From the NCBI GenBank assembly GCA_947568835.1, contig OX387605.1, forward strand, positions 17,860,418-17,924,417: a stretch of 64,000 nucleotides of DNA. The letters are read 5' to 3'. Under the pieces are notes generated by a model. The model worked only from the letters and a program-made list of their open reading frames with translations, did not search any database and was not told the DNA's origin. The position numbers were made by a program, and so were the translations under genes. The number at the start of each line of letters is the position of its first letter. Position 1 is the first letter of the stretch. Below are positions 1 through 64,000 of this stretch, in pieces. The stretch comes from Protonemura montana. Lineage: Eukaryota; Arthropoda; Insecta; Plecoptera; Nemouridae.

Positions 1-3000
1 AAAACTAAAATAGTTCACCATTTGAGAAATTCGCTAACCAGAAAATAAAAACAACAATTTCGAATATAAATGTATCTATTTTACTCTCGAGTGAACCAAA
101 TTAATCACAGGTAGCATTTCGACTATAACCAGACATTCACCTGAACGCAGCCCGCAGAGCTAGCCCGGCACCTCCACGAAAATATAAAATGCTAGAACTC
201 ATTAACGTGTACATGAAAGTTTTATTATTTAGTATCATATTTTATCCTGTCGTTCACTGCGAATGTACAGCAAACAAGTTTTGTGTAAAAAAAATTGATT
301 AACAACATGTTAATTAAAAAAAACGCCATATTTGGCACATATTACTTTTGGCATTGAAACACATGAAACCTTGGATCAAATAAATGTATAGCATGGCAAA
401 GAATATTTATATCTGTTTCCAAAAAGCATCTCTTCTCCGTCTCCAAGAGTAATACAAAAGATGCAAAGGTTACGCTTATCCAAGCAAGACTAGAGACGGG
501 CCAAATTTACAGCCTGGCATTATTAATTACAGAATTGCTGGATGAGTAACTCCCATACACGGTTTAATTACCAGAGTGATTGTGCCAGTTCTGTGTGTGA
601 GTTGCTATGTACATTGTGTGGCGTGCATAAAGCATAGTAATTAATTTGTCATTAATATAGTATCAGCATTGGAAATGAAGGACTTTGGAGGCATTTTGAG
701 TGCAGCCTGTGATTACTGTTAAAGGATTAATGAGTTGTTGTAGCACTAACGCGTGATTAAAACAAAGGGGCACATTTCAACGATGCCAAACGGGTTACGT
801 AGAATGGTTATACTTTGGTCAAGTGTATCGCGCAAGTCTCACAAAATTGAGATTGAGCATCAATGGCAAATACTTGTTATTTCATTAGCAAAGGTCACTG
901 CTGTAACCAGTGCTATAGTAAAGATTGCTTTGAACAAGCTCAGAGAAATTTTACTCCTACTGGTTTTCAAATCAAAATGAAACTATAACTCTAGTGGGTA
1001 TTCGTACAAAAAGTATTCGTCGTGTATTTACTATGAAAAAAAAAAAAAACTGAAACTTACAAACTATTCCCACAGTTTGCGTTGTCAAACAAAAGTTATT
1101 TCTTTGCTTTTCATATACTTGACGAATGAATAAAAGTAGGGCGATGGTCAAAGAATATCTCGGTGAATTCAGTACAATTTTGAACTACAATGCGTACTTT
1201 TTTGGGGCTTCCTATGGCAATCTTAATCCACATATGACAGCAGTCACCAGCCTCGTTTGTCAATAATAGAGCCCTTGCTCGAATTTATACTTTAGTGCTA
1301 CATCCTTCAGGACCGTGACAAATTGCAAGGCTTTCAAAGCTTCATAGCAATTCTCTGACGCTAACTTGTTCTGACAGTTTTCTTCGCTTCTAAGCAATCA
1401 ATTCTACCGACTCTACTCTTAAAAATCACTTTTTAAAAGTTTAAATGAGAACTCAAGTGTGTTTTAAATTCATCCAAATGAAATTTAATAACGCAGTTTA
1501 AGAAAAACAGCACAAACCATAGATACAAAAAAAATACTGATGCCTCTACAGAAGCAAGTTTCCGGCTACTGTAATATGTAGATGTGAATAAAAAAGTGAA
1601 TACACTTCATAATATCTTTCACGTCTCAGAGCTTCTCATCTCATAACGTAGTTAGAGAAACTCTGTGTGTCCGCTCCAAATACCCCTTTCGCGTTCAAAA
1701 CTTTGTAATGCACGCCATCATCGCAGCTCTTTGCCACGTGACAACAAATTCTAGCTTAACATTTTGCGATCTCTTTATTTTCACCAACATTCAAGACACA
1801 TTGATCTGAAAGCGGAGCCAAGAAGACAACTTTCGGCTATAACTTTTAAAAAAGAGAATCACATTATTCAGAAAACGCGAAAGAGAAACTCGAAGAGCTG
1901 TATTTCACACTTGTTAGATTTTCGGATTAAGTAAATAGAATTCGAATAATATAAAGGGCGTTTGTGAATATTTTCTTCTGAAGATTTTCACAGTGCCCCT
2001 TTCTCTGGGGTAATGAAATAATCAGTCAGGGAGGGGTGGATTTGGCCTGAAGCTCTTTAGACCAATAGAATGGGAGCACTTGCAATATGCAAAGCAATAA
2101 TCTCAAATTCATAAATAAGAATAAAAGCAATTAAGTACTGGCAGAGCATGGAATTAAACTTCTGGTCCTTACACGTTTCATCATATCTGTAAGCACATAG
2201 ATTAAAGGAGATCAGTAAATTTGCAACGCGACACAACTGTAGCATACCAAAAAGGAGAATGCATCGAATTACGATACTATTGCAGATGCATCCAATGCCA
2301 AGCTTTTGGAATTTGGAACTGACAAATTAGATCTTTAGCAGATAACCTAACCTACTTCTTGAAATAACATTGCACTGGCTGACATATGAACAATGCAAAC
2401 AAACCAACGGAAAAGCGCATCGGAAATACCCATGCGGATTTGATTCTTAGCACAAAATACAATAGAATTTCGATCTCAACATGAACGTCGCTTTGGAATT
2501 GAGGATATTTTTCTTGAAGCGTACGGCGTAAATAAGACGGGATATCCGAAAATTATATTTGTTATTTTTCTTACTCCATGAACTCTGGCACTTCACATAC
2601 GAGTTACGGGCTATGGTTTAGGTAATACTATAAACCAGGCCAACGTTCTAGGCCAGAGCTAAGCACACAATTTTGCCAGACGAAATTACTTTCTGTCCTA
2701 GAGAATTGTTGCCGAAAAATATGTCAAAGAAGAGGACAGAGCTCATAAGTGGGGATGAAGTCTTAATTATAAACAGTGAGAAAGGGAATAGGAACCACAA
2801 ACCTAGCATCACTATAAACCACCGAACTTAATCAAAAACAACCTTTAGATAATAAAAATGGAAATGGTGATGTTGAGACAGAATATTCCAAAAGTTAGCA
2901 CTATATTCGGGGTTTATGAAACCCTGGACCTTCTCCTACTCCTCATTAACAAGATAGCAATACCGATACCAGTGACAAGGTATAAAAGATATCAACATTA

Positions 3001-5197
3001 AAAAAAAAAACGCCCATAACACCGCTAATGTATTAATCTTGTGGAAATTGTGCACTCGTCTGGCATGTTTAACGACTAGCATGCTTAACGACTGGCGAGC
3101 GCCAGCAAAATGGACGTTTGTATAGTTGGGGCCGGTCAGTTTGTCGTAAATCCGAGCGGACACAAAACAAGCGCTTATCGGTGGTGGTGTCTCCTGGGGA
3201 TTGGACGTGGCTTTCAACGCCAAGCGGCAGAGAGCGCGACGTGTGCCCAAATTTATCGCCGTTCGGCCGAGCCACGAAGCCCGGACCGCGAGAGAGACGC
3301 GAGGGTTCTGTAGCGACCGCCGCAGCAGCAGCTAGAGTCTGCCCGGGACCGGGACTTGTGAGAGATGCTTCTTTACTATTAAGCACTGTGAGCAAGAACT
3401 GCATGTTTGTGATGTTTACTTTATGGCTTGAAGCGATGGTCATTTTTAGTCAGAATTTCTAATAACTTACTAATTTTGTACGTTTGTGTTGATTTTTTCT
3501 ACTTCTTTGCTTTATCTTACTCTTTCAGTGTTTGTAAAGGCAGAAAAGTTGAAGTTTTCCTGCGCCAGCTTAGAATATGGTGCGAGCTGGAGCAAGAAAT
3601 AATGAAAAATATTTCAGATTATCTACTCTGCTTTGAACTATTTGAATTTGATCTAAAAAAATTCTGACACTGTCGAAGAAAGCAAATATATTCCTATCAT
3701 AGTTTGGGATAATTTGGCATTGATTTATTGTGCTTAACGAAAAGAAAAGATTTATTGACGAATACCGCATCACACTAAAAAAAGTGTTTTTAAAATGATC
3801 TTTTGAAAAAAATTGTCAAATAGATTGACCAAAAAAAAAGTAAATTAATACTAAAAAAATGTTTAAGCAATATGCCAACGAAACACTACTGAAAAAGTAG
3901 ACTGAATTTATATTGAGGTCTGCATATCTCAAAAAGTAGTGACTGCTTGTTGAGTATTTGATCACTTGATCCTCGTTTCAATGTCCGTTACGCGAAACAG
4001 GTGTCGTGGCGTGAACGCGAAGCGTCCAACCAACCATCTCCCATCTGCATAGCGACACTGTTAACGCTAAAACATGGTGACTTTTATTAATGCACACTGG
4101 GAATTACCTTTGACCTGACACAATCACCAGTTCCGAATCTGACCCGACGACCCAGTGCAGGGGAATAATAATATGTTGGTGATATTTTATCGTGTAATAG
4201 CCGGAGCCAGATCGGTGGTACTAGTAGAAAGAAATTATTAAAGCCATCAAGAGTAGCGTATCGGCGATGGGACTTGCCAGTCGACAATTTGACATCGGCA
4301 TTGTAAATATCAGGCAAAAAAACTGATTAAATTTGAAAAATGGTATAACTGCGCATTACAAGAATGACGCTAAGTAGAAATGCTAACAAAATACGGCTCC
4401 TCCACTATGTTTTGTGTAAAGAAAATATATAATTTTGAGCTATACTTCGTTTAGCGAAATAAAATTATTTTACCTGTCGTTTTGGGGTGGCATGTTGGCA
4501 ACTGTCACTGTTAATAACACTACTAATCATCTTCGCTGATGTCCAACATTTTATTTTTGCTCTAACCCTTTTGTCGTGCCAAAATATTTTGTTTTTGAGC
4601 TATTTTAAGAATTTTTCTACCAACTGTGACAATCCTGGAAATTCTTTCGAAGATGTAATTAGTACTTTAGAATCCCACCCCTCAAATCATAACTGAAATT
4701 TAATTCATGATTGGGAAGCCAAGCAGGAAAGCAATTCTTGGGCTGGTATCTTTTCTCAACGAGCATGCCTGTAGGTAGGTTTATTACGGCAGAATTTTGT
4801 GGGAAAAATTTCCGTGGAAGCATTCTTTCACATTGGCAACTTAAAAAATAGTTACCCGTGGTTCGCCAGTCTACACGATTAAGCACACAAGCCGGCAAGT
4901 AATTTGTAGCTAACCATGAAAACAGACATAGTGGTACTTAGGGAGCTTTAAAAAAGTACAAATTATTGTTCAGACAAATTAAATCGAAAAAGTTATCAAT
5001 AAGCATTGACATTTCCAAATAATATAGAAACCCTCAAAACAGCTTTACTTTCATTTCAGTTTCTTTTTTTAGATGTAAGAAAAAATGTTCTTCGATAAGC
5101 TAAAAACCAGCTCTAGATCTGTCTTCTGAGTGGTATAAACACTCTCAAAATAATATTACCGAGTACACGTCAATATTTTTTCTTAAATTCGTTTCAG
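1..5197. other. No supported gene; A+T-rich intergenic DNA
   Basis: The stretch is A+T-rich and all open frames are short and lack family resemblance, splice structure or coding-like composition. The only compositional break is the GC-rich island at 3085-3370, listed separately. I see no tRNA, rRNA or recognisable transposon protein here. Confidence 0.6.
3085..3370. other. GC/CpG-rich island, function unknown
   Basis: About 280 bases rich in CpG stand out from strongly A+T-rich surroundings. Both strands are open for over 100 codons here (plus 3118-3462, minus 3069-3443), which is expected of GC-rich DNA and does not by itself show coding. Neither translation resembles a family I know. It could be a promoter-proximal island, a leader exon or a repeat fragment. 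I see no TATA box or polyadenylation signal that settles strand. Confidence 0.4.
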
Positions 5198-5292
5198 ATA
5201 ATACGCCAGCTCAGGCAGCAATAACATCTGCTTTCAACAACAACCACATCGACCTTAAGCTCCCACCAGCACCCCACTCACCACCCAAATGA
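5198..5292 (+). CDS. Candidate 3'-terminal coding exon of an unidentified gene (partial)
   Basis: A pyrimidine-rich stretch ending TTTCAG at 5197 precedes an open frame that uses two bases to complete a split codon, runs 30 codons and stops with TGA at 5290-5292. The peptide is hydrophilic then proline-rich, ending PPAPHSPPK, and codon usage is more GC-rich than the flanks. An AATAAA at 5397-5402 lies about 105 bases after the stop, where a terminal exon should have it. No upstream exon was identified, so the gene is unknown and the exon may be spurious. Confidence 0.3.
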
Positions 5293-7445
5293 ATGAACTC
5301 ATTTTACATCGGAGTATAAATATACTTTTTTTTTCTGTACAAATTGTCCCTAACGAGCTCCCCTTGTTCTTCACGTGAACTGGAATCTCTCTCTCTAATA
5401 AATCAAGACTCGTTCCGAACATGGCTGAGCCACCCCCGTTGACTTCCGTCCGGTATAAGCCATGATGATTGAATTAATTGACTTTGAGAGAGCGCGTTCA
5501 GAAATCTAGCGTCTCGCGACCTGGCAATCTAATTTAGCATGATCCCAGATTCGCGCTCGATTCAATGTGAACCTAGGCAATCAGCAGCATTGATTCAGGT
5601 GACAATGCCGCCGTTGTGTCCTCTGAGTTCTGACATACCCTCTCGACACTACCAGACTTAAACTGTACGTGTGGTACGCTTCATTTGCCTCGTTAACGTC
5701 TCCGTCAATTTGAATATACTTATTCGCCAATGAGCAGCTCAAGTCGAATAAAATATCCAGTCAAAATTTAATCAGAGCGAAGCCTGGGAAAATAATTTGT
5801 GAAGTATGTGTTTTTGGACACATAAATAATTTACGCTTAGTCATAATAAAGGTCGCGACCACTCGACGGTATTACTGTTTAAAAAAACCGTTTATTTCCT
5901 CGTATATCCTTAAACGCAATCTAATTGGCTCTGATTTATGCTGTCCGCAATTACAGTACTATTGACAAGCAGAAAGCGAAGCGAACATGATATGGCACGC
6001 TCGAAGATGATCTCATCAAGAAACCCGGTGCCGAGTATAGGGGTGCAGCATCCAATCCTGGCAGATGACACTTCAATTACCCGCGGATAGGCTCAACAGA
6101 CTCCAGGACTCACGGCACCACTCCGAAAGAACCAGATGGCCCCAAGGAACGCTTTGAGACGAGCTGTGTTTTCGGAATGCAGATGAATTTCGTCAATCGC
6201 GACTTGGAAGGCATGCTCTTTCCATGTGTCAAATGGTTATTTACGTTTAATCAAACAAGTCTATTTGCGAATTCTGTTCCGAGAATGCAGAGGGCACTCA
6301 ATATCTTTTAGGTACCTAGAACGAATTGATTAAAATGAAGGTCTGCGAAGGTAGGCGCCAAAACGACCATTATACTTGATAATGTCTGAGGTCCTGGCCG
6401 TATGACTCCTATGCTTCTTGTTTTCCAGGAATTCCAATTGATGTGGATTTCTCGTAGAACAACCCAATTAAACATCGACATGGAACTGGTCAAAGGCCAA
6501 ATGAAAATCTACAGAAACGCAGCTCAGTGAGCAGTTGAAAATACAGTATGCTTTGATAAAGCCGGGAAATATCTAGTGATTACTTGTATTGTATTTTGAT
6601 TCGCATTGCAAGTAGGTTAAGTGCCTACCTAACTGTGACCGTCGCAAAATGAGGAGCTTGCACATCCTGGTTAGTGAAAAATGAAAGCTCTCTCGTGACT
6701 GTCAAAAAATATTTTGACAGTTTTAGCGCACATGTTCAACACGATACACATCGAACAAGGGCACACAAATTGCGAGTGAACCCCTTTTTCCCACTGCAAA
6801 AATATCCATGAAATTCTAAACAGAAACTACTTGGAATCTTTTCAGCTGTCACATGCAGACGCTGTCATTCGTAACACTACAAATGTAATGTACCGTTTAA
6901 ACAACGATGTGCACATTTTGCTGCGAAATGCATTTCAATAACGTTTCGCACATAAAAATGTTCGCGCCTCATGTTGGAGTGTGAAAATGTTTACCTTTAG
7001 CAATGTTGCACGTACGTGAGTCCATTGTGCAAATGTGACAATGTCGACTGACATGAGCCGAACCACACTCCCTTTGATAAACTGATGTCGGAAAATATCG
7101 GCACACGTGCAAGGGATACAGTGAAATTGCATTTATTTCAAACACGATGCAAGCATTTCTTGGATTTTTTAATATATCGTCTGCCATGAAACATGTTGTC
7201 TGAATTATTCAACGAATCAGTTTCATCGGAACTCTAGAGGTTTTTGAGATCAAAGATGACTTTTAAGTTTTCCTTCCAGCGTAAAAGTGTTCTATCGTTT
7301 GATTATTCCTGTCTCATGACTGTTAATGTGATCGTTGCGCTTGTATAAAATAAACATGGTTGCATTTTTAGATCAAACCTGACTTTTTATACTCAAAAAA
7401 GTCAAAATTATAACCAAAAATATATAAATTGTCGTCAGCACTTAC

Positions 7446-7530
7446 ATGAGGTGTCACTATCGGTGGAAGCAATCGTCACCCTAGCTCCGTTGAAACAGGT
7501 TCTTGCTCTCTTCTCCTTTGACTCAGCGCC
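7446..7530 (-). CDS. Candidate internal coding exon of an unidentified minus-strand gene
   Basis: On the minus strand TTACTTGCAG (acceptor) precedes an 85-base block ending CTCAT before GTAAGT, a near-ideal donor. Only one frame is open through it, giving 28 residues beginning GAESKEKRARTCFNGARV and ending ASTDSDTS. The block is more GC-rich than both flanks. Neighbouring exons were not found on either side, so the gene is unidentified. The paired splice sites and single open frame are the whole of the evidence. Confidence 0.3.
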
Positions 7531-8139
7531 CTGCAAGTAATTAGCAACGAATCTTTATTAAGTATCGACATAATTAGTGCGATATTTCTGCGCCACGGAG
7601 CACGCGGTGCTGAATTCAACGGCTATACCCCGACTAATTGCCTACCAATTTGTCAGCAGCAGACAAAAGAACGCCGACGCAGTCTTACTCCGGCAAATTC
7701 ATTGACCAGCGACGCATACTTTCACAAGCTATTATTTTTCAATTCCATTTTTTTTTCGACCGGAATCAAACGGCTATTAAAATGTCGATTAAAATAACAA
7801 TGCGTAAGCCCTTTTGTGTAATTTTGTTGGACGCAGACAGAGCGAATTGCTCAACCTTTCCAACAATAAAACTAATTTGCCAATAAAAAACATTAGCTTG
7901 AGATTCAACAATAAATGAGCAAAAATTAAATTACGGATTGGTACCCAGTTTCCAAAGTAACCACAGAATGTTTTGTTAATTCATTCGCCACCAAATTTGC
8001 AGTTTTCTCCGAGCAGTTCCGGCATTTAGCTAAAATTTCGACGAAAAACCCAAATTTGTCGTGCGTTTTTCAATCAAGGAGACAACTATCCGTCAGATAC
8101 TAAAAACAATATAAGTAGCGAGCTTCCCGAGACAAAGAC

Positions 8140-10200
8140 ATGGACACCAATCCAATCACCCTGATAGTGGGCACCGGCGCTGCCGTCCTCATCGCGCGCA
8201 CGTTCTACGAGAGTTTCAATACTTCACGGGGACATACCAGTGCCGTCCTCAAGAAAGATAGCAAGACCAAGAGGCCAAGTAGAAATCACTCCGCAGCATC
8301 GAGTAAGGAAAGCAACGCCCGCGAAGTAGATGGTCAGTCCGGACGATCCAAGAGGTCCTCATCAGCCAGTGTAAGCGGAAGTTATAAGGAGCTAGCCAAC
8401 ACACTTTCCCTGGTCGATCAAAAACTTGATGAACTCGTCAATGAAGCCAACTCAGAGATAATCGTCACCCGTGCAGCGTCACCAGCCACATCCTTAAAGC
8501 TCTCTCAAGAATTATCCAACAAACTATTAGCTGAGCGCGATCATGTAGATGAGGAGGTTTCGGGTAAAATTGAAGAGATAGGGAGCTCCAATGAGACCGC
8601 CACCGATCTTTCTTCAGACGGTTTGTCTGTTGCAAAGACTTCTGGCTCCGTCCGCGAAGGCGATGACTTCATTCAACTGCACGCTTGCTCGCACCTCCCC
8701 GAAGATTCCACCCAGAAGTCACAGAGTGGTGTGCACGTATCCGTAGACATAATTAAAAAACCAGAGAGTGCCGTCCATGTGTCAGTAGACGTCATGCAAA
8801 TGGCGGAAGCTGGACGACTAGCTGATCGTATGGACCAAATATCTCAAAGTCTTACGAAACAGTTGGAAGGCAGTGCCCATCAATCTGAACGTATCGAGCA
8901 AGTTAGCGACAAGGGCGTATTACGACTTGAGAGTACCGTCTATGCCAAAGATCATGTCGAACATGTCCAAGGAAATGCGATTCAACCGCATGAAAATAGC
9001 GTACGTGAACAATCAGAGATTGCTTACGAAAATATAGGGCAACGTTCTGGAAGTGATGGGCATAGTTCTGAACGCACTCCGCTCTCTGAACATGAGAATC
9101 ATAGCGCTCTGCGCCGTAGTTCCCGTAGTTCTGAACGTTCGTCACACTCTAAACATGACGATCGTATAGCTCTGCACAGTCCTGAAAGTGGCACGCATGT
9201 GTCGAAACATTCATTACGTGTCGAGAACTGCTTAGAAAACGTCATGAAGCTACCGGAGAGTGCCCCGCGTCTCTCTCAAATGTCCGCGCATTCTGCAGCG
9301 GGCTTTGACAATGTCTCCGAACATTCTGCCCATGAAAAACAGCCGGGCAGTGCACGAGTTTCTGATCATTCAGCTCATTCTGACCGTGGACAAGAAGATG
9401 CTGTTCACCAGCCAGAAATCAACGATCAAGAGGTTACCGGATACTCGGCTGCAGACAACGCGCTGTCAGAAGAAGAAAATGATTCCCACAACGATGTGAA
9501 GATAACATCGAGTGAAATCGACCAAGAAATCAGAAGATCCATCGCACTGGAAAGTCTTAAAAATACCAACGAGCAGCTTGGTATGATTGTTGATGAAATC
9601 GGAATGCGGCCAGAAACACCAGCGGGTCAATTTGACCCTGAGATCATCCGTGCAGCCGTTGAGACGTTGTGTGCCGTCTACAACGAGCAGCAAAAGTACA
9701 ACAAGGAAGCAAAAAACTATCTGTTGCAAATCAGAATGGAAAAAGACTCGATGGTGGCTAATGAATGTGAGGATCCGGCGAATATGACGAGTGGCGCACC
9801 ATTTCAAGAGGTGTTTTTTAATAGTTTCAGACGCGACAATCATGAAGAAGATAACACCGCTCAGATAATTGAAACGATGAATGAATACCTTGTTGGTGAC
9901 GACCAGAACGACGACGTGGATAGCAATTCGGCCGAGACGGACTCAAACGCTAGCGATCGTACGGCAGAGGATGAAACTGAAGAAGCACCATTGGCAAGAG
10001 GCAATGATGTAGGCAATGTGGAAGGGGAGAGCAACACTACTACAAGTAGCCTTACCAACTCGCTCGTGATCTACGTAAAGGAACGGAACGAAAATGATGA
10101 CTCAAGGACTGAAGGATTCGAAGATGAAGGATTCGATGTGGTGTCCTGTGTTCCTAACATCTTTCAAAATGTTATTGTTCGCAGGATTCTCAAAGATTAA
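8140..10200 (+). CDS. Unrecognised 686-aa membrane-anchored Ser/His/Glu-rich protein
   Basis: A single uninterrupted frame of 686 codons, far longer than chance allows in this A+T-rich DNA. Residues about 5-20 (PITLIVGTGAAVLIA) form one hydrophobic segment at the extreme N-terminus, consistent with a signal anchor. The rest is hydrophilic and probably disordered: basic/Ser-rich at 35-80, then from about 190 to 430 degenerate repeats built around PES, HVSVD, SEH and HSAH motifs, then an acidic C-terminal third. A compact stretch near 480-560, following SLKNTNEQLGMIVDEIG, looks helical and may be the one ordered part. The start is the first ATG in frame. AATAAA follows at 10293. I do not recognise the family. 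Its neighbours downstream also encode short N-terminal membrane segments, but no sequence homology to them is evident. Confidence 0.8.
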   Translation: MDTNPITLIVGTGAAVLIARTFYESFNTSRGHTSAVLKKDSKTKRPSRNHSAASSKESNAREVDGQSGRSKRSSSASVSGSYKELANTLSLVDQKLDELVNEANSEIIVTRAASPATSLKLSQELSNKLLAERDHVDEEVSGKIEEIGSSNETATDLSSDGLSVAKTSGSVREGDDFIQLHACSHLPEDSTQKSQSGVHVSVDIIKKPESAVHVSVDVMQMAEAGRLADRMDQISQSLTKQLEGSAHQSERIEQVSDKGVLRLESTVYAKDHVEHVQGNAIQPHENSVREQSEIAYENIGQRSGSDGHSSERTPLSEHENHSALRRSSRSSERSSHSKHDDRIALHSPESGTHVSKHSLRVENCLENVMKLPESAPRLSQMSAHSAAGFDNVSEHSAHEKQPGSARVSDHSAHSDRGQEDAVHQPEINDQEVTGYSAADNALSEEENDSHNDVKITSSEIDQEIRRSIALESLKNTNEQLGMIVDEIGMRPETPAGQFDPEIIRAAVETLCAVYNEQQKYNKEAKNYLLQIRMEKDSMVANECEDPANMTSGAPFQEVFFNSFRRDNHEEDNTAQIIETMNEYLVGDDQNDDVDSNSAETDSNASDRTAEDETEEAPLARGNDVGNVEGESNTTTSSLTNSLVIYVKERNENDDSRTEGFEDEGFDVVSCVPNIFQNVIVRRILKD

Positions 10201-10292
10201 TGTAAATAATATGCGTCGTTTTGCTAAATTTATGTATTAAGGTTGCTTTTGACCAATTCAAAACTGTTTCGAATGTACAATGTTACTGCTAA

Positions 10293-10298
10293 AATAAA
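10293..10298 (+). promoter_or_regulatory. Polyadenylation signal AATAAA
   Basis: AATAAA lies 93 bases after the stop of the 686-aa gene, in the sense orientation, supporting transcript end here. Confidence 0.65.
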
Positions 10299-10591
10299 AC
10301 ACACTCTATTGTAATTTTTGAATGTTTTTGTTTCGTTGCATTTACAGCTGATTATTAGATCCAAATAACGTAAAAGGAAAACTGCAAAAGGAAAACTGCA
10401 AAGGGTAATAAAGGAAAGCGCGATGCAACCTGCAAGTTACAAAACTATCAACTCTGACTCAAGTTCTAAAATCTACTAAAATCTACATGTTGCAGTGATT
10501 TTTCCCCAAAAATCCTAGCTCTTGTTCTCCCCAAAAACACATTTCATACTCTTTCATTCACACGGTTTTTCCAATACAACGTTTCGAAAAT

Positions 10592-11560
10592 ATGACTCCG
10601 AATCAATGCCCGTTTACGCTTTTGCTCCCTCAAAAGGAAACACTGATGAATATTTCACACATTCTTTTGATGTCTCTGGGTCTCACACAGATCGACTATT
10701 ACAGGTAAACTGCGGAATTTTTGGTGTTTCCGTGTTTCCGCATAGAAGCCAAAACCAGCAAGTGATGGAAGGGTGCAAGTGATGGCTAGGCTGGAAGAAT
10801 GAGCTCCCAAAACTGGTCACAAACCCGGGACCTACCAATTGTCGCTCGGGTGCTCAACCAATTTATCCTGGCACACTGACTCCAGCTTTTCAGGGTGGGA
10901 TAAGGGGTCCCCACAGGGTTGGGAGAAACATTAAGACGACTCATACATGTTTAGGTAAACATGCTTAAACATGAGCTGATTTAGTTGGACATTTCTGCAG
11001 CCATAGCATATTATCACAACTTTGAACTTTGGGATCTACAAATAACGGACTTATTTTGATGGCAAAGCGGGAATGTAGTAAAGGATTCAACGTATAGACT
11101 TTTTAGAATTAAAACAATTCAAAACCAAGAAAAACCTGTCTAATGAACCAACATAGTACTAATATTGAGAACCTTTTTAAAGAACGCTTCACACCGAATG
11201 CACGTGTAGGTATATCTAGCCAGTCTTGATCAAAATTTCGGATATTATTTCAGATTGTTCCGAGCTGATCCGAGCGAGATCTTATTCGCTTACCTGATCC
11301 TGTTCTGCAACTTGTTGCTCTTACTGGTTCGTCTACTGACCAATATATCGGCACTCATCTCTCAGCTGGAGCCGCGACAGCAGGCATTCAATAAATTATA
11401 CATTAAGAGATCGCTTGGGGGCGTTAAGAAAATAAAGAAACGCGTGACTGCCAACGAAGACCCGCAAAATTCTTGGTCGAAAGTCAATTTTCCGCAACGC
11501 CCGACTTTCAAAACTAACAGTGTGCCACAAATGCAGCGCTACAAGAGAGTTAAAATTTGA
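10592..11560 (+). CDS. Tandem-duplicated small two-TM protein, copy 1 (2 exons, 139 aa)
   Basis: Exon 1 is 10592-10704 (37 codons plus two bases, donor AG|GTAAAC); exon 2 is 11254-11560 (acceptor TATTTCAG). The split codon gives Arg. The protein starts MTPNQCPFTLLLPQKE, with a hydrophobic stretch around residues 20-32 and a clear transmembrane segment around 47-65 (LFAYLILFCNLLLLLVRLL). A strongly basic tail follows, ending in a block conserved with copy 2 (EDPQNSW then a Pro/Phe-rich stretch). AATAAA lies at 11880. The exon 1 assignment is supported by copy 2, whose exon 1 starts with the same MTPNQCP and has identical length. No known family is recognised; a small basic membrane protein of unknown role. 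Confidence 0.75.
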
Positions 11561-11879
11561 TCTTAGGTACTACTGTGATGTCGCCTCCTTTTTTATGGTT
11601 TTTATTTAGATTGAGTTTTGTTTTCTATGTAGATTGTGATTCTGGCTTTAGACGTGCTACATTTTGAGCACCTAGCAAGCAGTGACACAAGTGAATTTTC
11701 TTTCAGAATACCTACGAGATCATTATTGCTCTAGATATCAGTATCAAAGAAATCAACACTCAGCATCGTGAAGAGATGCAGCCTACTCTTAAACAGCATT
11801 AGAAAAATAGTAAACCGCAAAAGCACCAAATCCACTGATAGAACAAATCTACGTCAAATAGAATCCATGTCAATGAAGC

Positions 11880-11885
11880 AATAAA
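11880..11885 (+). promoter_or_regulatory. Polyadenylation signal AATAAA (copy 1)
   Basis: AATAAAG lies about 320 bases after the copy 1 stop and is conserved in position in the duplicate gene at 13665. Confidence 0.6.
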
Positions 11886-12158
11886 GAAAAAAAATCATAA
11901 CTATTTCCTTGTGTATTTTCAGTAATTGATTCATGCCTTCATGTGTTTTCTCCAATTTCCGTAACAAATTCAAAAACTCTGAGTCACAATTAAACTTGAT
12001 AAAACCAAAAATGTCTTAACTATCAACTCTGACTCATGTGAGCCTGATAAAATATGCGGTGATTTTTTTTCCCCCAAAATCTTAGCATTTGTTCTCCCCG
12101 AAAACACATTTCATAATCTTTCATTCACACAGTTTTGCCATAACGACGTTTCGAAAAT

Positions 12159-13239
12159 ATGACTCCAAATCAATGTCCGTTAAAGCTTTCGCTACCTAAA
12201 AAGGCAGCTCTACTGGATATTTCACACGTTCTTTTGATGTTTCTGGGTCTCACACTGATTCACTGGCACAGGTTAGTTGCAGGATTTTTGGTGTTTAGGT
12301 AGAAACTGATGGATGGAAGGGAGGCGAGGCTGGAAGAATGTGCTTACCAGGATACGAATACAGGACCTCGCAATTGTCAGGCCAACTGATTCATCCCAGC
12401 TTGACAGGATGGGGGACGAGTATGAGGCACAAGGATGCTAAACGTAATTCTGGGATCAGTCTGTGGATAGCTCGCCTTATCCTGTCCCACCGTGTGAGAC
12501 AAAAGTCTAAGTGCCAGGATAGCCTGCAGTTGGTAGAGCACCTAACCTGCAAATGGGCAAACTTGGGTTCGTATCCGGATTCATTTGCATATTCTTGCAA
12601 CCCACTTCCCCTGTCAATCACAGGTTAGCTCAACTTTAAGCTTTGGGATCTGTAAATAACCTACTTATTTTGATGATTTGATGATTATTTTGACTTATTT
12701 TGACCTCTCGATGGCAAGTCGGAGAGGTGCCACATATATCTGGGCTATCACAGATTAAACGTAGGCTTTTTAGAACTAAACCCAATCAAAACCAAGTAAA
12801 CCCGTACTATGCACCAACATAGTAATACTATTGAGAACCTCTCAAAAGAACGCTTCACGCCGAATGTACATATAGGTAACTCTATCCAGTCTTGCTCATA
12901 CTAATAATTGTTTGTCATTTCAGTATGTTCCGAACCGCTCCGATTGTCTTAATCCTCGCCTACCTGATCCTGTTTATGAGCTTGTTGGTCTTCCTGCTTC
13001 GTCTGCTGACTTTTAGAATTGAAACACTCAACGCTCAGCTGAAGGCTCGACGACTAGCATTAAAAAAATTCCATCGTAACAGAAAGCTTTGTGACGTTAG
13101 GAAAAGGAAGAAAGTCGTGGCTGCCAGCGAAGACCCGCAAAATTCTTGGTGCAGAGTCAGTTTTCCGCCACGGCCGACTTTCAAAATTAACTGTGTGCCA
13201 CAATTGAAGCGCTACAGGAAGATGCAATTTGGAGGTTAG
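12159..13239 (+). CDS. Tandem-duplicated small two-TM protein, copy 2 (2 exons, 142 aa)
   Basis: Exon 1 is 12159-12271 (donor AG|GTTAGT), exon 2 is 12924-13239 (acceptor TCATTTCAG), the split codon giving Ser. The N-terminus MTPNQCPLKLSLPKK parallels copy 1. Hydrophobic segments lie around residues 20-36 (ISHVLLMFLGLTLIHW) and 45-66 (VLILAYLILFMSLLVFLLRL), followed by a basic stretch and the shared EDPQNSW block. Amino-acid changes between copies are mostly conservative in the membrane and tail parts, so both copies appear to be under constraint. An ATG also exists at the start of exon 2, so a shorter product is possible. AATAAA lies at 13665. Family unknown. Confidence 0.75.
12340..12640. 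mobile_element. tRNA-derived SINE-like sequence in the intron of copy 2
   Basis: Plus-strand 12510-12580 reads like a degenerate tRNA gene: AGTTGGTAGAGC resembles an A box and GGGTTCGTATCC a B box, about 35 bases apart. An inverted partner lies at 12340-12420 (ATACGAATACAGGACC), and a related reverse-oriented sequence is at 10810-10880 in copy 1. This pattern fits tRNA-derived SINEs, at least one inserted before the gene duplication. Ends and target duplications are not resolved. Confidence 0.5.
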
Positions 13240-13664
13240 GTTCTGTAATGTCATTTCTACTAAGTAATGTTTTTTATTTAGATTCAGCTGAGTTTTGTTT
13301 AAACACATGCATGATTGTGATTCTGGTTTTAGACGTGTTACTTTTTTTAAGCACATAACCTAATCTAACATTTAATTGGCAAGCAGTGTCGACACCTTAT
13401 AAATTGATTTCGATAAGTAAACACTGTTTGATCGACAGGTCTTGACATTCGCAAATTAGTTGTGTTTAACAGTGAAAATGGTTTGTTGTCTTACAGAATA
13501 CGAGATAATTGTTGCATCGGATACCAGAGTCTGAGTAATCAACAATTACCATCGTGAAGAGATGCAGCGCTACTCTTAAATAGCATTACAAAAATAGTAA
13601 ACCGCAAAAGCACCAAATCCACTAAGAGAACAAATCTTCGTTAAAGAATTCATGTGAGCGTCAC

Positions 13665-13670
13665 AATAAA
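13665..13670 (+). promoter_or_regulatory. Polyadenylation signal AATAAA (copy 2)
   Basis: AATAAAG lies about 425 bases after the copy 2 stop, matching the position of the signal in copy 1. Confidence 0.6.
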
Positions 13671-13790
13671 GAAAAAAAAAACTGGCAAAACTATTTCTTT
13701 GTGCTTTTTCAGTAGTTGATTTATGGCCTTATGTATTTCCTCAAACTTCCGTTTCAAATTCACATTATATTGATTGATGAAACCAAAACT

Positions 13791-15041
13791 GATGCCGGCC
13801 GTGGTCTTCGTCATCAGGAAAAAGCTACAATTAACTTAGGTAAGTAATTTAGAAGGGGATTTACGAGGCTTTATTTCGTATACGCGCAACATTACAAAAT
13901 AGCACATATATGTGACCACTACACAAGCCAATATTACCAATCAAACCTACCAATATAAAAAAACTACCTGACGTGGCATTAACCCTGAACACGAAAGGTA
14001 TAAACCGTAACTATTTTGCAGATTGTTTGAAAGTTTCTGAAAATTACATTCTTCTAGAGTTCCGTGATTGGCTACAGAGTATGTATACTGAGTTGCATTG
14101 GCTGTAAAGTCACGGTCATGGTGTCCTCGGGTAAAATCAAACCAAAACCATGCACTCCATAGCAAAGGATCTTCTGTAAAAAATCATGCGCCCAGAGAAA
14201 AATCTCACTGCAAACCTTCTACAGGCCATCTACCCAATCTAACCCTTGCTTGAAAAACAAAGAAAAATCGAAACCAAAGAAAAATAAACAATGTGAATGT
14301 CCACAAATGAAATAACTGTGGAAACCAAAACATTGATAACCAAAAAAAGGTTTTGTAGAACAAGTCAAAATTTACCAAAAAAAAGAAAGAAAAAAAAAAG
14401 AAAAAGTATAACAAAAATCACACAATTAATCTGGAATTAAAATCAGTCGAACTTATTAATCAGTTGTATTAAGTCGAGAAACCTGGGCCGCACCTAAGAA
14501 ATTGCAGAAAACAGTCTTCAATCGAGTGAGTAGTTAAATTTCATACGAGAAAACAAATTACCAATTATAAACAGAATTCACTTTCAGGTACCATGGTCAA
14601 AAGGGTCAGGATTATTTGCACAGAAGAGTATGATCCCTTCCAAACAAGTCGAGTGATGAGCACTAGATCTTGAATCCATGCTGAACGGTTAGATTTCTCA
14701 AAATCGTCCAGAAGGACCTGTCCATAAGCCCAGCACTCCACAGTGTCTCGATTGCATATGATAACGCAGCAAAGTGCGGAGAATAATAATTTTGTCATAG
14801 GTAACTACCACGCACAATGACGTTCATCAGCGAAAATACCTGGGGCCGCGAATCCACAAAGCAGAGTTCACGTTTATCATATGGTATTTCCAGATTTTCA
14901 AGATTTGTTACCATGATGATATCAACTTTACATCAAAATTGGGGGGTAGGGTAAGCTTAAACTCTTCCCGGATCCGGCCCCAGATTATTTTCAATCCCAT
15001 AACTCGTTACAAATTTCCCTTTCTCTAGATTGTGAAAAGAA
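13791..15041. other. Intergenic, no gene seen
   Basis: A+T-rich with A-runs near 14270-14410 and only short open frames. A CTCTAG acceptor-like site at 15028-15030 may end a leader intron of the next gene. Confidence 0.55.
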
Positions 15042-15296
15042 ATGTGGGCGATCTTATTCATTGTGGGCACTGTGGCCGTGGTAACTCTCTGCTATATGTA
15101 CTATGTCGATGAACAGGCAACACCAAGCAAATGTCCGAAACGAAGTCGGAGCCGAAGCCGAAGCCGCAGCAAGAGACGACGTAATAATGCTGAGATTTCA
15201 AGAGTAATCAAAATTCAACGATGCACGTGTAGTAAGTGCAAAATAAATTTCTGTGGAGTACCGTCTACGACAGTTTTTATAAAAGTCAAAATTTAG
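15042..15296 (+). CDS. Small 84-aa membrane protein with Arg-Ser repeat and Cys tail
   Basis: The protein opens with MWAILFIVGTVAVVTLCYMYYV, a strong membrane anchor from about residue 3 to 22, then a tract of alternating Arg and Ser at about 37-47 (SRSRSRSRS) and a short tail with CTCSKCKINFC (three close cysteines after the first). An in-frame TGA just upstream fixes the ATG as the start. A pyrimidine-rich stretch ending CTCTAG lies 11 bases before the ATG, suggesting a leader intron. Organisation resembles the upstream neighbours (membrane anchor then basic tail), but there is no clear homology. It is short, so coding status is probable rather than certain. Family unknown. Confidence 0.5.
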   Translation: MWAILFIVGTVAVVTLCYMYYVDEQATPSKCPKRSRSRSRSRSKRRRNNAEISRVIKIQRCTCSKCKINFCGVPSTTVFIKVKI

Positions 15297-16819
15297 GACA
15301 TTTTTAACCAATCACTCAATGCTGACCAATGCGTTTTAATTGCTCGAATATCGCAAAGTTGTCCATTTCTGTCGAATACTGTCAATGCTCAATTTTATTA
15401 AAACAGCCTAATCAGCCAATGAGTTTTCATGTCTCTATTTCAATTATTGGTGAATGGATTTATTGTCCATGCATTTCCATGTAAAATACTGTCAACAAAA
15501 AATATCCCCTTCCAATTGGCGTTCGAAGCGTTCAGCAAAGGCCTAACTTGAGCCTGCAAATGGCATCAAAATTCAAGTAGTCGTTAGGGAAAAAACTTTT
15601 TTTTTTGTCGGGGAGCTAGTGAAATCCAAGCTTTTCTTCACTCGTCAATTCCAAACTAACGGGTATTCAAGTTTTTAACAAACTGAAATCGAAATATTCT
15701 AGATTCGATCACGTAACGTAACGAACTATTCCCATATAAAAGTCGTATTCATCAACAAGAACACTTAATTCACAACCTAAACCATTAAAATTCAATCAAG
15801 ATAAAGAGCAAACAAAGAGAACGTTTTCAAACTTCCGAGTCACATTCGGAACGATTGAAGGAAAAACAGTCTTCACGGGACGTGAAAATCTTCTGCCGTT
15901 TAAATACAATCTATTGTAAGAAACCCTTGCACCATGCAGTTCCTCATTATAACTATTAATGTTTCATCAACGAATCACAAAATGTCACTACGATTACTTC
16001 AACGCTTTACCTTCTGTTATAACTTTAATAGCAGCTCAAGGCATCAAATTTACTGGCTAAATCCGTAATAATTCCATACATAAGTATGGCTTCAGATAAT
16101 ATACCTTCTCACATGCTTAGATATGTCACACTTGATTAACTAAGGAGTAGAAGCCATTTCACAATACATTCTATCCTCAAGTAAATCTTATCAAAAGTGA
16201 CTTTAAAACTTCAGCGATCTGACAGGTAACCTTTCACAAATGTTTATAAATAACCTGGTAGGAAACCTGTCTAATTTTCATCGAAATTATTTGAAAAGTG
16301 CATGCATATCAGTACCGAATCCACGATCAAAATGACAGAAATGTCAATTGTGATCGACATGCGCATGTCGAACATCAACAGCGAACGCTGTTTGAGTCGT
16401 CTTCCACGCCATTTGCTATAATTATTGGTAATGCTTCTAGTACACCACTAATTCGAGGCCTTTCCAACTAATTGCGATCCAAAGCTAGTGTAGATGTGAT
16501 GCATGTAGTGTCGATAGGTTTGTTGCATCGTGAATAAGCCAATTAAAACCACTTTAAGCTAAAACTGAACATTAAATTCAATAATTGAAGTGTCGATTTT
16601 CCCACGAATTGCAACACGTTGTCTATTAGCCAATTACCACGCCGGCCATCGTCGTAAATTATTATACTAATTTTAATGGCCAATGAAAACGCAGACACGT
16701 AGTTGTCAATTAATTACTATGCATTTTGACTCTATTAAATTAGTTGCCAACGCGTTATGCCGTGGAGGTGCCGAGTTCTAACCCATTCCCGTGACAAATA
16801 GAATAATACCCGTTTTATG
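15297..16819. other. Intergenic, no gene seen
   Basis: A+T-rich sequence with only short open frames in all six frames. An ATTAAA near 15398 could serve the 84-aa gene. Nothing else is supported. Confidence 0.55.
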
Positions 16820-17369
16820 ATTTGTGGTGTTTAACGGCGCAATTTTTTAACAACGGACCCTCTGGCACTCATATCATAGCGTCGGCGGATGAGTGGGCGA
16901 TGATGAACCTAACCTAGCCTAGAAAGAGAAGGGTGGACCGAACGGTTTGGCGTGTTGGAAACACCGGTTCTCGTTAGATCACCGAAGTTAAGCAACACTG
17001 CGCTGAGTCAGGTATTGAATGGGTGATCATTATACACATGACCAGTTCCGTTCGGGAGAGAGGTTGGAGGGATGAAAGTTAGTACAGCAACTTCATTCGC
17101 CTTGCTTATCAACCTCTCGACAGCATGGATTTGTGGAGGAATCCTGCTGTTCGCGTTGTACCGTCCTTCGGAAGGGACGTGAAGCCGGTGGTCCCCTTGG
17201 TGCTCTTCGACAGGAGTAGGCTACGTGCCGGCACCGGGTTTCCCCTCCTCCCTTCTAGGCTAGGTTAGGTTCATCATCATCCTCATCATCATCCACTCAT
17301 TCACCGACGCCATTAGACCAGTGCCGCAGGGCCAGTTGTCAAAACAGTGCGTCGTTAAACACCACAAAT
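16820..17369. mobile_element. Foldback element with ~100-bp terminal inverted repeats and internal 5S-rRNA-like sequence
   Basis: The left end begins ATTTGTGGTGTTTAACG and the right end is its inverse, CGTTAAACACCACAAAT, with similarity continuing inward about 100 bases through GATGATGAACCTAACCTAGC. Inside, 16966-17030 (CGGTTCTCGT, GATCACCGAAGTTAAGCAAC, then AATGGGTGATCA) closely follows the interior of eukaryotic 5S rRNA, including the pol III internal control region. It encodes no protein, so it is non-autonomous. Fragments recur at 17372, 31819, 34080, 46922 and 58800. No clean target-site duplication is visible. Confidence 0.75.
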
Positions 17370-17371
17370 AA

Positions 17372-17670
17372 TAATAGAGAAGGGTGGATTTGGAAAGCCG
17401 GTGGCGCTAGGTGACCTAATCTTGCCGATGAGTACCAAACCCCGGCACAATATCCCTTGCGAAGGAGAGTAACACGATTCCTTCAAAAGTCCACTTTGTT
17501 GAGAGGTAATAAGCAAGGCGAATGCAGTTTCTGTACTAATTTCTATACCTGCAGGTATGGACATGTGTATGGCCACTCATCCAATTCATGACTCAGCAAA
17601 ATGTTGCTTAACTTCAGTGATCCACGAGCACCGGGATTTCCACGATGCAAAACTGTTCGGTAATCCAGTA
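17372..17670 (-). mobile_element. Truncated inverted copy of the 5S-like/foldback interior
   Basis: Directly abutting the complete element, this block carries matching interior sequence in reverse: AGAGGTAATAAGCAAGGCGAATG and, near 17606-17650, GCTTAACTTCAGTGATCC, the complement of the 5S-like GATCACCGAAGTTAAGC. It lacks the outer inverted repeats. It looks like a nested or rearranged second copy. Confidence 0.6.
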
Positions 17671-18852
17671 TAACCATCAATAACTTTTGTATATAACCAA
17701 GTATAAACTTTTTCGATTAATGCTGTTAATCGTTTCTTAACCCATTTCATTTTAAAATTATTATGAGAAAGCAGTGGCTATCAACTCTGCTAAACTTGTT
17801 CGGAGGGAGACTGCTTTGCATTGATATGGAAGTGTGGCATAAAAAAGTGTATGGCGGTACGGTATCAAGCAGGGCAATCGTGCCATTAAAAGTCGCCTTC
17901 CTAAGTTCCTGCACGGGATTAAAACCACCAGACGACAAAGTCGAGGACACAGGCGACAGCGACGCGAGAACGAAGAGGGAAAGAATATAAATACGGAATA
18001 GTTTGCAAAGTTTTAATTACGCTCGACAGTCCACGCTCGAGTTGGCTATCTCTTTGGTTGCTTTGCTCGATCGCGAGATAACCTCTCCTAGAGTTTCACA
18101 GTAATTGTTTTGTCGATTAAAACAATTAGTCTATTGGTATGGTCGGCGCTCTTGCTGACGCAATTCTGTGGAGTTGTTTTATAGTTGCGGATTATGAAAG
18201 TACTGTTAATGTGTGTGAGGGACTTGAGTAAATTCACTATCCATAATGCTACGGTGAGTGAGGTCCTTGATCCCTGATTGGTAATCAATATAAATGAAGA
18301 GCTTCACTAAAGTCAATTAAATAAATATTTCAATAAATCATTTTTAAGATTTCTGTATAAAAAAGATTTGGGTGAAGACTGCGTAGGATCGACGACAAAC
18401 GCACTCAACTTGTTTAGAAGGCTGAAAGAGAAAAAGTTTCAGCCCTGCTGAAGAAACCAATTGGAATTGAGACCCAGCTTTTGAAAGTCAATTAATCATT
18501 GATATACATACAAACAACAAACTTTAGAAAGTAAGAGGGATAGAAATCACTGCTGCTGTGAATCACTCGTGTCCTAAACTTAGGAATTCTAAGTGGAATT
18601 AGTTGGTGTGGAATGCATTTTGTGGAGCATTGGGAAGTGAAGACATGTGAAACAGGTGTCAAGCAATAAGTCGGTTGATTGAAATTTAGTAAAAGCCTCG
18701 ATTATAATGAAAGCTTTTTCGATAATGTAACTCAGTACAAATTGAGTGACAGCACAGTAATTTACAATTAAATTAAAAAACAATGAAAATGCATTGAAAT
18801 GTTTGAAAAATAAATAAAATGTAAGGTATTGCCATTTTCCACATGTCTTTGC
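17671..18852. other. Intergenic, no gene seen
   Basis: A+T-rich. A 75-codon frame at 17763-17990 has no family resemblance or splice support. The right part is likely the 3' flank of GSTCD. Confidence 0.5.
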
Positions 18853-18858
18853 TTTATT
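18853..18858 (-). promoter_or_regulatory. Polyadenylation signal for GSTCD
   Basis: TTTATT on the plus strand (AATAAA on minus) lies about 75 bases after the GSTCD stop codon. Confidence 0.6.
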
Positions 18859-18930
18859 CCTTTCTTCGAATCTCAAAACTATAAATAAACAAAAAAAAGT
18901 GCAAAATCTATCCTGCAACGTTAACCTACA

Positions 18931-20604
18931 TCAAATCGGGACGCCCACCAACATATTATTCTTGGGCGTGCACGTCGACGGCTCCAGCTTGTTCATATTG
19001 ACGCGGTATCCCCTCTCGGAGGCGGACAGACACCTATCCGCGTCGATAAATGCCATGCACGCGTTTCCCTGATCCGTCTTCGCGTGCCCTTCCCCATGTG
19101 TCTGGTCTGCCGCATGGCCTAACACAAGATACTCTCGCAAACTAATCGTGGATCCACACAGCAAGGAGCTGCGCGGATATCCAACGACGTGCGTCGGCTG
19201 CACTCCTCCGTAACAACAAGGACAGATCACGAATGTAGCTCGACGTGCAACACACTGCTCCATCACCAGGTCTGTGGCCACGCCGCAAGCGTGCAAAGCG
19301 ACGCCCACGTCGAACGGGCCCGTCAGGTAGTCTAGATTACTCTGCATGTACGTGACGTTGGTGAGGCCAAGTTTCTCGCCGCGCTTTCGTGCCCTGTCCA
19401 ACGACTCGAATTTGTTCTCGAGCAGGACGACTTGGCATCGGGGCAAGACGACTGCGAGGATTAGGCCGAGGTGACCGGAGCCAGAACAGAAGTCGACGAT
19501 CGTGTCGCCAGGTTTGGAGACGGCCACGACGGCTTTTGTTAGGTTCTCGAGTTGTTGGCGCTTACGGTCGGTTCGGGATGGAGGCAGGTTGCCACCCTCC
19601 GGATGGCAGATAAGTGGGATCAGGTTCCAATCGAGAGGAACGTCCCAGCCGAAAGGTTTATCCAGCCAAGGTGCCGACAGGCCGATCTCAGCAACTAGCT
19701 TCAAAGATGTCTCGATGTCTTCCTGCCTTGTGAAAATTCTGCTCGCCGGTTTGTAACGCTTGGGATCGCTTTTGTACAGACTCTGCTGTAGTACAGGAGG
19801 TAGTTCATATTCAGCTTCAACTAGCGTAACTCTTTTGATACACCGATCAAAAGGCAATGCACACTTTACACCTCTCTGAGCCTCCATATTAAAAAACCAC
19901 GCTGCAGTTAGTGGAATCTTAACATTCATTGAATCACTTCCAATGGCTTTTAATAAAATATGGAAGCACGGATATAAAATTAAATCGGACAAAGTCATTG
20001 AAGGACCTTCTGAAAAAGCATGCTCCAAGATTTCTTCACCATTTTTAGAAGCCCTTGCTAGCTCCTGTCGTTTCTTTTGGATGTTGTGAATCCGTAACGG
20101 TTGACCCATGTGAGCCTCAAACCTGGCAATGTCGCTAGGTATCACAACAAGGTTCTCCGCTATGTCTCTTTGGATAACATCGGTTACCGTTTGTATGATG
20201 TCTATTTCACAGAATCGAGTCCAGAGAGAGACCTCAGCGCACGCCATAAGGCAACCTTCTCGGAAGCCAAGAAGACACCGATATTTTGCGTCAGCCAGTT
20301 TTACCACTTGCCGTAACACAGCGCATAGTCCAGCAATACAGGTCGATCCGTTTGCCGATAGCACGGCGGGCAAACGACAGGCCTTCGCCATCGAATGCAT
20401 CTCTCCAGCCTCTCTGATTTCATAGCTAAGGCCTGTCATATCAATCTCAAATGATGGCTCTTTCTCAGGCCTGCACACAAGAAACAGGTGGATGTTGGAT
20501 CCACCGCAATACTTTAGCGTGAATATTGTGATGAGAGAGTCGAGTGGAACCAAGAAACAGTTGTTTGTTGGTGTTGAAGAAACCTCAACGTACAGCTCGT
20601 CCAT
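18931..20604 (-). CDS. GSTCD: GSTCD-like protein (glutathione S-transferase C-terminal domain-containing, methyltransferase fold)
   Basis: An intact 557-codon frame. The C-terminal half carries a Rossmann-type methyltransferase domain: TIVDFCSGSGHLGLILA around residues 366-385 is the SAM-binding motif I, VVLLENKFESLDRA the following acidic loop, DVGVALHACGVATD and then FVICPCCYGGVQ around 460-470. These, with the WDVPLDWNLIPLICHPEGG lead-in, are characteristic of GSTCD; the N-terminal half corresponds to its GST-C-like region. Vertebrate GSTCD is a little longer (about 630 aa). The ATG sits in a near-perfect CACCATGG context and follows a possible leader-intron acceptor (ATTTTTAG). No intron interrupts the coding region here. 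Biochemical substrate is not established by sequence. It lies downstream of JTB on the same strand. Confidence 0.92.
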   Translation of the reverse strand: MDELYVEVSSTPTNNCFLVPLDSLITIFTLKYCGGSNIHLFLVCRPEKEPSFEIDMTGLSYEIREAGEMHSMAKACRLPAVLSANGSTCIAGLCAVLRQVVKLADAKYRCLLGFREGCLMACAEVSLWTRFCEIDIIQTVTDVIQRDIAENLVVIPSDIARFEAHMGQPLRIHNIQKKRQELARASKNGEEILEHAFSEGPSMTLSDLILYPCFHILLKAIGSDSMNVKIPLTAAWFFNMEAQRGVKCALPFDRCIKRVTLVEAEYELPPVLQQSLYKSDPKRYKPASRIFTRQEDIETSLKLVAEIGLSAPWLDKPFGWDVPLDWNLIPLICHPEGGNLPPSRTDRKRQQLENLTKAVVAVSKPGDTIVDFCSGSGHLGLILAVVLPRCQVVLLENKFESLDRARKRGEKLGLTNVTYMQSNLDYLTGPFDVGVALHACGVATDLVMEQCVARRATFVICPCCYGGVQPTHVVGYPRSSLLCGSTISLREYLVLGHAADQTHGEGHAKTDQGNACMAFIDADRCLSASERGYRVNMNKLEPSTCTPKNNMLVGVPI

Positions 20605-21302
20605 GGTGAAGTTGGTACTAAAAATACAGTCACCGGTTAATTTACAATTGTTGAAAAGAAACTTGGGAGGAGATCTCAGTACATTTTAACAATTTTAAAT
20701 AATGGTGACGTTTGTTTTCCTACTCATGATCGAGTTAGTACCTATTTTGAATGTTTAAGAATTAAGTGATACCACGTTATCAAATATTGCGCCTTCTTAA
20801 ATAATATCCCTTCTGACCAATAACGTTGAATTCAAGTTGATGTCACGTATCAACCAAGAGACTTCTTAAAACTTGTTTAGAGTACCAGCAGATTCTTTCT
20901 CCAAATTTTCACTATCAAATAATCGACCCCATAACTTAAAAAACATCTGAACTGTGAACACCTGAACTGTGACCACCTAATAAACCATCTTCCAACCCAC
21001 AATCCTTGTCTCAAAAACTGAGTACTTATCATGAAAAGAGCAGATCTCTTAGCATAAAAAAATGCCTTTCCCATTTTTAAACAAAATACCAACTATGAAA
21101 TACTATCGCAATTTAGTCAACGACACCATCAAATCCACCAACAAGCATCAGTCGACAACAAAGTGACGACAAGATAAACAAGGAACGTAATATTTTGAAA
21201 CAACGCAATAAAGAAACCCCACACGTCTTTCTTTGAACCCCCTCAATGGAAGACTCTCGGAGGGTATAAAGAAGGTGTTTGCAAAAGTCAGTCATAAGTA
21301 CC

Positions 21303-23550
21303 TCAAACTCCGCTAGCCAGTTGCCTCTGCACACGTTTCAGCATCCGATGGTCAAGAACTTTTTGCCGCAGAACGACAGCGGTGGTCGAAACCAGACCGA
21401 CAAAGAACATGAGCCCCTCGAAGATCCAGAAGTGTCGTTCTTCCAGCCACTTCACTTTGTCACAGCTGAAATAATTAAAAATCACCCGTCAATGTTTGTA
21501 ATATTGACGTGTTGTGTGTGAATAGAGCCTGATTTACTGGGAGTTTAGAGAATACAGAAAATACACAAAGAGCAATGAGAAAAAAAACAGCACGAGATGC
21601 TTGCAAGCTCAGCTTCAAAACTTTCAGCAAGTTTCTTCTCCTTCGCAAATTCCCGTATCTAGCACGTTTCAAGTTAACCCTCGTACTTCCACAACGCTAA
21701 CGTTAAGCAGTCTTCAAATAACATGGGCGCTGGATGACTACTTTACTGACAAAAATGGATGATACTGCTGGAAGTAGTGACCAACATTTTAAGCGTCAAG
21801 AAACTTTATTTTGCCTATTTCATTTGTTTTTCTACCTAGAGATCAAGCAAGATAAATACTAACCTTAAGTGTTTCTCTGTTTTAACTATTGTATTTAACT
21901 ATTTTGATATGAGGGCCGTTTATCCAAAGTCAATTCTTCTACCTAACTCACATTTATTTCCAGACACCAGGGCCAGGATAGGAAGCTAGAATAGTTAGAA
22001 CTATGTATGCTTGTGTAAAGAGCTCACTGCATGCAGGAGACAGTCAAGGAGCCCAAACAAAACTTTCAAAAATAATCATTGATTGAAAAAGTGAAAACCA
22101 GTTCTACTTCTAAAATTAAAAACCATGCACTGCGTAATCAACCAATACCTTCTAGCAATTTTTCCAGACGTCTGACACAGCACTGTCTCCTTGAACCGGG
22201 TCAATTGGCAGACAGCAACACTTTCGCTTGCAATTTCAAATGCTGAAACAAAACAATCCCAATGGAAGACAGGTCAGATAAACCATCCTGAATTATGATT
22301 AATTATTGGATCATTACTGGAAGCATCAACAACTATTTCTTTGTAAATAAGCTAAAATCAAATGATGATAAGGACCAAATAATGATATTCCACAACAAAG
22401 CTTCAGACACAAAGCTTGGAAATAACTTGAGTGCCAAGAAATGGAAATATTAGAGAATGGTACATTTCTGGAATTCAGATTAGACTTTAAACTGAAGAGT
22501 AAACCACATCTGATAGAATTAGAAAAAAGATTCAGTTCGGCTTGCTATGCACTCAGGACAATATCCGAATCTAGCAATGAAACTAAACGAACAATCACGT
22601 TCTTTGCTAACATCCAATCCATAATTACATATATGGCATTTTTCTGTGGGGAGGGTCAACATTTGCAGAACGAATCTTTATCAACGCATTCTACGCATTC
22701 TATAGCATCAAAGAATATCTAGAGAAAATAAACTGTACATGTAATGAAGGCCAGAGTTGTATATTGTGATTTGTATTTTATAAACCTGACAATTTCCAAA
22801 ACTCTGGTTTTATTCTTACGACCATGATGGAGTGTGCTTTCACCGTGTAAATTATATTATCATGTATGTGCAATGGAAAATAACCATTAATAAAAAATAA
22901 ATAAGAATTTACAATAGACAATGTTTATATTACCAGTACAAGGATGGCATTCCTCGACAATACTGAAGTCCTCGTGTAACCAGCAGTTGCTAGGATCTTT
23001 GGTTCCGTTTTTACCAAAGCTGCTGTTGGAGTGGTGACTTGCCCAATTGCTCTCCACGATAAGTACTAGAATCGTGAGGCTAAAAGAAAACGCAATACAT
23101 TAGAAGGCTCCGAAACTTTACCATGCATACGCAAGGATCTCATACTTGCAACACAAGGTGCCAAGCGTTTCGATAATCCACTCGTGCTTATCAGGGAATG
23201 ACAAAGCAAAGGATAGGTTCGCAACTTATCGTAAAGCATTATCATGGAATTTGTTTAGACAGAAACTAACAAGTGGGATTATTATTAAATACAGGTTCGT
23301 GCCTCAAAAAGAATTTAAAGCTGCATAAAATGAGCAAATTAAGAAAGAAGATGATAGAACAACCCAGACTACTCCAATTTCAATTGTAGAATTGGAAGGT
23401 AACCTACTTACTCCAAATTTCGTGGTTCATAACTAACCTAAAATACAAAGGATGAAATTAAGTTAACATCCATAATAAAATAATTACAACTCACCCACCA
23501 AGGAACGACAACCCTAATATCATTCGTTTCCTTGAACAAGACTCAATCAT
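21303..23550 (-). CDS. JTB: JTB (jumping translocation breakpoint) protein homologue, 4 exons, 152 aa
   Basis: Exons on the minus strand: 23495-23550, 22934-23079, 22149-22242, 21303-21465, all with GT/AG borders and consistent phases (459 bases in total). The N-terminus has a hydrophobic signal sequence (MILGLSFLGGLTILVLIV). The cysteine-rich lumenal part includes CWLHEDFSIVEECHPCT, matching the CW...EEC.PC core of JTB. The C-terminus has WLEERHFWIFEG, one transmembrane segment (LMFFVGLVSTTAVVL) and a basic tail RQKVLDHRMLKRVQRQL, again typical of JTB. Length agrees with the family (about 146 in human). JTB is a type I membrane protein linked in vertebrates to cytokinesis and mitochondria. 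Intron 2 contains a retrotransposon relic. The start codon is about 690 bases downstream of the ninaC stop. Confidence 0.93.
22290..22725 (+). mobile_element. Degenerate non-LTR retrotransposon reverse-transcriptase fragment in JTB intron 2
   Basis: The open stretch at 22441-22722 reads FLEFRLDFKLKSKPHL, then SSACYALRTI, then a NIQSIITYMAFFCG block. This order (LD..L.W..H, ..ACYALR.., .FALFQS.L.YGI.FWG) is the C-terminal region of Jockey-like non-LTR reverse transcriptases. Sequence just upstream reads NKLKSNDDKDQIMIFHNK, fitting the preceding part. The reading frame lies opposite to JTB. It is a relic without the catalytic core or ends. Confidence 0.6.
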
Positions 23551-24243
23551 TTTTGTTCGCCTGATGGAGAGGTTAAATTTATTGTCATAAACTCTGCGAA
23601 CACGTCAGTCCGTGGTTCTGGTCGGCCATTGATGTACCAACCGGTTGCAACCGACAAACCAGCGACAAACCTCGTGTGGAGCCGAGCGGCGTTACCTAGC
23701 GGATCTTGCTGAAAACCGTTTGAAATTGTACGGGAAAATTGCTTTCTCACAAAATGTTGACAATTTGTTGCGTTTCCCCCCGACCCCAAAATGTCTAGTA
23801 ATACGCCTACTAGTATGATCGGTTGCAGTTGATACTCAATAATTTTAATAAAATACGAATTTAGTAGTATCAATCAGTCGGGTGGGCTACTTACTAGTAA
23901 TAAAATATATTAGGGTATTTCCCTATTTGACAATTCGAAATCCTTCGATTTGACTCACTTGTAGAAACTGCTAGAGAAAACCCATTGGGCTTAAAAATAA
24001 ATTGGAACATGCAATATTTGGTAAATTTCCGATTAATCTCTAATTTAATATATTTAATCTACAAACATAACACACTTTCAATCACATTAGATGACTATTC
24101 TGCATCCAACTGAACGACAGCAATAATATAATATTAACACGATATAAGCATAATAGAATGCACGAGAAACAACAAGTATAGACAAATTATAAATATACTT
24201 TTGGAAGAAACTATGAAGATATTATATTCAGTCGAGTATAATA

Positions 24244-27200
24244 TCACTGTTTTCTAAAAACAGGTTTAGCTCGACGTTTACTGGGACTGTCTTCAGGAGA
24301 AGGTGCCAGGGGGTAGTTCTGTCTCAACTTTTCTTCCGTCCCGTTCAGAACGCCCTTTCTTTTTCTGAGCGATTCTGTGGGAAGATGGTCGGTGGGTCGC
24401 AGCAGAAGTCTGAAGTTGTATGGCCCTGCGTCCGTGTCACTGCCTTGCTCTGGGGTCACGGTAGGTCGTAACAAGAGGCGGAAGTCTGTAGTTAGAGGGT
24501 AACCTCCGGTGCTACTGTTCAATCGGTTGTTGCGAGGGTCAATCTTGCCGCCACTGAAGAACAAAACGCAACATTTTACTACTGTGTTAAAAAAAAAAGT
24601 ACAACGAAATGTTGCGAAAAAATTGTAATTCAACCTTTCGAAGGGCATCAAGCCCGAGAAGTCTAGTAATGAAAAATGTAATGAAAAATTTTAAAAACTT
24701 ATCATCGTCGGCCACAGCAGCGTTAATAAAATTATTCGCATGTTATTTGCAATTATCGCACTCAATCTATGCAAGAACTGATTTGTGTTAAATGGAAATT
24801 GTTACCCTTTTCTCTGGGCTTGCTGCTCCCTGCCCGGCTTAGGTGGCTCGATGACGTGATGCCATGCGCTAAGTAGTTGTCGTTCGCGCAAGATATTGTC
24901 GTGCGCTTGAGACGCCAAAAGCTGTCTCCTCTGCACATCCATATCCAAAGTCTCCATCCGTGTCCTAAAAGAGGTTGTGAATTGTGGTTTACACGCATTT
25001 GTTCAAGAAGGGATGTAAAGATACTTCATGAGCAGGTCATAACAGTGCAAAAAAAAATGTAAGCAAGACTACAAGGCAAGTATTCTGTAATTAAGCTCTA
25101 GTCACCAAAAAATATGCTGAATTTTAGCATGGCTGTGAAAGCTTCAGGGACAATCCTTCTCTCAAGAAAGTGCATTCCTACAATAGCATACCAATTTTCA
25201 ATTTGTGTACATCTACGTATAAGTATCCCACGATTGGATAGGTCCAATTAACCTCAAACCAATGAATGGCGTAGAAAAATACATCTAGGAAAAAACATCA
25301 TGCAATGCAGTTTTGTTCGGGCGTATTACCCACCAAAGTGGTTGCATCTTTGATTCCAGTTGAGAAATTGGCAAATCCCAAGAGACATTATCGTCGTCCC
25401 CAAACTCCGGGGAAGGACTTCGATGGTTTAAGTGCAAATAGAGGGCGTGAGAAGCCGCGCAAGAAAGAAACACAGAAAGTAAGAATATTTGACAGAACAA
25501 CGACACAGACAGAAATGAACACAGTGATAGGAACAGAAAAGACAGTTATGCTGGCTATTGAACTATGTAATATAGCTGCAGCGTTATCGGTTATGGTGCT
25601 GTTATCTTAGGTTACCTGCTCATTTCCTCTTGAAGTGCTTCGTAGTAAGACGTTGATTCGTTTGATGACGCTCTCTTACCGTCAGACCGTTGCTAGAAAC
25701 ACGATAAAACAATAGTAAGAATTTCTGACACATCTTTTCAAATACAACTATGGAATAAGCCATTTCAATAAGTTGCGATTGACAATCGATTTCTTACCTG
25801 ACTCTCATTTGATCTGTTCATGAATGACGGTAGCAACTGGAAACCCCGGGGTCTCGCGTAGTCTTTCGGAGGGGGAGTAATTTCTGACGTATGAATTCCA
25901 GGCTTGTTACGTCGCAAGTATTTGTGAGCTTCTTGATTTACCATATGCACCTGAAACAAATCGAATTAAAGACGCATTGCATAAATAAACAAGCGTACCA
26001 CCATCGTAACAACGTGCACTTACATTGTGGGAGAACGCAATGAGTTCGGCTTGTCTCTCTGCAGCAGTCACCTTTTTCTGTGGTACTTGTTCTTTGGTCT
26101 GCTTTCGCCGTCTTTGCTTGGGAGAAGGAGGATCCTGTCCGCTCCTCCAGCTTCGGTAATATCTCTGAATGACTACGACGGCGTCTTCTGCAGTCAAGCC
26201 CTCGTCTTGCAATGCTTGCTTTGCGGACACTGGGGAGTAATGGGTCTCCAAGACTCTGTTGACGCGTGCCTCGAGCTCGGCGCCCCAGCGTCGACGCACA
26301 GTGTAGCCACGGAAATCTAGGTAAACAAATTGTGAACAAACATTCATGGAGATGCAATAAAAACAATTAGGCTGACTTTGGCCAGTGAATACAATGAAAT
26401 GTGAGAATTTTCTTCGAGGTGAGGAAGGTACGATCCGTGCATTTAGCTGTGATTGTGTATCTCTACAGGTAAATTACATTACAAAACCATGTGGTTGTTC
26501 CTGTGTGATTCTCGATCCCTCCAGAATGGCATGCCGACTTATCTACTTTTCCAAGGTCATCAAAAAATGAAATAAGAGGATAAAAATGTCCTTAAACGGT
26601 AACAAAGTAGCTTACGACTTTGTATAACAACAGCTGCCGACTCCTGATCGAGATCCTTCTTCGGTTCTTTGTTTTCCTTTTCTTCCCCGAGGTCTTGTGA
26701 AGACATTTTCCTAAGCAGCTTGGCCTTGAACCAGGCGCCTGCTTTGCTCCCCGCCTTCTTCTTGGCGGCCACAGCAGCGGCGGCGGTCGCGACTGCAACT
26801 TCCTGCTCTCTGCGCAGCCGCTCTTGCTCGTGGAGACGTTTCCTCGTGAGCCAGCCACGCACGTGTCGTTGTAACGTCACGATGCTCACCGCAACCTAAA
26901 CGGACAAGTCGTTTTATATCTCTTATTATCTTGGCATCAAATCTCTGCTCTTTGAGTTCTGACCAAGGTTTGAGAGTATGCTGTCCAGGGGAGAGTGTGG
27001 CTACTATAGGCTAGAAATAACCCAAGCTAGACTCGAGATGTAGCGTCCTGGCTGTGGTTTTCCATATGAATCATATAATTTCAGAAAAACTCCAAAGGTG
27101 TTTAAAGGCTCTTGGGGGATCTTTAAAATTATATTGCTCTCTTAAATATCCACCCTTAAAACAGCTTTAAGAAACCTATCGGTAACCTATTAGTTAGTAA

Positions 27201-30200
27201 CTTATTAGGAACCTTGCAAAGCTTTCACCATGAAAAACAAATCCACCATTCTGACTTTGTCATCAGTAAATTCTCGCGCGAACATAGTTTACGTACCTGC
27301 CACTTGGCGCGCTGGTATCTCACTCGAGCCAGCCATCGACGGACGCACGCCTGGACGCGTATGATCTTGCGCACTTGATCTTCGTACATTTTAGACAGGT
27401 ACTCGACGTGATAGTACTTAAGGAACACCTTGGTCTTGCCCAGCGCCCATCCATCCATCTTGAGCCTGATCAGCAACAGGCGGCATGTGTCACGCGATGC
27501 TACCACCCGCTCGTCAAAGGCAAACCCGAGGAAGCAGTATCTGCAAGATGAGATCGACGCAAATTTCTTAGATTAAGCATAATGGCTCCTCTACGTTGTA
27601 GTTTTCTGTGAGTTTTATGCGACAGAGCATTGGTGCAGAAAACACCGTGAGGTTTTCTTTCACTCCATATTTATTTTTTTTAATGTTGCTCATCTATAGG
27701 AAATGTACAGAAAGCTAGCAAAATGCAAGGTTTTTGCTTGAAACTTTAAGTGGAAATACAAGTAAATTCCACCTCTTGTTTAGTTTCTAGCAACTGGGAA
27801 CTACAAAAATATACCAGGTAACTTGATTTCACTAGCTCTATGAAAACTGTCATTTCGTACCTCTTAAGGAAATCAGAAAACAGCAGTCGATGTGAAAACC
27901 CGTGCTGTCGAATTCGTATCGTCTCGAGCACGCCCGTGTAACGCAACTGCTTGACAACTTTGCTCGAGTCGAATAGCTGCGCCGCTCGGCAGTCGTTCGG
28001 CTTGAGACAGCGCACAAACTGCGGCGACCCGCTCACCATCTTCTGCAGCAAGTCCATCAGCGAGTACCGGAAGTAGGTGGCCACTGTTTGCTGGGCGCGT
28101 GACTGCGATGCGAGACCGCGGCTGCAGTAGCGTTCCTGTTCAACATGCAACGGTCAACGTGGAAACAATTAATCAGCAATGAAACACGCAAAGACGAAAG
28201 GCCGAACGACGAAGAGAACCTCAGTTAGAAGTCGAAAAATGACTGAGCAAAGTGAAATGTGGACTAGCTAAAATTAAACTTGTTCAGATTTTGTCTACCG
28301 TCATTCGTATAGCACCTTTCTATTGTGTTTAAGCTACATTAAAGGATGTTACTCTGATATTGTAATAGTGTTGACCAAGAAAAAACCGTAGTAAACACCA
28401 TCGCCTATTGCATGCCATTTTATTCATTCTTAGGAGCAATGAACACAAATCTAATTTTTAAATTTTTTCAGCCTCTGAAACTCACGTGGAGTTGGAACCG
28501 GAAGAAAACGGTTTAACATTTTTGTGCTAGTAACTGAAAAGCCGAGCGTCTCCACTCTCCAACCAACTTTATAAGGATTTTTTCAAAAAATAATTACACA
28601 TACCTTGGAGCAGGTCGGCGTGCTCCTAGGCGAGTCCTGGTTCGACGAGTAGAGGTTGCCGGTCTTGGTGATGGGACACTGGAAGAGGAAGCGCACCATG
28701 TCCCTGTGGGAAGCGCGCAGCAGCTGTATCACTTCGGGTGGCAGGAAGTTTCTGTTCTTGTCGAGGAACCCCTCGGCTTGGTACACAACCCGACCCGCGT
28801 AGTGATGCACGGCGAAACAGAGAGCGTCAGACTTGGGCCGGATGTAGAACTTGCTCTTCACGTTGTTGTGGAACTTGTCTGGAAAAGTGAAAAGCATTAG
28901 TCAGTTTTTTGTCACACTAAAATTGGACAAATCTGAAATAGGATTGCATTGGAGTGGCTCTTAGAGCAAAGAATGTAATTTGACTGCGTCATCGTTCTCA
29001 GACTAAGGCAAATGTGATATGAGTGGAATGATAATGAAATGGAATGAAATGAACTCGTACTATTCAGTACTATGCAGTTCAAAGATCGTTTGCATAGCAC
29101 ATTTTGTGACCGATGGCCATCCATATTGTATAACTCAGCTTCTGCTAAAGTTTAAAATCGCAATAGACTGCATTTACTGATAAAATACCAATCTGTGTCT
29201 GTTCCTTTACGCCTTAATGCAATAATAATAAGTGTACCTATTAGCGAGCGATCCCTCGAGCGTGGAAATCGCGACTCCTCGTCTAGAAGCGCCAGTAAGC
29301 CCATCGGCCGGGACAACAGCATGTCAAGTACAGGCCTGTTGTCGGAGAACTCGACCAGGTCAACAGGAATGCCTTCAGCCATGTACTCCTGTTGTTCCCA
29401 CGTGAATATGTGTTGATTGAAGTAGTATTGGATCTGTTCGTTGGCTATGTTGATGCACAACTGTTCGAATGAGTTGTGAGGGAAGTTCTCGAAGCCGAAG
29501 ATGTCAAGAAGGCCAATGGCTAAAGGTTCTCCACTAAAAAAAATATAACAAGGAACATCTTTAACAGACACATACTCAATAACCATTTTAATATGTAAGA
29601 CAACAATGAAATGTTAACATACCAGGTGGCTCTGTTAAACATGAGTAAGACATTGATTTGGTTGACCATCCAGTCGAAGAGTCTTCCATAGAGTCCCTTT
29701 GCCATGGCGTCTCTGGCCGCCACGGCTTCAACCACAGTGTTGTTGCGGGTAATTGTCTCTCCTCTGGTCACGACGCTGTTGGACGTCAGTGACTCCAGCA
29801 AGTCACTCGCTTCCACCCCTAGCAGTTTCGCGACTGCAAAGAGATGTTACATTTGAGACAAGATGAACTACCAATATTTCTACAAATTCTCACAAATATT
29901 AAAAAATAAATAAACTCTTCAGACAAGACTTTCCAAATTTGGAACGGTTGTGAATCTCTTAAAAAAATATTCGTCGATATACACCCAATTTCGACAATAT
30001 TACAGTTTCCTCACCTCGATGTAGAGGAGCTAGGTCCACCATCCTGCTCTTGTTGTCTGTGTTGTCCTCGCTGACCACCTCACCGAACTCGATGTCCCCG
30101 AGGTGCAGGATGGCGGCTAGGATCCTGTAGACGGTGTCTACCTCGTCGTCCTGGAATCCCAGCATCCGGAACCCTGTCTGCAGCTGCTGGAACTTGCTCA

Positions 30201-33200
30201 CGTTGCCCTGGAAAGATTCCGGGAATTTAAAATGTTTATCAAATTACTCATTCGCTTCCCAAAGCGAATCAAACATGACACTCAAAAGTGCTGTTTAGTT
30301 ATCTAGTAGTCACCCATTTGGGTGAATTACTGATCTCAAAGTCATTGTGTTGCTTCACTTTTATTCGGTAAGGCAATAAGACACAGACAAACAACTATAT
30401 TCATGTAATCATACCCTTTTTGTTTCATAGTCGTGAATATCCTGCCCTAAAAAGTGGTGGTGGAGTCTCAAAACGGGGTCCAGATGGAATTCAGATAAAC
30501 GACCCGCAGCTTCCAGACCGTCGTACATGTAGTAGAAGACGTGGAAATTGCGTTCGCCCCTATTCGGTGAAAATCAGGAAACCAAATTAGTTAAACACAT
30601 ACAACAGTAATGCAAAGTAAGAAAAAATGATAAAATGCCACATTTCAGATCTTATTTCACAAAAAAAAAACAGTGATTGACAATGACTCACTCAGCTTGC
30701 TGCGAAACTCTGGACTGCTCGAGCAGATAGACGGCAACCCGAGCGCCAGTAACTTTGCCGGCCTTGGTCATCGTTAGGTCTAGGAACTTCCCGAATCGCG
30801 ACGAGTTTGCGTTGATTCCAGTTCGAGCGTTGCCAAACGCCTCCATGATAGGATTCACTTGCAAAATCCGGTCTTCAAGACTGCGATTTGGTGCCTATTT
30901 GGAGGGATCACCACCGATTAAAACGTGGTTATCGTTGACGTTATTGTGACTAGACAACTGTCACCAACTGGTTTCTTCTGATTCTAATAATCTATTTATT
31001 TTTCCCAAGGTATTGCAAAATGAAAATCTTAATCGAGTGAAAGACACTACTTCTTTTGGTATCAATTACATTCTCTTTGACACTTAACGCAAGTTAAAAG
31101 TGTAAACCCCTATTCCAATAGGAACGCTCTGCTGTCTCTTCTGGCTTCAAAACCGTTGTCTTATAAATATGCTTACTTTCCCAAGAAAGACCAGCTGCTT
31201 GAGCAGCAGGTTGGCGCTTTCTGTTTTCCCGGCACCGCTCTCGCCACTGATGACAATGGCTTGGTTGTGTCTCTGGTGCAAAAGCGCTTGGTATGCAGCG
31301 TCCGCCACTGCGAAGATGTGTGGTGGGTTGTCCGACCTCGCCTGGCCTAAAAAAACGCCCGAAATTTTCAGCAAGCCACTCTTTTCATGGTTAAAATGGT
31401 AGGTGAAGTGTGTTAATTTCTTGTATTTACCTCTGTACTTTCTTTGCTCGGTCTCTGAATAGATGCCGATGTCGTCGAAAGGGTTCACTGCCACTAAGAT
31501 GTCGCCGATGTAAGTGTAGATCTGGTTTTTCTCGAATCTGTGTTGAAGTTGCTCAACAATTGCGTCCTATTGGAAAGCAAGTCATTAACCAATGTTCCAT
31601 TGTTCCTGTGTCCCAGTTCCACGTCCCAGTTCTCCCCCAATGTCTTAGGTACCTCCAGAATATATGCGCCAAACTAAATCCCCCCCCCCCCTTCCTGCAA
31701 CGTCTAAATATATTTTGTTCTTCTGTTGAATCAATCGCAAATAAAACTCTATCGACTACAGTTAGCGCCACGTCACACTTAGCGCAGCAGTTTTATTCCC
31801 AAACTTATAGGACGATCCGCCATTAGACCAGTGCCACATGGCCAGATGTCAAGACAGTGCTTCGTTAAAACCCACAAATCAAACTTAAAAATGATAGAAA
31901 CAACACGGAACAATAAAACTTTATCCCCCCCCCCCCATCCACCGCCAATCCCGGATCGTTCCAATAATACATCAGTAAGTCAACCATTCAAATCAATTAA
32001 AAATCAAAATAATCCTCATTTGGATTTAGCCAATCTTGCCAAGTCAAATTTATTACAAGAGAAGTTCCTAATCGTAGGTCAGCAAAAACACGAAAACATG
32101 AACACTATCGGGGGTATTTGTATTCAAACAGGTGTCAGAAGACGCTTAACGTTTCTTGGCCAACGTATCGTCGAATCTCTTCCTCCTGGTAACGTAGTAC
32201 GCGTTAGGGTTGATGGGAGTGCGACAGGCATGGCATTGAGGGATGATGAACGTTCCGTCACCCAACGTGTACACCGTCGTGCCCTGTACCTCGGAGAGGA
32301 TGTCGAGGGCTGCCAGGTCGTCCATGTACATCAACTGCGCCTTGGACTTGCGGTCGGACTTGAGCTTCCCGTGCTTGGTCGTCACTTCGGGGCGCTTGTG
32401 AGTTCGACCTTCGGAACGTTGCCGGATTATCTCTGCCTTGAGTTCCTGGCGAACCTGATGAAGAACGTTTGGAATTTGTTAGGTGGGATTTGAAAAACTT
32501 AGTGGTGTTCCGACTCCAAAGGTCGATTTTGCTTTGCAGAAACGTTTATTGTTTCTCGTTTACGCGTGTCTAAGATGACGCAGTGATATCCTATATTTGA
32601 GGGCAGTAAATCCCAAATTCAACCTTAAGTAATTCTTAGCTGTAAAGCTTAACACAACGAATTTTCTCCTTGGCCGGAAAACAACCCCATAAATTTGGGG
32701 TAAAGTTTTTATCACCATGGTAACAACTCCTGCAAATCTGGGAACACCACCTGTGATTGGCTGATCATTTTTAAATTCCAAGTTTAAAGTTGCACTGTCC
32801 CTTGTACATACGGCCCATGGACATTAAAACATCTCCATGGTCATCCTTTTAATCTCTAATCCAGCACATTAAAACTTAACGTCGTTAGGTGAACCACCAA
32901 AAATCTTTACCACCACGATATGATCCAGCAGTGAGTCCGACCAACAAACTCATCTTAATATCCATTAGTAAATTGCGCATTATTTCAGAATCACCATATT
33001 TGTAACTGGACTTAAGTCCATCTCACTATTCCACTTAAACCAGTTATTTTGTAACGCAATACACGTGGCCGGGCACGAACGCGTCTGTCTTGTTTCCTAT
33101 GACCACTCTGACGTGCTTGTCGGCAACCATGACCTACGAGCATTTGGCCACCGTAATCGCGACCGGTTGTACCGCTCTTTTACGGTTCCTCATGCCCGTT

Positions 33201-36200
33201 GTTCTCGTTGCTAATGAACTCGTCATTATCAGAATCTCCACTTTTCATCGAGCTTTCCCTGCCTGGCTTGAAACTCGATGTTTCAAGTCGACCAGGTCAG
33301 AGGTCAAGAAATTGTTGCACTTTTAGAAACTCTGGTGGTGTTCATACGCCTGCTAGTGGCATGACACAGTTTACATCTATAAAGAGTCTTAACCGTATTT
33401 TTAATCAAACCTAATTAGAATGGCAATATCGCAGCAGAATTCTATTACATTTAAAAGCGAGGTAAATAATTACAAATAAACATAAGTGTATCGACGTGCG
33501 CGACGTGAAAGCAATAGCAGTGAACCTAATCTAAGAAAGATGGACACTTCTTAATTAAGCCTTTACATGGGGTTGTCTCATTAAGGAAGGATTAACGACA
33601 GATCTTTTGGGCATGCTCTCTTCTCGCTGGCCTTCTCAAAGCGTCAGCTGTCAGTATAACAAGTTTTTTAACACATTGATTAGACATTCTAATTAGTTCT
33701 TTCGCACTTAACTTTTGAACAACATTTCTTACCTTAGCAGAACAGTTCTTGCCACGAATCATCAGAGGATGTTGCAGCAATTCGCTAATGAAAGGTCGAT
33801 GTTCGAGATCCTTGATCAGGCATTCAGAGATGAAGTCGGACAACATCGGGCTAAAGTCGTCAGGACGAGAGAGTCCTGGAGGAGGATTGCGCGGTATCTG
33901 GAATAGTGCCCTCATCGGATGGAGTTCGCAAAGTGGTGGGTCGCCTTCAGCCAATTCGATGGCGGTGATGCCCACAGACCAGACGTCGCATCGAGAATCG
34001 TATGTCGAGTCCAGCTGGTAACAAAAGATAATTATTGATATGTGGTGTTTGACCAAGGTATTTTTTAACGGGTTTTGATGAAAATGATGACTTTCCTAGT
34101 CTGGACCAGAAGGTAAGTGGTGATGCCTGGCTCTGACAGGTATGATCTACTTCTGTTGAAAGCCGGGGACCACTGGCTTGACGTTATTCCCAACAACACC
34201 GAGGATTCCTCCACAATGTTTGGTGCAAGAGGTTGATAAGCAAGGGGTAACTACTATACCAACTTCAAACCATCTACAACATCTCTCTCTCTCTCTCTCT
34301 CTCTCTCTCGAAGAGAAAAATGATGGTCACCCATCCAATACCGAACTCAGCGCAGTGTTACATGATACCAGTGATATCACGATAATCGGTGTTTTCAACA
34401 CACCAAACCGTTCTGTTAGGTAACAAGGACCAGAGCATGCAGCTCACATCCACAAAGCAGTGACTTGGAAGTTAAAACTTGAAAGTAATGTGATTAATCG
34501 TGGATGACGTTTTAAGTTGAAGAATTAATATTTTGTGGTTTTTGTTGCGTACAAAAAAAAACAAGCCATGTGTTACTCGTAGTTTCAGGTGCTACCATGC
34601 ACACTCATTTCCTAGTGTAATGCAATTCACGTTCAATTTATGTGTGTCTAGCCAAAAATAAAGCACGTAAGTTGTAACGGTAATGCTTAAAATTAAATGA
34701 GAGCGCATACACCTTAACAAGTAATAAGTTGTAATGTTTCCTTTGTTTCACTCCTGAAAAGCTTCGACTACAAAATAATTACCAAGTTATAAATAAACAC
34801 TGCAGCCTGCCACATCTTACACTAATATATGGCTTCAAAGTAGCGTTGGTGGTACTTAACCATGAAATATCGCATATTTATACATTCCAAGGGGAACTCC
34901 TACGCCCAGATTCAGTGATTTTCCATCACGTTAATTGAAAAAGGACAACGGTAGGTACTTGTGTCTGGAAGCTGAGAGAAAACCAATTTGGCCACTTAAA
35001 TGTTTGCTGCAATCTTCGTAGGCGAACGGACCTCAGGGTACAACCCCGAGATGGATTTTTGATCGCTTATTATTCTAATTTACTAGTGAGCTCCGTATAA
35101 GGATTGATAAAATAAAATGATTTAAAATAGGACCCTGCAACAGATTAGCTCGCTTCACTTTTAGGAGTTCCGACACCTAGCTTTCAGTTTTCAAGCGGCA
35201 AAGAGACAATGCGCGCTTCCTGACCGCACAAAGAGAAAATCAATAAGATATATAAAAAACGGTAACTGTAACTAAACCAGCATAGTGAATTGAGCCCTAG
35301 AGATTTAGAATGAAACGGGGAAAGCCTGGATTTAGGTACCTGCTGCTCACACGCGATCACTTCCGGGGCCATCCAATAGGGCGTCCCGACGGACGTGTTA
35401 CGTCTGGCGAGCGTCGCGGCGAGATGTGACGAGACGCCGAAGTCGACTAGCTTCACGTGGCCTTCTTCTGTCAGCAGGATGTTATGACCCTTGACGTCGC
35501 GGTGCATACAGTGGTTGCCGTGCAGGTAGATCAGTGCCTGGAAAAATATTGAGAGAATGCTCGGTGTTGTTTGTTTTTTGCGGCTGTTTATGTGCGACTG
35601 AATCGGGATACAAACCCGGGATAGAAAAACCGAAATCCCTGCATTAAAATCTCTGTTGTACGCAGTACATAAACAAAATAAACATTTTTGTATCTTTTTA
35701 TGAAGGTGTGTTCTTAGCAATTAATTATTTTATAACTACCATTAAAACAAATCTTATCAAACCATGTAAATATCTTATCAACGTTGTACAACATCAACAA
35801 GACATGAGTGCACATTTGCCCTGCATATTTAGCTGAAACCCTATACGACAGAATTTTGGAAAAAGTTGCTCGTAGTCTTTTTTGAGGGGATTGTGGGGTA
35901 TTTGTTTCCAAATTATAAAAAAAACGAGATACCAGTGGATAGATATTCAGTTTATTATTATTATTATTATTATTATTCATATTCAGATATTATAGATATT
36001 CACTGTAAATATATTTATTTTTTCTAAAACCCTCGATTACTGTGATTCTAGTTTGACAATATTCGCTAGAAGAGGTCACTTTCCACTGTTTTCGCATTAC
36101 CTCCTCGGTGCCAGTGAATGAACTACTCGACTGAAACAAGTAACCTGTCACAATTTGCAACTCAATGCAATTCCGGATTCACATTGTTTCCGAAACAACG

Positions 36201-39200
36201 TGTACACGCAACTTGATACTTACACGAAGCCGGCTATTTTGTCCAAATTAGACCCGAACCAAATGATTTCAACGCAGCAAACGTGATTGCTATCCCCTGG
36301 CCGTTAGACCATGGTGAGACGGCATGGGCTATGGTTTATTGAGGGCATACAACAGATTATAAGCGGCCATTTGCAAGTATAATACTGCAGTTTTTTTTGG
36401 GCCTATAACACATATGTTAATTCCGTTGGTCAATTACCTAATTACACGGGGCTGTAAGTCTAATTAAAAGAATATTTCGATTTTTAGACCAAAGCTAAAT
36501 TATACTATAAAGATTTTATTATCAAGTAAAATGTATCGACAAAATTTCTATATAGGGAAAATAATTGGAATATTTAAACTTATAAGATATAAATCAAGCT
36601 CCTCTAATTGGATGTTTATAAAAATAAGCAGTTTCACGATGTTTTCAATAAGGAAAACAAAACTCTATGTAAATATATGCGCCTCACGTATATATAATAA
36701 GACTGCATACATTAGTTCCGATGCTTGAATCGCTGGGCTCAAATTCTATTAGTATCTTAAACACATTTCAAGAATATCCACTATAGGTAGTGATAAATTG
36801 CTACAATCTTAATTGCATCTCGATTACTCTGCGCAAAATTGATACCCATTACAACACCTTCTTTTTGTCGGTTCTTATATGCGTTTCTAGAACATGCCGA
36901 CTACCTTCAATCCCATGAGCTCAGTAAGACAGAAATCGAATTGAGTTCAAAATGACAGTTAAAAAATGTGCGCTAATTATCTTAATATTTGGGTACAATT
37001 AGACAAAGTACTACTGTACCTCAACTGTCTCGCGTAGAATGTAGGCGATCTGGTCTTCGGAGAGGCGTTCCCTTCTCCTCTTCAGACCCTGGACCAAATC
37101 TGTGACGGACCCACCTGTGCAGAGCTGCAAAAGAAACGATTTCATGATGTTCAGCCAAACCCAAAGTTGATCTATATGTTTTTTTCTCTTTTAAGGGCGA
37201 CTCCTAAAATTAAATAGCATGAAAATAGATATGGATCGATTTTTTAAAACTTCAGAATTTCAAAGTATTCTGAATGTGTAAAACGTCGAGAAATTAACAG
37301 TTTTTCAAAGACAAAAAATACCCAGTGTCTGATTGGTTGATTGTTGGATTGACTGTTGCTAATTCTACTGAAATAACAGAAAATTTATAATTTACAAAAA
37401 AACGGAGGCTCCAATGTTTAACTCATGTTTAACGCACATAACAATTGCAAAGCCTTTTGTCAAATACGCACTGTATTTACTACTGATACATACCGTGATC
37501 GAATTGCGATGCTCAAAGATTGCATAGTAATGGCCACGGATTCTCAATTTAATAACTACCATGTCCGCCGCCTGCCTCCACTAGGAGCAAAGCCAGACTA
37601 ACAATTTACAAAACGGAAAATCAACTGGGGAGATGTTTCAATGGTATACTTCTCAATTAATTAGAGCTTAAAATCTTTAAACATTTCAGCGCATGTCGAT
37701 AAACAAAGGTTTGATTAAAACTTTGTTGGTCTTCGTAGGTACACACACGCTCGGTGAATCGTATTTTTTTTTTTTTTTTAATCAGTCTTTGAAAAGCTTG
37801 TCGGTTCGTCAGGTCGTCAGTTGAAAGCTTGTCTCGTCAGTTCTGTCAAAAGAATAAATATTGCCACTTTTTAGATGAAAAATCCTCCTTTTAAAAAATG
37901 AGCGATTCACCACTTCATGGTTCGGCAATGTGTTTTACGTCAAACCTCAGCACAGACAGAGCAGGCTCCTGTGCCTGGAGTGACGTAGCTAAAAAATGCA
38001 CATTTGCACTGACCTGCACTATCAATACCAACAAATCAAAGATACACCACCTCACCGTCCCAAGACCGTATCGACACTGATTTCAAAACTTTACGCTTTT
38101 TACGAAATGACCTAGTCGTTTTACTGGCGTCATGCACGGTCAACGCTATAACGAGGGGGGGTCAACTAGTAAAGTGTGTAGGAAGGTACTTCAATAACGT
38201 CATGCAATGCTTTGAATACCAGATTTCAAAAAAATGTATTCTTCTGGAAAAAAATCCACTACGCGTGTGGTAAAAGTTGTTTTTTTACTAAATTTTAAAA
38301 CCGTTTTGCTCGGGAGTTAAACCGTTAATTAAGACCGTTTTAATCACTCAATTATCATAAATTCTTCTAATTTTATGGCAAAGTACTGAACACATTAATT
38401 AATTGGTGGCGTAACAAAAATCTTAGCACGTTTTTTGGTGATTGATTGAATCTGTCCAAGTAGCATATCAAAACAGGATTTATAGCTTTCATTGTTTTTT
38501 TTTTATAAATTTCTATTTCCACTTTTTTCCTGTTAACTTTGCCAAATGAATATTTACTGAAAACCAGTCAATTTCACCCTAGCTCTTCATATCACTTGAA
38601 ATTTCGAAATCTTACCTCCATGACAAACCATAGTTGGTCTTCCTCTGTGGTCGCTCCTCTTCGCAAGTAGAGCCCGTGGAAGGCGGGGATGTTCGGATGA
38701 AGACTCAAGTCTCTCAGGACAAGAAACTCCTCCTCGATCTCCTCGATGTTGTCAGTGACGTTCTCGAGAATCTTCACGGCGACCCTATGACCTACGACAA
38801 GAAAGGGGCATTCGAGTAAAGAAAAAGCACCTTACGACCTTGACGTATGGGACAAGATTATCAGATTATATTATATCAGATTACGATAAATCAGCCTACT
38901 CCAGTTGAATTCAGGGCAGCAGATCTGTATGGAATTGTGTCAAATGTCAAGAACTTAAGATTAAATTCAAGATGACGTACTGTTGCAATATGTTTCTGTA
39001 GTGAAATGCATAGTAAAAGTACAAAGCGCAAATGTATGGCAGGTAATTTGGAGGTGTGTGTAATTAACATTAGCGACTGTGCCCACAATAATCGTGCTGC
39101 ACCGTTAATGTGGCGACAAATAGTTAAACTTGTGTTTTATTACAGTAAGTTGTTGCAAAAAGCAAGATCACGTCGCGAAAAAGTCACTTTTTCTTGTGCT

Positions 39201-41706
39201 TTCATTTAATTTCAAGTGCACCTACGAGAATTCGAGCGGTTGTCTGCGATGAAAATTGCACCACTCGTTAATAAATGAGATTTACCACCAACTGTGTTGG
39301 CAAGAGGTAAAATGTTACTTACCACTATGCCGTTTTTTTTTTTTTAAATTGCTTGCATCCACAAAGTGCATGTCACGTGTTTTTTTTTTTTTTTGTGTGG
39401 AATAGAAAACACAAAAGAAACAGTGCTGTTTATTTGCAGTAATTAGGTACGTGAGTGCAGAACCGCACCTAGAATTGGGCCAATTCTATTGGTTTTAATT
39501 CCTATCATTATCGTAAGACGTAAAAGGTAAGTCTTAGAATGAGGCTTGGACACTTGAAAATGAATCGAAGAGCAATCAAATAATTCGAGCGTCCAACAAT
39601 TAGGTCAATAAAAGCTCGATCAATAACAATAGATTTTCAGCTGTTGGAACAAATTAATTTAGACTCTAAAAAGCAGATCTCCATTTAGTTCTCACGGATT
39701 CAGCTTCGAATAGCATCCAAGAGAAATCAGCCAATTGCCGTGACAAATTTCCCTAAGTGCCAGCAGTAATGTCGCGTATACCGAAGTCATTCAATTCAAT
39801 CGAATTTAATTGACTGTAAATAATTTGGAGACATCAAAGAATACGACACGTCACGACAAATGTGATCGGTCAATGGACTCACCACTCGGACACGTAGACT
39901 TGCGTCGCTTGCATGAAATATTGTAAGATTGCGGTTCAGATTGTGACACTTTGACAATATTTCATAATCATGCGTTACGCTGAGTCGATCTGTTCGGTGG
40001 CCCATGACTCAAAAAGACTCTCCGCTCGCAAATTGCGCGATTGCCGGATTCTTCACATAGTATTGCCAATATAGCTTAGGCGATGAAGATAACAATGATA
40101 GATCCGGGATTACTTTATACTAATTGGAGAAATACTTGCCAAAAAAAAGATATCTTGAAGGTAACAGTCGCTAATTTATTTACTTGTGTCAATAAAACAA
40201 ACTACCTTCAATCCTTGTATTGGCTTGCGTGCCCTATTTTCTTCGGTAAAATTGATTGACTATCAGTTATAAATATCTTAAAAATTAACCTCTTATAAAA
40301 CTCTTAGCAATTTGTTTCGTACGAATGATACTCGGAAGGCCAAACTGATAACATCCTAACTTAGCACAGTAAACGTCACACACAGCATAACATCTTCCAG
40401 AGTGTAGGACACTTTGCCAGGGGACACTTTGCCAGGCTGTAAAGGGGTTGTTAAGGTTGGGTAGAGGGGGTGGGCAGGTAGGTATTCCATCGGTGTGATT
40501 GACAGTTTGCTGGGCTTTGCTTGCGAGCTCCGTCGCGGTCAAGACATGTCTCCCCGGTTATGGAAGAATAATGTTCCGTGGGTACTACGTCAAAAGTTGA
40601 AGAAAGAATGAGAATACATAAAACGCAAAGTCGAAGTTAAGTTGTGTTCGTTCGATGCCGACCCTTCCTTCATAGCTCAAAACCTACAACCCTAATTTAA
40701 AATCATTTATCAGAGTTCACCATTGTAAGTCACAGACTAAAAAAGGAGAAAAATGCATTGACGAGCTCATTAAAAAACCAAAAACTAACAGTCAGCCTGG
40801 TGGACTCTATGATATCAGATCCCCAAAAAGTGGCAAACTCACATTAGTTATAGTGTATCGTTAACAGTTTACAAACAGTTACGATGAAATCCATTGTGTT
40901 GCGATAAAACTGGTTCTATAGCAGTCATCCTGCTAGAATTTTTTTGAATTTATCTAGTGAAAAATGATACCTACATCCTATCATAGCTTTGTAGATTTTG
41001 AAATTATTCAAACACCTTACGCACGAGTATTAGCTTCAACATCTTCTTGGGTCAAATACCTATAAATTGGATATTCAATCAAATACCAATCCGAATCAAT
41101 AATCATTCGTCAATAGACATTCGCAAGCATTGACGAATTAGGCGACGGAAGTATCCCGACTCCACCGACATGTATAATTTTTTGAATTTGGCACTCGTTG
41201 AATTTTTTGAATATCAGGTTGTTTGAATATCAGGTGTCTGCGGCCATCCGTACAGAATTTACAGCGCTTTTTCGACAGCGCTTTTTCGACAGCGCTATTA
41301 CAGCGATAGTGTCGTGTTGTATGTATTCTCATTTTTTCTTTAACTTTTGACGTGGTACCCACGGAGCATAGTTCTTCCTAAACCGGGGGGACATGTCTTG
41401 ACCGCGACGGAGCTCACAAGCAAAGCCCGGCAAACTGTCAATCACTCCGATGGCATGCCTACCTGCCCACCCCCTCTACCCAACCTTAACAGCCTGGCAA
41501 AGTGTCCCCTGGCAAAGTGTCCGTCCCCCCATCTTCCAGTAGCTTCCAGATTTCTGTGAAAATAATTTACCTGTGGTTGTATCCCGGGCACTGTACACCT
41601 CCCCGTATGTCCCCTCTCCCACCAGCTCCTGCAGGATGAATCGGTCCTCTTCAGGCTCCGGGAGTTGGTCGAAATTGACGTGGTGGCTCAGTCCTTGGTA
41701 CGCCAT
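24244..41706 (-). CDS. ninaC: NinaC: class III myosin with N-terminal protein kinase domain, 22 coding exons, 1,493 aa
   Basis: Exons (minus): 41571-41706, 38616-38791, 37020-37124, 35340-35537, 33733-34014, 32290-32454, 31431-31566, 31177-31346, 30692-30894, 30415-30559, 30015-30207, 29623-29833, 29238-29533, 28604-28878, 27861-28135, 27297-27540, 26616-26895, 26024-26316, 25798-25950, 25616-25692, 24806-24964, 24244-24553; the sum is 4,482 bases in phase. Kinase: GEGTYGEVY 30-38, Lys52 in [12 protein letters not shown] 151-158, DFG 171-173, APE 196-198. Linker YMDDLAALD. Motor: P-loop GESGAGKT 434-441, switch I NSSRFGKF about 486, switch II DIFGFE 717-722. IQ motifs near 1050, 1075, 1158 and 1212. 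The tail repeats FRLLLRPT twice. Drosophila p174 is 1,501 aa. NinaC carries calmodulin in rhabdomeres and acts in phototransduction termination and adaptation. The 41735 acceptor shows a leader exon lies further upstream. Confidence 0.97.
25334..25417 (-). CDS. ninaC: Possible cassette exon of ninaC tail
   Basis: Between tail exons 20 and 21 an 84-base, frame-preserving block could be included: acceptor CATCGAAG, donor CTTTG|GTGGGT. In the phase required by its neighbours it is open and reads [20 protein letters not shown] onward to MQPLW. The acceptor has a poor polypyrimidine tract, which argues against. If real it would add 28 residues to the tail. Confidence 0.25.
31819..31879 (-). mobile_element. 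Solo terminal inverted repeat of the foldback family (ninaC intron)
   Basis: CCATTAGACCAGTGCC through CAGTGCTTCGTTAAAACCCACAAAT matches the right end of the complete element at 17310-17369 with a few changes. It lies between two poly-C runs (31680-31692, 31925-31935). No interior or partner end is present nearby. Confidence 0.65.
32049..32054 (-). promoter_or_regulatory. Intronic polyadenylation signal (AATAAA) for a short ninaC transcript
   Basis: TTTATT on plus reads AATAAA in the ninaC sense direction, about 92 bases after the TAA that ends the read-through of exon 6. Its placement relative to that stop is what a genuine 3' end would show. Confidence 0.5.
32146..41706 (-). CDS. ninaC: Predicted kinase-only ninaC isoform (401 aa) ending by read-through of exon 6
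   Basis: Exon 6 normally splices at 32290 (GAG|GTACAG). If unspliced, the frame continues 47 codons to TAA at 32146-32148, reading [20 protein letters not shown] and then [20 protein letters not shown] before the end. This tail is GC-rich with mostly G/C third positions, unlike the neighbouring intron, and an AATAAA follows at 32049-32054. The product would have the complete kinase domain (354 shared residues) and a basic tail with a CxxC pair, but no myosin motor. It is an inference from sequence only; the alternative is a chance open intron. Confidence 0.5.
34080..34430 (-). mobile_element. 5S-rRNA-like element copy with (CT)n tract, in a ninaC intron
   Basis: The complement of 34325-34430 reads GAACGGTTTGGTGTGTTG, then ACACTGCGCTGAGTTCGGTA and TTGGATGGGTGACCATC, matching the 5S-like interior of the element at 16820 and the 3' half of 5S rRNA. 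A (CT)n run at 34282-34309 interrupts it. GTTGATAAGCAAGG, also shared with other copies, lies at 34230. Outer inverted repeats are not recognisable. Confidence 0.6.
35952..35980. repeat. (TTA)n microsatellite
   Basis: About nine uninterrupted TTA/ATT units in a ninaC intron. Confidence 0.9.
40398..40625 (-). repeat. Interspersed repeat, copy a (inverted partner of 41305-41533)
   Basis: Contains GGACACTTTGCCAGG twice, GGTTGGGTAGAGGGGGTGGG, a GCGAGCTCCGTCGCGGTCA block, AGACATGTCTCCCC and GAATGAGAATACAT. The same blocks occur in reverse order and orientation at 41305-41533. Class unknown; no protein coding. Confidence 0.75.
41305..41533 (+). repeat. Interspersed repeat, copy b (inverted partner of 40398-40625)
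   Basis: Reverse-complement copy of the repeat at 40398, beginning TGTATTCTCATTTTTTC and ending CTGGCAAAGTGTCC twice. It ends only about 40 bases downstream of the donor of ninaC coding exon 1, so the repeat pair can fold within intron 1. A short triplicated CAGCGCTTTTTCGA motif lies just before it at 41260-41300. Confidence 0.75.
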
Positions 41707-44309
41707 CGCTAATTTCTCTGCGTCAAAGTCGATCCTGAAAGAACGACTCACTCGTGTTAGTTGGTTACATTAGCAATTTCTGTAGAGACTGGTATTTGAC
41801 TATTGAAGGATATCGATGCAGAAATATACTGTAACTATATCTCTATTTTATTTTTATGTGAACCGTAATTTTCTAATCAAAATGCTAAAAATATTTTCAC
41901 TGTATGCATGTATTTTTTAAATTCAGAATGGTGGTGATAAGAAATGTCAATCACAAAAGTAGATCACAAGCTTTTATGAAGTGATAAATGAGAATAAATT
42001 AGCAGATCTTTGAAAACTAGAGATTTAGCTGCAGTCATGTTTTTGATACGATGTTGATAAATTATTGTTAAGACTGATGCACAATCAAACGAGGTATAAA
42101 GACACTTCACGCAAGCAATTGATAGATTACACTAAATGCACTTAGGCGCACTCGAGCGCAAAAAACATCGAAGCTGCGAAAGTCGCCAGACAAATTCGGT
42201 ACAAGCGGTGGAAGGTTGACACAAAAATTATCAATTGGCTAGACAATTCAATTCATGCTGTCCAAATTGATTTGTCAAGCACATCGTCGAAGCCTGAGGA
42301 ATAAAAACCCGTGAGATCGAAATGCCAACGCAAACAACTCAACACATTTTTTATCAATTAGGAAAATATTTACAATCTGTTTTATTTTCCCTTTACTTAA
42401 AAAAAAAACGTGACAGCACGTTATCGAAAGGTAAAAAAAACAATCTCACATGCCGCGCAGGACAATTGCATAGACAATTGCACAGGTCAAGACTGAAGAG
42501 CAATTCCGACATGAATGTTTATGATTATGATGCTCAGTAATGTGCTCTGTTCAGTGATGCGACCAGATCGCGTGTCCCTAACAACAGCATGGGAGCAAGC
42601 CAGCATCCGTTTTGCTGATCCGACAACCTCAGCATCGCACGGTTGTCTTCCTGTTGTTGGCGTTCAAAGCGATTCTAAAGCCGGTATCAACGCCGAACCA
42701 AACCGGAAGAGCTATTTGTCACCAAGACAAGCCATTCGGGATATCACTATGTGCACATGCATGCATTTTTTTTTGCCTAATTTCGTGATGTACTTGTTTG
42801 CATGACACTTTGTACAGTAACAGGTCTTGCATAGTTCCGATAATTTATAATGCAATCCTGAATTGACGAGTATTAAAATTGAACTAAAATGTTTGTTAGA
42901 AATATTTAAATATGCCAAGGGCTAATCACGAGTTGAATTGAAATTATTTTGTAATGTTGACCTGGATGTTTTTACATCAGTCTCAACTTACTTGGAGGCA
43001 AACGCACTTTTCAACTGTAGTGTCATAAAATCAAATAGTATAACATTAAATAAAGTCTTCATAGGAAATGAATTGGCATTTGGCTCTCGGCATCATATGA
43101 CTCAAAACATTGTTTTGACAATCCATGGATGGGCACTACGTGGTTTATGACTAAAAATGGACTCAATTGTTTTGTAAAGCTCTTCTAGGGCAATTGTGCG
43201 AAAACCTCGGTAAATACTTCACGTGTAAAGTGTTCTATTTGTAACATCAGCCCCTCGACAAAGCATTCTGGAATTGTATTACATGATATCGTGAGGTGAC
43301 CACTAAGGTTATTATAAACTACGGAATTTCAATCGCATGATTTCTAATGATTCAGAGGAAACGATTACTATTTTTATGGGCTTATACAACCTATAGGCAT
43401 TAGGCAGTCGAAACTGTTCATTACATTCTTTCCAAATATGAAGTACTTCCGACATTTCCCAATACTCGCCCTTTCAGTTTGTTCGCTCTCCTATGAAAAG
43501 TAAACAAATGGCGCAGTGATTTTGGGTATAAATTCATTCTCTACCATCAGATAATAATGATCTCAATGGAGCAAACAACGAAATTGCGTGAGTTACGCAT
43601 CACTGCCGAATTCGACGAGTTTTTAATTGTGTACACCGCCCAATTTGAAGCCCCGATTATCGTAAAATTACAGACCGAAGCTATCTGGTAAAATACCGAT
43701 TCCGTGCGAAACCATCGCGGTATCAGTTGAGATCATTCAATCTATTCTTTGAATCCGCATCCGCTGAACGTTATCAAGAATTTAAAAAAAATTGTAAACC
43801 AGCGATCGACAGTATGGCACATACAAAACCTATTACGCATTCCCATTTATCTATATTTTCTTTTTTCCTAATTATAGATAATTTTTTAAAAGACAAATAA
43901 AGGTGTTAAGTTTTACTTATCATTACGTTTCATGACCACCGAGTGCGGAGACTCTAGAATGCAACGAGTGCATGAATTGCACCTTCTTTGAGCACGCTTA
44001 TAACAATACAAATAATTGTCCACGGTCGAGATATTTTCACAGTGTCACTCTTTAAAAACTAAAAAAGCATAATTCCTTACCAAATAAGCAGACGCTATAT
44101 AATCCTCTAGAAGCCAGCAACTACAAAAACGTCAAGAGTCCGTATCCCATCCACACACATGATGAAGTAATCAAGCCTTACAACGCGCACAAAGAACTTG
44201 ACAGTACCGCGTGCTCGCCTTCCAACAGAGCAACTGCGTTCACCGAGGTTCGAACTCGGCGCGCAGCTCACTAGCTTGCGCATTCGTGGGAGTGTTCACA
44301 CGGAACTTG

Positions 44310-44310
44310 A

Positions 44311-44345
<35 letters not shown>

Positions 44346-44349
44346 ACAC
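44310..44349. repeat. 9-bp GC-rich minisatellite (GACGACGCC)n
   Basis: Four to five tandem copies of GACGACGCC with no interruptions, in otherwise A+T-rich DNA. Confidence 0.85.
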
Positions 44350-46921
44350 CGGCAATCCAATATGCCCTCTCGGCCCGACGTCATTCGAATGTAATTGGAT
44401 AGCTAGGGAAGCCAACTATCTTAGCGTTTTTGCGAGGGCAAAAACAGAAGCCCTATATTTCATCTGCACGGGGATTTAAAATGTACAATTGTAACTTTTC
44501 TAATACCCTAACAGCTGATTTACTTTTAAGATGTTATTTTCAACTCGTGGAGGGAGACCGGCCGCTTCCGGGGAAAGTGATTTTGCTGTCTTGTGGTCAT
44601 TCAATTTCGTTTTGAAATTCAATGGTGGATGAAAACAATCACTGTGTGTTGTTTACATTGTCTAAGGGAATTTGATTTCAGGCATTGCAGAGAAATGATT
44701 GAATTTGTATCTTATCTGCCGTTCAATTCTTCGGCATCTTGAGCCTGAGAACGAATGCAAGATCAATCTGGCCGATAATTACTATGATAATGAATGCTTA
44801 ATAGCGAATGACTGGGGCTGGAAGCGATTGTATATATCGGGGAAAAACAATGGCTTGTGTACAAAGATGTTGCATAGTCTTCATTGAGTGTGAATTATTT
44901 TCTGTACAGGTATGTCGAGGATCATTTAGAAACTACGACGCGATTTTATCAATATCATGGTCAAACTAATAAAAAAGAAAGGGAAGTTTAATAAACATTA
45001 ACAATGATCGTTAAATTCCGAGACAATATTCGCATTATGGAAAGTGTGAAGACGAGCATCATATAGGTACACTGAGCCTAGCGGACATACGAAATTTGAA
45101 AGTGAACAAATTGAAGTGCATGCAATTTGTGAGTTGAAAATTAACATCACCACTCGAGCAAAAGTGTAGAAAATGATCCAGGAAAGTATGGCCTCAGGGA
45201 GCCCGCAGGACATTATACATTTGTCAGGAAAGTGTGCAAAAAGATCCAACGGCCACCCGCAGGGACGGTATCAATGTGCAAAACTGGAGCACACCGAGCG
45301 CAAACGCCCGCGACATTGGATCGAGTCGAGCGTTGTCGCGCTTTCTCCGTGGAGTACAAAAGTTAACGAGACAATGACAGCGATTACTAGAGAACGATGC
45401 GTCGAGATAAAATGTCCCACTTTATAGCAAACGCAACATGTAATTTAATATCAAATGTTTTACGTGGAAGAGTCACTGAGACAGAGCTTCGGACAAGTGT
45501 GATAACACAATTTTAGAGTTGCTTGTCATGTTAATTACAATAGGATTTTGGGGACTGTGAGAATATCTCGTCCGAAATACATACCTTATAAAGTTTTGCA
45601 CGAAGGCTAGAATTCACGGAAAATTTGTTATTGGTTTTTTTGTGTCGGAAATTTTGTGTTTTGAGGCCTGAAGGTGTATTTTTTAAAAACCATAGCAGCA
45701 ATTTCAATCAAATTTATGTGTAGGTAATAAGCGTTGATTGTCGACGATATTGTTAATGAATTTTGTAATACTCAATTCAACTTCTATGGATGGGCATACT
45801 AGTGGCATTGCATTTTTTTCTTTCTTATTTGGCACAGTGCTGGCGTAAAGATGTTCATGAGTTGCATTCACAGCCATGCACGGCACAACGATAACAGATG
45901 TCAATATTGTCATTTCGTGATCGCAAATGCAAAACATAGCTCAGCCGGAGGTAAACGGATTATGCGGTACCTGCACCATTTGTGTGGCTTTTGTACACAA
46001 CATAAATGAAGCCATTAAAATGAAAGATGAAGAAATGCCAAGAAGTTTTCTAACTAGTCGCTTAGCTTCAAATTCCATCAGGTCCTTGACACAAGAAAAC
46101 GATTTTAGTCTGGCATATTGCATAGAAATGCCAATTCTATTTCGTTTCCTATTGTATAAGCAGAACGTCGAAAAAATATTCAAATAATTGATCGACTAAA
46201 GAAATGACTTGTTTAAATCACAGAGAAACTAAATCGACCGTTGCTCGTTTACTTTTCTTTATATAGTTACTTTAATTGAACGATATTTTAAGAGCTTGTG
46301 CACCAATTGATTATGGCCAATGATAGAGAAGAAACTGCTCCAAGGTTTGTAAGTACAGAGTAAAATATGAGTAGTGAGCAATTTACGATTCATGTTTTAT
46401 TGCCTGTGGTCGAACCTGATTTTAACATGCCGATGGTTTTAATGAATAGATCGACATTGTACGGATGGGTGAAGCCATTGTAATCCTTACACATCTCGTC
46501 TCACGTACGAGATGGTAAATCTACCGTGAGGAATCAAAATTAAATAACATGAGTACCAAAAATATCATTCGTCATACATATTGTTCATGTTTAACTATAT
46601 TGTTAAACATCTTGTATTTTTGGGTAAGCACTCTAAGCTTGTCGTAATTCATGGCCAAGATTCAATCAGTGAGATACAAATATCTAGTAAAATCAGAACG
46701 CCAAATCTTATCACTGAAATTCTAAGAAATAAACTTGAACTTTTGCTTGAACTTGAATAAAGTGGCAATACTATAAGAAACTTTAGAAATTTGATTAAAT
46801 TAACAAAATCCTGAACACCATTTTAGTATTTCACCAAATTTCTGTGTTTATATTTCCATAACTTTTCCTAAATTTTTTTTTAAGCTAAAAATAGAGCCGA
46901 CTTAGTTTTAATTAGTTTAAT

Positions 46922-46950
46922 TGCGTTTAACGACGCACTGTTTTGACATA
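46922..46950 (+). mobile_element. Short foldback-end fragment
   Basis: GCGTTTAACGACGCACTGTT then TTGACA matches the outer part of the foldback element inverted repeat. Similarity stops after about 28 bases. Confidence 0.45.
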
Positions 46951-47142
46951 TTTTTCCGAGCCATTTTTTTTTTTCATTTTTCTGAGCCTAAAAACATAGA
47001 AGCCGGCAAACAGCCACACTCCAGCGAAAAGCAAAAACGTGACCACTACCATAAAACAGAAACTGCATTTAGATATCGATTACCTATTTCATCAACCACG
47101 GAATCAATAAATTTACGTTTCATCGCCTCAAAGAACACGACT

Positions 47143-47301
47143 CTATGCTGTTTGCATCAGCTTTCGACGTAGCTCGCGCCAAATGCGAGTACGTTCAGAG
47201 CTACTACATGAGTGTCGGCGGCGACCTTTGTCAGGTGACTGGAGCGTGTCTTCCATACCGTTAGAAGGCCTGCCCTGCACTAGGCCGACGAAGATAGTTT
47301 T
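47143..47301 (-). CDS. Candidate 3'-terminal coding exon of an unidentified minus-strand gene
   Basis: After a TTTGAGCAG acceptor the minus strand is open for 52 codons to TAG, reading KTIFVGLVQGRPSNGMEDTL, then a basic serine-rich stretch (KGRRRHSCSSSERTR) ending IWRELRRKLMQTA. The stretch is much more GC-rich than its flanks and codon third positions look coding-like. No upstream exon or nearby polyadenylation signal was found, and I recognise no family. The opposite strand also has a shorter open frame, so strand is not certain. Confidence 0.35.
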   Translation of the reverse strand, partial: KTIFVGLVQGRPSNGMEDTLQSPDKGRRRHSCSSSERTRIWRELRRKLMQTA

Positions 47302-49796
47302 CTGCTCAAAGCAAGTCACATTGTAAAGAACATGCTCACGTATTTGAACGCGTGTTATGTGGTAAATCAACAAGCTTTGGTTGAGGTTTACACAAAGTAA
47401 TTGGCATGAATAGATTTTTTTTGCATATGAGGACCATTTTCGATATGGGATATATACTTACACGTATGAACTTGCTAAACAAATATAAACTCATTTCTTG
47501 TTGTGAGTAATTTGAGTTGGTAATAGTAATTTGCATGAGGAAGTAATATAAATACCAAAAATTGCTAAATTGTGTGCCACAATTTGGTTAAGCCGACGGA
47601 AACAGGAAAGCAATCAAGCATTCAAAAAAAAATTATGTAACCGTTTAGGAAACTCATTGAATAATGCACGGAAGGCTACGTTCTACGTTCCATCGGTGTG
47701 TGATTGTGAGCGAGCCACTTACATAAGTTACATGATGTAAAAGTTTGGATTTACTTTAGGTCCACACATGGTATCCCACGCTCGGAAGCAAGCCATCTTC
47801 TCAATATACCTTTCAGAAATAATGTGTGAAAATCTCACGGATAAATGCGATGGCAAGATGTATTCAATGCATCTCCTTGTGATGCTGCGAATGTGATATA
47901 ACTTAATAATCTTATGACTATTTTAGCTTTATATTATGAGCACCCGAGTAACATCCTGTCTCAGTTTTCATGCCTCTGAGAAGATTTGTTGGCATTTTCA
48001 CCAAAGACTGGTTTAAACACTTGATACTGATTGTAGAAGAGCCTCTGGTTTTTTTGCTTAGTCACGATTAGCTAACTCGAAGCCATGGATTTGATCGTGC
48101 AGACTTTTGAGAGTTCAAGTATCATAACACCACCCTCTAGTTCGGGCAAACAAAAAGTTAAAAGAAAGTGTTTTTTTACGGGGTTAATGATTACCTACGC
48201 TTAGCTTTCATGTAATTTACAAATAGGATTTGCATTGCTTGAAGCTCTAACTGCACTTTCCTCCCCAGACCATGAAATATATAATAATTTTAGCAGCAAG
48301 CTTACAGCGTTGTTTTGGGCTATAATTTATTTAGCATACGTTAACATGATGTTCAATTTAAGTATAATAATTTTGATTCTAGGTTAAATTGGCTTTCTTA
48401 TAGATAAAGCGAACACATTTTTTTGTACTGGTAAGAGGCACTTGAATACAATTTGATTTTTTTTTTGTATCTGTTGATTACTATTTGATAGAATCTGTCA
48501 AATTTACTTGATAGAACAATGATAGTACCACCTGTGGACAGCCCGCAGCTAATAGTAATTTAATATATTAATTTGGGTCCGTTATAACAAAAAAAAAAAC
48601 ACACAAACTATCTAAAAATTTCCACTAGATTTGAAATCCAGCTATCTCTTCCAGTATGCGTTGAAACAATTCTCATTTTATTTCACAAATATTCTCACGT
48701 TTTTTTATGAAAACAAATTAGAAACCCATTCTCAGCGGCATTCAAGTCTGGTTGGATGACCGTTGAATGCGTTTGGTTTCACCAGTCATACAAATGGATA
48801 TGAACCTCGTAAAACATGGAAAAACTCTGAAAATTCAAGTCCAGTTTTTCCTCAGTCGTTTACGCCATGTCAACTTGTCAAGCATCGCTACAATTATTTA
48901 TACATCAGTTGCAGAACAGTGGTTTTCTCAACTGTAACTGCATGTGTTTAAAACACAATATTATTATAACTTTCGCAAGGAATGCAATGTCATTTAAATG
49001 CGATGACATCGTGTAGTACTTTCTTGATGGTCTGTAGGTACTCTGAGTGAAGAATATTCAAGGGGCTGAATGGTTTGTGAAACTCATCACTGCAAAACCA
49101 ATTTAACGTAATGTAGCATACGAATTCCATGCTGTGTAGCTCAATGCTTTTTACATGCTGTTCCAAATGCGAATGTCATTAATGGAGATACTTATACCTA
49201 AGTACATTTTACTATTCTAGTGAAAATTGATACGATGGATTTGCGGTATGACAGTTAATAATCGTTTGATTTTGTTCCTTGTAATTAAATCCGATGACAA
49301 GAAGTGATACAAATCTTAGTGACACTTTTGTCTGCATTCATGCCTTTAATTGAATTATATATATTTAATTGCATCCTATATTGAACTCACCTAAGGTAGG
49401 CGCACTGACCTCCTATCCGAATAATTTGATAAAACGATAAATCCTCTTGAAAAAGGACATATAATCCAACCATTTTCAGTAGGTACATGACAGCAATCTT
49501 GCTCTATTTTTTTGCTTCTAATATGTTTATGCCGTTTAATGCAGCTAATTCCCATATCAAAATAATAACAACTGAATCGTAATTAACATTAAGTAGAAAT
49601 TTGCAAAAAAAAATGAGGTGGCTTCATTACATTTAGCCAGAGATGTCCACGTTATAGAAGATCAAGATCCATCAAAAAACGATCATCTCTCCACAAACGG
49701 TGCTAGAATGGGTGAACGTCCGCTTGATTATTCTGTTCAATCGAGATTGAATCGGCGAATCCTTAATTAATTAACTAAAGCGAATGGGTACATACC

Positions 49797-49930
49797 TGGA
49801 CAATTCGCATCCTTTGTCACGCTTCCGAAATCCACCGACTCGGCCACAAAACCATCGTGAACTCTACCGTCGCGAGGGATATGTAAATCTAGTCAAAGTT
49901 TAAAAGCCTTATCGCACGTTGGCAATCCAC
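49797..49930 (-). promoter_or_regulatory. Candidate ninaC leader exon and promoter region
   Basis: The minus strand has TTGTCCAG|GTATGT, a strong donor, at the end of a GC-richer block beginning near 49930, and ninaC coding exon 1 is preceded by an acceptor with no usable upstream ATG. This is the best leader-exon candidate upstream. A TTTTAAA element lies near 49900. At 49991-50001 TAATTCAATAA differs by one base from the TAATYNRATTA photoreceptor element (RCSI/P3). All of this is inference; the leader intron would be 8 kb. Confidence 0.3.
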
Positions 49931-50744
49931 TTTTCACCTGCCGTACACCTTAACCATGCACCGCCCGCGATAACACGCACTCGACTCGCCTAATTCAATA
50001 AAATACAAGTATATACTATCTCAAAACAATAATGTAATATGTCAATGTGTCATCGAGCGTAGATTAGATTAGAAAAATGTGAGTACATGACGTTCAATGA
50101 ATGTTTTTTCGATTGTTTCAGTAAAATTGGTACATGTAATCTCGGATTATCAAAGACATTCTCAAACGTCTCTGTTTAGTCACTGTTGTACGCAAAACAA
50201 TCAGGATACACGCACGTTTATCGAGAGATCACACACGTTACACTGAATCACTGGTTATTATACCTTGATTGACACCTCGTGTGCCTCATTAGCAAAACGA
50301 AGCGCGCGCGCGGCATAAGTTCGCTGTTACAGCAGCAGCAAAGTTTTACGTCAACTCATGGCAGCCTCGTTTTCAAACTAGCCGGCCATCGTTCATTACA
50401 ATTTCTCTCAAAGTACCGGTGTGGCACGACTTGACGTTCCGAGTAGCGCGACTCTCATTACATCACCATTATTATTAGGTGTACCGGCTACTGGCTAGGA
50501 CGATTCGAATCCCGGATTCACACCGCCACATTTAATTACCCTGGGAGATTTCAATGCACTGTTGATTCCAATCAGAATTGAAAAAACAACGTCGTTCAGC
50601 TTTTTGTTATCATGATGGATTGTTGAGTTGAGAACAGACGACGAGACCGGGCGGCGTTAAATTTTTTTTCTCCAAAATTTCGGCACTAAATTCTAAATTT
50701 TCAGTTTCTACAAATCTAAATTCAAATTTCTGAACATATAAAAA

Positions 50745-52556
50745 ATGGCACAATGCCAGAAAAAAGATTGCAAAGTTTCACAAAAACGAGAAAAACTTAT
50801 TACCGATTTCCAGGAGCTGATTGACTGCATGCAAGTTGGGTATGTGCTTTCTGGCTAGAAAAGATGTAGAGTTTGGGGAATTGAAACCTTAACACATGTC
50901 ATGTTTACATATTTTTCAGTCCATATCAGAAGCCAGTAGCCGGGCAGATCACCGTGCACAAGCAGCTAGTTTGCATCCCGTGTCCTAGCGGAGACGGAAG
51001 CAATGATTCTAAAGCCAATGTAAGTACATCTATAGACCTCTATTTCTACGATACATCGGTAACGAAATTGCAGCAACCACATTGTACCAATCGAGTCAAA
51101 AGATAAAGCCCAATCCAGGTCGACCTATAGATCGAATGACCCATTACTACTTCCTTTTCCGCTCACTTTCGTTGCCTTTGTCTTATCTTATATCTTTCAG
51201 TTTTAGAGAATATCTTTAAAACAGAACCATTTACTAAAACTATGTCAGTAGGCGATCAATTGTGAAAAACTTTTGTGAGCTATATCTACTCAGCGATTCG
51301 GTGGTTTACTTGAACTATATAAATACTGATCAGATAGTATTTACCTACCATTTACTTTTCGTCTATAAGAAATTAACATTTGATTTCTTATTGAATGCTC
51401 TTCATTACAGGACCCATGCAAAGATGACGACTCTTGGAAGAAGGATCGCTACAAAAGCATTGAGTTGAAGGGCGGCGTCATGATCACAGGATGCGCCTGT
51501 TTGAAACGCAACGGCCTGCAGCATGATTGCCCCCGCTCAGAGTGCATGGGTCGTCCCCCGTGCCTCTTGAAGCCGTGGCCCGACTGCATCCCCAGCGGAG
51601 GCACCGGTCTACGAGGAGCCGAGCCCAGAGTATCCCAATATCCATACAAGCCAGCTCCCTGTCCCCCTCCAGACTTCCCTCTGGGATACGAGGAGGACCA
51701 GTGCCACAAGGCAGAAGTCGACTGCAAGAAATGTGTGCCCGTTCTAATGTGCAGACCAGGCGAGATCTGGGAGTGTTACGAAGGAAAATGCCCACCAAAT
51801 CCACCCTCGGACTACAGATATCAGAGCACACAACTGCAGACACAGAACCAACAACAGCAATGTCCTCTAGGCAAGCTTATGCAGCTCGTCGAATGTCCGC
51901 TAATATCTCAATGTCCGGATAACCCACAAAAACGGGAAGATCGACTGCCAACGAATGTTATGGGCCAAGAGATCATTTGTCAGCCGGATCGTGCTAGCAC
52001 CCAACTGCGTGACATGCAGCAAGCCATCGGATGTCCCAATCGCGGGCCACATCAACGGCCCGGCTACGAAACCCCTCAGCGTCAGTGTCGGCCCTCAGAT
52101 CCGCAGCCGATTCAGCAAACTGTCCCCTCGTCAGCTAGAAACGGCATGAACTGTGAGAAATGTCCGATTTCTGGAAGCTCTAAGCACTGTGACCCTCCAA
52201 CGCACGTCCTGAAGCGTCCTGCGTACGAGGACCTGCGCCAGCCGCCGGTAAGTGATACTTGCGAGTACGAAGTGTATTACGTCCCTGTCGAGTGCTCGCA
52301 GCCCCGTTCCGAGCAAACGCCTCGAACCAGTCCGTGGTCGGAACAGCCGAACACTCGGCGGCCGAAGCCGGAGTTCGTAGCGCCGGTCTACAGGACGCCC
52401 CCGCGTTCGACTGTCGACGACTGGATTTGTCAGCTTCCTTGCGAAGAGAAGGAAAAACCGAACTGCGAACAGTGTTACGGCGAGGCTTGTATCTGGCACA
52501 AGCCGGCACCAGTGCTGAGACGGTTTACACCCCATGATTTGAGCAGCCAGTGGTGA
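50745..52556 (+). CDS. Gene A of the CxC-NGL family: Cys/Pro-rich 446-aa protein, 3 exons
   Basis: Exons 50745-50839 (donor GG|GTATGT), 50920-51019 (acceptor TTTTTCAG, donor AAT|GTAAGT) and 51411-52556 (acceptor TTCATTACAG); 1,341 bases in phase. The N-terminus MAQCQKKDCK has no signal peptide. Residues 86-105 carry the family signature GGVMITGCACLKRNGLQHDC. The remainder has many CxxC or CxxxxC pairs, Pro/Gln-rich spacers, a CEYEVYYVPVEC motif near 346-357 and a final CEQCYGEACIWHK. No transmembrane segment. I do not recognise the family; abundant Cys and Pro without a signal peptide recalls structural or reproductive proteins, but that is a guess. Exon 3 contains an in-frame donor at 52248 (see findings). 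AATAAA lies at 52959. Confidence 0.8.
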
Positions 52557-52958
52557 GGCGACTTCCGCTTTGCGGATCTGCGGGTCACGTGCAAGGTAAG
52601 GATGCATCTTGCGGGCCGCATGTGACCCCTGGACCGCAGGATGTCGCCTCATCACCGCGCGATCGGGGGATACACATCTGGCCCGCAAAATGAAGTAAAT
52701 ATCACAGCTGGATTCGATTTTCACGTAAATTCTCTTGGTATTGCGGTTAACTTGCAAAATTGCAAGGATCGGAAATTCAGAAGGAATTTACTCATTAGGA
52801 ACAACAAAGCCATCTCAAAAATATACCTCCAAAGATACCACCTTACCTTCAATCGAATCGAGCCCGGGTTCCAAAACTGACAGCGGGTGATCCACTTGCA
52901 ATCTGAGCTAAAAAGGCCCGAATGGTAAAACTCTTTAAAAGGCATTATTTTTCCTAAT

Positions 52959-52964
52959 AATAAA
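52959..52964 (+). promoter_or_regulatory. Polyadenylation signal AATAAA after gene A
   Basis: AATAAA lies 403 bases after the gene A stop, and overlaps the base before the ATG of gene B by one position only. Confidence 0.4.
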
Positions 52965-53390
52965 ATGTCCTGCCCTTTGCCACAGATGAATCCATGCCAT
53001 TACGAGGTTTATGTGTGCGTCAATCTTTACATCCATCCGCGCATGTTCCAGCCATGTCCGAAACCTAAAATGATACACCACCCCGGCGGCAAGATCCTCC
53101 CGAACTACATGCAACTACGCGCAGGGCAACTTTTAACACGCTGCGACTGCTTGAGGACAAACGGTCTGCAGGATGACTGCCAGCTGCGACAGTGCGGCAT
53201 CCCAGAGTGCCTCGAGAAGCCTCCGGATTGTCTACCAGCCGGGGGAAGAGGCCCCAAGCCCAAACCCACCATGTCTAGCAATTGTAATGGATCTACTAGG
53301 ACCACTAATGAGTCAGCGTGCCCACAGGGGTATATGCGGTATATCTGCTTCAGCCCCGACCCGGCGGCGAATTACTACTACGACAATTGA
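52965..53390 (+). CDS. Gene B of the CxC-NGL family: 141-aa Cys-rich protein, or final exon of gene A
   Basis: The frame from ATG 52965 encodes 141 residues. Residues 54-72 (GQLLTRCDCLRTNGLQDDC) are the family signature, and CHYEVYVCVNLYIHPR at 11-26 is similar to the CEYEVYY segment of gene A. It ends AANYYYDN. A pyrimidine-rich CCTGCCCTTTGCCACAG directly precedes the second ATG (52986), in frame 0, so this block may instead be a downstream exon joined to the in-frame donor at 52248 of gene A. Only about 400 bases separate it from gene A, leaving little promoter room. AATAAA follows at 53544. Family and function unknown. Confidence 0.7.
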   Translation: MSCPLPQMNPCHYEVYVCVNLYIHPRMFQPCPKPKMIHHPGGKILPNYMQLRAGQLLTRCDCLRTNGLQDDCQLRQCGIPECLEKPPDCLPAGGRGPKPKPTMSSNCNGSTRTTNESACPQGYMRYICFSPDPAANYYYDN

Positions 53391-53543
53391 GCCTACGGAC
53401 ACTTTGTTAGCAAAAAAATGCAAAAATCAAGATAACACAAGTTTTTTCTCAAAAAAAAAATCTCCCAAAACATAGGAAAGTCAAGAAAATGTCTGTTAAC
53501 TTCTCAAAGAAATTTCGTTTCGGAACGCTGATGATACTTTTGG

Positions 53544-53549
53544 AATAAA
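53544..53549 (+). promoter_or_regulatory. Polyadenylation signal AATAAA (gene B)
   Basis: AATAAAG lies 154 bases after the gene B stop. Confidence 0.65.
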
Positions 53550-53723
53550 GAAGCCGCTCGGAGAATACTGACCATGCTTTCTTTCCTGTATTTTTATGCA
53601 ACCTTGTTTACAGTGCTGTACCACGTTTTGCCTACCCTAGTAGCAGACCAACCGGTACAAGATTCTCACATGTGACCCAGATAGTGTAGCTAAAATTGTT
53701 TTTACTTTCCCCGCCGCTTATCT

Positions 53724-53796
53724 GTTTCCGTGGTGTAGTGGTTATCACGTCTGCCTAACACGCAGAAGGTCCCCGGTTCGATCCCGGGCGGAAACT
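53724..53796 (+). tRNA. tRNA-Val (AAC)
   Basis: All arms fold: acceptor GTTTCCG with CGGAAAC, D arm with TAGTGGTTA (A box), anticodon stem TCTGC/GCAGA around loop CTAACAC with anticodon AAC at 53757-53759, variable AGGTC, T arm CCCGG TTCGATC CCGGG (B box). There is no intron, and TTTT, a pol III terminator, follows immediately. Identical over 72 bases to the minus-strand copy at 55093. Confidence 0.97.
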
Positions 53797-55092
53797 TTTG
53801 TGTTTTTTTATCGTATAATATGTATGTAGCTTTTGAACGAGCTTATAATGCATGCGCTTATGCATGAAATAGCTATGCCTAATTCATTTAAGTTGTTTCA
53901 TTGCATGTATTGAGGAGAATTTTGTTAAATTAAGCAGATAAAATTATTTTTGCAGAATATTTTTGCAGAAACGTGTCACAGCGGTTTTGCAAAAAAAAAT
54001 TGACCCAATCACTCCTTCTTGAGTTGTCAAGAGTTGACTCATAATAACCAAGGTAGTCTTAAACTTTATATAGGGTTTTTTTTTACAGAAAAGACGTGTC
54101 AAACTTGGTCCTGAATGGTCCTGAAGGGTCTGAAAGGTCGTCAAGAGTCTTCAAGGATAAATATTTCGACCAATTAAGGGCTGGTTTTATAATGTCCCGT
54201 TAAAAAGATAACTGAAGGTTGGGATGTCAATAAAAGCTATGTGTGATCTGTGAATAGAAGCTTCTGACTGGCTGTAACTGTCAGTTATATTTTTAATCGA
54301 ATATTGTAAAACTGACCCTTAATTGGATGAGCGCAGCAAGCGAAGACCCAATTTGACATACAATATTCAATTATCAACTATCAATTATCAATTAGTTGTC
54401 CTTTACTTAGCATTCAAACCCATTTCAAATAGTTTTTGTTTAAACACAATTTGACTACTTGGAAGAAACTAGTTTGCACTCTACTGACTTAACGGCTGGA
54501 CCGATTTTAATGAAATTTTCAGGAGACCTTTAAATTCGCATATTTTAGATCAACTCATACTTTACAAAATAATTAGCCGCACATTTTTTTATTAGATTTG
54601 TTTTAAAGTTAAGATAACTTAAATAATTTAAAAACTTAATAAATGCCAAAATACTTGACAAAACTTAATGAAATTTTGCATATATATTGACGGCATTGAG
54701 ATAAATCACGTCTAAAAATTACAGATCCATACGTTCTTTCAATGCAGAGTTATTTTCATTTTTCAAGTGTGTTTGCCAGTTTTTACACCTTGTTCAGCCG
54801 AGAATTAATTCTTAAACATTTCTTTACCACTATTTCAAAGAAGTAAGTAATTTTATTTGTAGCACTCTTATAAATTGGTTAGCACGTCTTTCAAAGCGAA
54901 CCTCCGACGCGATAGGGAGCGTTCGCGTCTACTAAATACCCATTTAGCCAATCTCTGCGTGCCGCGTGATTTTCGTCAACATACAACTAGTATTCAAAAT
55001 ATATCATCTCCGTCAAAATTATTAGCAGTTGCTAAAAAAACGGTACGGTGTCAAAAGCAACGTTTTTGCTATTGATGTTTAAAAACACAAAA
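53797..55092. other. Spacer between the two tRNA genes, no gene seen
   Basis: A+T-rich with homopolymer runs and only short open frames. Small direct repeats occur (AAGGGTC, TCAATTATCA). Nothing coding is supported. Confidence 0.6.
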
Positions 55093-55164
55093 GTTTCCGC
55101 CCGGGATCGAACCGGGGACCTTCTGCGTGTTAGGCAGACGTGATAACCACTACACCACGGAAAC
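55093..55164 (-). tRNA. tRNA-Val (AAC), inverted identical copy
   Basis: The minus strand reads the same 72-base tRNA-Val as at 53724, base for base, with anticodon AAC and intact A and B boxes. The 3' flank (CTTTTGTGTTTTT) is also shared, so the inverted duplication extends past the gene into the terminator. Confidence 0.97.
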
Positions 55165-55457
55165 TGATAATGATAGGCGACAGGAAGTCTTTCTTCTGAA
55201 GAATATTTGCTCGAATTTATGAAAATGTGGAAAAACATTTTCAGAAAAGGGCTCTAAAATGTATTGATTTTCCAGAGTCAAATACAAAATTTCTGATTAA
55301 TTTTCAAATCCGATAAATAAAAAAATATCAATCATGATCCAGTAGCCTTGTTCACATTGTTATCATTCACTTTTTTTTTCTACTTAATTCCAAAATTGAT
55401 AGCGTACCGTTTTGAATATTATCAAAATTATATAATTATTTTAATTAACACAACACT

Positions 55458-57256
55458 ATGTCTGAGTGTGGATCAAGTTTAGCCGAGCTTCGTCAAGCTG
55501 TAAGTAACTTAATTTATTTCGAAAAGCCGTTCATTACGTTTTTCTTTTTTTAAGCTGGTTTAACACGCCTTATAATTTTCTTACACAGGAGAACATCCTT
55601 GAGAATGTCCGTTACCGCGGTAGTTTAATCACCAAACGATGCGACTGTAGAAACAGTAACGGATTGGATCCTATGTGCAAATGCACGTCCCCAAAAACCC
55701 CCAAGCCTAAAGTGACGCGCTCTACGGCCTCAGTAGGGGTACCGCCACCTCAACCTCGTCGCATTTTCACCCGGACTACGCAAGCGCCCATCCCTAATTT
55801 CCAGTCAACTGCTCCTAAACTGGGTCTCAACCTTAACGGCGATAGCATACCCATTCCTGCGAGGTACAAATACAGGAAGGTAAACCCAGTACCTAGATAC
55901 TCTTGAGTTGCTGTAGCCATTCTTTGGCATACCATAGCCATACCTTGTACTAACCTTCTACTTATTCTACTAATACCTTAGATAAAGGAATTATTACCAC
56001 TACTGTGCATACTCTTTACTCTATGATAATACCATAGAACAATACTATTTACCTATACACGTACCTAACGCTGTAGTTTGATTCGGGCCAACTCTTTCGT
56101 TGTCGGTGTCTCAGCAGTTCCCGGCAGTTCCTGATCCAAACAGTCAACTCCACTGGATGATTCGTCCCGAGACTCCACCAAGACAAGATCGCAGTCAAAG
56201 GAACTACCAAAAATACGAGGAGCCACCCCACCATTACCGTACGCAGACAATGAAGTCAGCTACTGATCAAACCGTAATCGAACCTAAACTGACAGAAACC
56301 GTTCAGCCCCAGCAGCAGTTCCAAGCTGAAAATATCAGCAATTTCCATGGGCCCGAGACGAAATCTGTTCCTACTGAAAATGCATCTAAAGAGGTAGGAA
56401 CTTGCGATAATTTTGATCTACTTTTACTTCTATTCGTCAATAATATACATAGGTTACATTTTACACATTGTCCGGCATTTATAAATTTCACATACTTGGC
56501 AATAACAAAACCTCTCGTGTAATTATTCCTAATTATTTGAGTTTTCTGCTTACCGTACTAAATACCAACCATACTATAATAAATATAATATTATACAAAA
56601 TATCCCTGATTTATAAACACTATAAAAAACTCTTACCATACTAAACTCAAAGACTTTTTGCAAAAAAACTAATTAAAAATTGTTTTCAGGCCAACAACAT
56701 GTTTAAAGCGCATAGTGGGAACGACTGCAACCCAAGCAACCAGCCCAGTCAGACAGCTGACAGAGTTCAAGTTGCACCAGTACTTCAAGAGACGGTTCAA
56801 GCACAAGTTCCAACTGCACACTCCCAGGAACAAGCACCCATAACCCACCCTACCCAGGAACCTATCCATCGTCAAAATCAAGAGAACCATTCAGTACAGA
56901 CACCAGTATCTCGTCCCGTCCTGCAACCCTCGGTACCCATTCAAGCGCCTGCAGCTGCGTCCCAGAGTCTCCAAGAACCCCTACAGCCAGTGCAACCCTA
57001 CCACGAGGTAGTGCCGACATCAGCGTCGGTGGCAGCCAGCGTGCCGACGCCGAATTTACCAATGTCTGTGCAGGATCGACCACCTACGCCGGTACCAGCT
57101 CATGACAGCTTTGCCCAACAATTGCAAGCGGCGACGGCAAGGGAAGGCGTTGATGCGCCCAAAACGGTGGAACCATCGCATGTTCTTCGACCCCAGACGG
57201 TTCAAAGGGATCTACCGCTGTGTCCAGATCAATTTTATCCTTGCTCCCATTGTTGA
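55458..57256 (+). CDS. Gene C of the CxC-NGL family: Pro/Gln-rich 392-aa protein, 4 exons
   Basis: Exons 55458-55499 (donor GCT|GTAAGT), 55589-55879 (acceptor TTACACAG, donor AAG|GTAAAC), 56115-56393 (acceptor GTGTCTCAG, donor GAG|GTAGGA) and 56690-57256 (acceptor TGTTTTCAG); all borders are phase 0, 1,179 bases. Residues 25-46 hold the family signature (GSLITKRCDCRNSNGL, then DPMCKC). The rest is low-complexity, rich in Pro, Gln, Thr and Val with repeated QxPVxxxVxxP-like units, ending CPDQFYPCSHC. No signal peptide or membrane segment. If intron 2 is kept the frame stops at 55906, giving a 120-residue form. AATAAA is at 57379. Unknown family, related to genes A and B by the signature only. 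Confidence 0.75.
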
Positions 57257-57378
57257 TGCTTGAAGTTTTTGCGCTAATTTGTGACCTGTCTGGACTCACC
57301 GTTGAGTGCACAAAATAACGACAAAATGTACGGAAAATTACTTTGTTCTCGTGGTCCATAAACTAGCAGATTAGATGC

Positions 57379-57384
57379 AATAAA
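57379..57384 (+). promoter_or_regulatory. Polyadenylation signal AATAAA (gene C)
   Basis: AATAAA lies 123 bases after the gene C stop codon. Confidence 0.65.
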
Positions 57385-57524
57385 TCACAGATCAATTGTC
57401 ACTTACATGCGGGAATATTTTCATTGCTTTGATGTCAAACAAGCAAACTTCTCACTTTTTTACAAACCCGCATCCACAGGCAACTTTCTGTTGTAGGTAT
57501 GTAAGTATGTGATTTACAAGAGTA

Positions 57525-57755
57525 GAGTTCAGAGTGTCGGTGTGTTCATGGCAAGGGTTGCCGTCGTCCGGCGGAGAGGCGGAGGCGGATGACCAACACT
57601 CTGAACGGAGTCCTCATAGTCATGAGGACTCCGTTCACCCCCTCGTTGACAGGGGATGATTCCTAGGTCGGTGTGTTCATGGCAAGGGTTGTCGTCGTCC
57701 GGCGCCAGGCGGGAAGGCAGGTAGAAGGAGCGACACTCTGAACGGAATACTCAGG
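57525..57755. repeat. Two-unit tandem repeat with nested inverted repeats
   Basis: GTCGGTGTGTTCATGGCAAG followed by GGTTG(C/T)CGTCGTCCGGCG occurs at about 57537 and 57668, 131 bases apart. Each unit ends ACACTCTGAACGGA, and GTTCAGAGTGT at 57529 is the inverse of that ending. A perfect hairpin lies in the first unit. Noncoding, GC-rich, class unknown. Confidence 0.75.
57603..57636. repeat. Perfect 15-bp hairpin with 4-base loop
   Basis: GAACGGAGTCCTCAT, loop AGTC, ATGAGGACTCCGTTC. Confidence 0.9.
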
Positions 57756-57914
57756 ATGCGTTATTTGTATGAATATTGGATGTACGTCTGCGCTAACAAC
57801 ATCTTGCAGGAGTTGACGAAGTCCTCAGCATCCAGAGGGTAGAAATCAACAGGAAATTATGTTATAAAAGGAAGAAAAAGTGAAAGGCGGCACAAAATAA
57901 AAATGCAATGTTTT

Positions 57915-58260
57915 TTATTTTGCTTTAGAATGGAGGAACAAACGTAGGGAGGACGAAACGCAAATAATAAGTTTCGTTATTCATTTTGTAGCCAGACGGT
58001 TTATAAGGTAGAACAAATGAGAGGAGGAACAAACGATAATTTTACTAAAGCAACTTAATATAATATCTGCTGGGAGGCACAACTGAAAATCACGCTCTAG
58101 GTGAAAGACTTGAAAGAGGAAGAAACGACAAAGCAGTATTTTAGTTTTTAATCTGTTGCCGGGTAGAAGAAACGATGGAGGAACAAACGATAATGCCATG
58201 TTTTGGCTTTTAATTTTAATTCTGGATAGATGAAATGAAAGGAGGAACAAACGAAGCGTT
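57915..58260. repeat. Degenerate repeat family with GGAGGAACAAACG core
   Basis: The core GGAGGAACAAACG recurs at about 57932, 58023, 58170 and 58242, two copies followed by ATAAT, separated by similar A+T-rich spacers (for example AATGC(A/C)ATGTTTT). It looks like an eroded tandem array. The open minus-strand frames across it are by-products of the repeat. Confidence 0.65.
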
Positions 58261-58799
58261 TCCGTTGAGAACTGGACGAAGTTCGACGCAACGAAATAGA
58301 AACGCGCTCTGGACTGGCTGTTTTTACGATCATTTTCGACGCCTGGCGAAGGTGGAATGCACCCCGCAATGTACTCATGTGCTGTAGTGTGCTTGTTTCC
58401 CAGGGGTCGTTTCACATTGAATTAACACTCAGGAAAACCTTCAGAATCTCGCACCGTCTATGTCCAGTCGCTGGCCAAACCCATGGCCCAAACTTAGCAC
58501 TAGAGTTTATGGGGCGCGCTTTCCATAACGTTTGGGCTTATAGCTAACGACTAGCTAACGTTAGGAACAAAAGTCGTTCAAAAGTCTACGTATGAGCAAA
58601 ACTGTTTACGCATTCACAACTCTCTCAACTCGTCCACGGCTCTAGACCACTTTGTCATTCATACCCTCATATTTGCATTGTTATTTTTATATGACGTGAC
58701 CAAAGAATTTATAAAAAATTAACTGGTAGCTTCATGTTGAGTTTGCCTCTAGTTTTTGAGACAAATAATGTTTTATCTCGAGTATATACAGGTTGATTG

Positions 58800-59110
58800 A
58801 TTTGTGGTGTTCAACGACGCACTTTTTTGACAACTAACCCCTGTGGTACTAGAATAGCGTCAGTGAATGAGTGGTTGATGATGAGGATGACGATGAATGT
58901 AAACTAACTAAGAAAGAAAGAGGGGAAGTAGTCTACTCCAGTTGAATAGCACCAAGGAAACCACCGGCTTAATGTCTCTTACCAAGTACGGCACAGCCTG
59001 AACAACAGGCTTTCTCCACAAATCCATGCTGACGAGAGGTTGATAAGCAAGGCGAATGAAATTGTACTAACTTTCATCCTTCCAACCTCTCTCCCAAACA
59101 TCACGTGATT
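58800..59110 (+). mobile_element. Foldback element fragment with one terminal repeat
   Basis: Begins ATTTGTGGTGTTCAACGACG and continues through GCGTCAGTGAATGAGTGG and GATGATGAGGATGACGATGA, matching the inverted repeat of the element at 16820. The interior that follows (GAGAGGTTGATAAGCAAGGC, CTAACTTTCATCC, CAACCTCTCTCCC) is the reverse orientation of the interior at 17050-17130. The 5S-like part and second end are missing. Confidence 0.65.
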
Positions 59111-59274
59111 GGTCAACAATCCAAAACCACGTAAGAATCACAGCACACTTGGCTGAGTCAGCGATACCTAACAAGATAAACACGAATCAAACAAAAATCC
59201 GTCAAATTTCCACTTGAAAACTTAAAACCCCAATGCACCTGAGCTTTACATAATGTAATATGATATGATATTTA

Positions 59275-59765
59275 ATAAATTAATATTTATTTATTTTATT
59301 TATTTATTTATTATTATTATTCAGCTTAGGTATTTTCTGGTGGCTGAGACAATATAAGTGTACATTATTAGCAATATAAGTCAGGTGGAGAATATGACCT
59401 CCAATTGAGAAGCAGTAGGAATGGTCGCCATCTTCTCTGGAGGCAGTTGGTTTCAGAGTCGACATGTCCTGCCAAGGAACGAGTGCAGACCGATGTTGGT
59501 CTTTTAGCGCCGTAGATTTAGTTTGAGGGGTCATGCCGGGTTATTTTGGTTGAGAATGACCATAGCCCATCTAGGCCTTGCCAGGCAGGCTTCTTAATTA
59601 AAGCCTTGAAAAGGCATCGGAGTCCCACCCTACTTATTCTTGTTGCTAGTGTGTCCCACCCAAGATCAGTTAGCAGTTTCTTCACGCTGACATGGGGTCG
59701 TCCGGTCTCCTTTGACCACCATAGCAGGTTGTTTGTGACTTGCCTCGCTGCTCGTCGCTGGACGA
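59275..59765 (-). mobile_element. Degenerate non-LTR retrotransposon 3' end
   Basis: The minus strand from 59763 reads VQRRAARQVTNNLLWW, then LLTDLGWDTLATRISRVGLR, CLFKALIKK. This is the conserved region after the reverse-transcriptase fingers of CR1/Jockey-type elements (QRRAARFV......LL..L.W..L..RR...RL...YK). It continues to a TTATT/ATTT-rich simple tail at 59280-59325, in place for the 3' tail of such elements. Frames are broken; it is a relic. Confidence 0.65.
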
Positions 59766-59922
59766 TAGGTAATATGATTATTGATAATCATAATTTAATC
59801 ATTTTTAATATGATTTATGACATAATTGTTATCAGACCCTCGAATTAAAGACGTCCATAGAAAATAAACTACATACGGGCCCTGCAGTACTGAAATTCAT
59901 GAACACGATATTCAAATATGAA

Positions 59923-59954
59923 CGATGTTTGGTGTCGTCAGACACCAAACATCG
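59923..59954. repeat. Perfect 14-bp hairpin with 4-base loop
   Basis: CGATGTTTGGTGTC, loop GTCA, GACACCAAACATCG. Confidence 0.9.
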
Positions 59955-62900
59955 AAAGGTAATTAAGTAATTGAGTGCGCTGGCAAAGACGTGAAATTTG
60001 CGATCGCCGAATAGTCGGGCAAGACTCCCATAAGTCACCCGCAGTGACGGAAGACGTAAGAACAAGTTTATATCGCTGCTATGACTTCACTGAATAGTAA
60101 TTCCAAAACACCTACCTACTTATAGAACTCGGTAATAAATAGAATGCTATTCACGGATTCCGATGATTTAAATGAGTGAATTCACGGTTCAAATTTGCGC
60201 CATTCATTACAAACGCAGGTATTTCATCAAATTAAAATAAATCCTGACATCTCATGACATGTTTTGCAACCTAACAAGTTGCCTGCTAAATCATATGGCT
60301 TAGAGTCGCTAAGGAGATTCGGTTTCAAAATAATATCAAATTTTAATTTTTGCTGTCGACTTTCGAGCTTATGTTGTCTTTAAAAATATGTTTTATAATA
60401 TTAAGTTTAAGAAGATTATTGATTTATCGGTGTTAATTCCTCGGAAAATTATTGATTAGGCTAATTTAATTTCACGTTTAATTTAATTTAAATGCCACCC
60501 GGAATCAGTGTTACATGTGGCATGATCTATCTCTTGACTAATGACCGATGACACAACAAGCAATGCATCGTTGAAAATTTGCTACAAAAACATATCTTGG
60601 CTCTATAAAGATGATGTTTAATGGAGAACACATAAAATAAGATGTTGAATAATATATTGTGTGATATGGTGTGAGAAAATGATTTCAATTTACCTCTGCA
60701 TATTGCTGGTAGAACAAAATAATTATATATGCTTGTGCTGCGTTGCTATTATAGCAGCTATGATTGATGTTTTGGTGGCTTGCACTTTGATCGAGCTGAC
60801 GTCCATTCAGGTATTGGCAAACAAATTGATCTACAAAGATGATAATGACTACAGAGATCTCAGATTACACGTGCAATACAAGTTTCCTTAATTTCCATTT
60901 GCTGGCGCCTAGTTTCTTGAAATCAAAGCAGAAGGAAGGGGTATGGTATTGCATGCAAGCACTATATAGGAAAAAAAAATCTTTATTATTATTATGCATT
61001 AGAGTTATTTTGTAATCGCACTTTACATAAATTAATTCACCGTGCTCAATTTATTTCTTCTGTCTCTGCGTTAAGGGTTTCAAAATATTGCCAGCTCGTT
61101 CAATATCAAGTTCAATTAGTAATTACTCTCTGGCTGTTCATTGGTTGCTCGGTTTCTGGCGTCAATGACAAGACGATAGTTTTTATGAAAATGTGTCTCA
61201 TAATCAAATGCTCTAATTTTTTCCACCTATTAACTGCTAACAATCAACTAAATGATCCATTATTTTCTATCTTATATCCAAAGTAAGGCCATTTCCAAAG
61301 CATTTTTTTTCCATACCAATTTTGATCTGTGACTTACGAATTAGGTGCGCACTTCAAGTACTTCATGTTGAGAACTAATACTGTAAATCTCAGTACTGAT
61401 GATAGATGAGATAAACATCATGGTGGTTATTAATTCTAGACGACAATTTTTCCCAGGTTAGCAATAAATCAGACTATTGTAATTTAACTTACAGGAAAAT
61501 TCAAGGCGTTGTAACCAATATATTATGCAATTATTCGAAACATGATTTTTACCTATTTATAAACACATTTCAATTTTTCTTTTGCATTAAATTCATTTCT
61601 GCTTAACATGCAATGTGGAGTAAAGTAAAATTAATGTTTTAACATTGGGATATAGACAGGAAAGAAGAATTACTCTTAATTAATATCCTTGGCAATTATT
61701 TTCCTCTTTGATTGCAATTCACAACTTACTATCGATTCTAATTGCGCAATAATAGTTTATGACCTTTGTAATTAAAAAATGTCAATACAGAATTGCCCTC
61801 GCTAATCGTACCAATTACTATGATGGTTCCGCAATAACCAATGTGACAGTAGCATTGCTGATCCGTCTTGTGCATTTAATGTGTTTTGTGCAAGGTGAGT
61901 CGGTGTATTTATCTGCAGAAGCTCAAAGAGGACTATTTCTATAAAAATAATATATACACATATATATATATATATATAATATGTATAATATTTAGATATG
62001 AACATAAGATGCATTTTCTTTGACAAGGAAATGGCTTATTTGGCTTCCTTGGATCTTCTAAGATTGATTAGTAGATTAACGTTTTTCTTTCTCGAAACTA
62101 GCAAGGAAAACGAAAGGGTCGACTTAAATGAACGTTTTATAATTAGCGATGGGCACATAGGCATAGAAAACAAAATGTAAATGTCTCTATAATCTTAGCG
62201 GACAAAAGATTTGACTCAAACTATAAGGAACAATGTCCCTTAACTTTAAATTCTAATCCTCTCTTGGCCTGACACCTTGGTCTTGACAGCATTATCACGA
62301 TCGTCTATGTCGGCGAGTTTTCCCAGAGACACAAAACATGTATATTTTAAGTTAACAAGTTAGAATTAATCGTTGTATGGTGTCGCGATTGAAGCAGTGG
62401 GAAATATATTCGCTTCTTGGCATCATCAGTAACTGCCTGTGATTTATAAACTAGTTATTTTGTATGCCACAATACATAGTTGTAGAAGACAGCTATGAAC
62501 CATCTTGGTTCTTTTCTTAGGGTGTGCATTAATAGTAGTAAAGCAAGCTAATTATTTTCAGACAGTTAACCCTTTTCCGTTCATTGGCCATTAAATCCAT
62601 ACACAATCAAAACATAAAAACAAAATCCTTTTTAGTTCTTTTGGGTTATCGCCTCGATCAGGTGTGTAGTTTGACGGTAAAGTGATTCCCTGATTTTATA
62701 TCTAAAAAAAGAAACTACCAACGAACTCTTTAGTAACTTTTTAACGACCGCTATAACTTGTGCTCTTTATTTGCGCATAAGTTCGATCCTTCGGTGAAAA
62801 AACTGGATCCAGATAACTAAAGCAAAGTAATGATATTGGATAGCTTTAAAAACTGAGCATTTAGCAATATCAACTGTGAACTGTGGTTGATTGTAGTGTA

Positions 62901-63885
62901 TTAGAAATGATTATTGATCGAGTAGAAGAAATAAACTTTATTTAATGTCTACGACTGCCTGATTGGAAGAAATATGTGGATGTGTGGTACGGTTTCAGTG
63001 AATATAGGCGTGTTACGAAGTCACTTTAGAAGGCGTCTAGTTTCAAACCAAATCCGCGAAGTATACTCGAGAAGAATGCCAAGCTCTTGAGATTAGAACA
63101 TTTTTTAATTTAATTCTAACCTCCTAAAAATGATGTCCAAAAACTTTAAAATATACTAAAAGCAATAGTTCCATCTCGGGAAAAAAACAGTCTTTAACCC
63201 GCGAGAGAAGAAACTAGTCAAGCCTCAAGAACCGCTCTCCAGCATTGCTACCAACTTGTTAACAATATATAAGCTACAATTTTAGAGTCGGGATTTCAGA
63301 ATTATTTTTATAACTGCAAAATGATTCCCAAGAATCTTATTATTGGTAGAAAAATGATTTGAAAAGCTCGCAAAAAAAGTTATGGAACGACTAAAGCTTT
63401 AGAGCATAATAAAACAGGCAAAATTGTGTTGGTTTAAAAATGTCAGTTTGCCTGCAAGTCACACCAAAATAACCGGTGGCGACTGAAAAGTTTGTTCTCG
63501 CTGAAGATAATCCAATAACAAGTAACATGAACCGCAAATAGTCTAGATCAAAAATTACGTCTCATTTCAGAAATGCATTTAGTCGCGTCTCTTGAAGCTA
63601 TCTAACACTTTGCAAACACAAGACAAGAAGCGATGTTAGATGGTTCATCACTTGTCTGCTGACAGACAGATGATGGATGCATGCAAAGAGTGAGAAAAGC
63701 ATATCTTCGTGATTTCAAGAAAAAACAAAGAAGTAAGGTGAGCTATCTAAGGCGTTGGTAAATCATACAGCACATGTAATAGACGTGTTAGCTGTGGAGA
63801 TAGTTAAAAGACTTTAGAATAGGCCTCTCGCTGGTCATCATGCTATTAATAGTGTAATAGAACACAAGATCATTGAGTTTATAGG
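59955..63885. other. Intergenic, no gene seen
   Basis: A+T-rich. Contains a (TA)n run at about 61958-61978. A 76-codon frame at 60661-60891 has hydrophobic stretches but A+T-driven composition and no splice or family support. Confidence 0.55.
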
Positions 63886-63894
63886 TATAAATAG
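63886..63894 (+). promoter_or_regulatory. TATA-box core promoter candidate for a gene beyond the window
   Basis: TATAAATAG sits in a region that turns from A+T-rich to GC-richer immediately downstream. A start site would be expected about 30 bases on, near 63916 (TTGCACTTTC). The last 85 bases would then be leader sequence; no ATG-initiated long frame is visible before the window ends. Confidence 0.4.
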
Positions 63895-64000
63895 AGGGCC
63901 AGCGTTAACGTTGCACTTTCTGCTGAGCTAACGAGCCGGCAACACGTGGAAACGGTAGGCGCCACTCGATGGCGCTTGCGACCGTCCTGTTTAACAAACC

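Follow-up and report, generated by a model that had tools for sequence, protein, structure and literature searches.

A kinase-myosin gene and the extension of its sixth exon

The window (the whole 64,000-nucleotide stretch of Protonemura montana DNA analysed here) corresponds to C3:17860418-17924417 of the species' own genome (258,480,905 bases in 34 contigs), which is also the genome that was searched. On its minus strand lies a kinase-myosin gene, referred to below as the window gene, for which 17 exons were modelled, from an ATG at 41706 to 26616; the exon boundaries were set by eye, and translation proceeds across the 17 exons without a break. The final exon of the same gene probably corresponds to an open frame that runs to 24244. 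When the exons were compared separately with Pfam, matches were found to Pkinase (5.3e-22 and 6e-11, with 0.02 on the exon 1 frame), Myosin_head (6.7e-33 and 7.7e-35) and IQ (4.3e-07), which is the class III layout of an N-terminal STE20-type kinase followed by a myosin motor and an IQ neck. The PDB sequences nearest to the kinase, among the best 60 of 555 matches, are those of MAP4K4, MINK1 and TNIK (E 4.4e-94 to 1.5e-91). The exons and the features surrounding exon 6 are as follows.

41571-41706, minus strand: exon 1 from the ATG, with the kinase glycine-rich loop
38616-38791, minus strand: exon 2, kinase N-lobe
37020-37124, minus strand: exon 3, kinase; donor GAG/GTACAG identical to that of exon 6
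35340-35537, minus strand: exon 4, with the catalytic HRD, DFG and APE motifs (identified by eye)
33733-34014, minus strand: exon 5, kinase C-lobe
32290-32454, minus strand: exon 6, linker between kinase and motor
32149-32289, minus strand: 47-codon extension past the weak donor GAG/GTACAG, with one CxxC, a basic C-terminus and coding-like synonymous codons
32146-32148, minus strand: TAA ending the extension, where the codon signal falls
32049-32054, minus strand: AATAAA, putative intronic polyadenylation signal
31818-31891, minus strand: high-copy repeat in the remainder of intron 6
31431-31566, minus strand: exon 7, the first motor exon, starting DAIVEQLQ; spliced to exon 6 when the full-length form is made
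26616-31346, minus strand: exons 8-17, motor and IQ neck, missing from the predicted short form

The first-pass annotation had described a frame that stays open for 47 codons past the exon 6 donor and ends in TAA with an AATAAA hexamer 92 nt further on, and its coordinates are correct. Exons 1-6 (354 aa) together with the 47-residue tail would give a product of 401 aa, in which the glycine loop, VAVK, HRD, DFG and APE motifs are all retained (as identified by eye); the intact kinase and the basic tail with its single CxxC, both proposed earlier, were likewise found in the sequence.

Several other features were recorded in the window. Intron 1 contains an inverted repeat (40446-41494) with 179-nt arms that are 91% complementary and 691 nt apart, which may be a small DNA transposon, and a second high-copy interspersed repeat at 32683-32805 flanks exon 6 and its extension together with the one at 31818-31891. 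Two tRNA-Val(AAC) genes (53724-53796 and 55091-55165) lie in opposite orientation approximately 1.3 kb apart, and there is a single match to 5S rRNA at 16937-17057 (63.8 bits). The region 51384-57256 holds four open frames (at 51384, 52929, 55508 and 56645), some of them cysteine-rich, none of which matched Pfam or NCBIfam at E 0.01.

Relationship to class III myosins and NinaC

The gene had been named ninaC in the first-pass annotation, a name that better suits another locus. When the P-loop exon was searched against the genome, nine places were returned, the window's own counted, and at one of the others, C1:24793342, a kinase exon that also matches lies about 2 kb off. This place belongs to a second kinase-myosin gene in the same genome, L031 (C1:24788500-24798400), the pieces of which, joined by hand, are 56.5% identical (229/405) to Drosophila NINAC over its N-terminal half, against 42.1% (187/444) for the window gene and the same sequence. 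L031 carries the motif GSPCWMAPEVV and an altered P-loop, GESMSGKT, where the window gene has GESGAGKT. Other arthropods have been reported by Odronitz and Kollmar (PMC2375034) to possess a true class III myosin alongside NinaC, which is set apart as class XXI, the class III gene having been lost in Drosophila. The choice between classes III and XXI was judged from pairwise identities to NINAC; the window gene probably fits an arthropod class III (MYO3-type) myosin, and L031 is the better candidate for ninaC. The joint in L031 that is homologous to the end of exon 6 (DLAALEEVTEDNILSEL) sits inside an unbroken frame, and the end of exon 6 is therefore probably not common to the NinaC-like gene.

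Codon use in the extension

An open frame of this length is not in itself unusual for the gene. Among the 17 donors, read-through continues for 51 codons at exon 4 (35186-35339), 46 at exon 5 (33594-33732) and 47 at exon 6, whilst at exon 7 it reaches 94 codons because the frame crosses an intron of 84 nt and enters exon 8. Because the neighbouring introns stay open for 46 and 51 codons, tail length is no special evidence, and open-frame length was rejected as an argument for the extension. It had been suggested that the stretch is out of character with an A+T-rich surrounding intron; the length is ordinary and intron 6, with a GC of 0.44 (tail included), is the highest of the 16, so that what stands of this suggestion is a codon choice that exceeds the controls. 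The GC-rich third positions reported earlier are present, with a GC3 of 0.70 in the tail compared with 0.69 in the 17 modelled exons.

Codon choice was assessed using a synonymous log-odds score of coding codons against intron triplets. The coding set of 2440 codons came from the window gene plus a further two long open frames of the window; one of these two frames has no known family. The tail scored +15.2 bits, which is coding-like, and the nine other read-throughs of at least 15 codons (exons 1, 4, 5, 11, 12, 13, 15, 16 and 17) scored between -4.1 and -12.9; read-throughs below 15 codons, six in all, were left unscored, and exon 7 was excluded for continuing into exon 8. The read-throughs of exons 4 and 5, open yet lacking coding-like codon use, serve as controls. 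The score was 14.0 when trained on the window gene alone, 12.8 on the other frames alone and 15.1 with exon 6 removed. With the tail peptide held fixed, none of 20000 draws of intron-like codons reached 15.2, and draws of coding-like codons gave a mean of 14.8, placing the observed value at their centre. The signal is specific to the frame (synonymous scores of -1.4 and -1.0 in frames +1 and +2), and in ten-codon blocks it continues from exon 6 over the donor, with tail blocks of +1.5 to +5.6. The five blocks wholly past the TAA scored -4.3, +1.7, +1.6, -1.4 and -5.1, and the two that are weakly positive count against the kinase-only isoform proposed below.

The G+C content of the tail (0.54, with a range of 0.25 to 0.44 for the 16 introns) accounts for part of its score. 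Open sequences sampled from a first-order Markov model of the tail (Markov-1) reached the synonymous score of 15.2 in 78 of 12303 cases, and the full codon score of 13.0 was reached by 112 of 2773 sequences with an open frame obtained by shuffling the tail at constant composition. When stop-free 47-codon windows were taken from the other introns (n = 938, overlapping), none attained either of the tail scores: the highest synonymous score was 10.2, and the best full score was 12.9, from an antisense window in intron 5 with a synonymous score of 7.0. Across the whole window, a stretch with a synonymous score this high is contained in 30 of the 504 open frames of at least 47 codons; by position, 13 of these are in-frame in window-gene exons (the frame of exon 6 and the tail included) and two are in the training frames, whilst the remaining 15 either are unassigned or read a probable coding stretch in a shifted or antisense frame. 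An antisense ORF at 31783-32493 was also considered as a coding frame and rejected: the reverse of the tail has a synonymous score of 0.06 despite a full codon score of 8.8, and the ORF was accordingly taken to be a shadow of the coding strand.

Donor and putative polyadenylation signal

Scored against a consensus, the exon 6 donor stands at 0.0, tied with that of exon 3, and only the donors of exon 13 (-0.9) and exon 17 (-0.2) fall below it among the 17. The exon 3 donor has the same nine letters as that of exon 6, with no coding tail behind it, and because of this a weak donor can be regarded as permissive but not as proof. Scanning of intron 6 for other GT sites (the best six of 46) gave a top score of 0.6 at 31652, past the stop, followed by scores of -0.8 to -1.6. 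Among the GT sites scanned, none that lies in phase 0 ahead of the stop exceeds -1.6, and a longer in-frame exon 6 therefore has little support.

The AATAAA hexamer was rejected as strong evidence and counts as weak evidence, since 1040 of 9431 other intron positions (11%) have one equally close, within 98 nt. Its flanks do not stand outside those of the 14 intronic copies: the downstream G+T is 0.57 (range 0.38-0.65), and the upstream T of 0.48 is joint highest among them. The arrangement as a whole, a frame that stays open past the donor, then a stop and, further on, a poly(A) hexamer, is the layout of a composite terminal exon.

Searches for relatives of the tail

Searched at E up to 10, the tail protein has no second copy in the genome it comes from, and the DNA at 31990-32330, which includes the extension, matched only itself there. 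The repeat at 31818-31891 in the rest of intron 6 behaves differently, with 40 places scored out of 1006 candidates in the genome, and a repeat-derived tail was rejected on this comparison; as regards the transposon fragment previously noted in intron 6, a high-copy repeat does exist at about 31818-31891, and nothing beyond its repeat status is supported. Exon 6 and the tail gave ten pattern matches in viral contigs and 51 in prokaryote genome contigs, none of which was confirmed, animal relatives being unlikely in either set, and no match to PDB sequences at E 10. These collections (own genome, viral, prokaryote and PDB) hold no other animal genomes, and conservation among animals is not visible in them. 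A comparison of the 102 aa of exon 6 and tail with NCBIfam matched no family. A Sec23/Sec24 zinc finger was rejected as an identity for the tail: the match reached 14.1 bits against a curated cut-off of 25 (E 0.049) and spans the first 24 of 39 positions, and the tail has a single CxxC where two pairs are needed. A structure model of the same 102 aa, made with no alignment, had a mean pLDDT of 41 and is uninformative.

Alternative explanations

The extension could be a short G+C-rich intron start beside a G+C-rich exon that is open by luck and untranslated. The openness of the neighbouring introns and the frequency of nearby AATAAA hexamers fit such an accident, as do the composition-matched open sequences that reach the synonymous score, the antisense stretch of intron 5 that comes so near to the tail in full codon score (12.9 vs 13.0), and the lack of a tail homologue in the own-genome, viral, prokaryote and PDB collections, which contain no other animal genomes. 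An accident of this kind is less easily reconciled with the negative scores of all nine control read-throughs, with the failure of every overlapping stop-free window from the other introns to reach either tail score, or with a codon signal that is confined to one frame and falls at the TAA, and we consider it rather unlikely.

Two further explanations accept that the extension is, or once was, coding sequence. It may be the relic of a formerly longer exon 6 or of a lost alternative ending, now unused and not yet decayed; this would explain the coding-like codons, and the frame of the NinaC-like paralogue is unbroken at the same joint, but the frame of the extension is intact to its stop, with zero internal stop codons, and such a relic seems very unlikely to us. 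The extension may instead be translated in another splice form, either within an exon 6 that is longer and spliced to an exon further down or in a nested transcript. Intron 6 does offer alternative GT sites, of which the best lies past the stop, but no phase-0 donor ahead of the stop rises above the low ceiling given earlier, and use of a donor past the stop would make no difference to the kinase-only protein; we find this version very unlikely as well. The best reading of the sequence is a predicted kinase-only product with a coding-like tail.

Proposed mechanism

Exon 6 is proposed to have two fates. Splicing at 32290/32289 to the motor exons would yield the full kinase-myosin, whilst without splicing, and with the transcript cleaved beyond the AATAAA at 32054, exon 6 would become a composite terminal exon and encode a STE20-type kinase of 401 aa with a private tail of 47 residues and no motor. 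The DNA itself contains the open frame with its stop, the hexamer, an intact kinase and codon use that looks coding; from these we infer a short transcript and its protein. In human cells, composite terminal exons are used by 1648 of 2675 assembled intronic-polyadenylation isoforms, and enzymes truncated by intronic polyadenylation generally retain their active sites (PMC5928244). A kinase freed in this way would no longer be transported along actin. In full-length molecules it could phosphorylate both domains, kinase and motor, in trans, which would hold back the motor away from the protrusion tip. The trans action is suggested by analogy with human MYO3A, in which kinase activity increases and motor activity falls upon trans phosphorylation (PMC7947357). 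We regard a kinase-only isoform made through a composite terminal exon by intronic polyadenylation, with a free kinase that could act in trans, as the best explanation, and a moderately probable one.

A stronger version would have the kinase-only form as a dedicated product kept by selection, with the weak donor and the intronic poly(A) site in competition; the free kinase so supplied, perhaps nuclear or soluble, would act in trans to set how active the full-length motor is. The basic residues of the tail (RRKR...KKR) may be NLS-like and might serve a nuclear location. This stronger version is possible but doubtful.

In vertebrate MYO3A the kinase is believed to hold the motor in check through phosphorylation of neighbours where molecules crowd (PMC7947357). 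If the proposal is true, a natural free kinase would uncouple this brake from the position of the motor, and would offer a direct test of the trans model. A full-text search of open-licence PMC papers, judged by title and abstract opening, pointed to no kinase-only, motor-lacking or intronic-polyadenylation form of a class III myosin, and the gene annotations of other animals may already contain one.

Comparison with known systems

The predicted isoform resembles the composite terminal exon isoforms described in PMC5928244, in which the donor goes unrecognised, the intron is read through to a stop and a poly(A) hexamer, and the enzyme domain is kept. It differs from them in being predicted from sequence alone, and in that truncation of a kinase-myosin would separate two enzymes from one another. 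The p132 and p174 forms of Drosophila NINAC are likewise isoforms of one kinase-myosin gene that differ C-terminally (PMC4379085 and PMC3433705), but both retain kinase and motor, unlike the predicted short form; moreover, NINAC corresponds better to L031, and given this match and the separate class III reported in PMC2375034, the comparison is with a paralogue. Vertebrate MYO3A and MYO3B also carry a STE20-type kinase beside a class III motor and phosphorylate other copies of themselves (PMC7947357). In these vertebrate proteins the kinase stays attached to the motor, the part of PMC7947357 consulted mentioning no natural free kinase form, whereas in the isoform proposed here the kinase would stand free of it.
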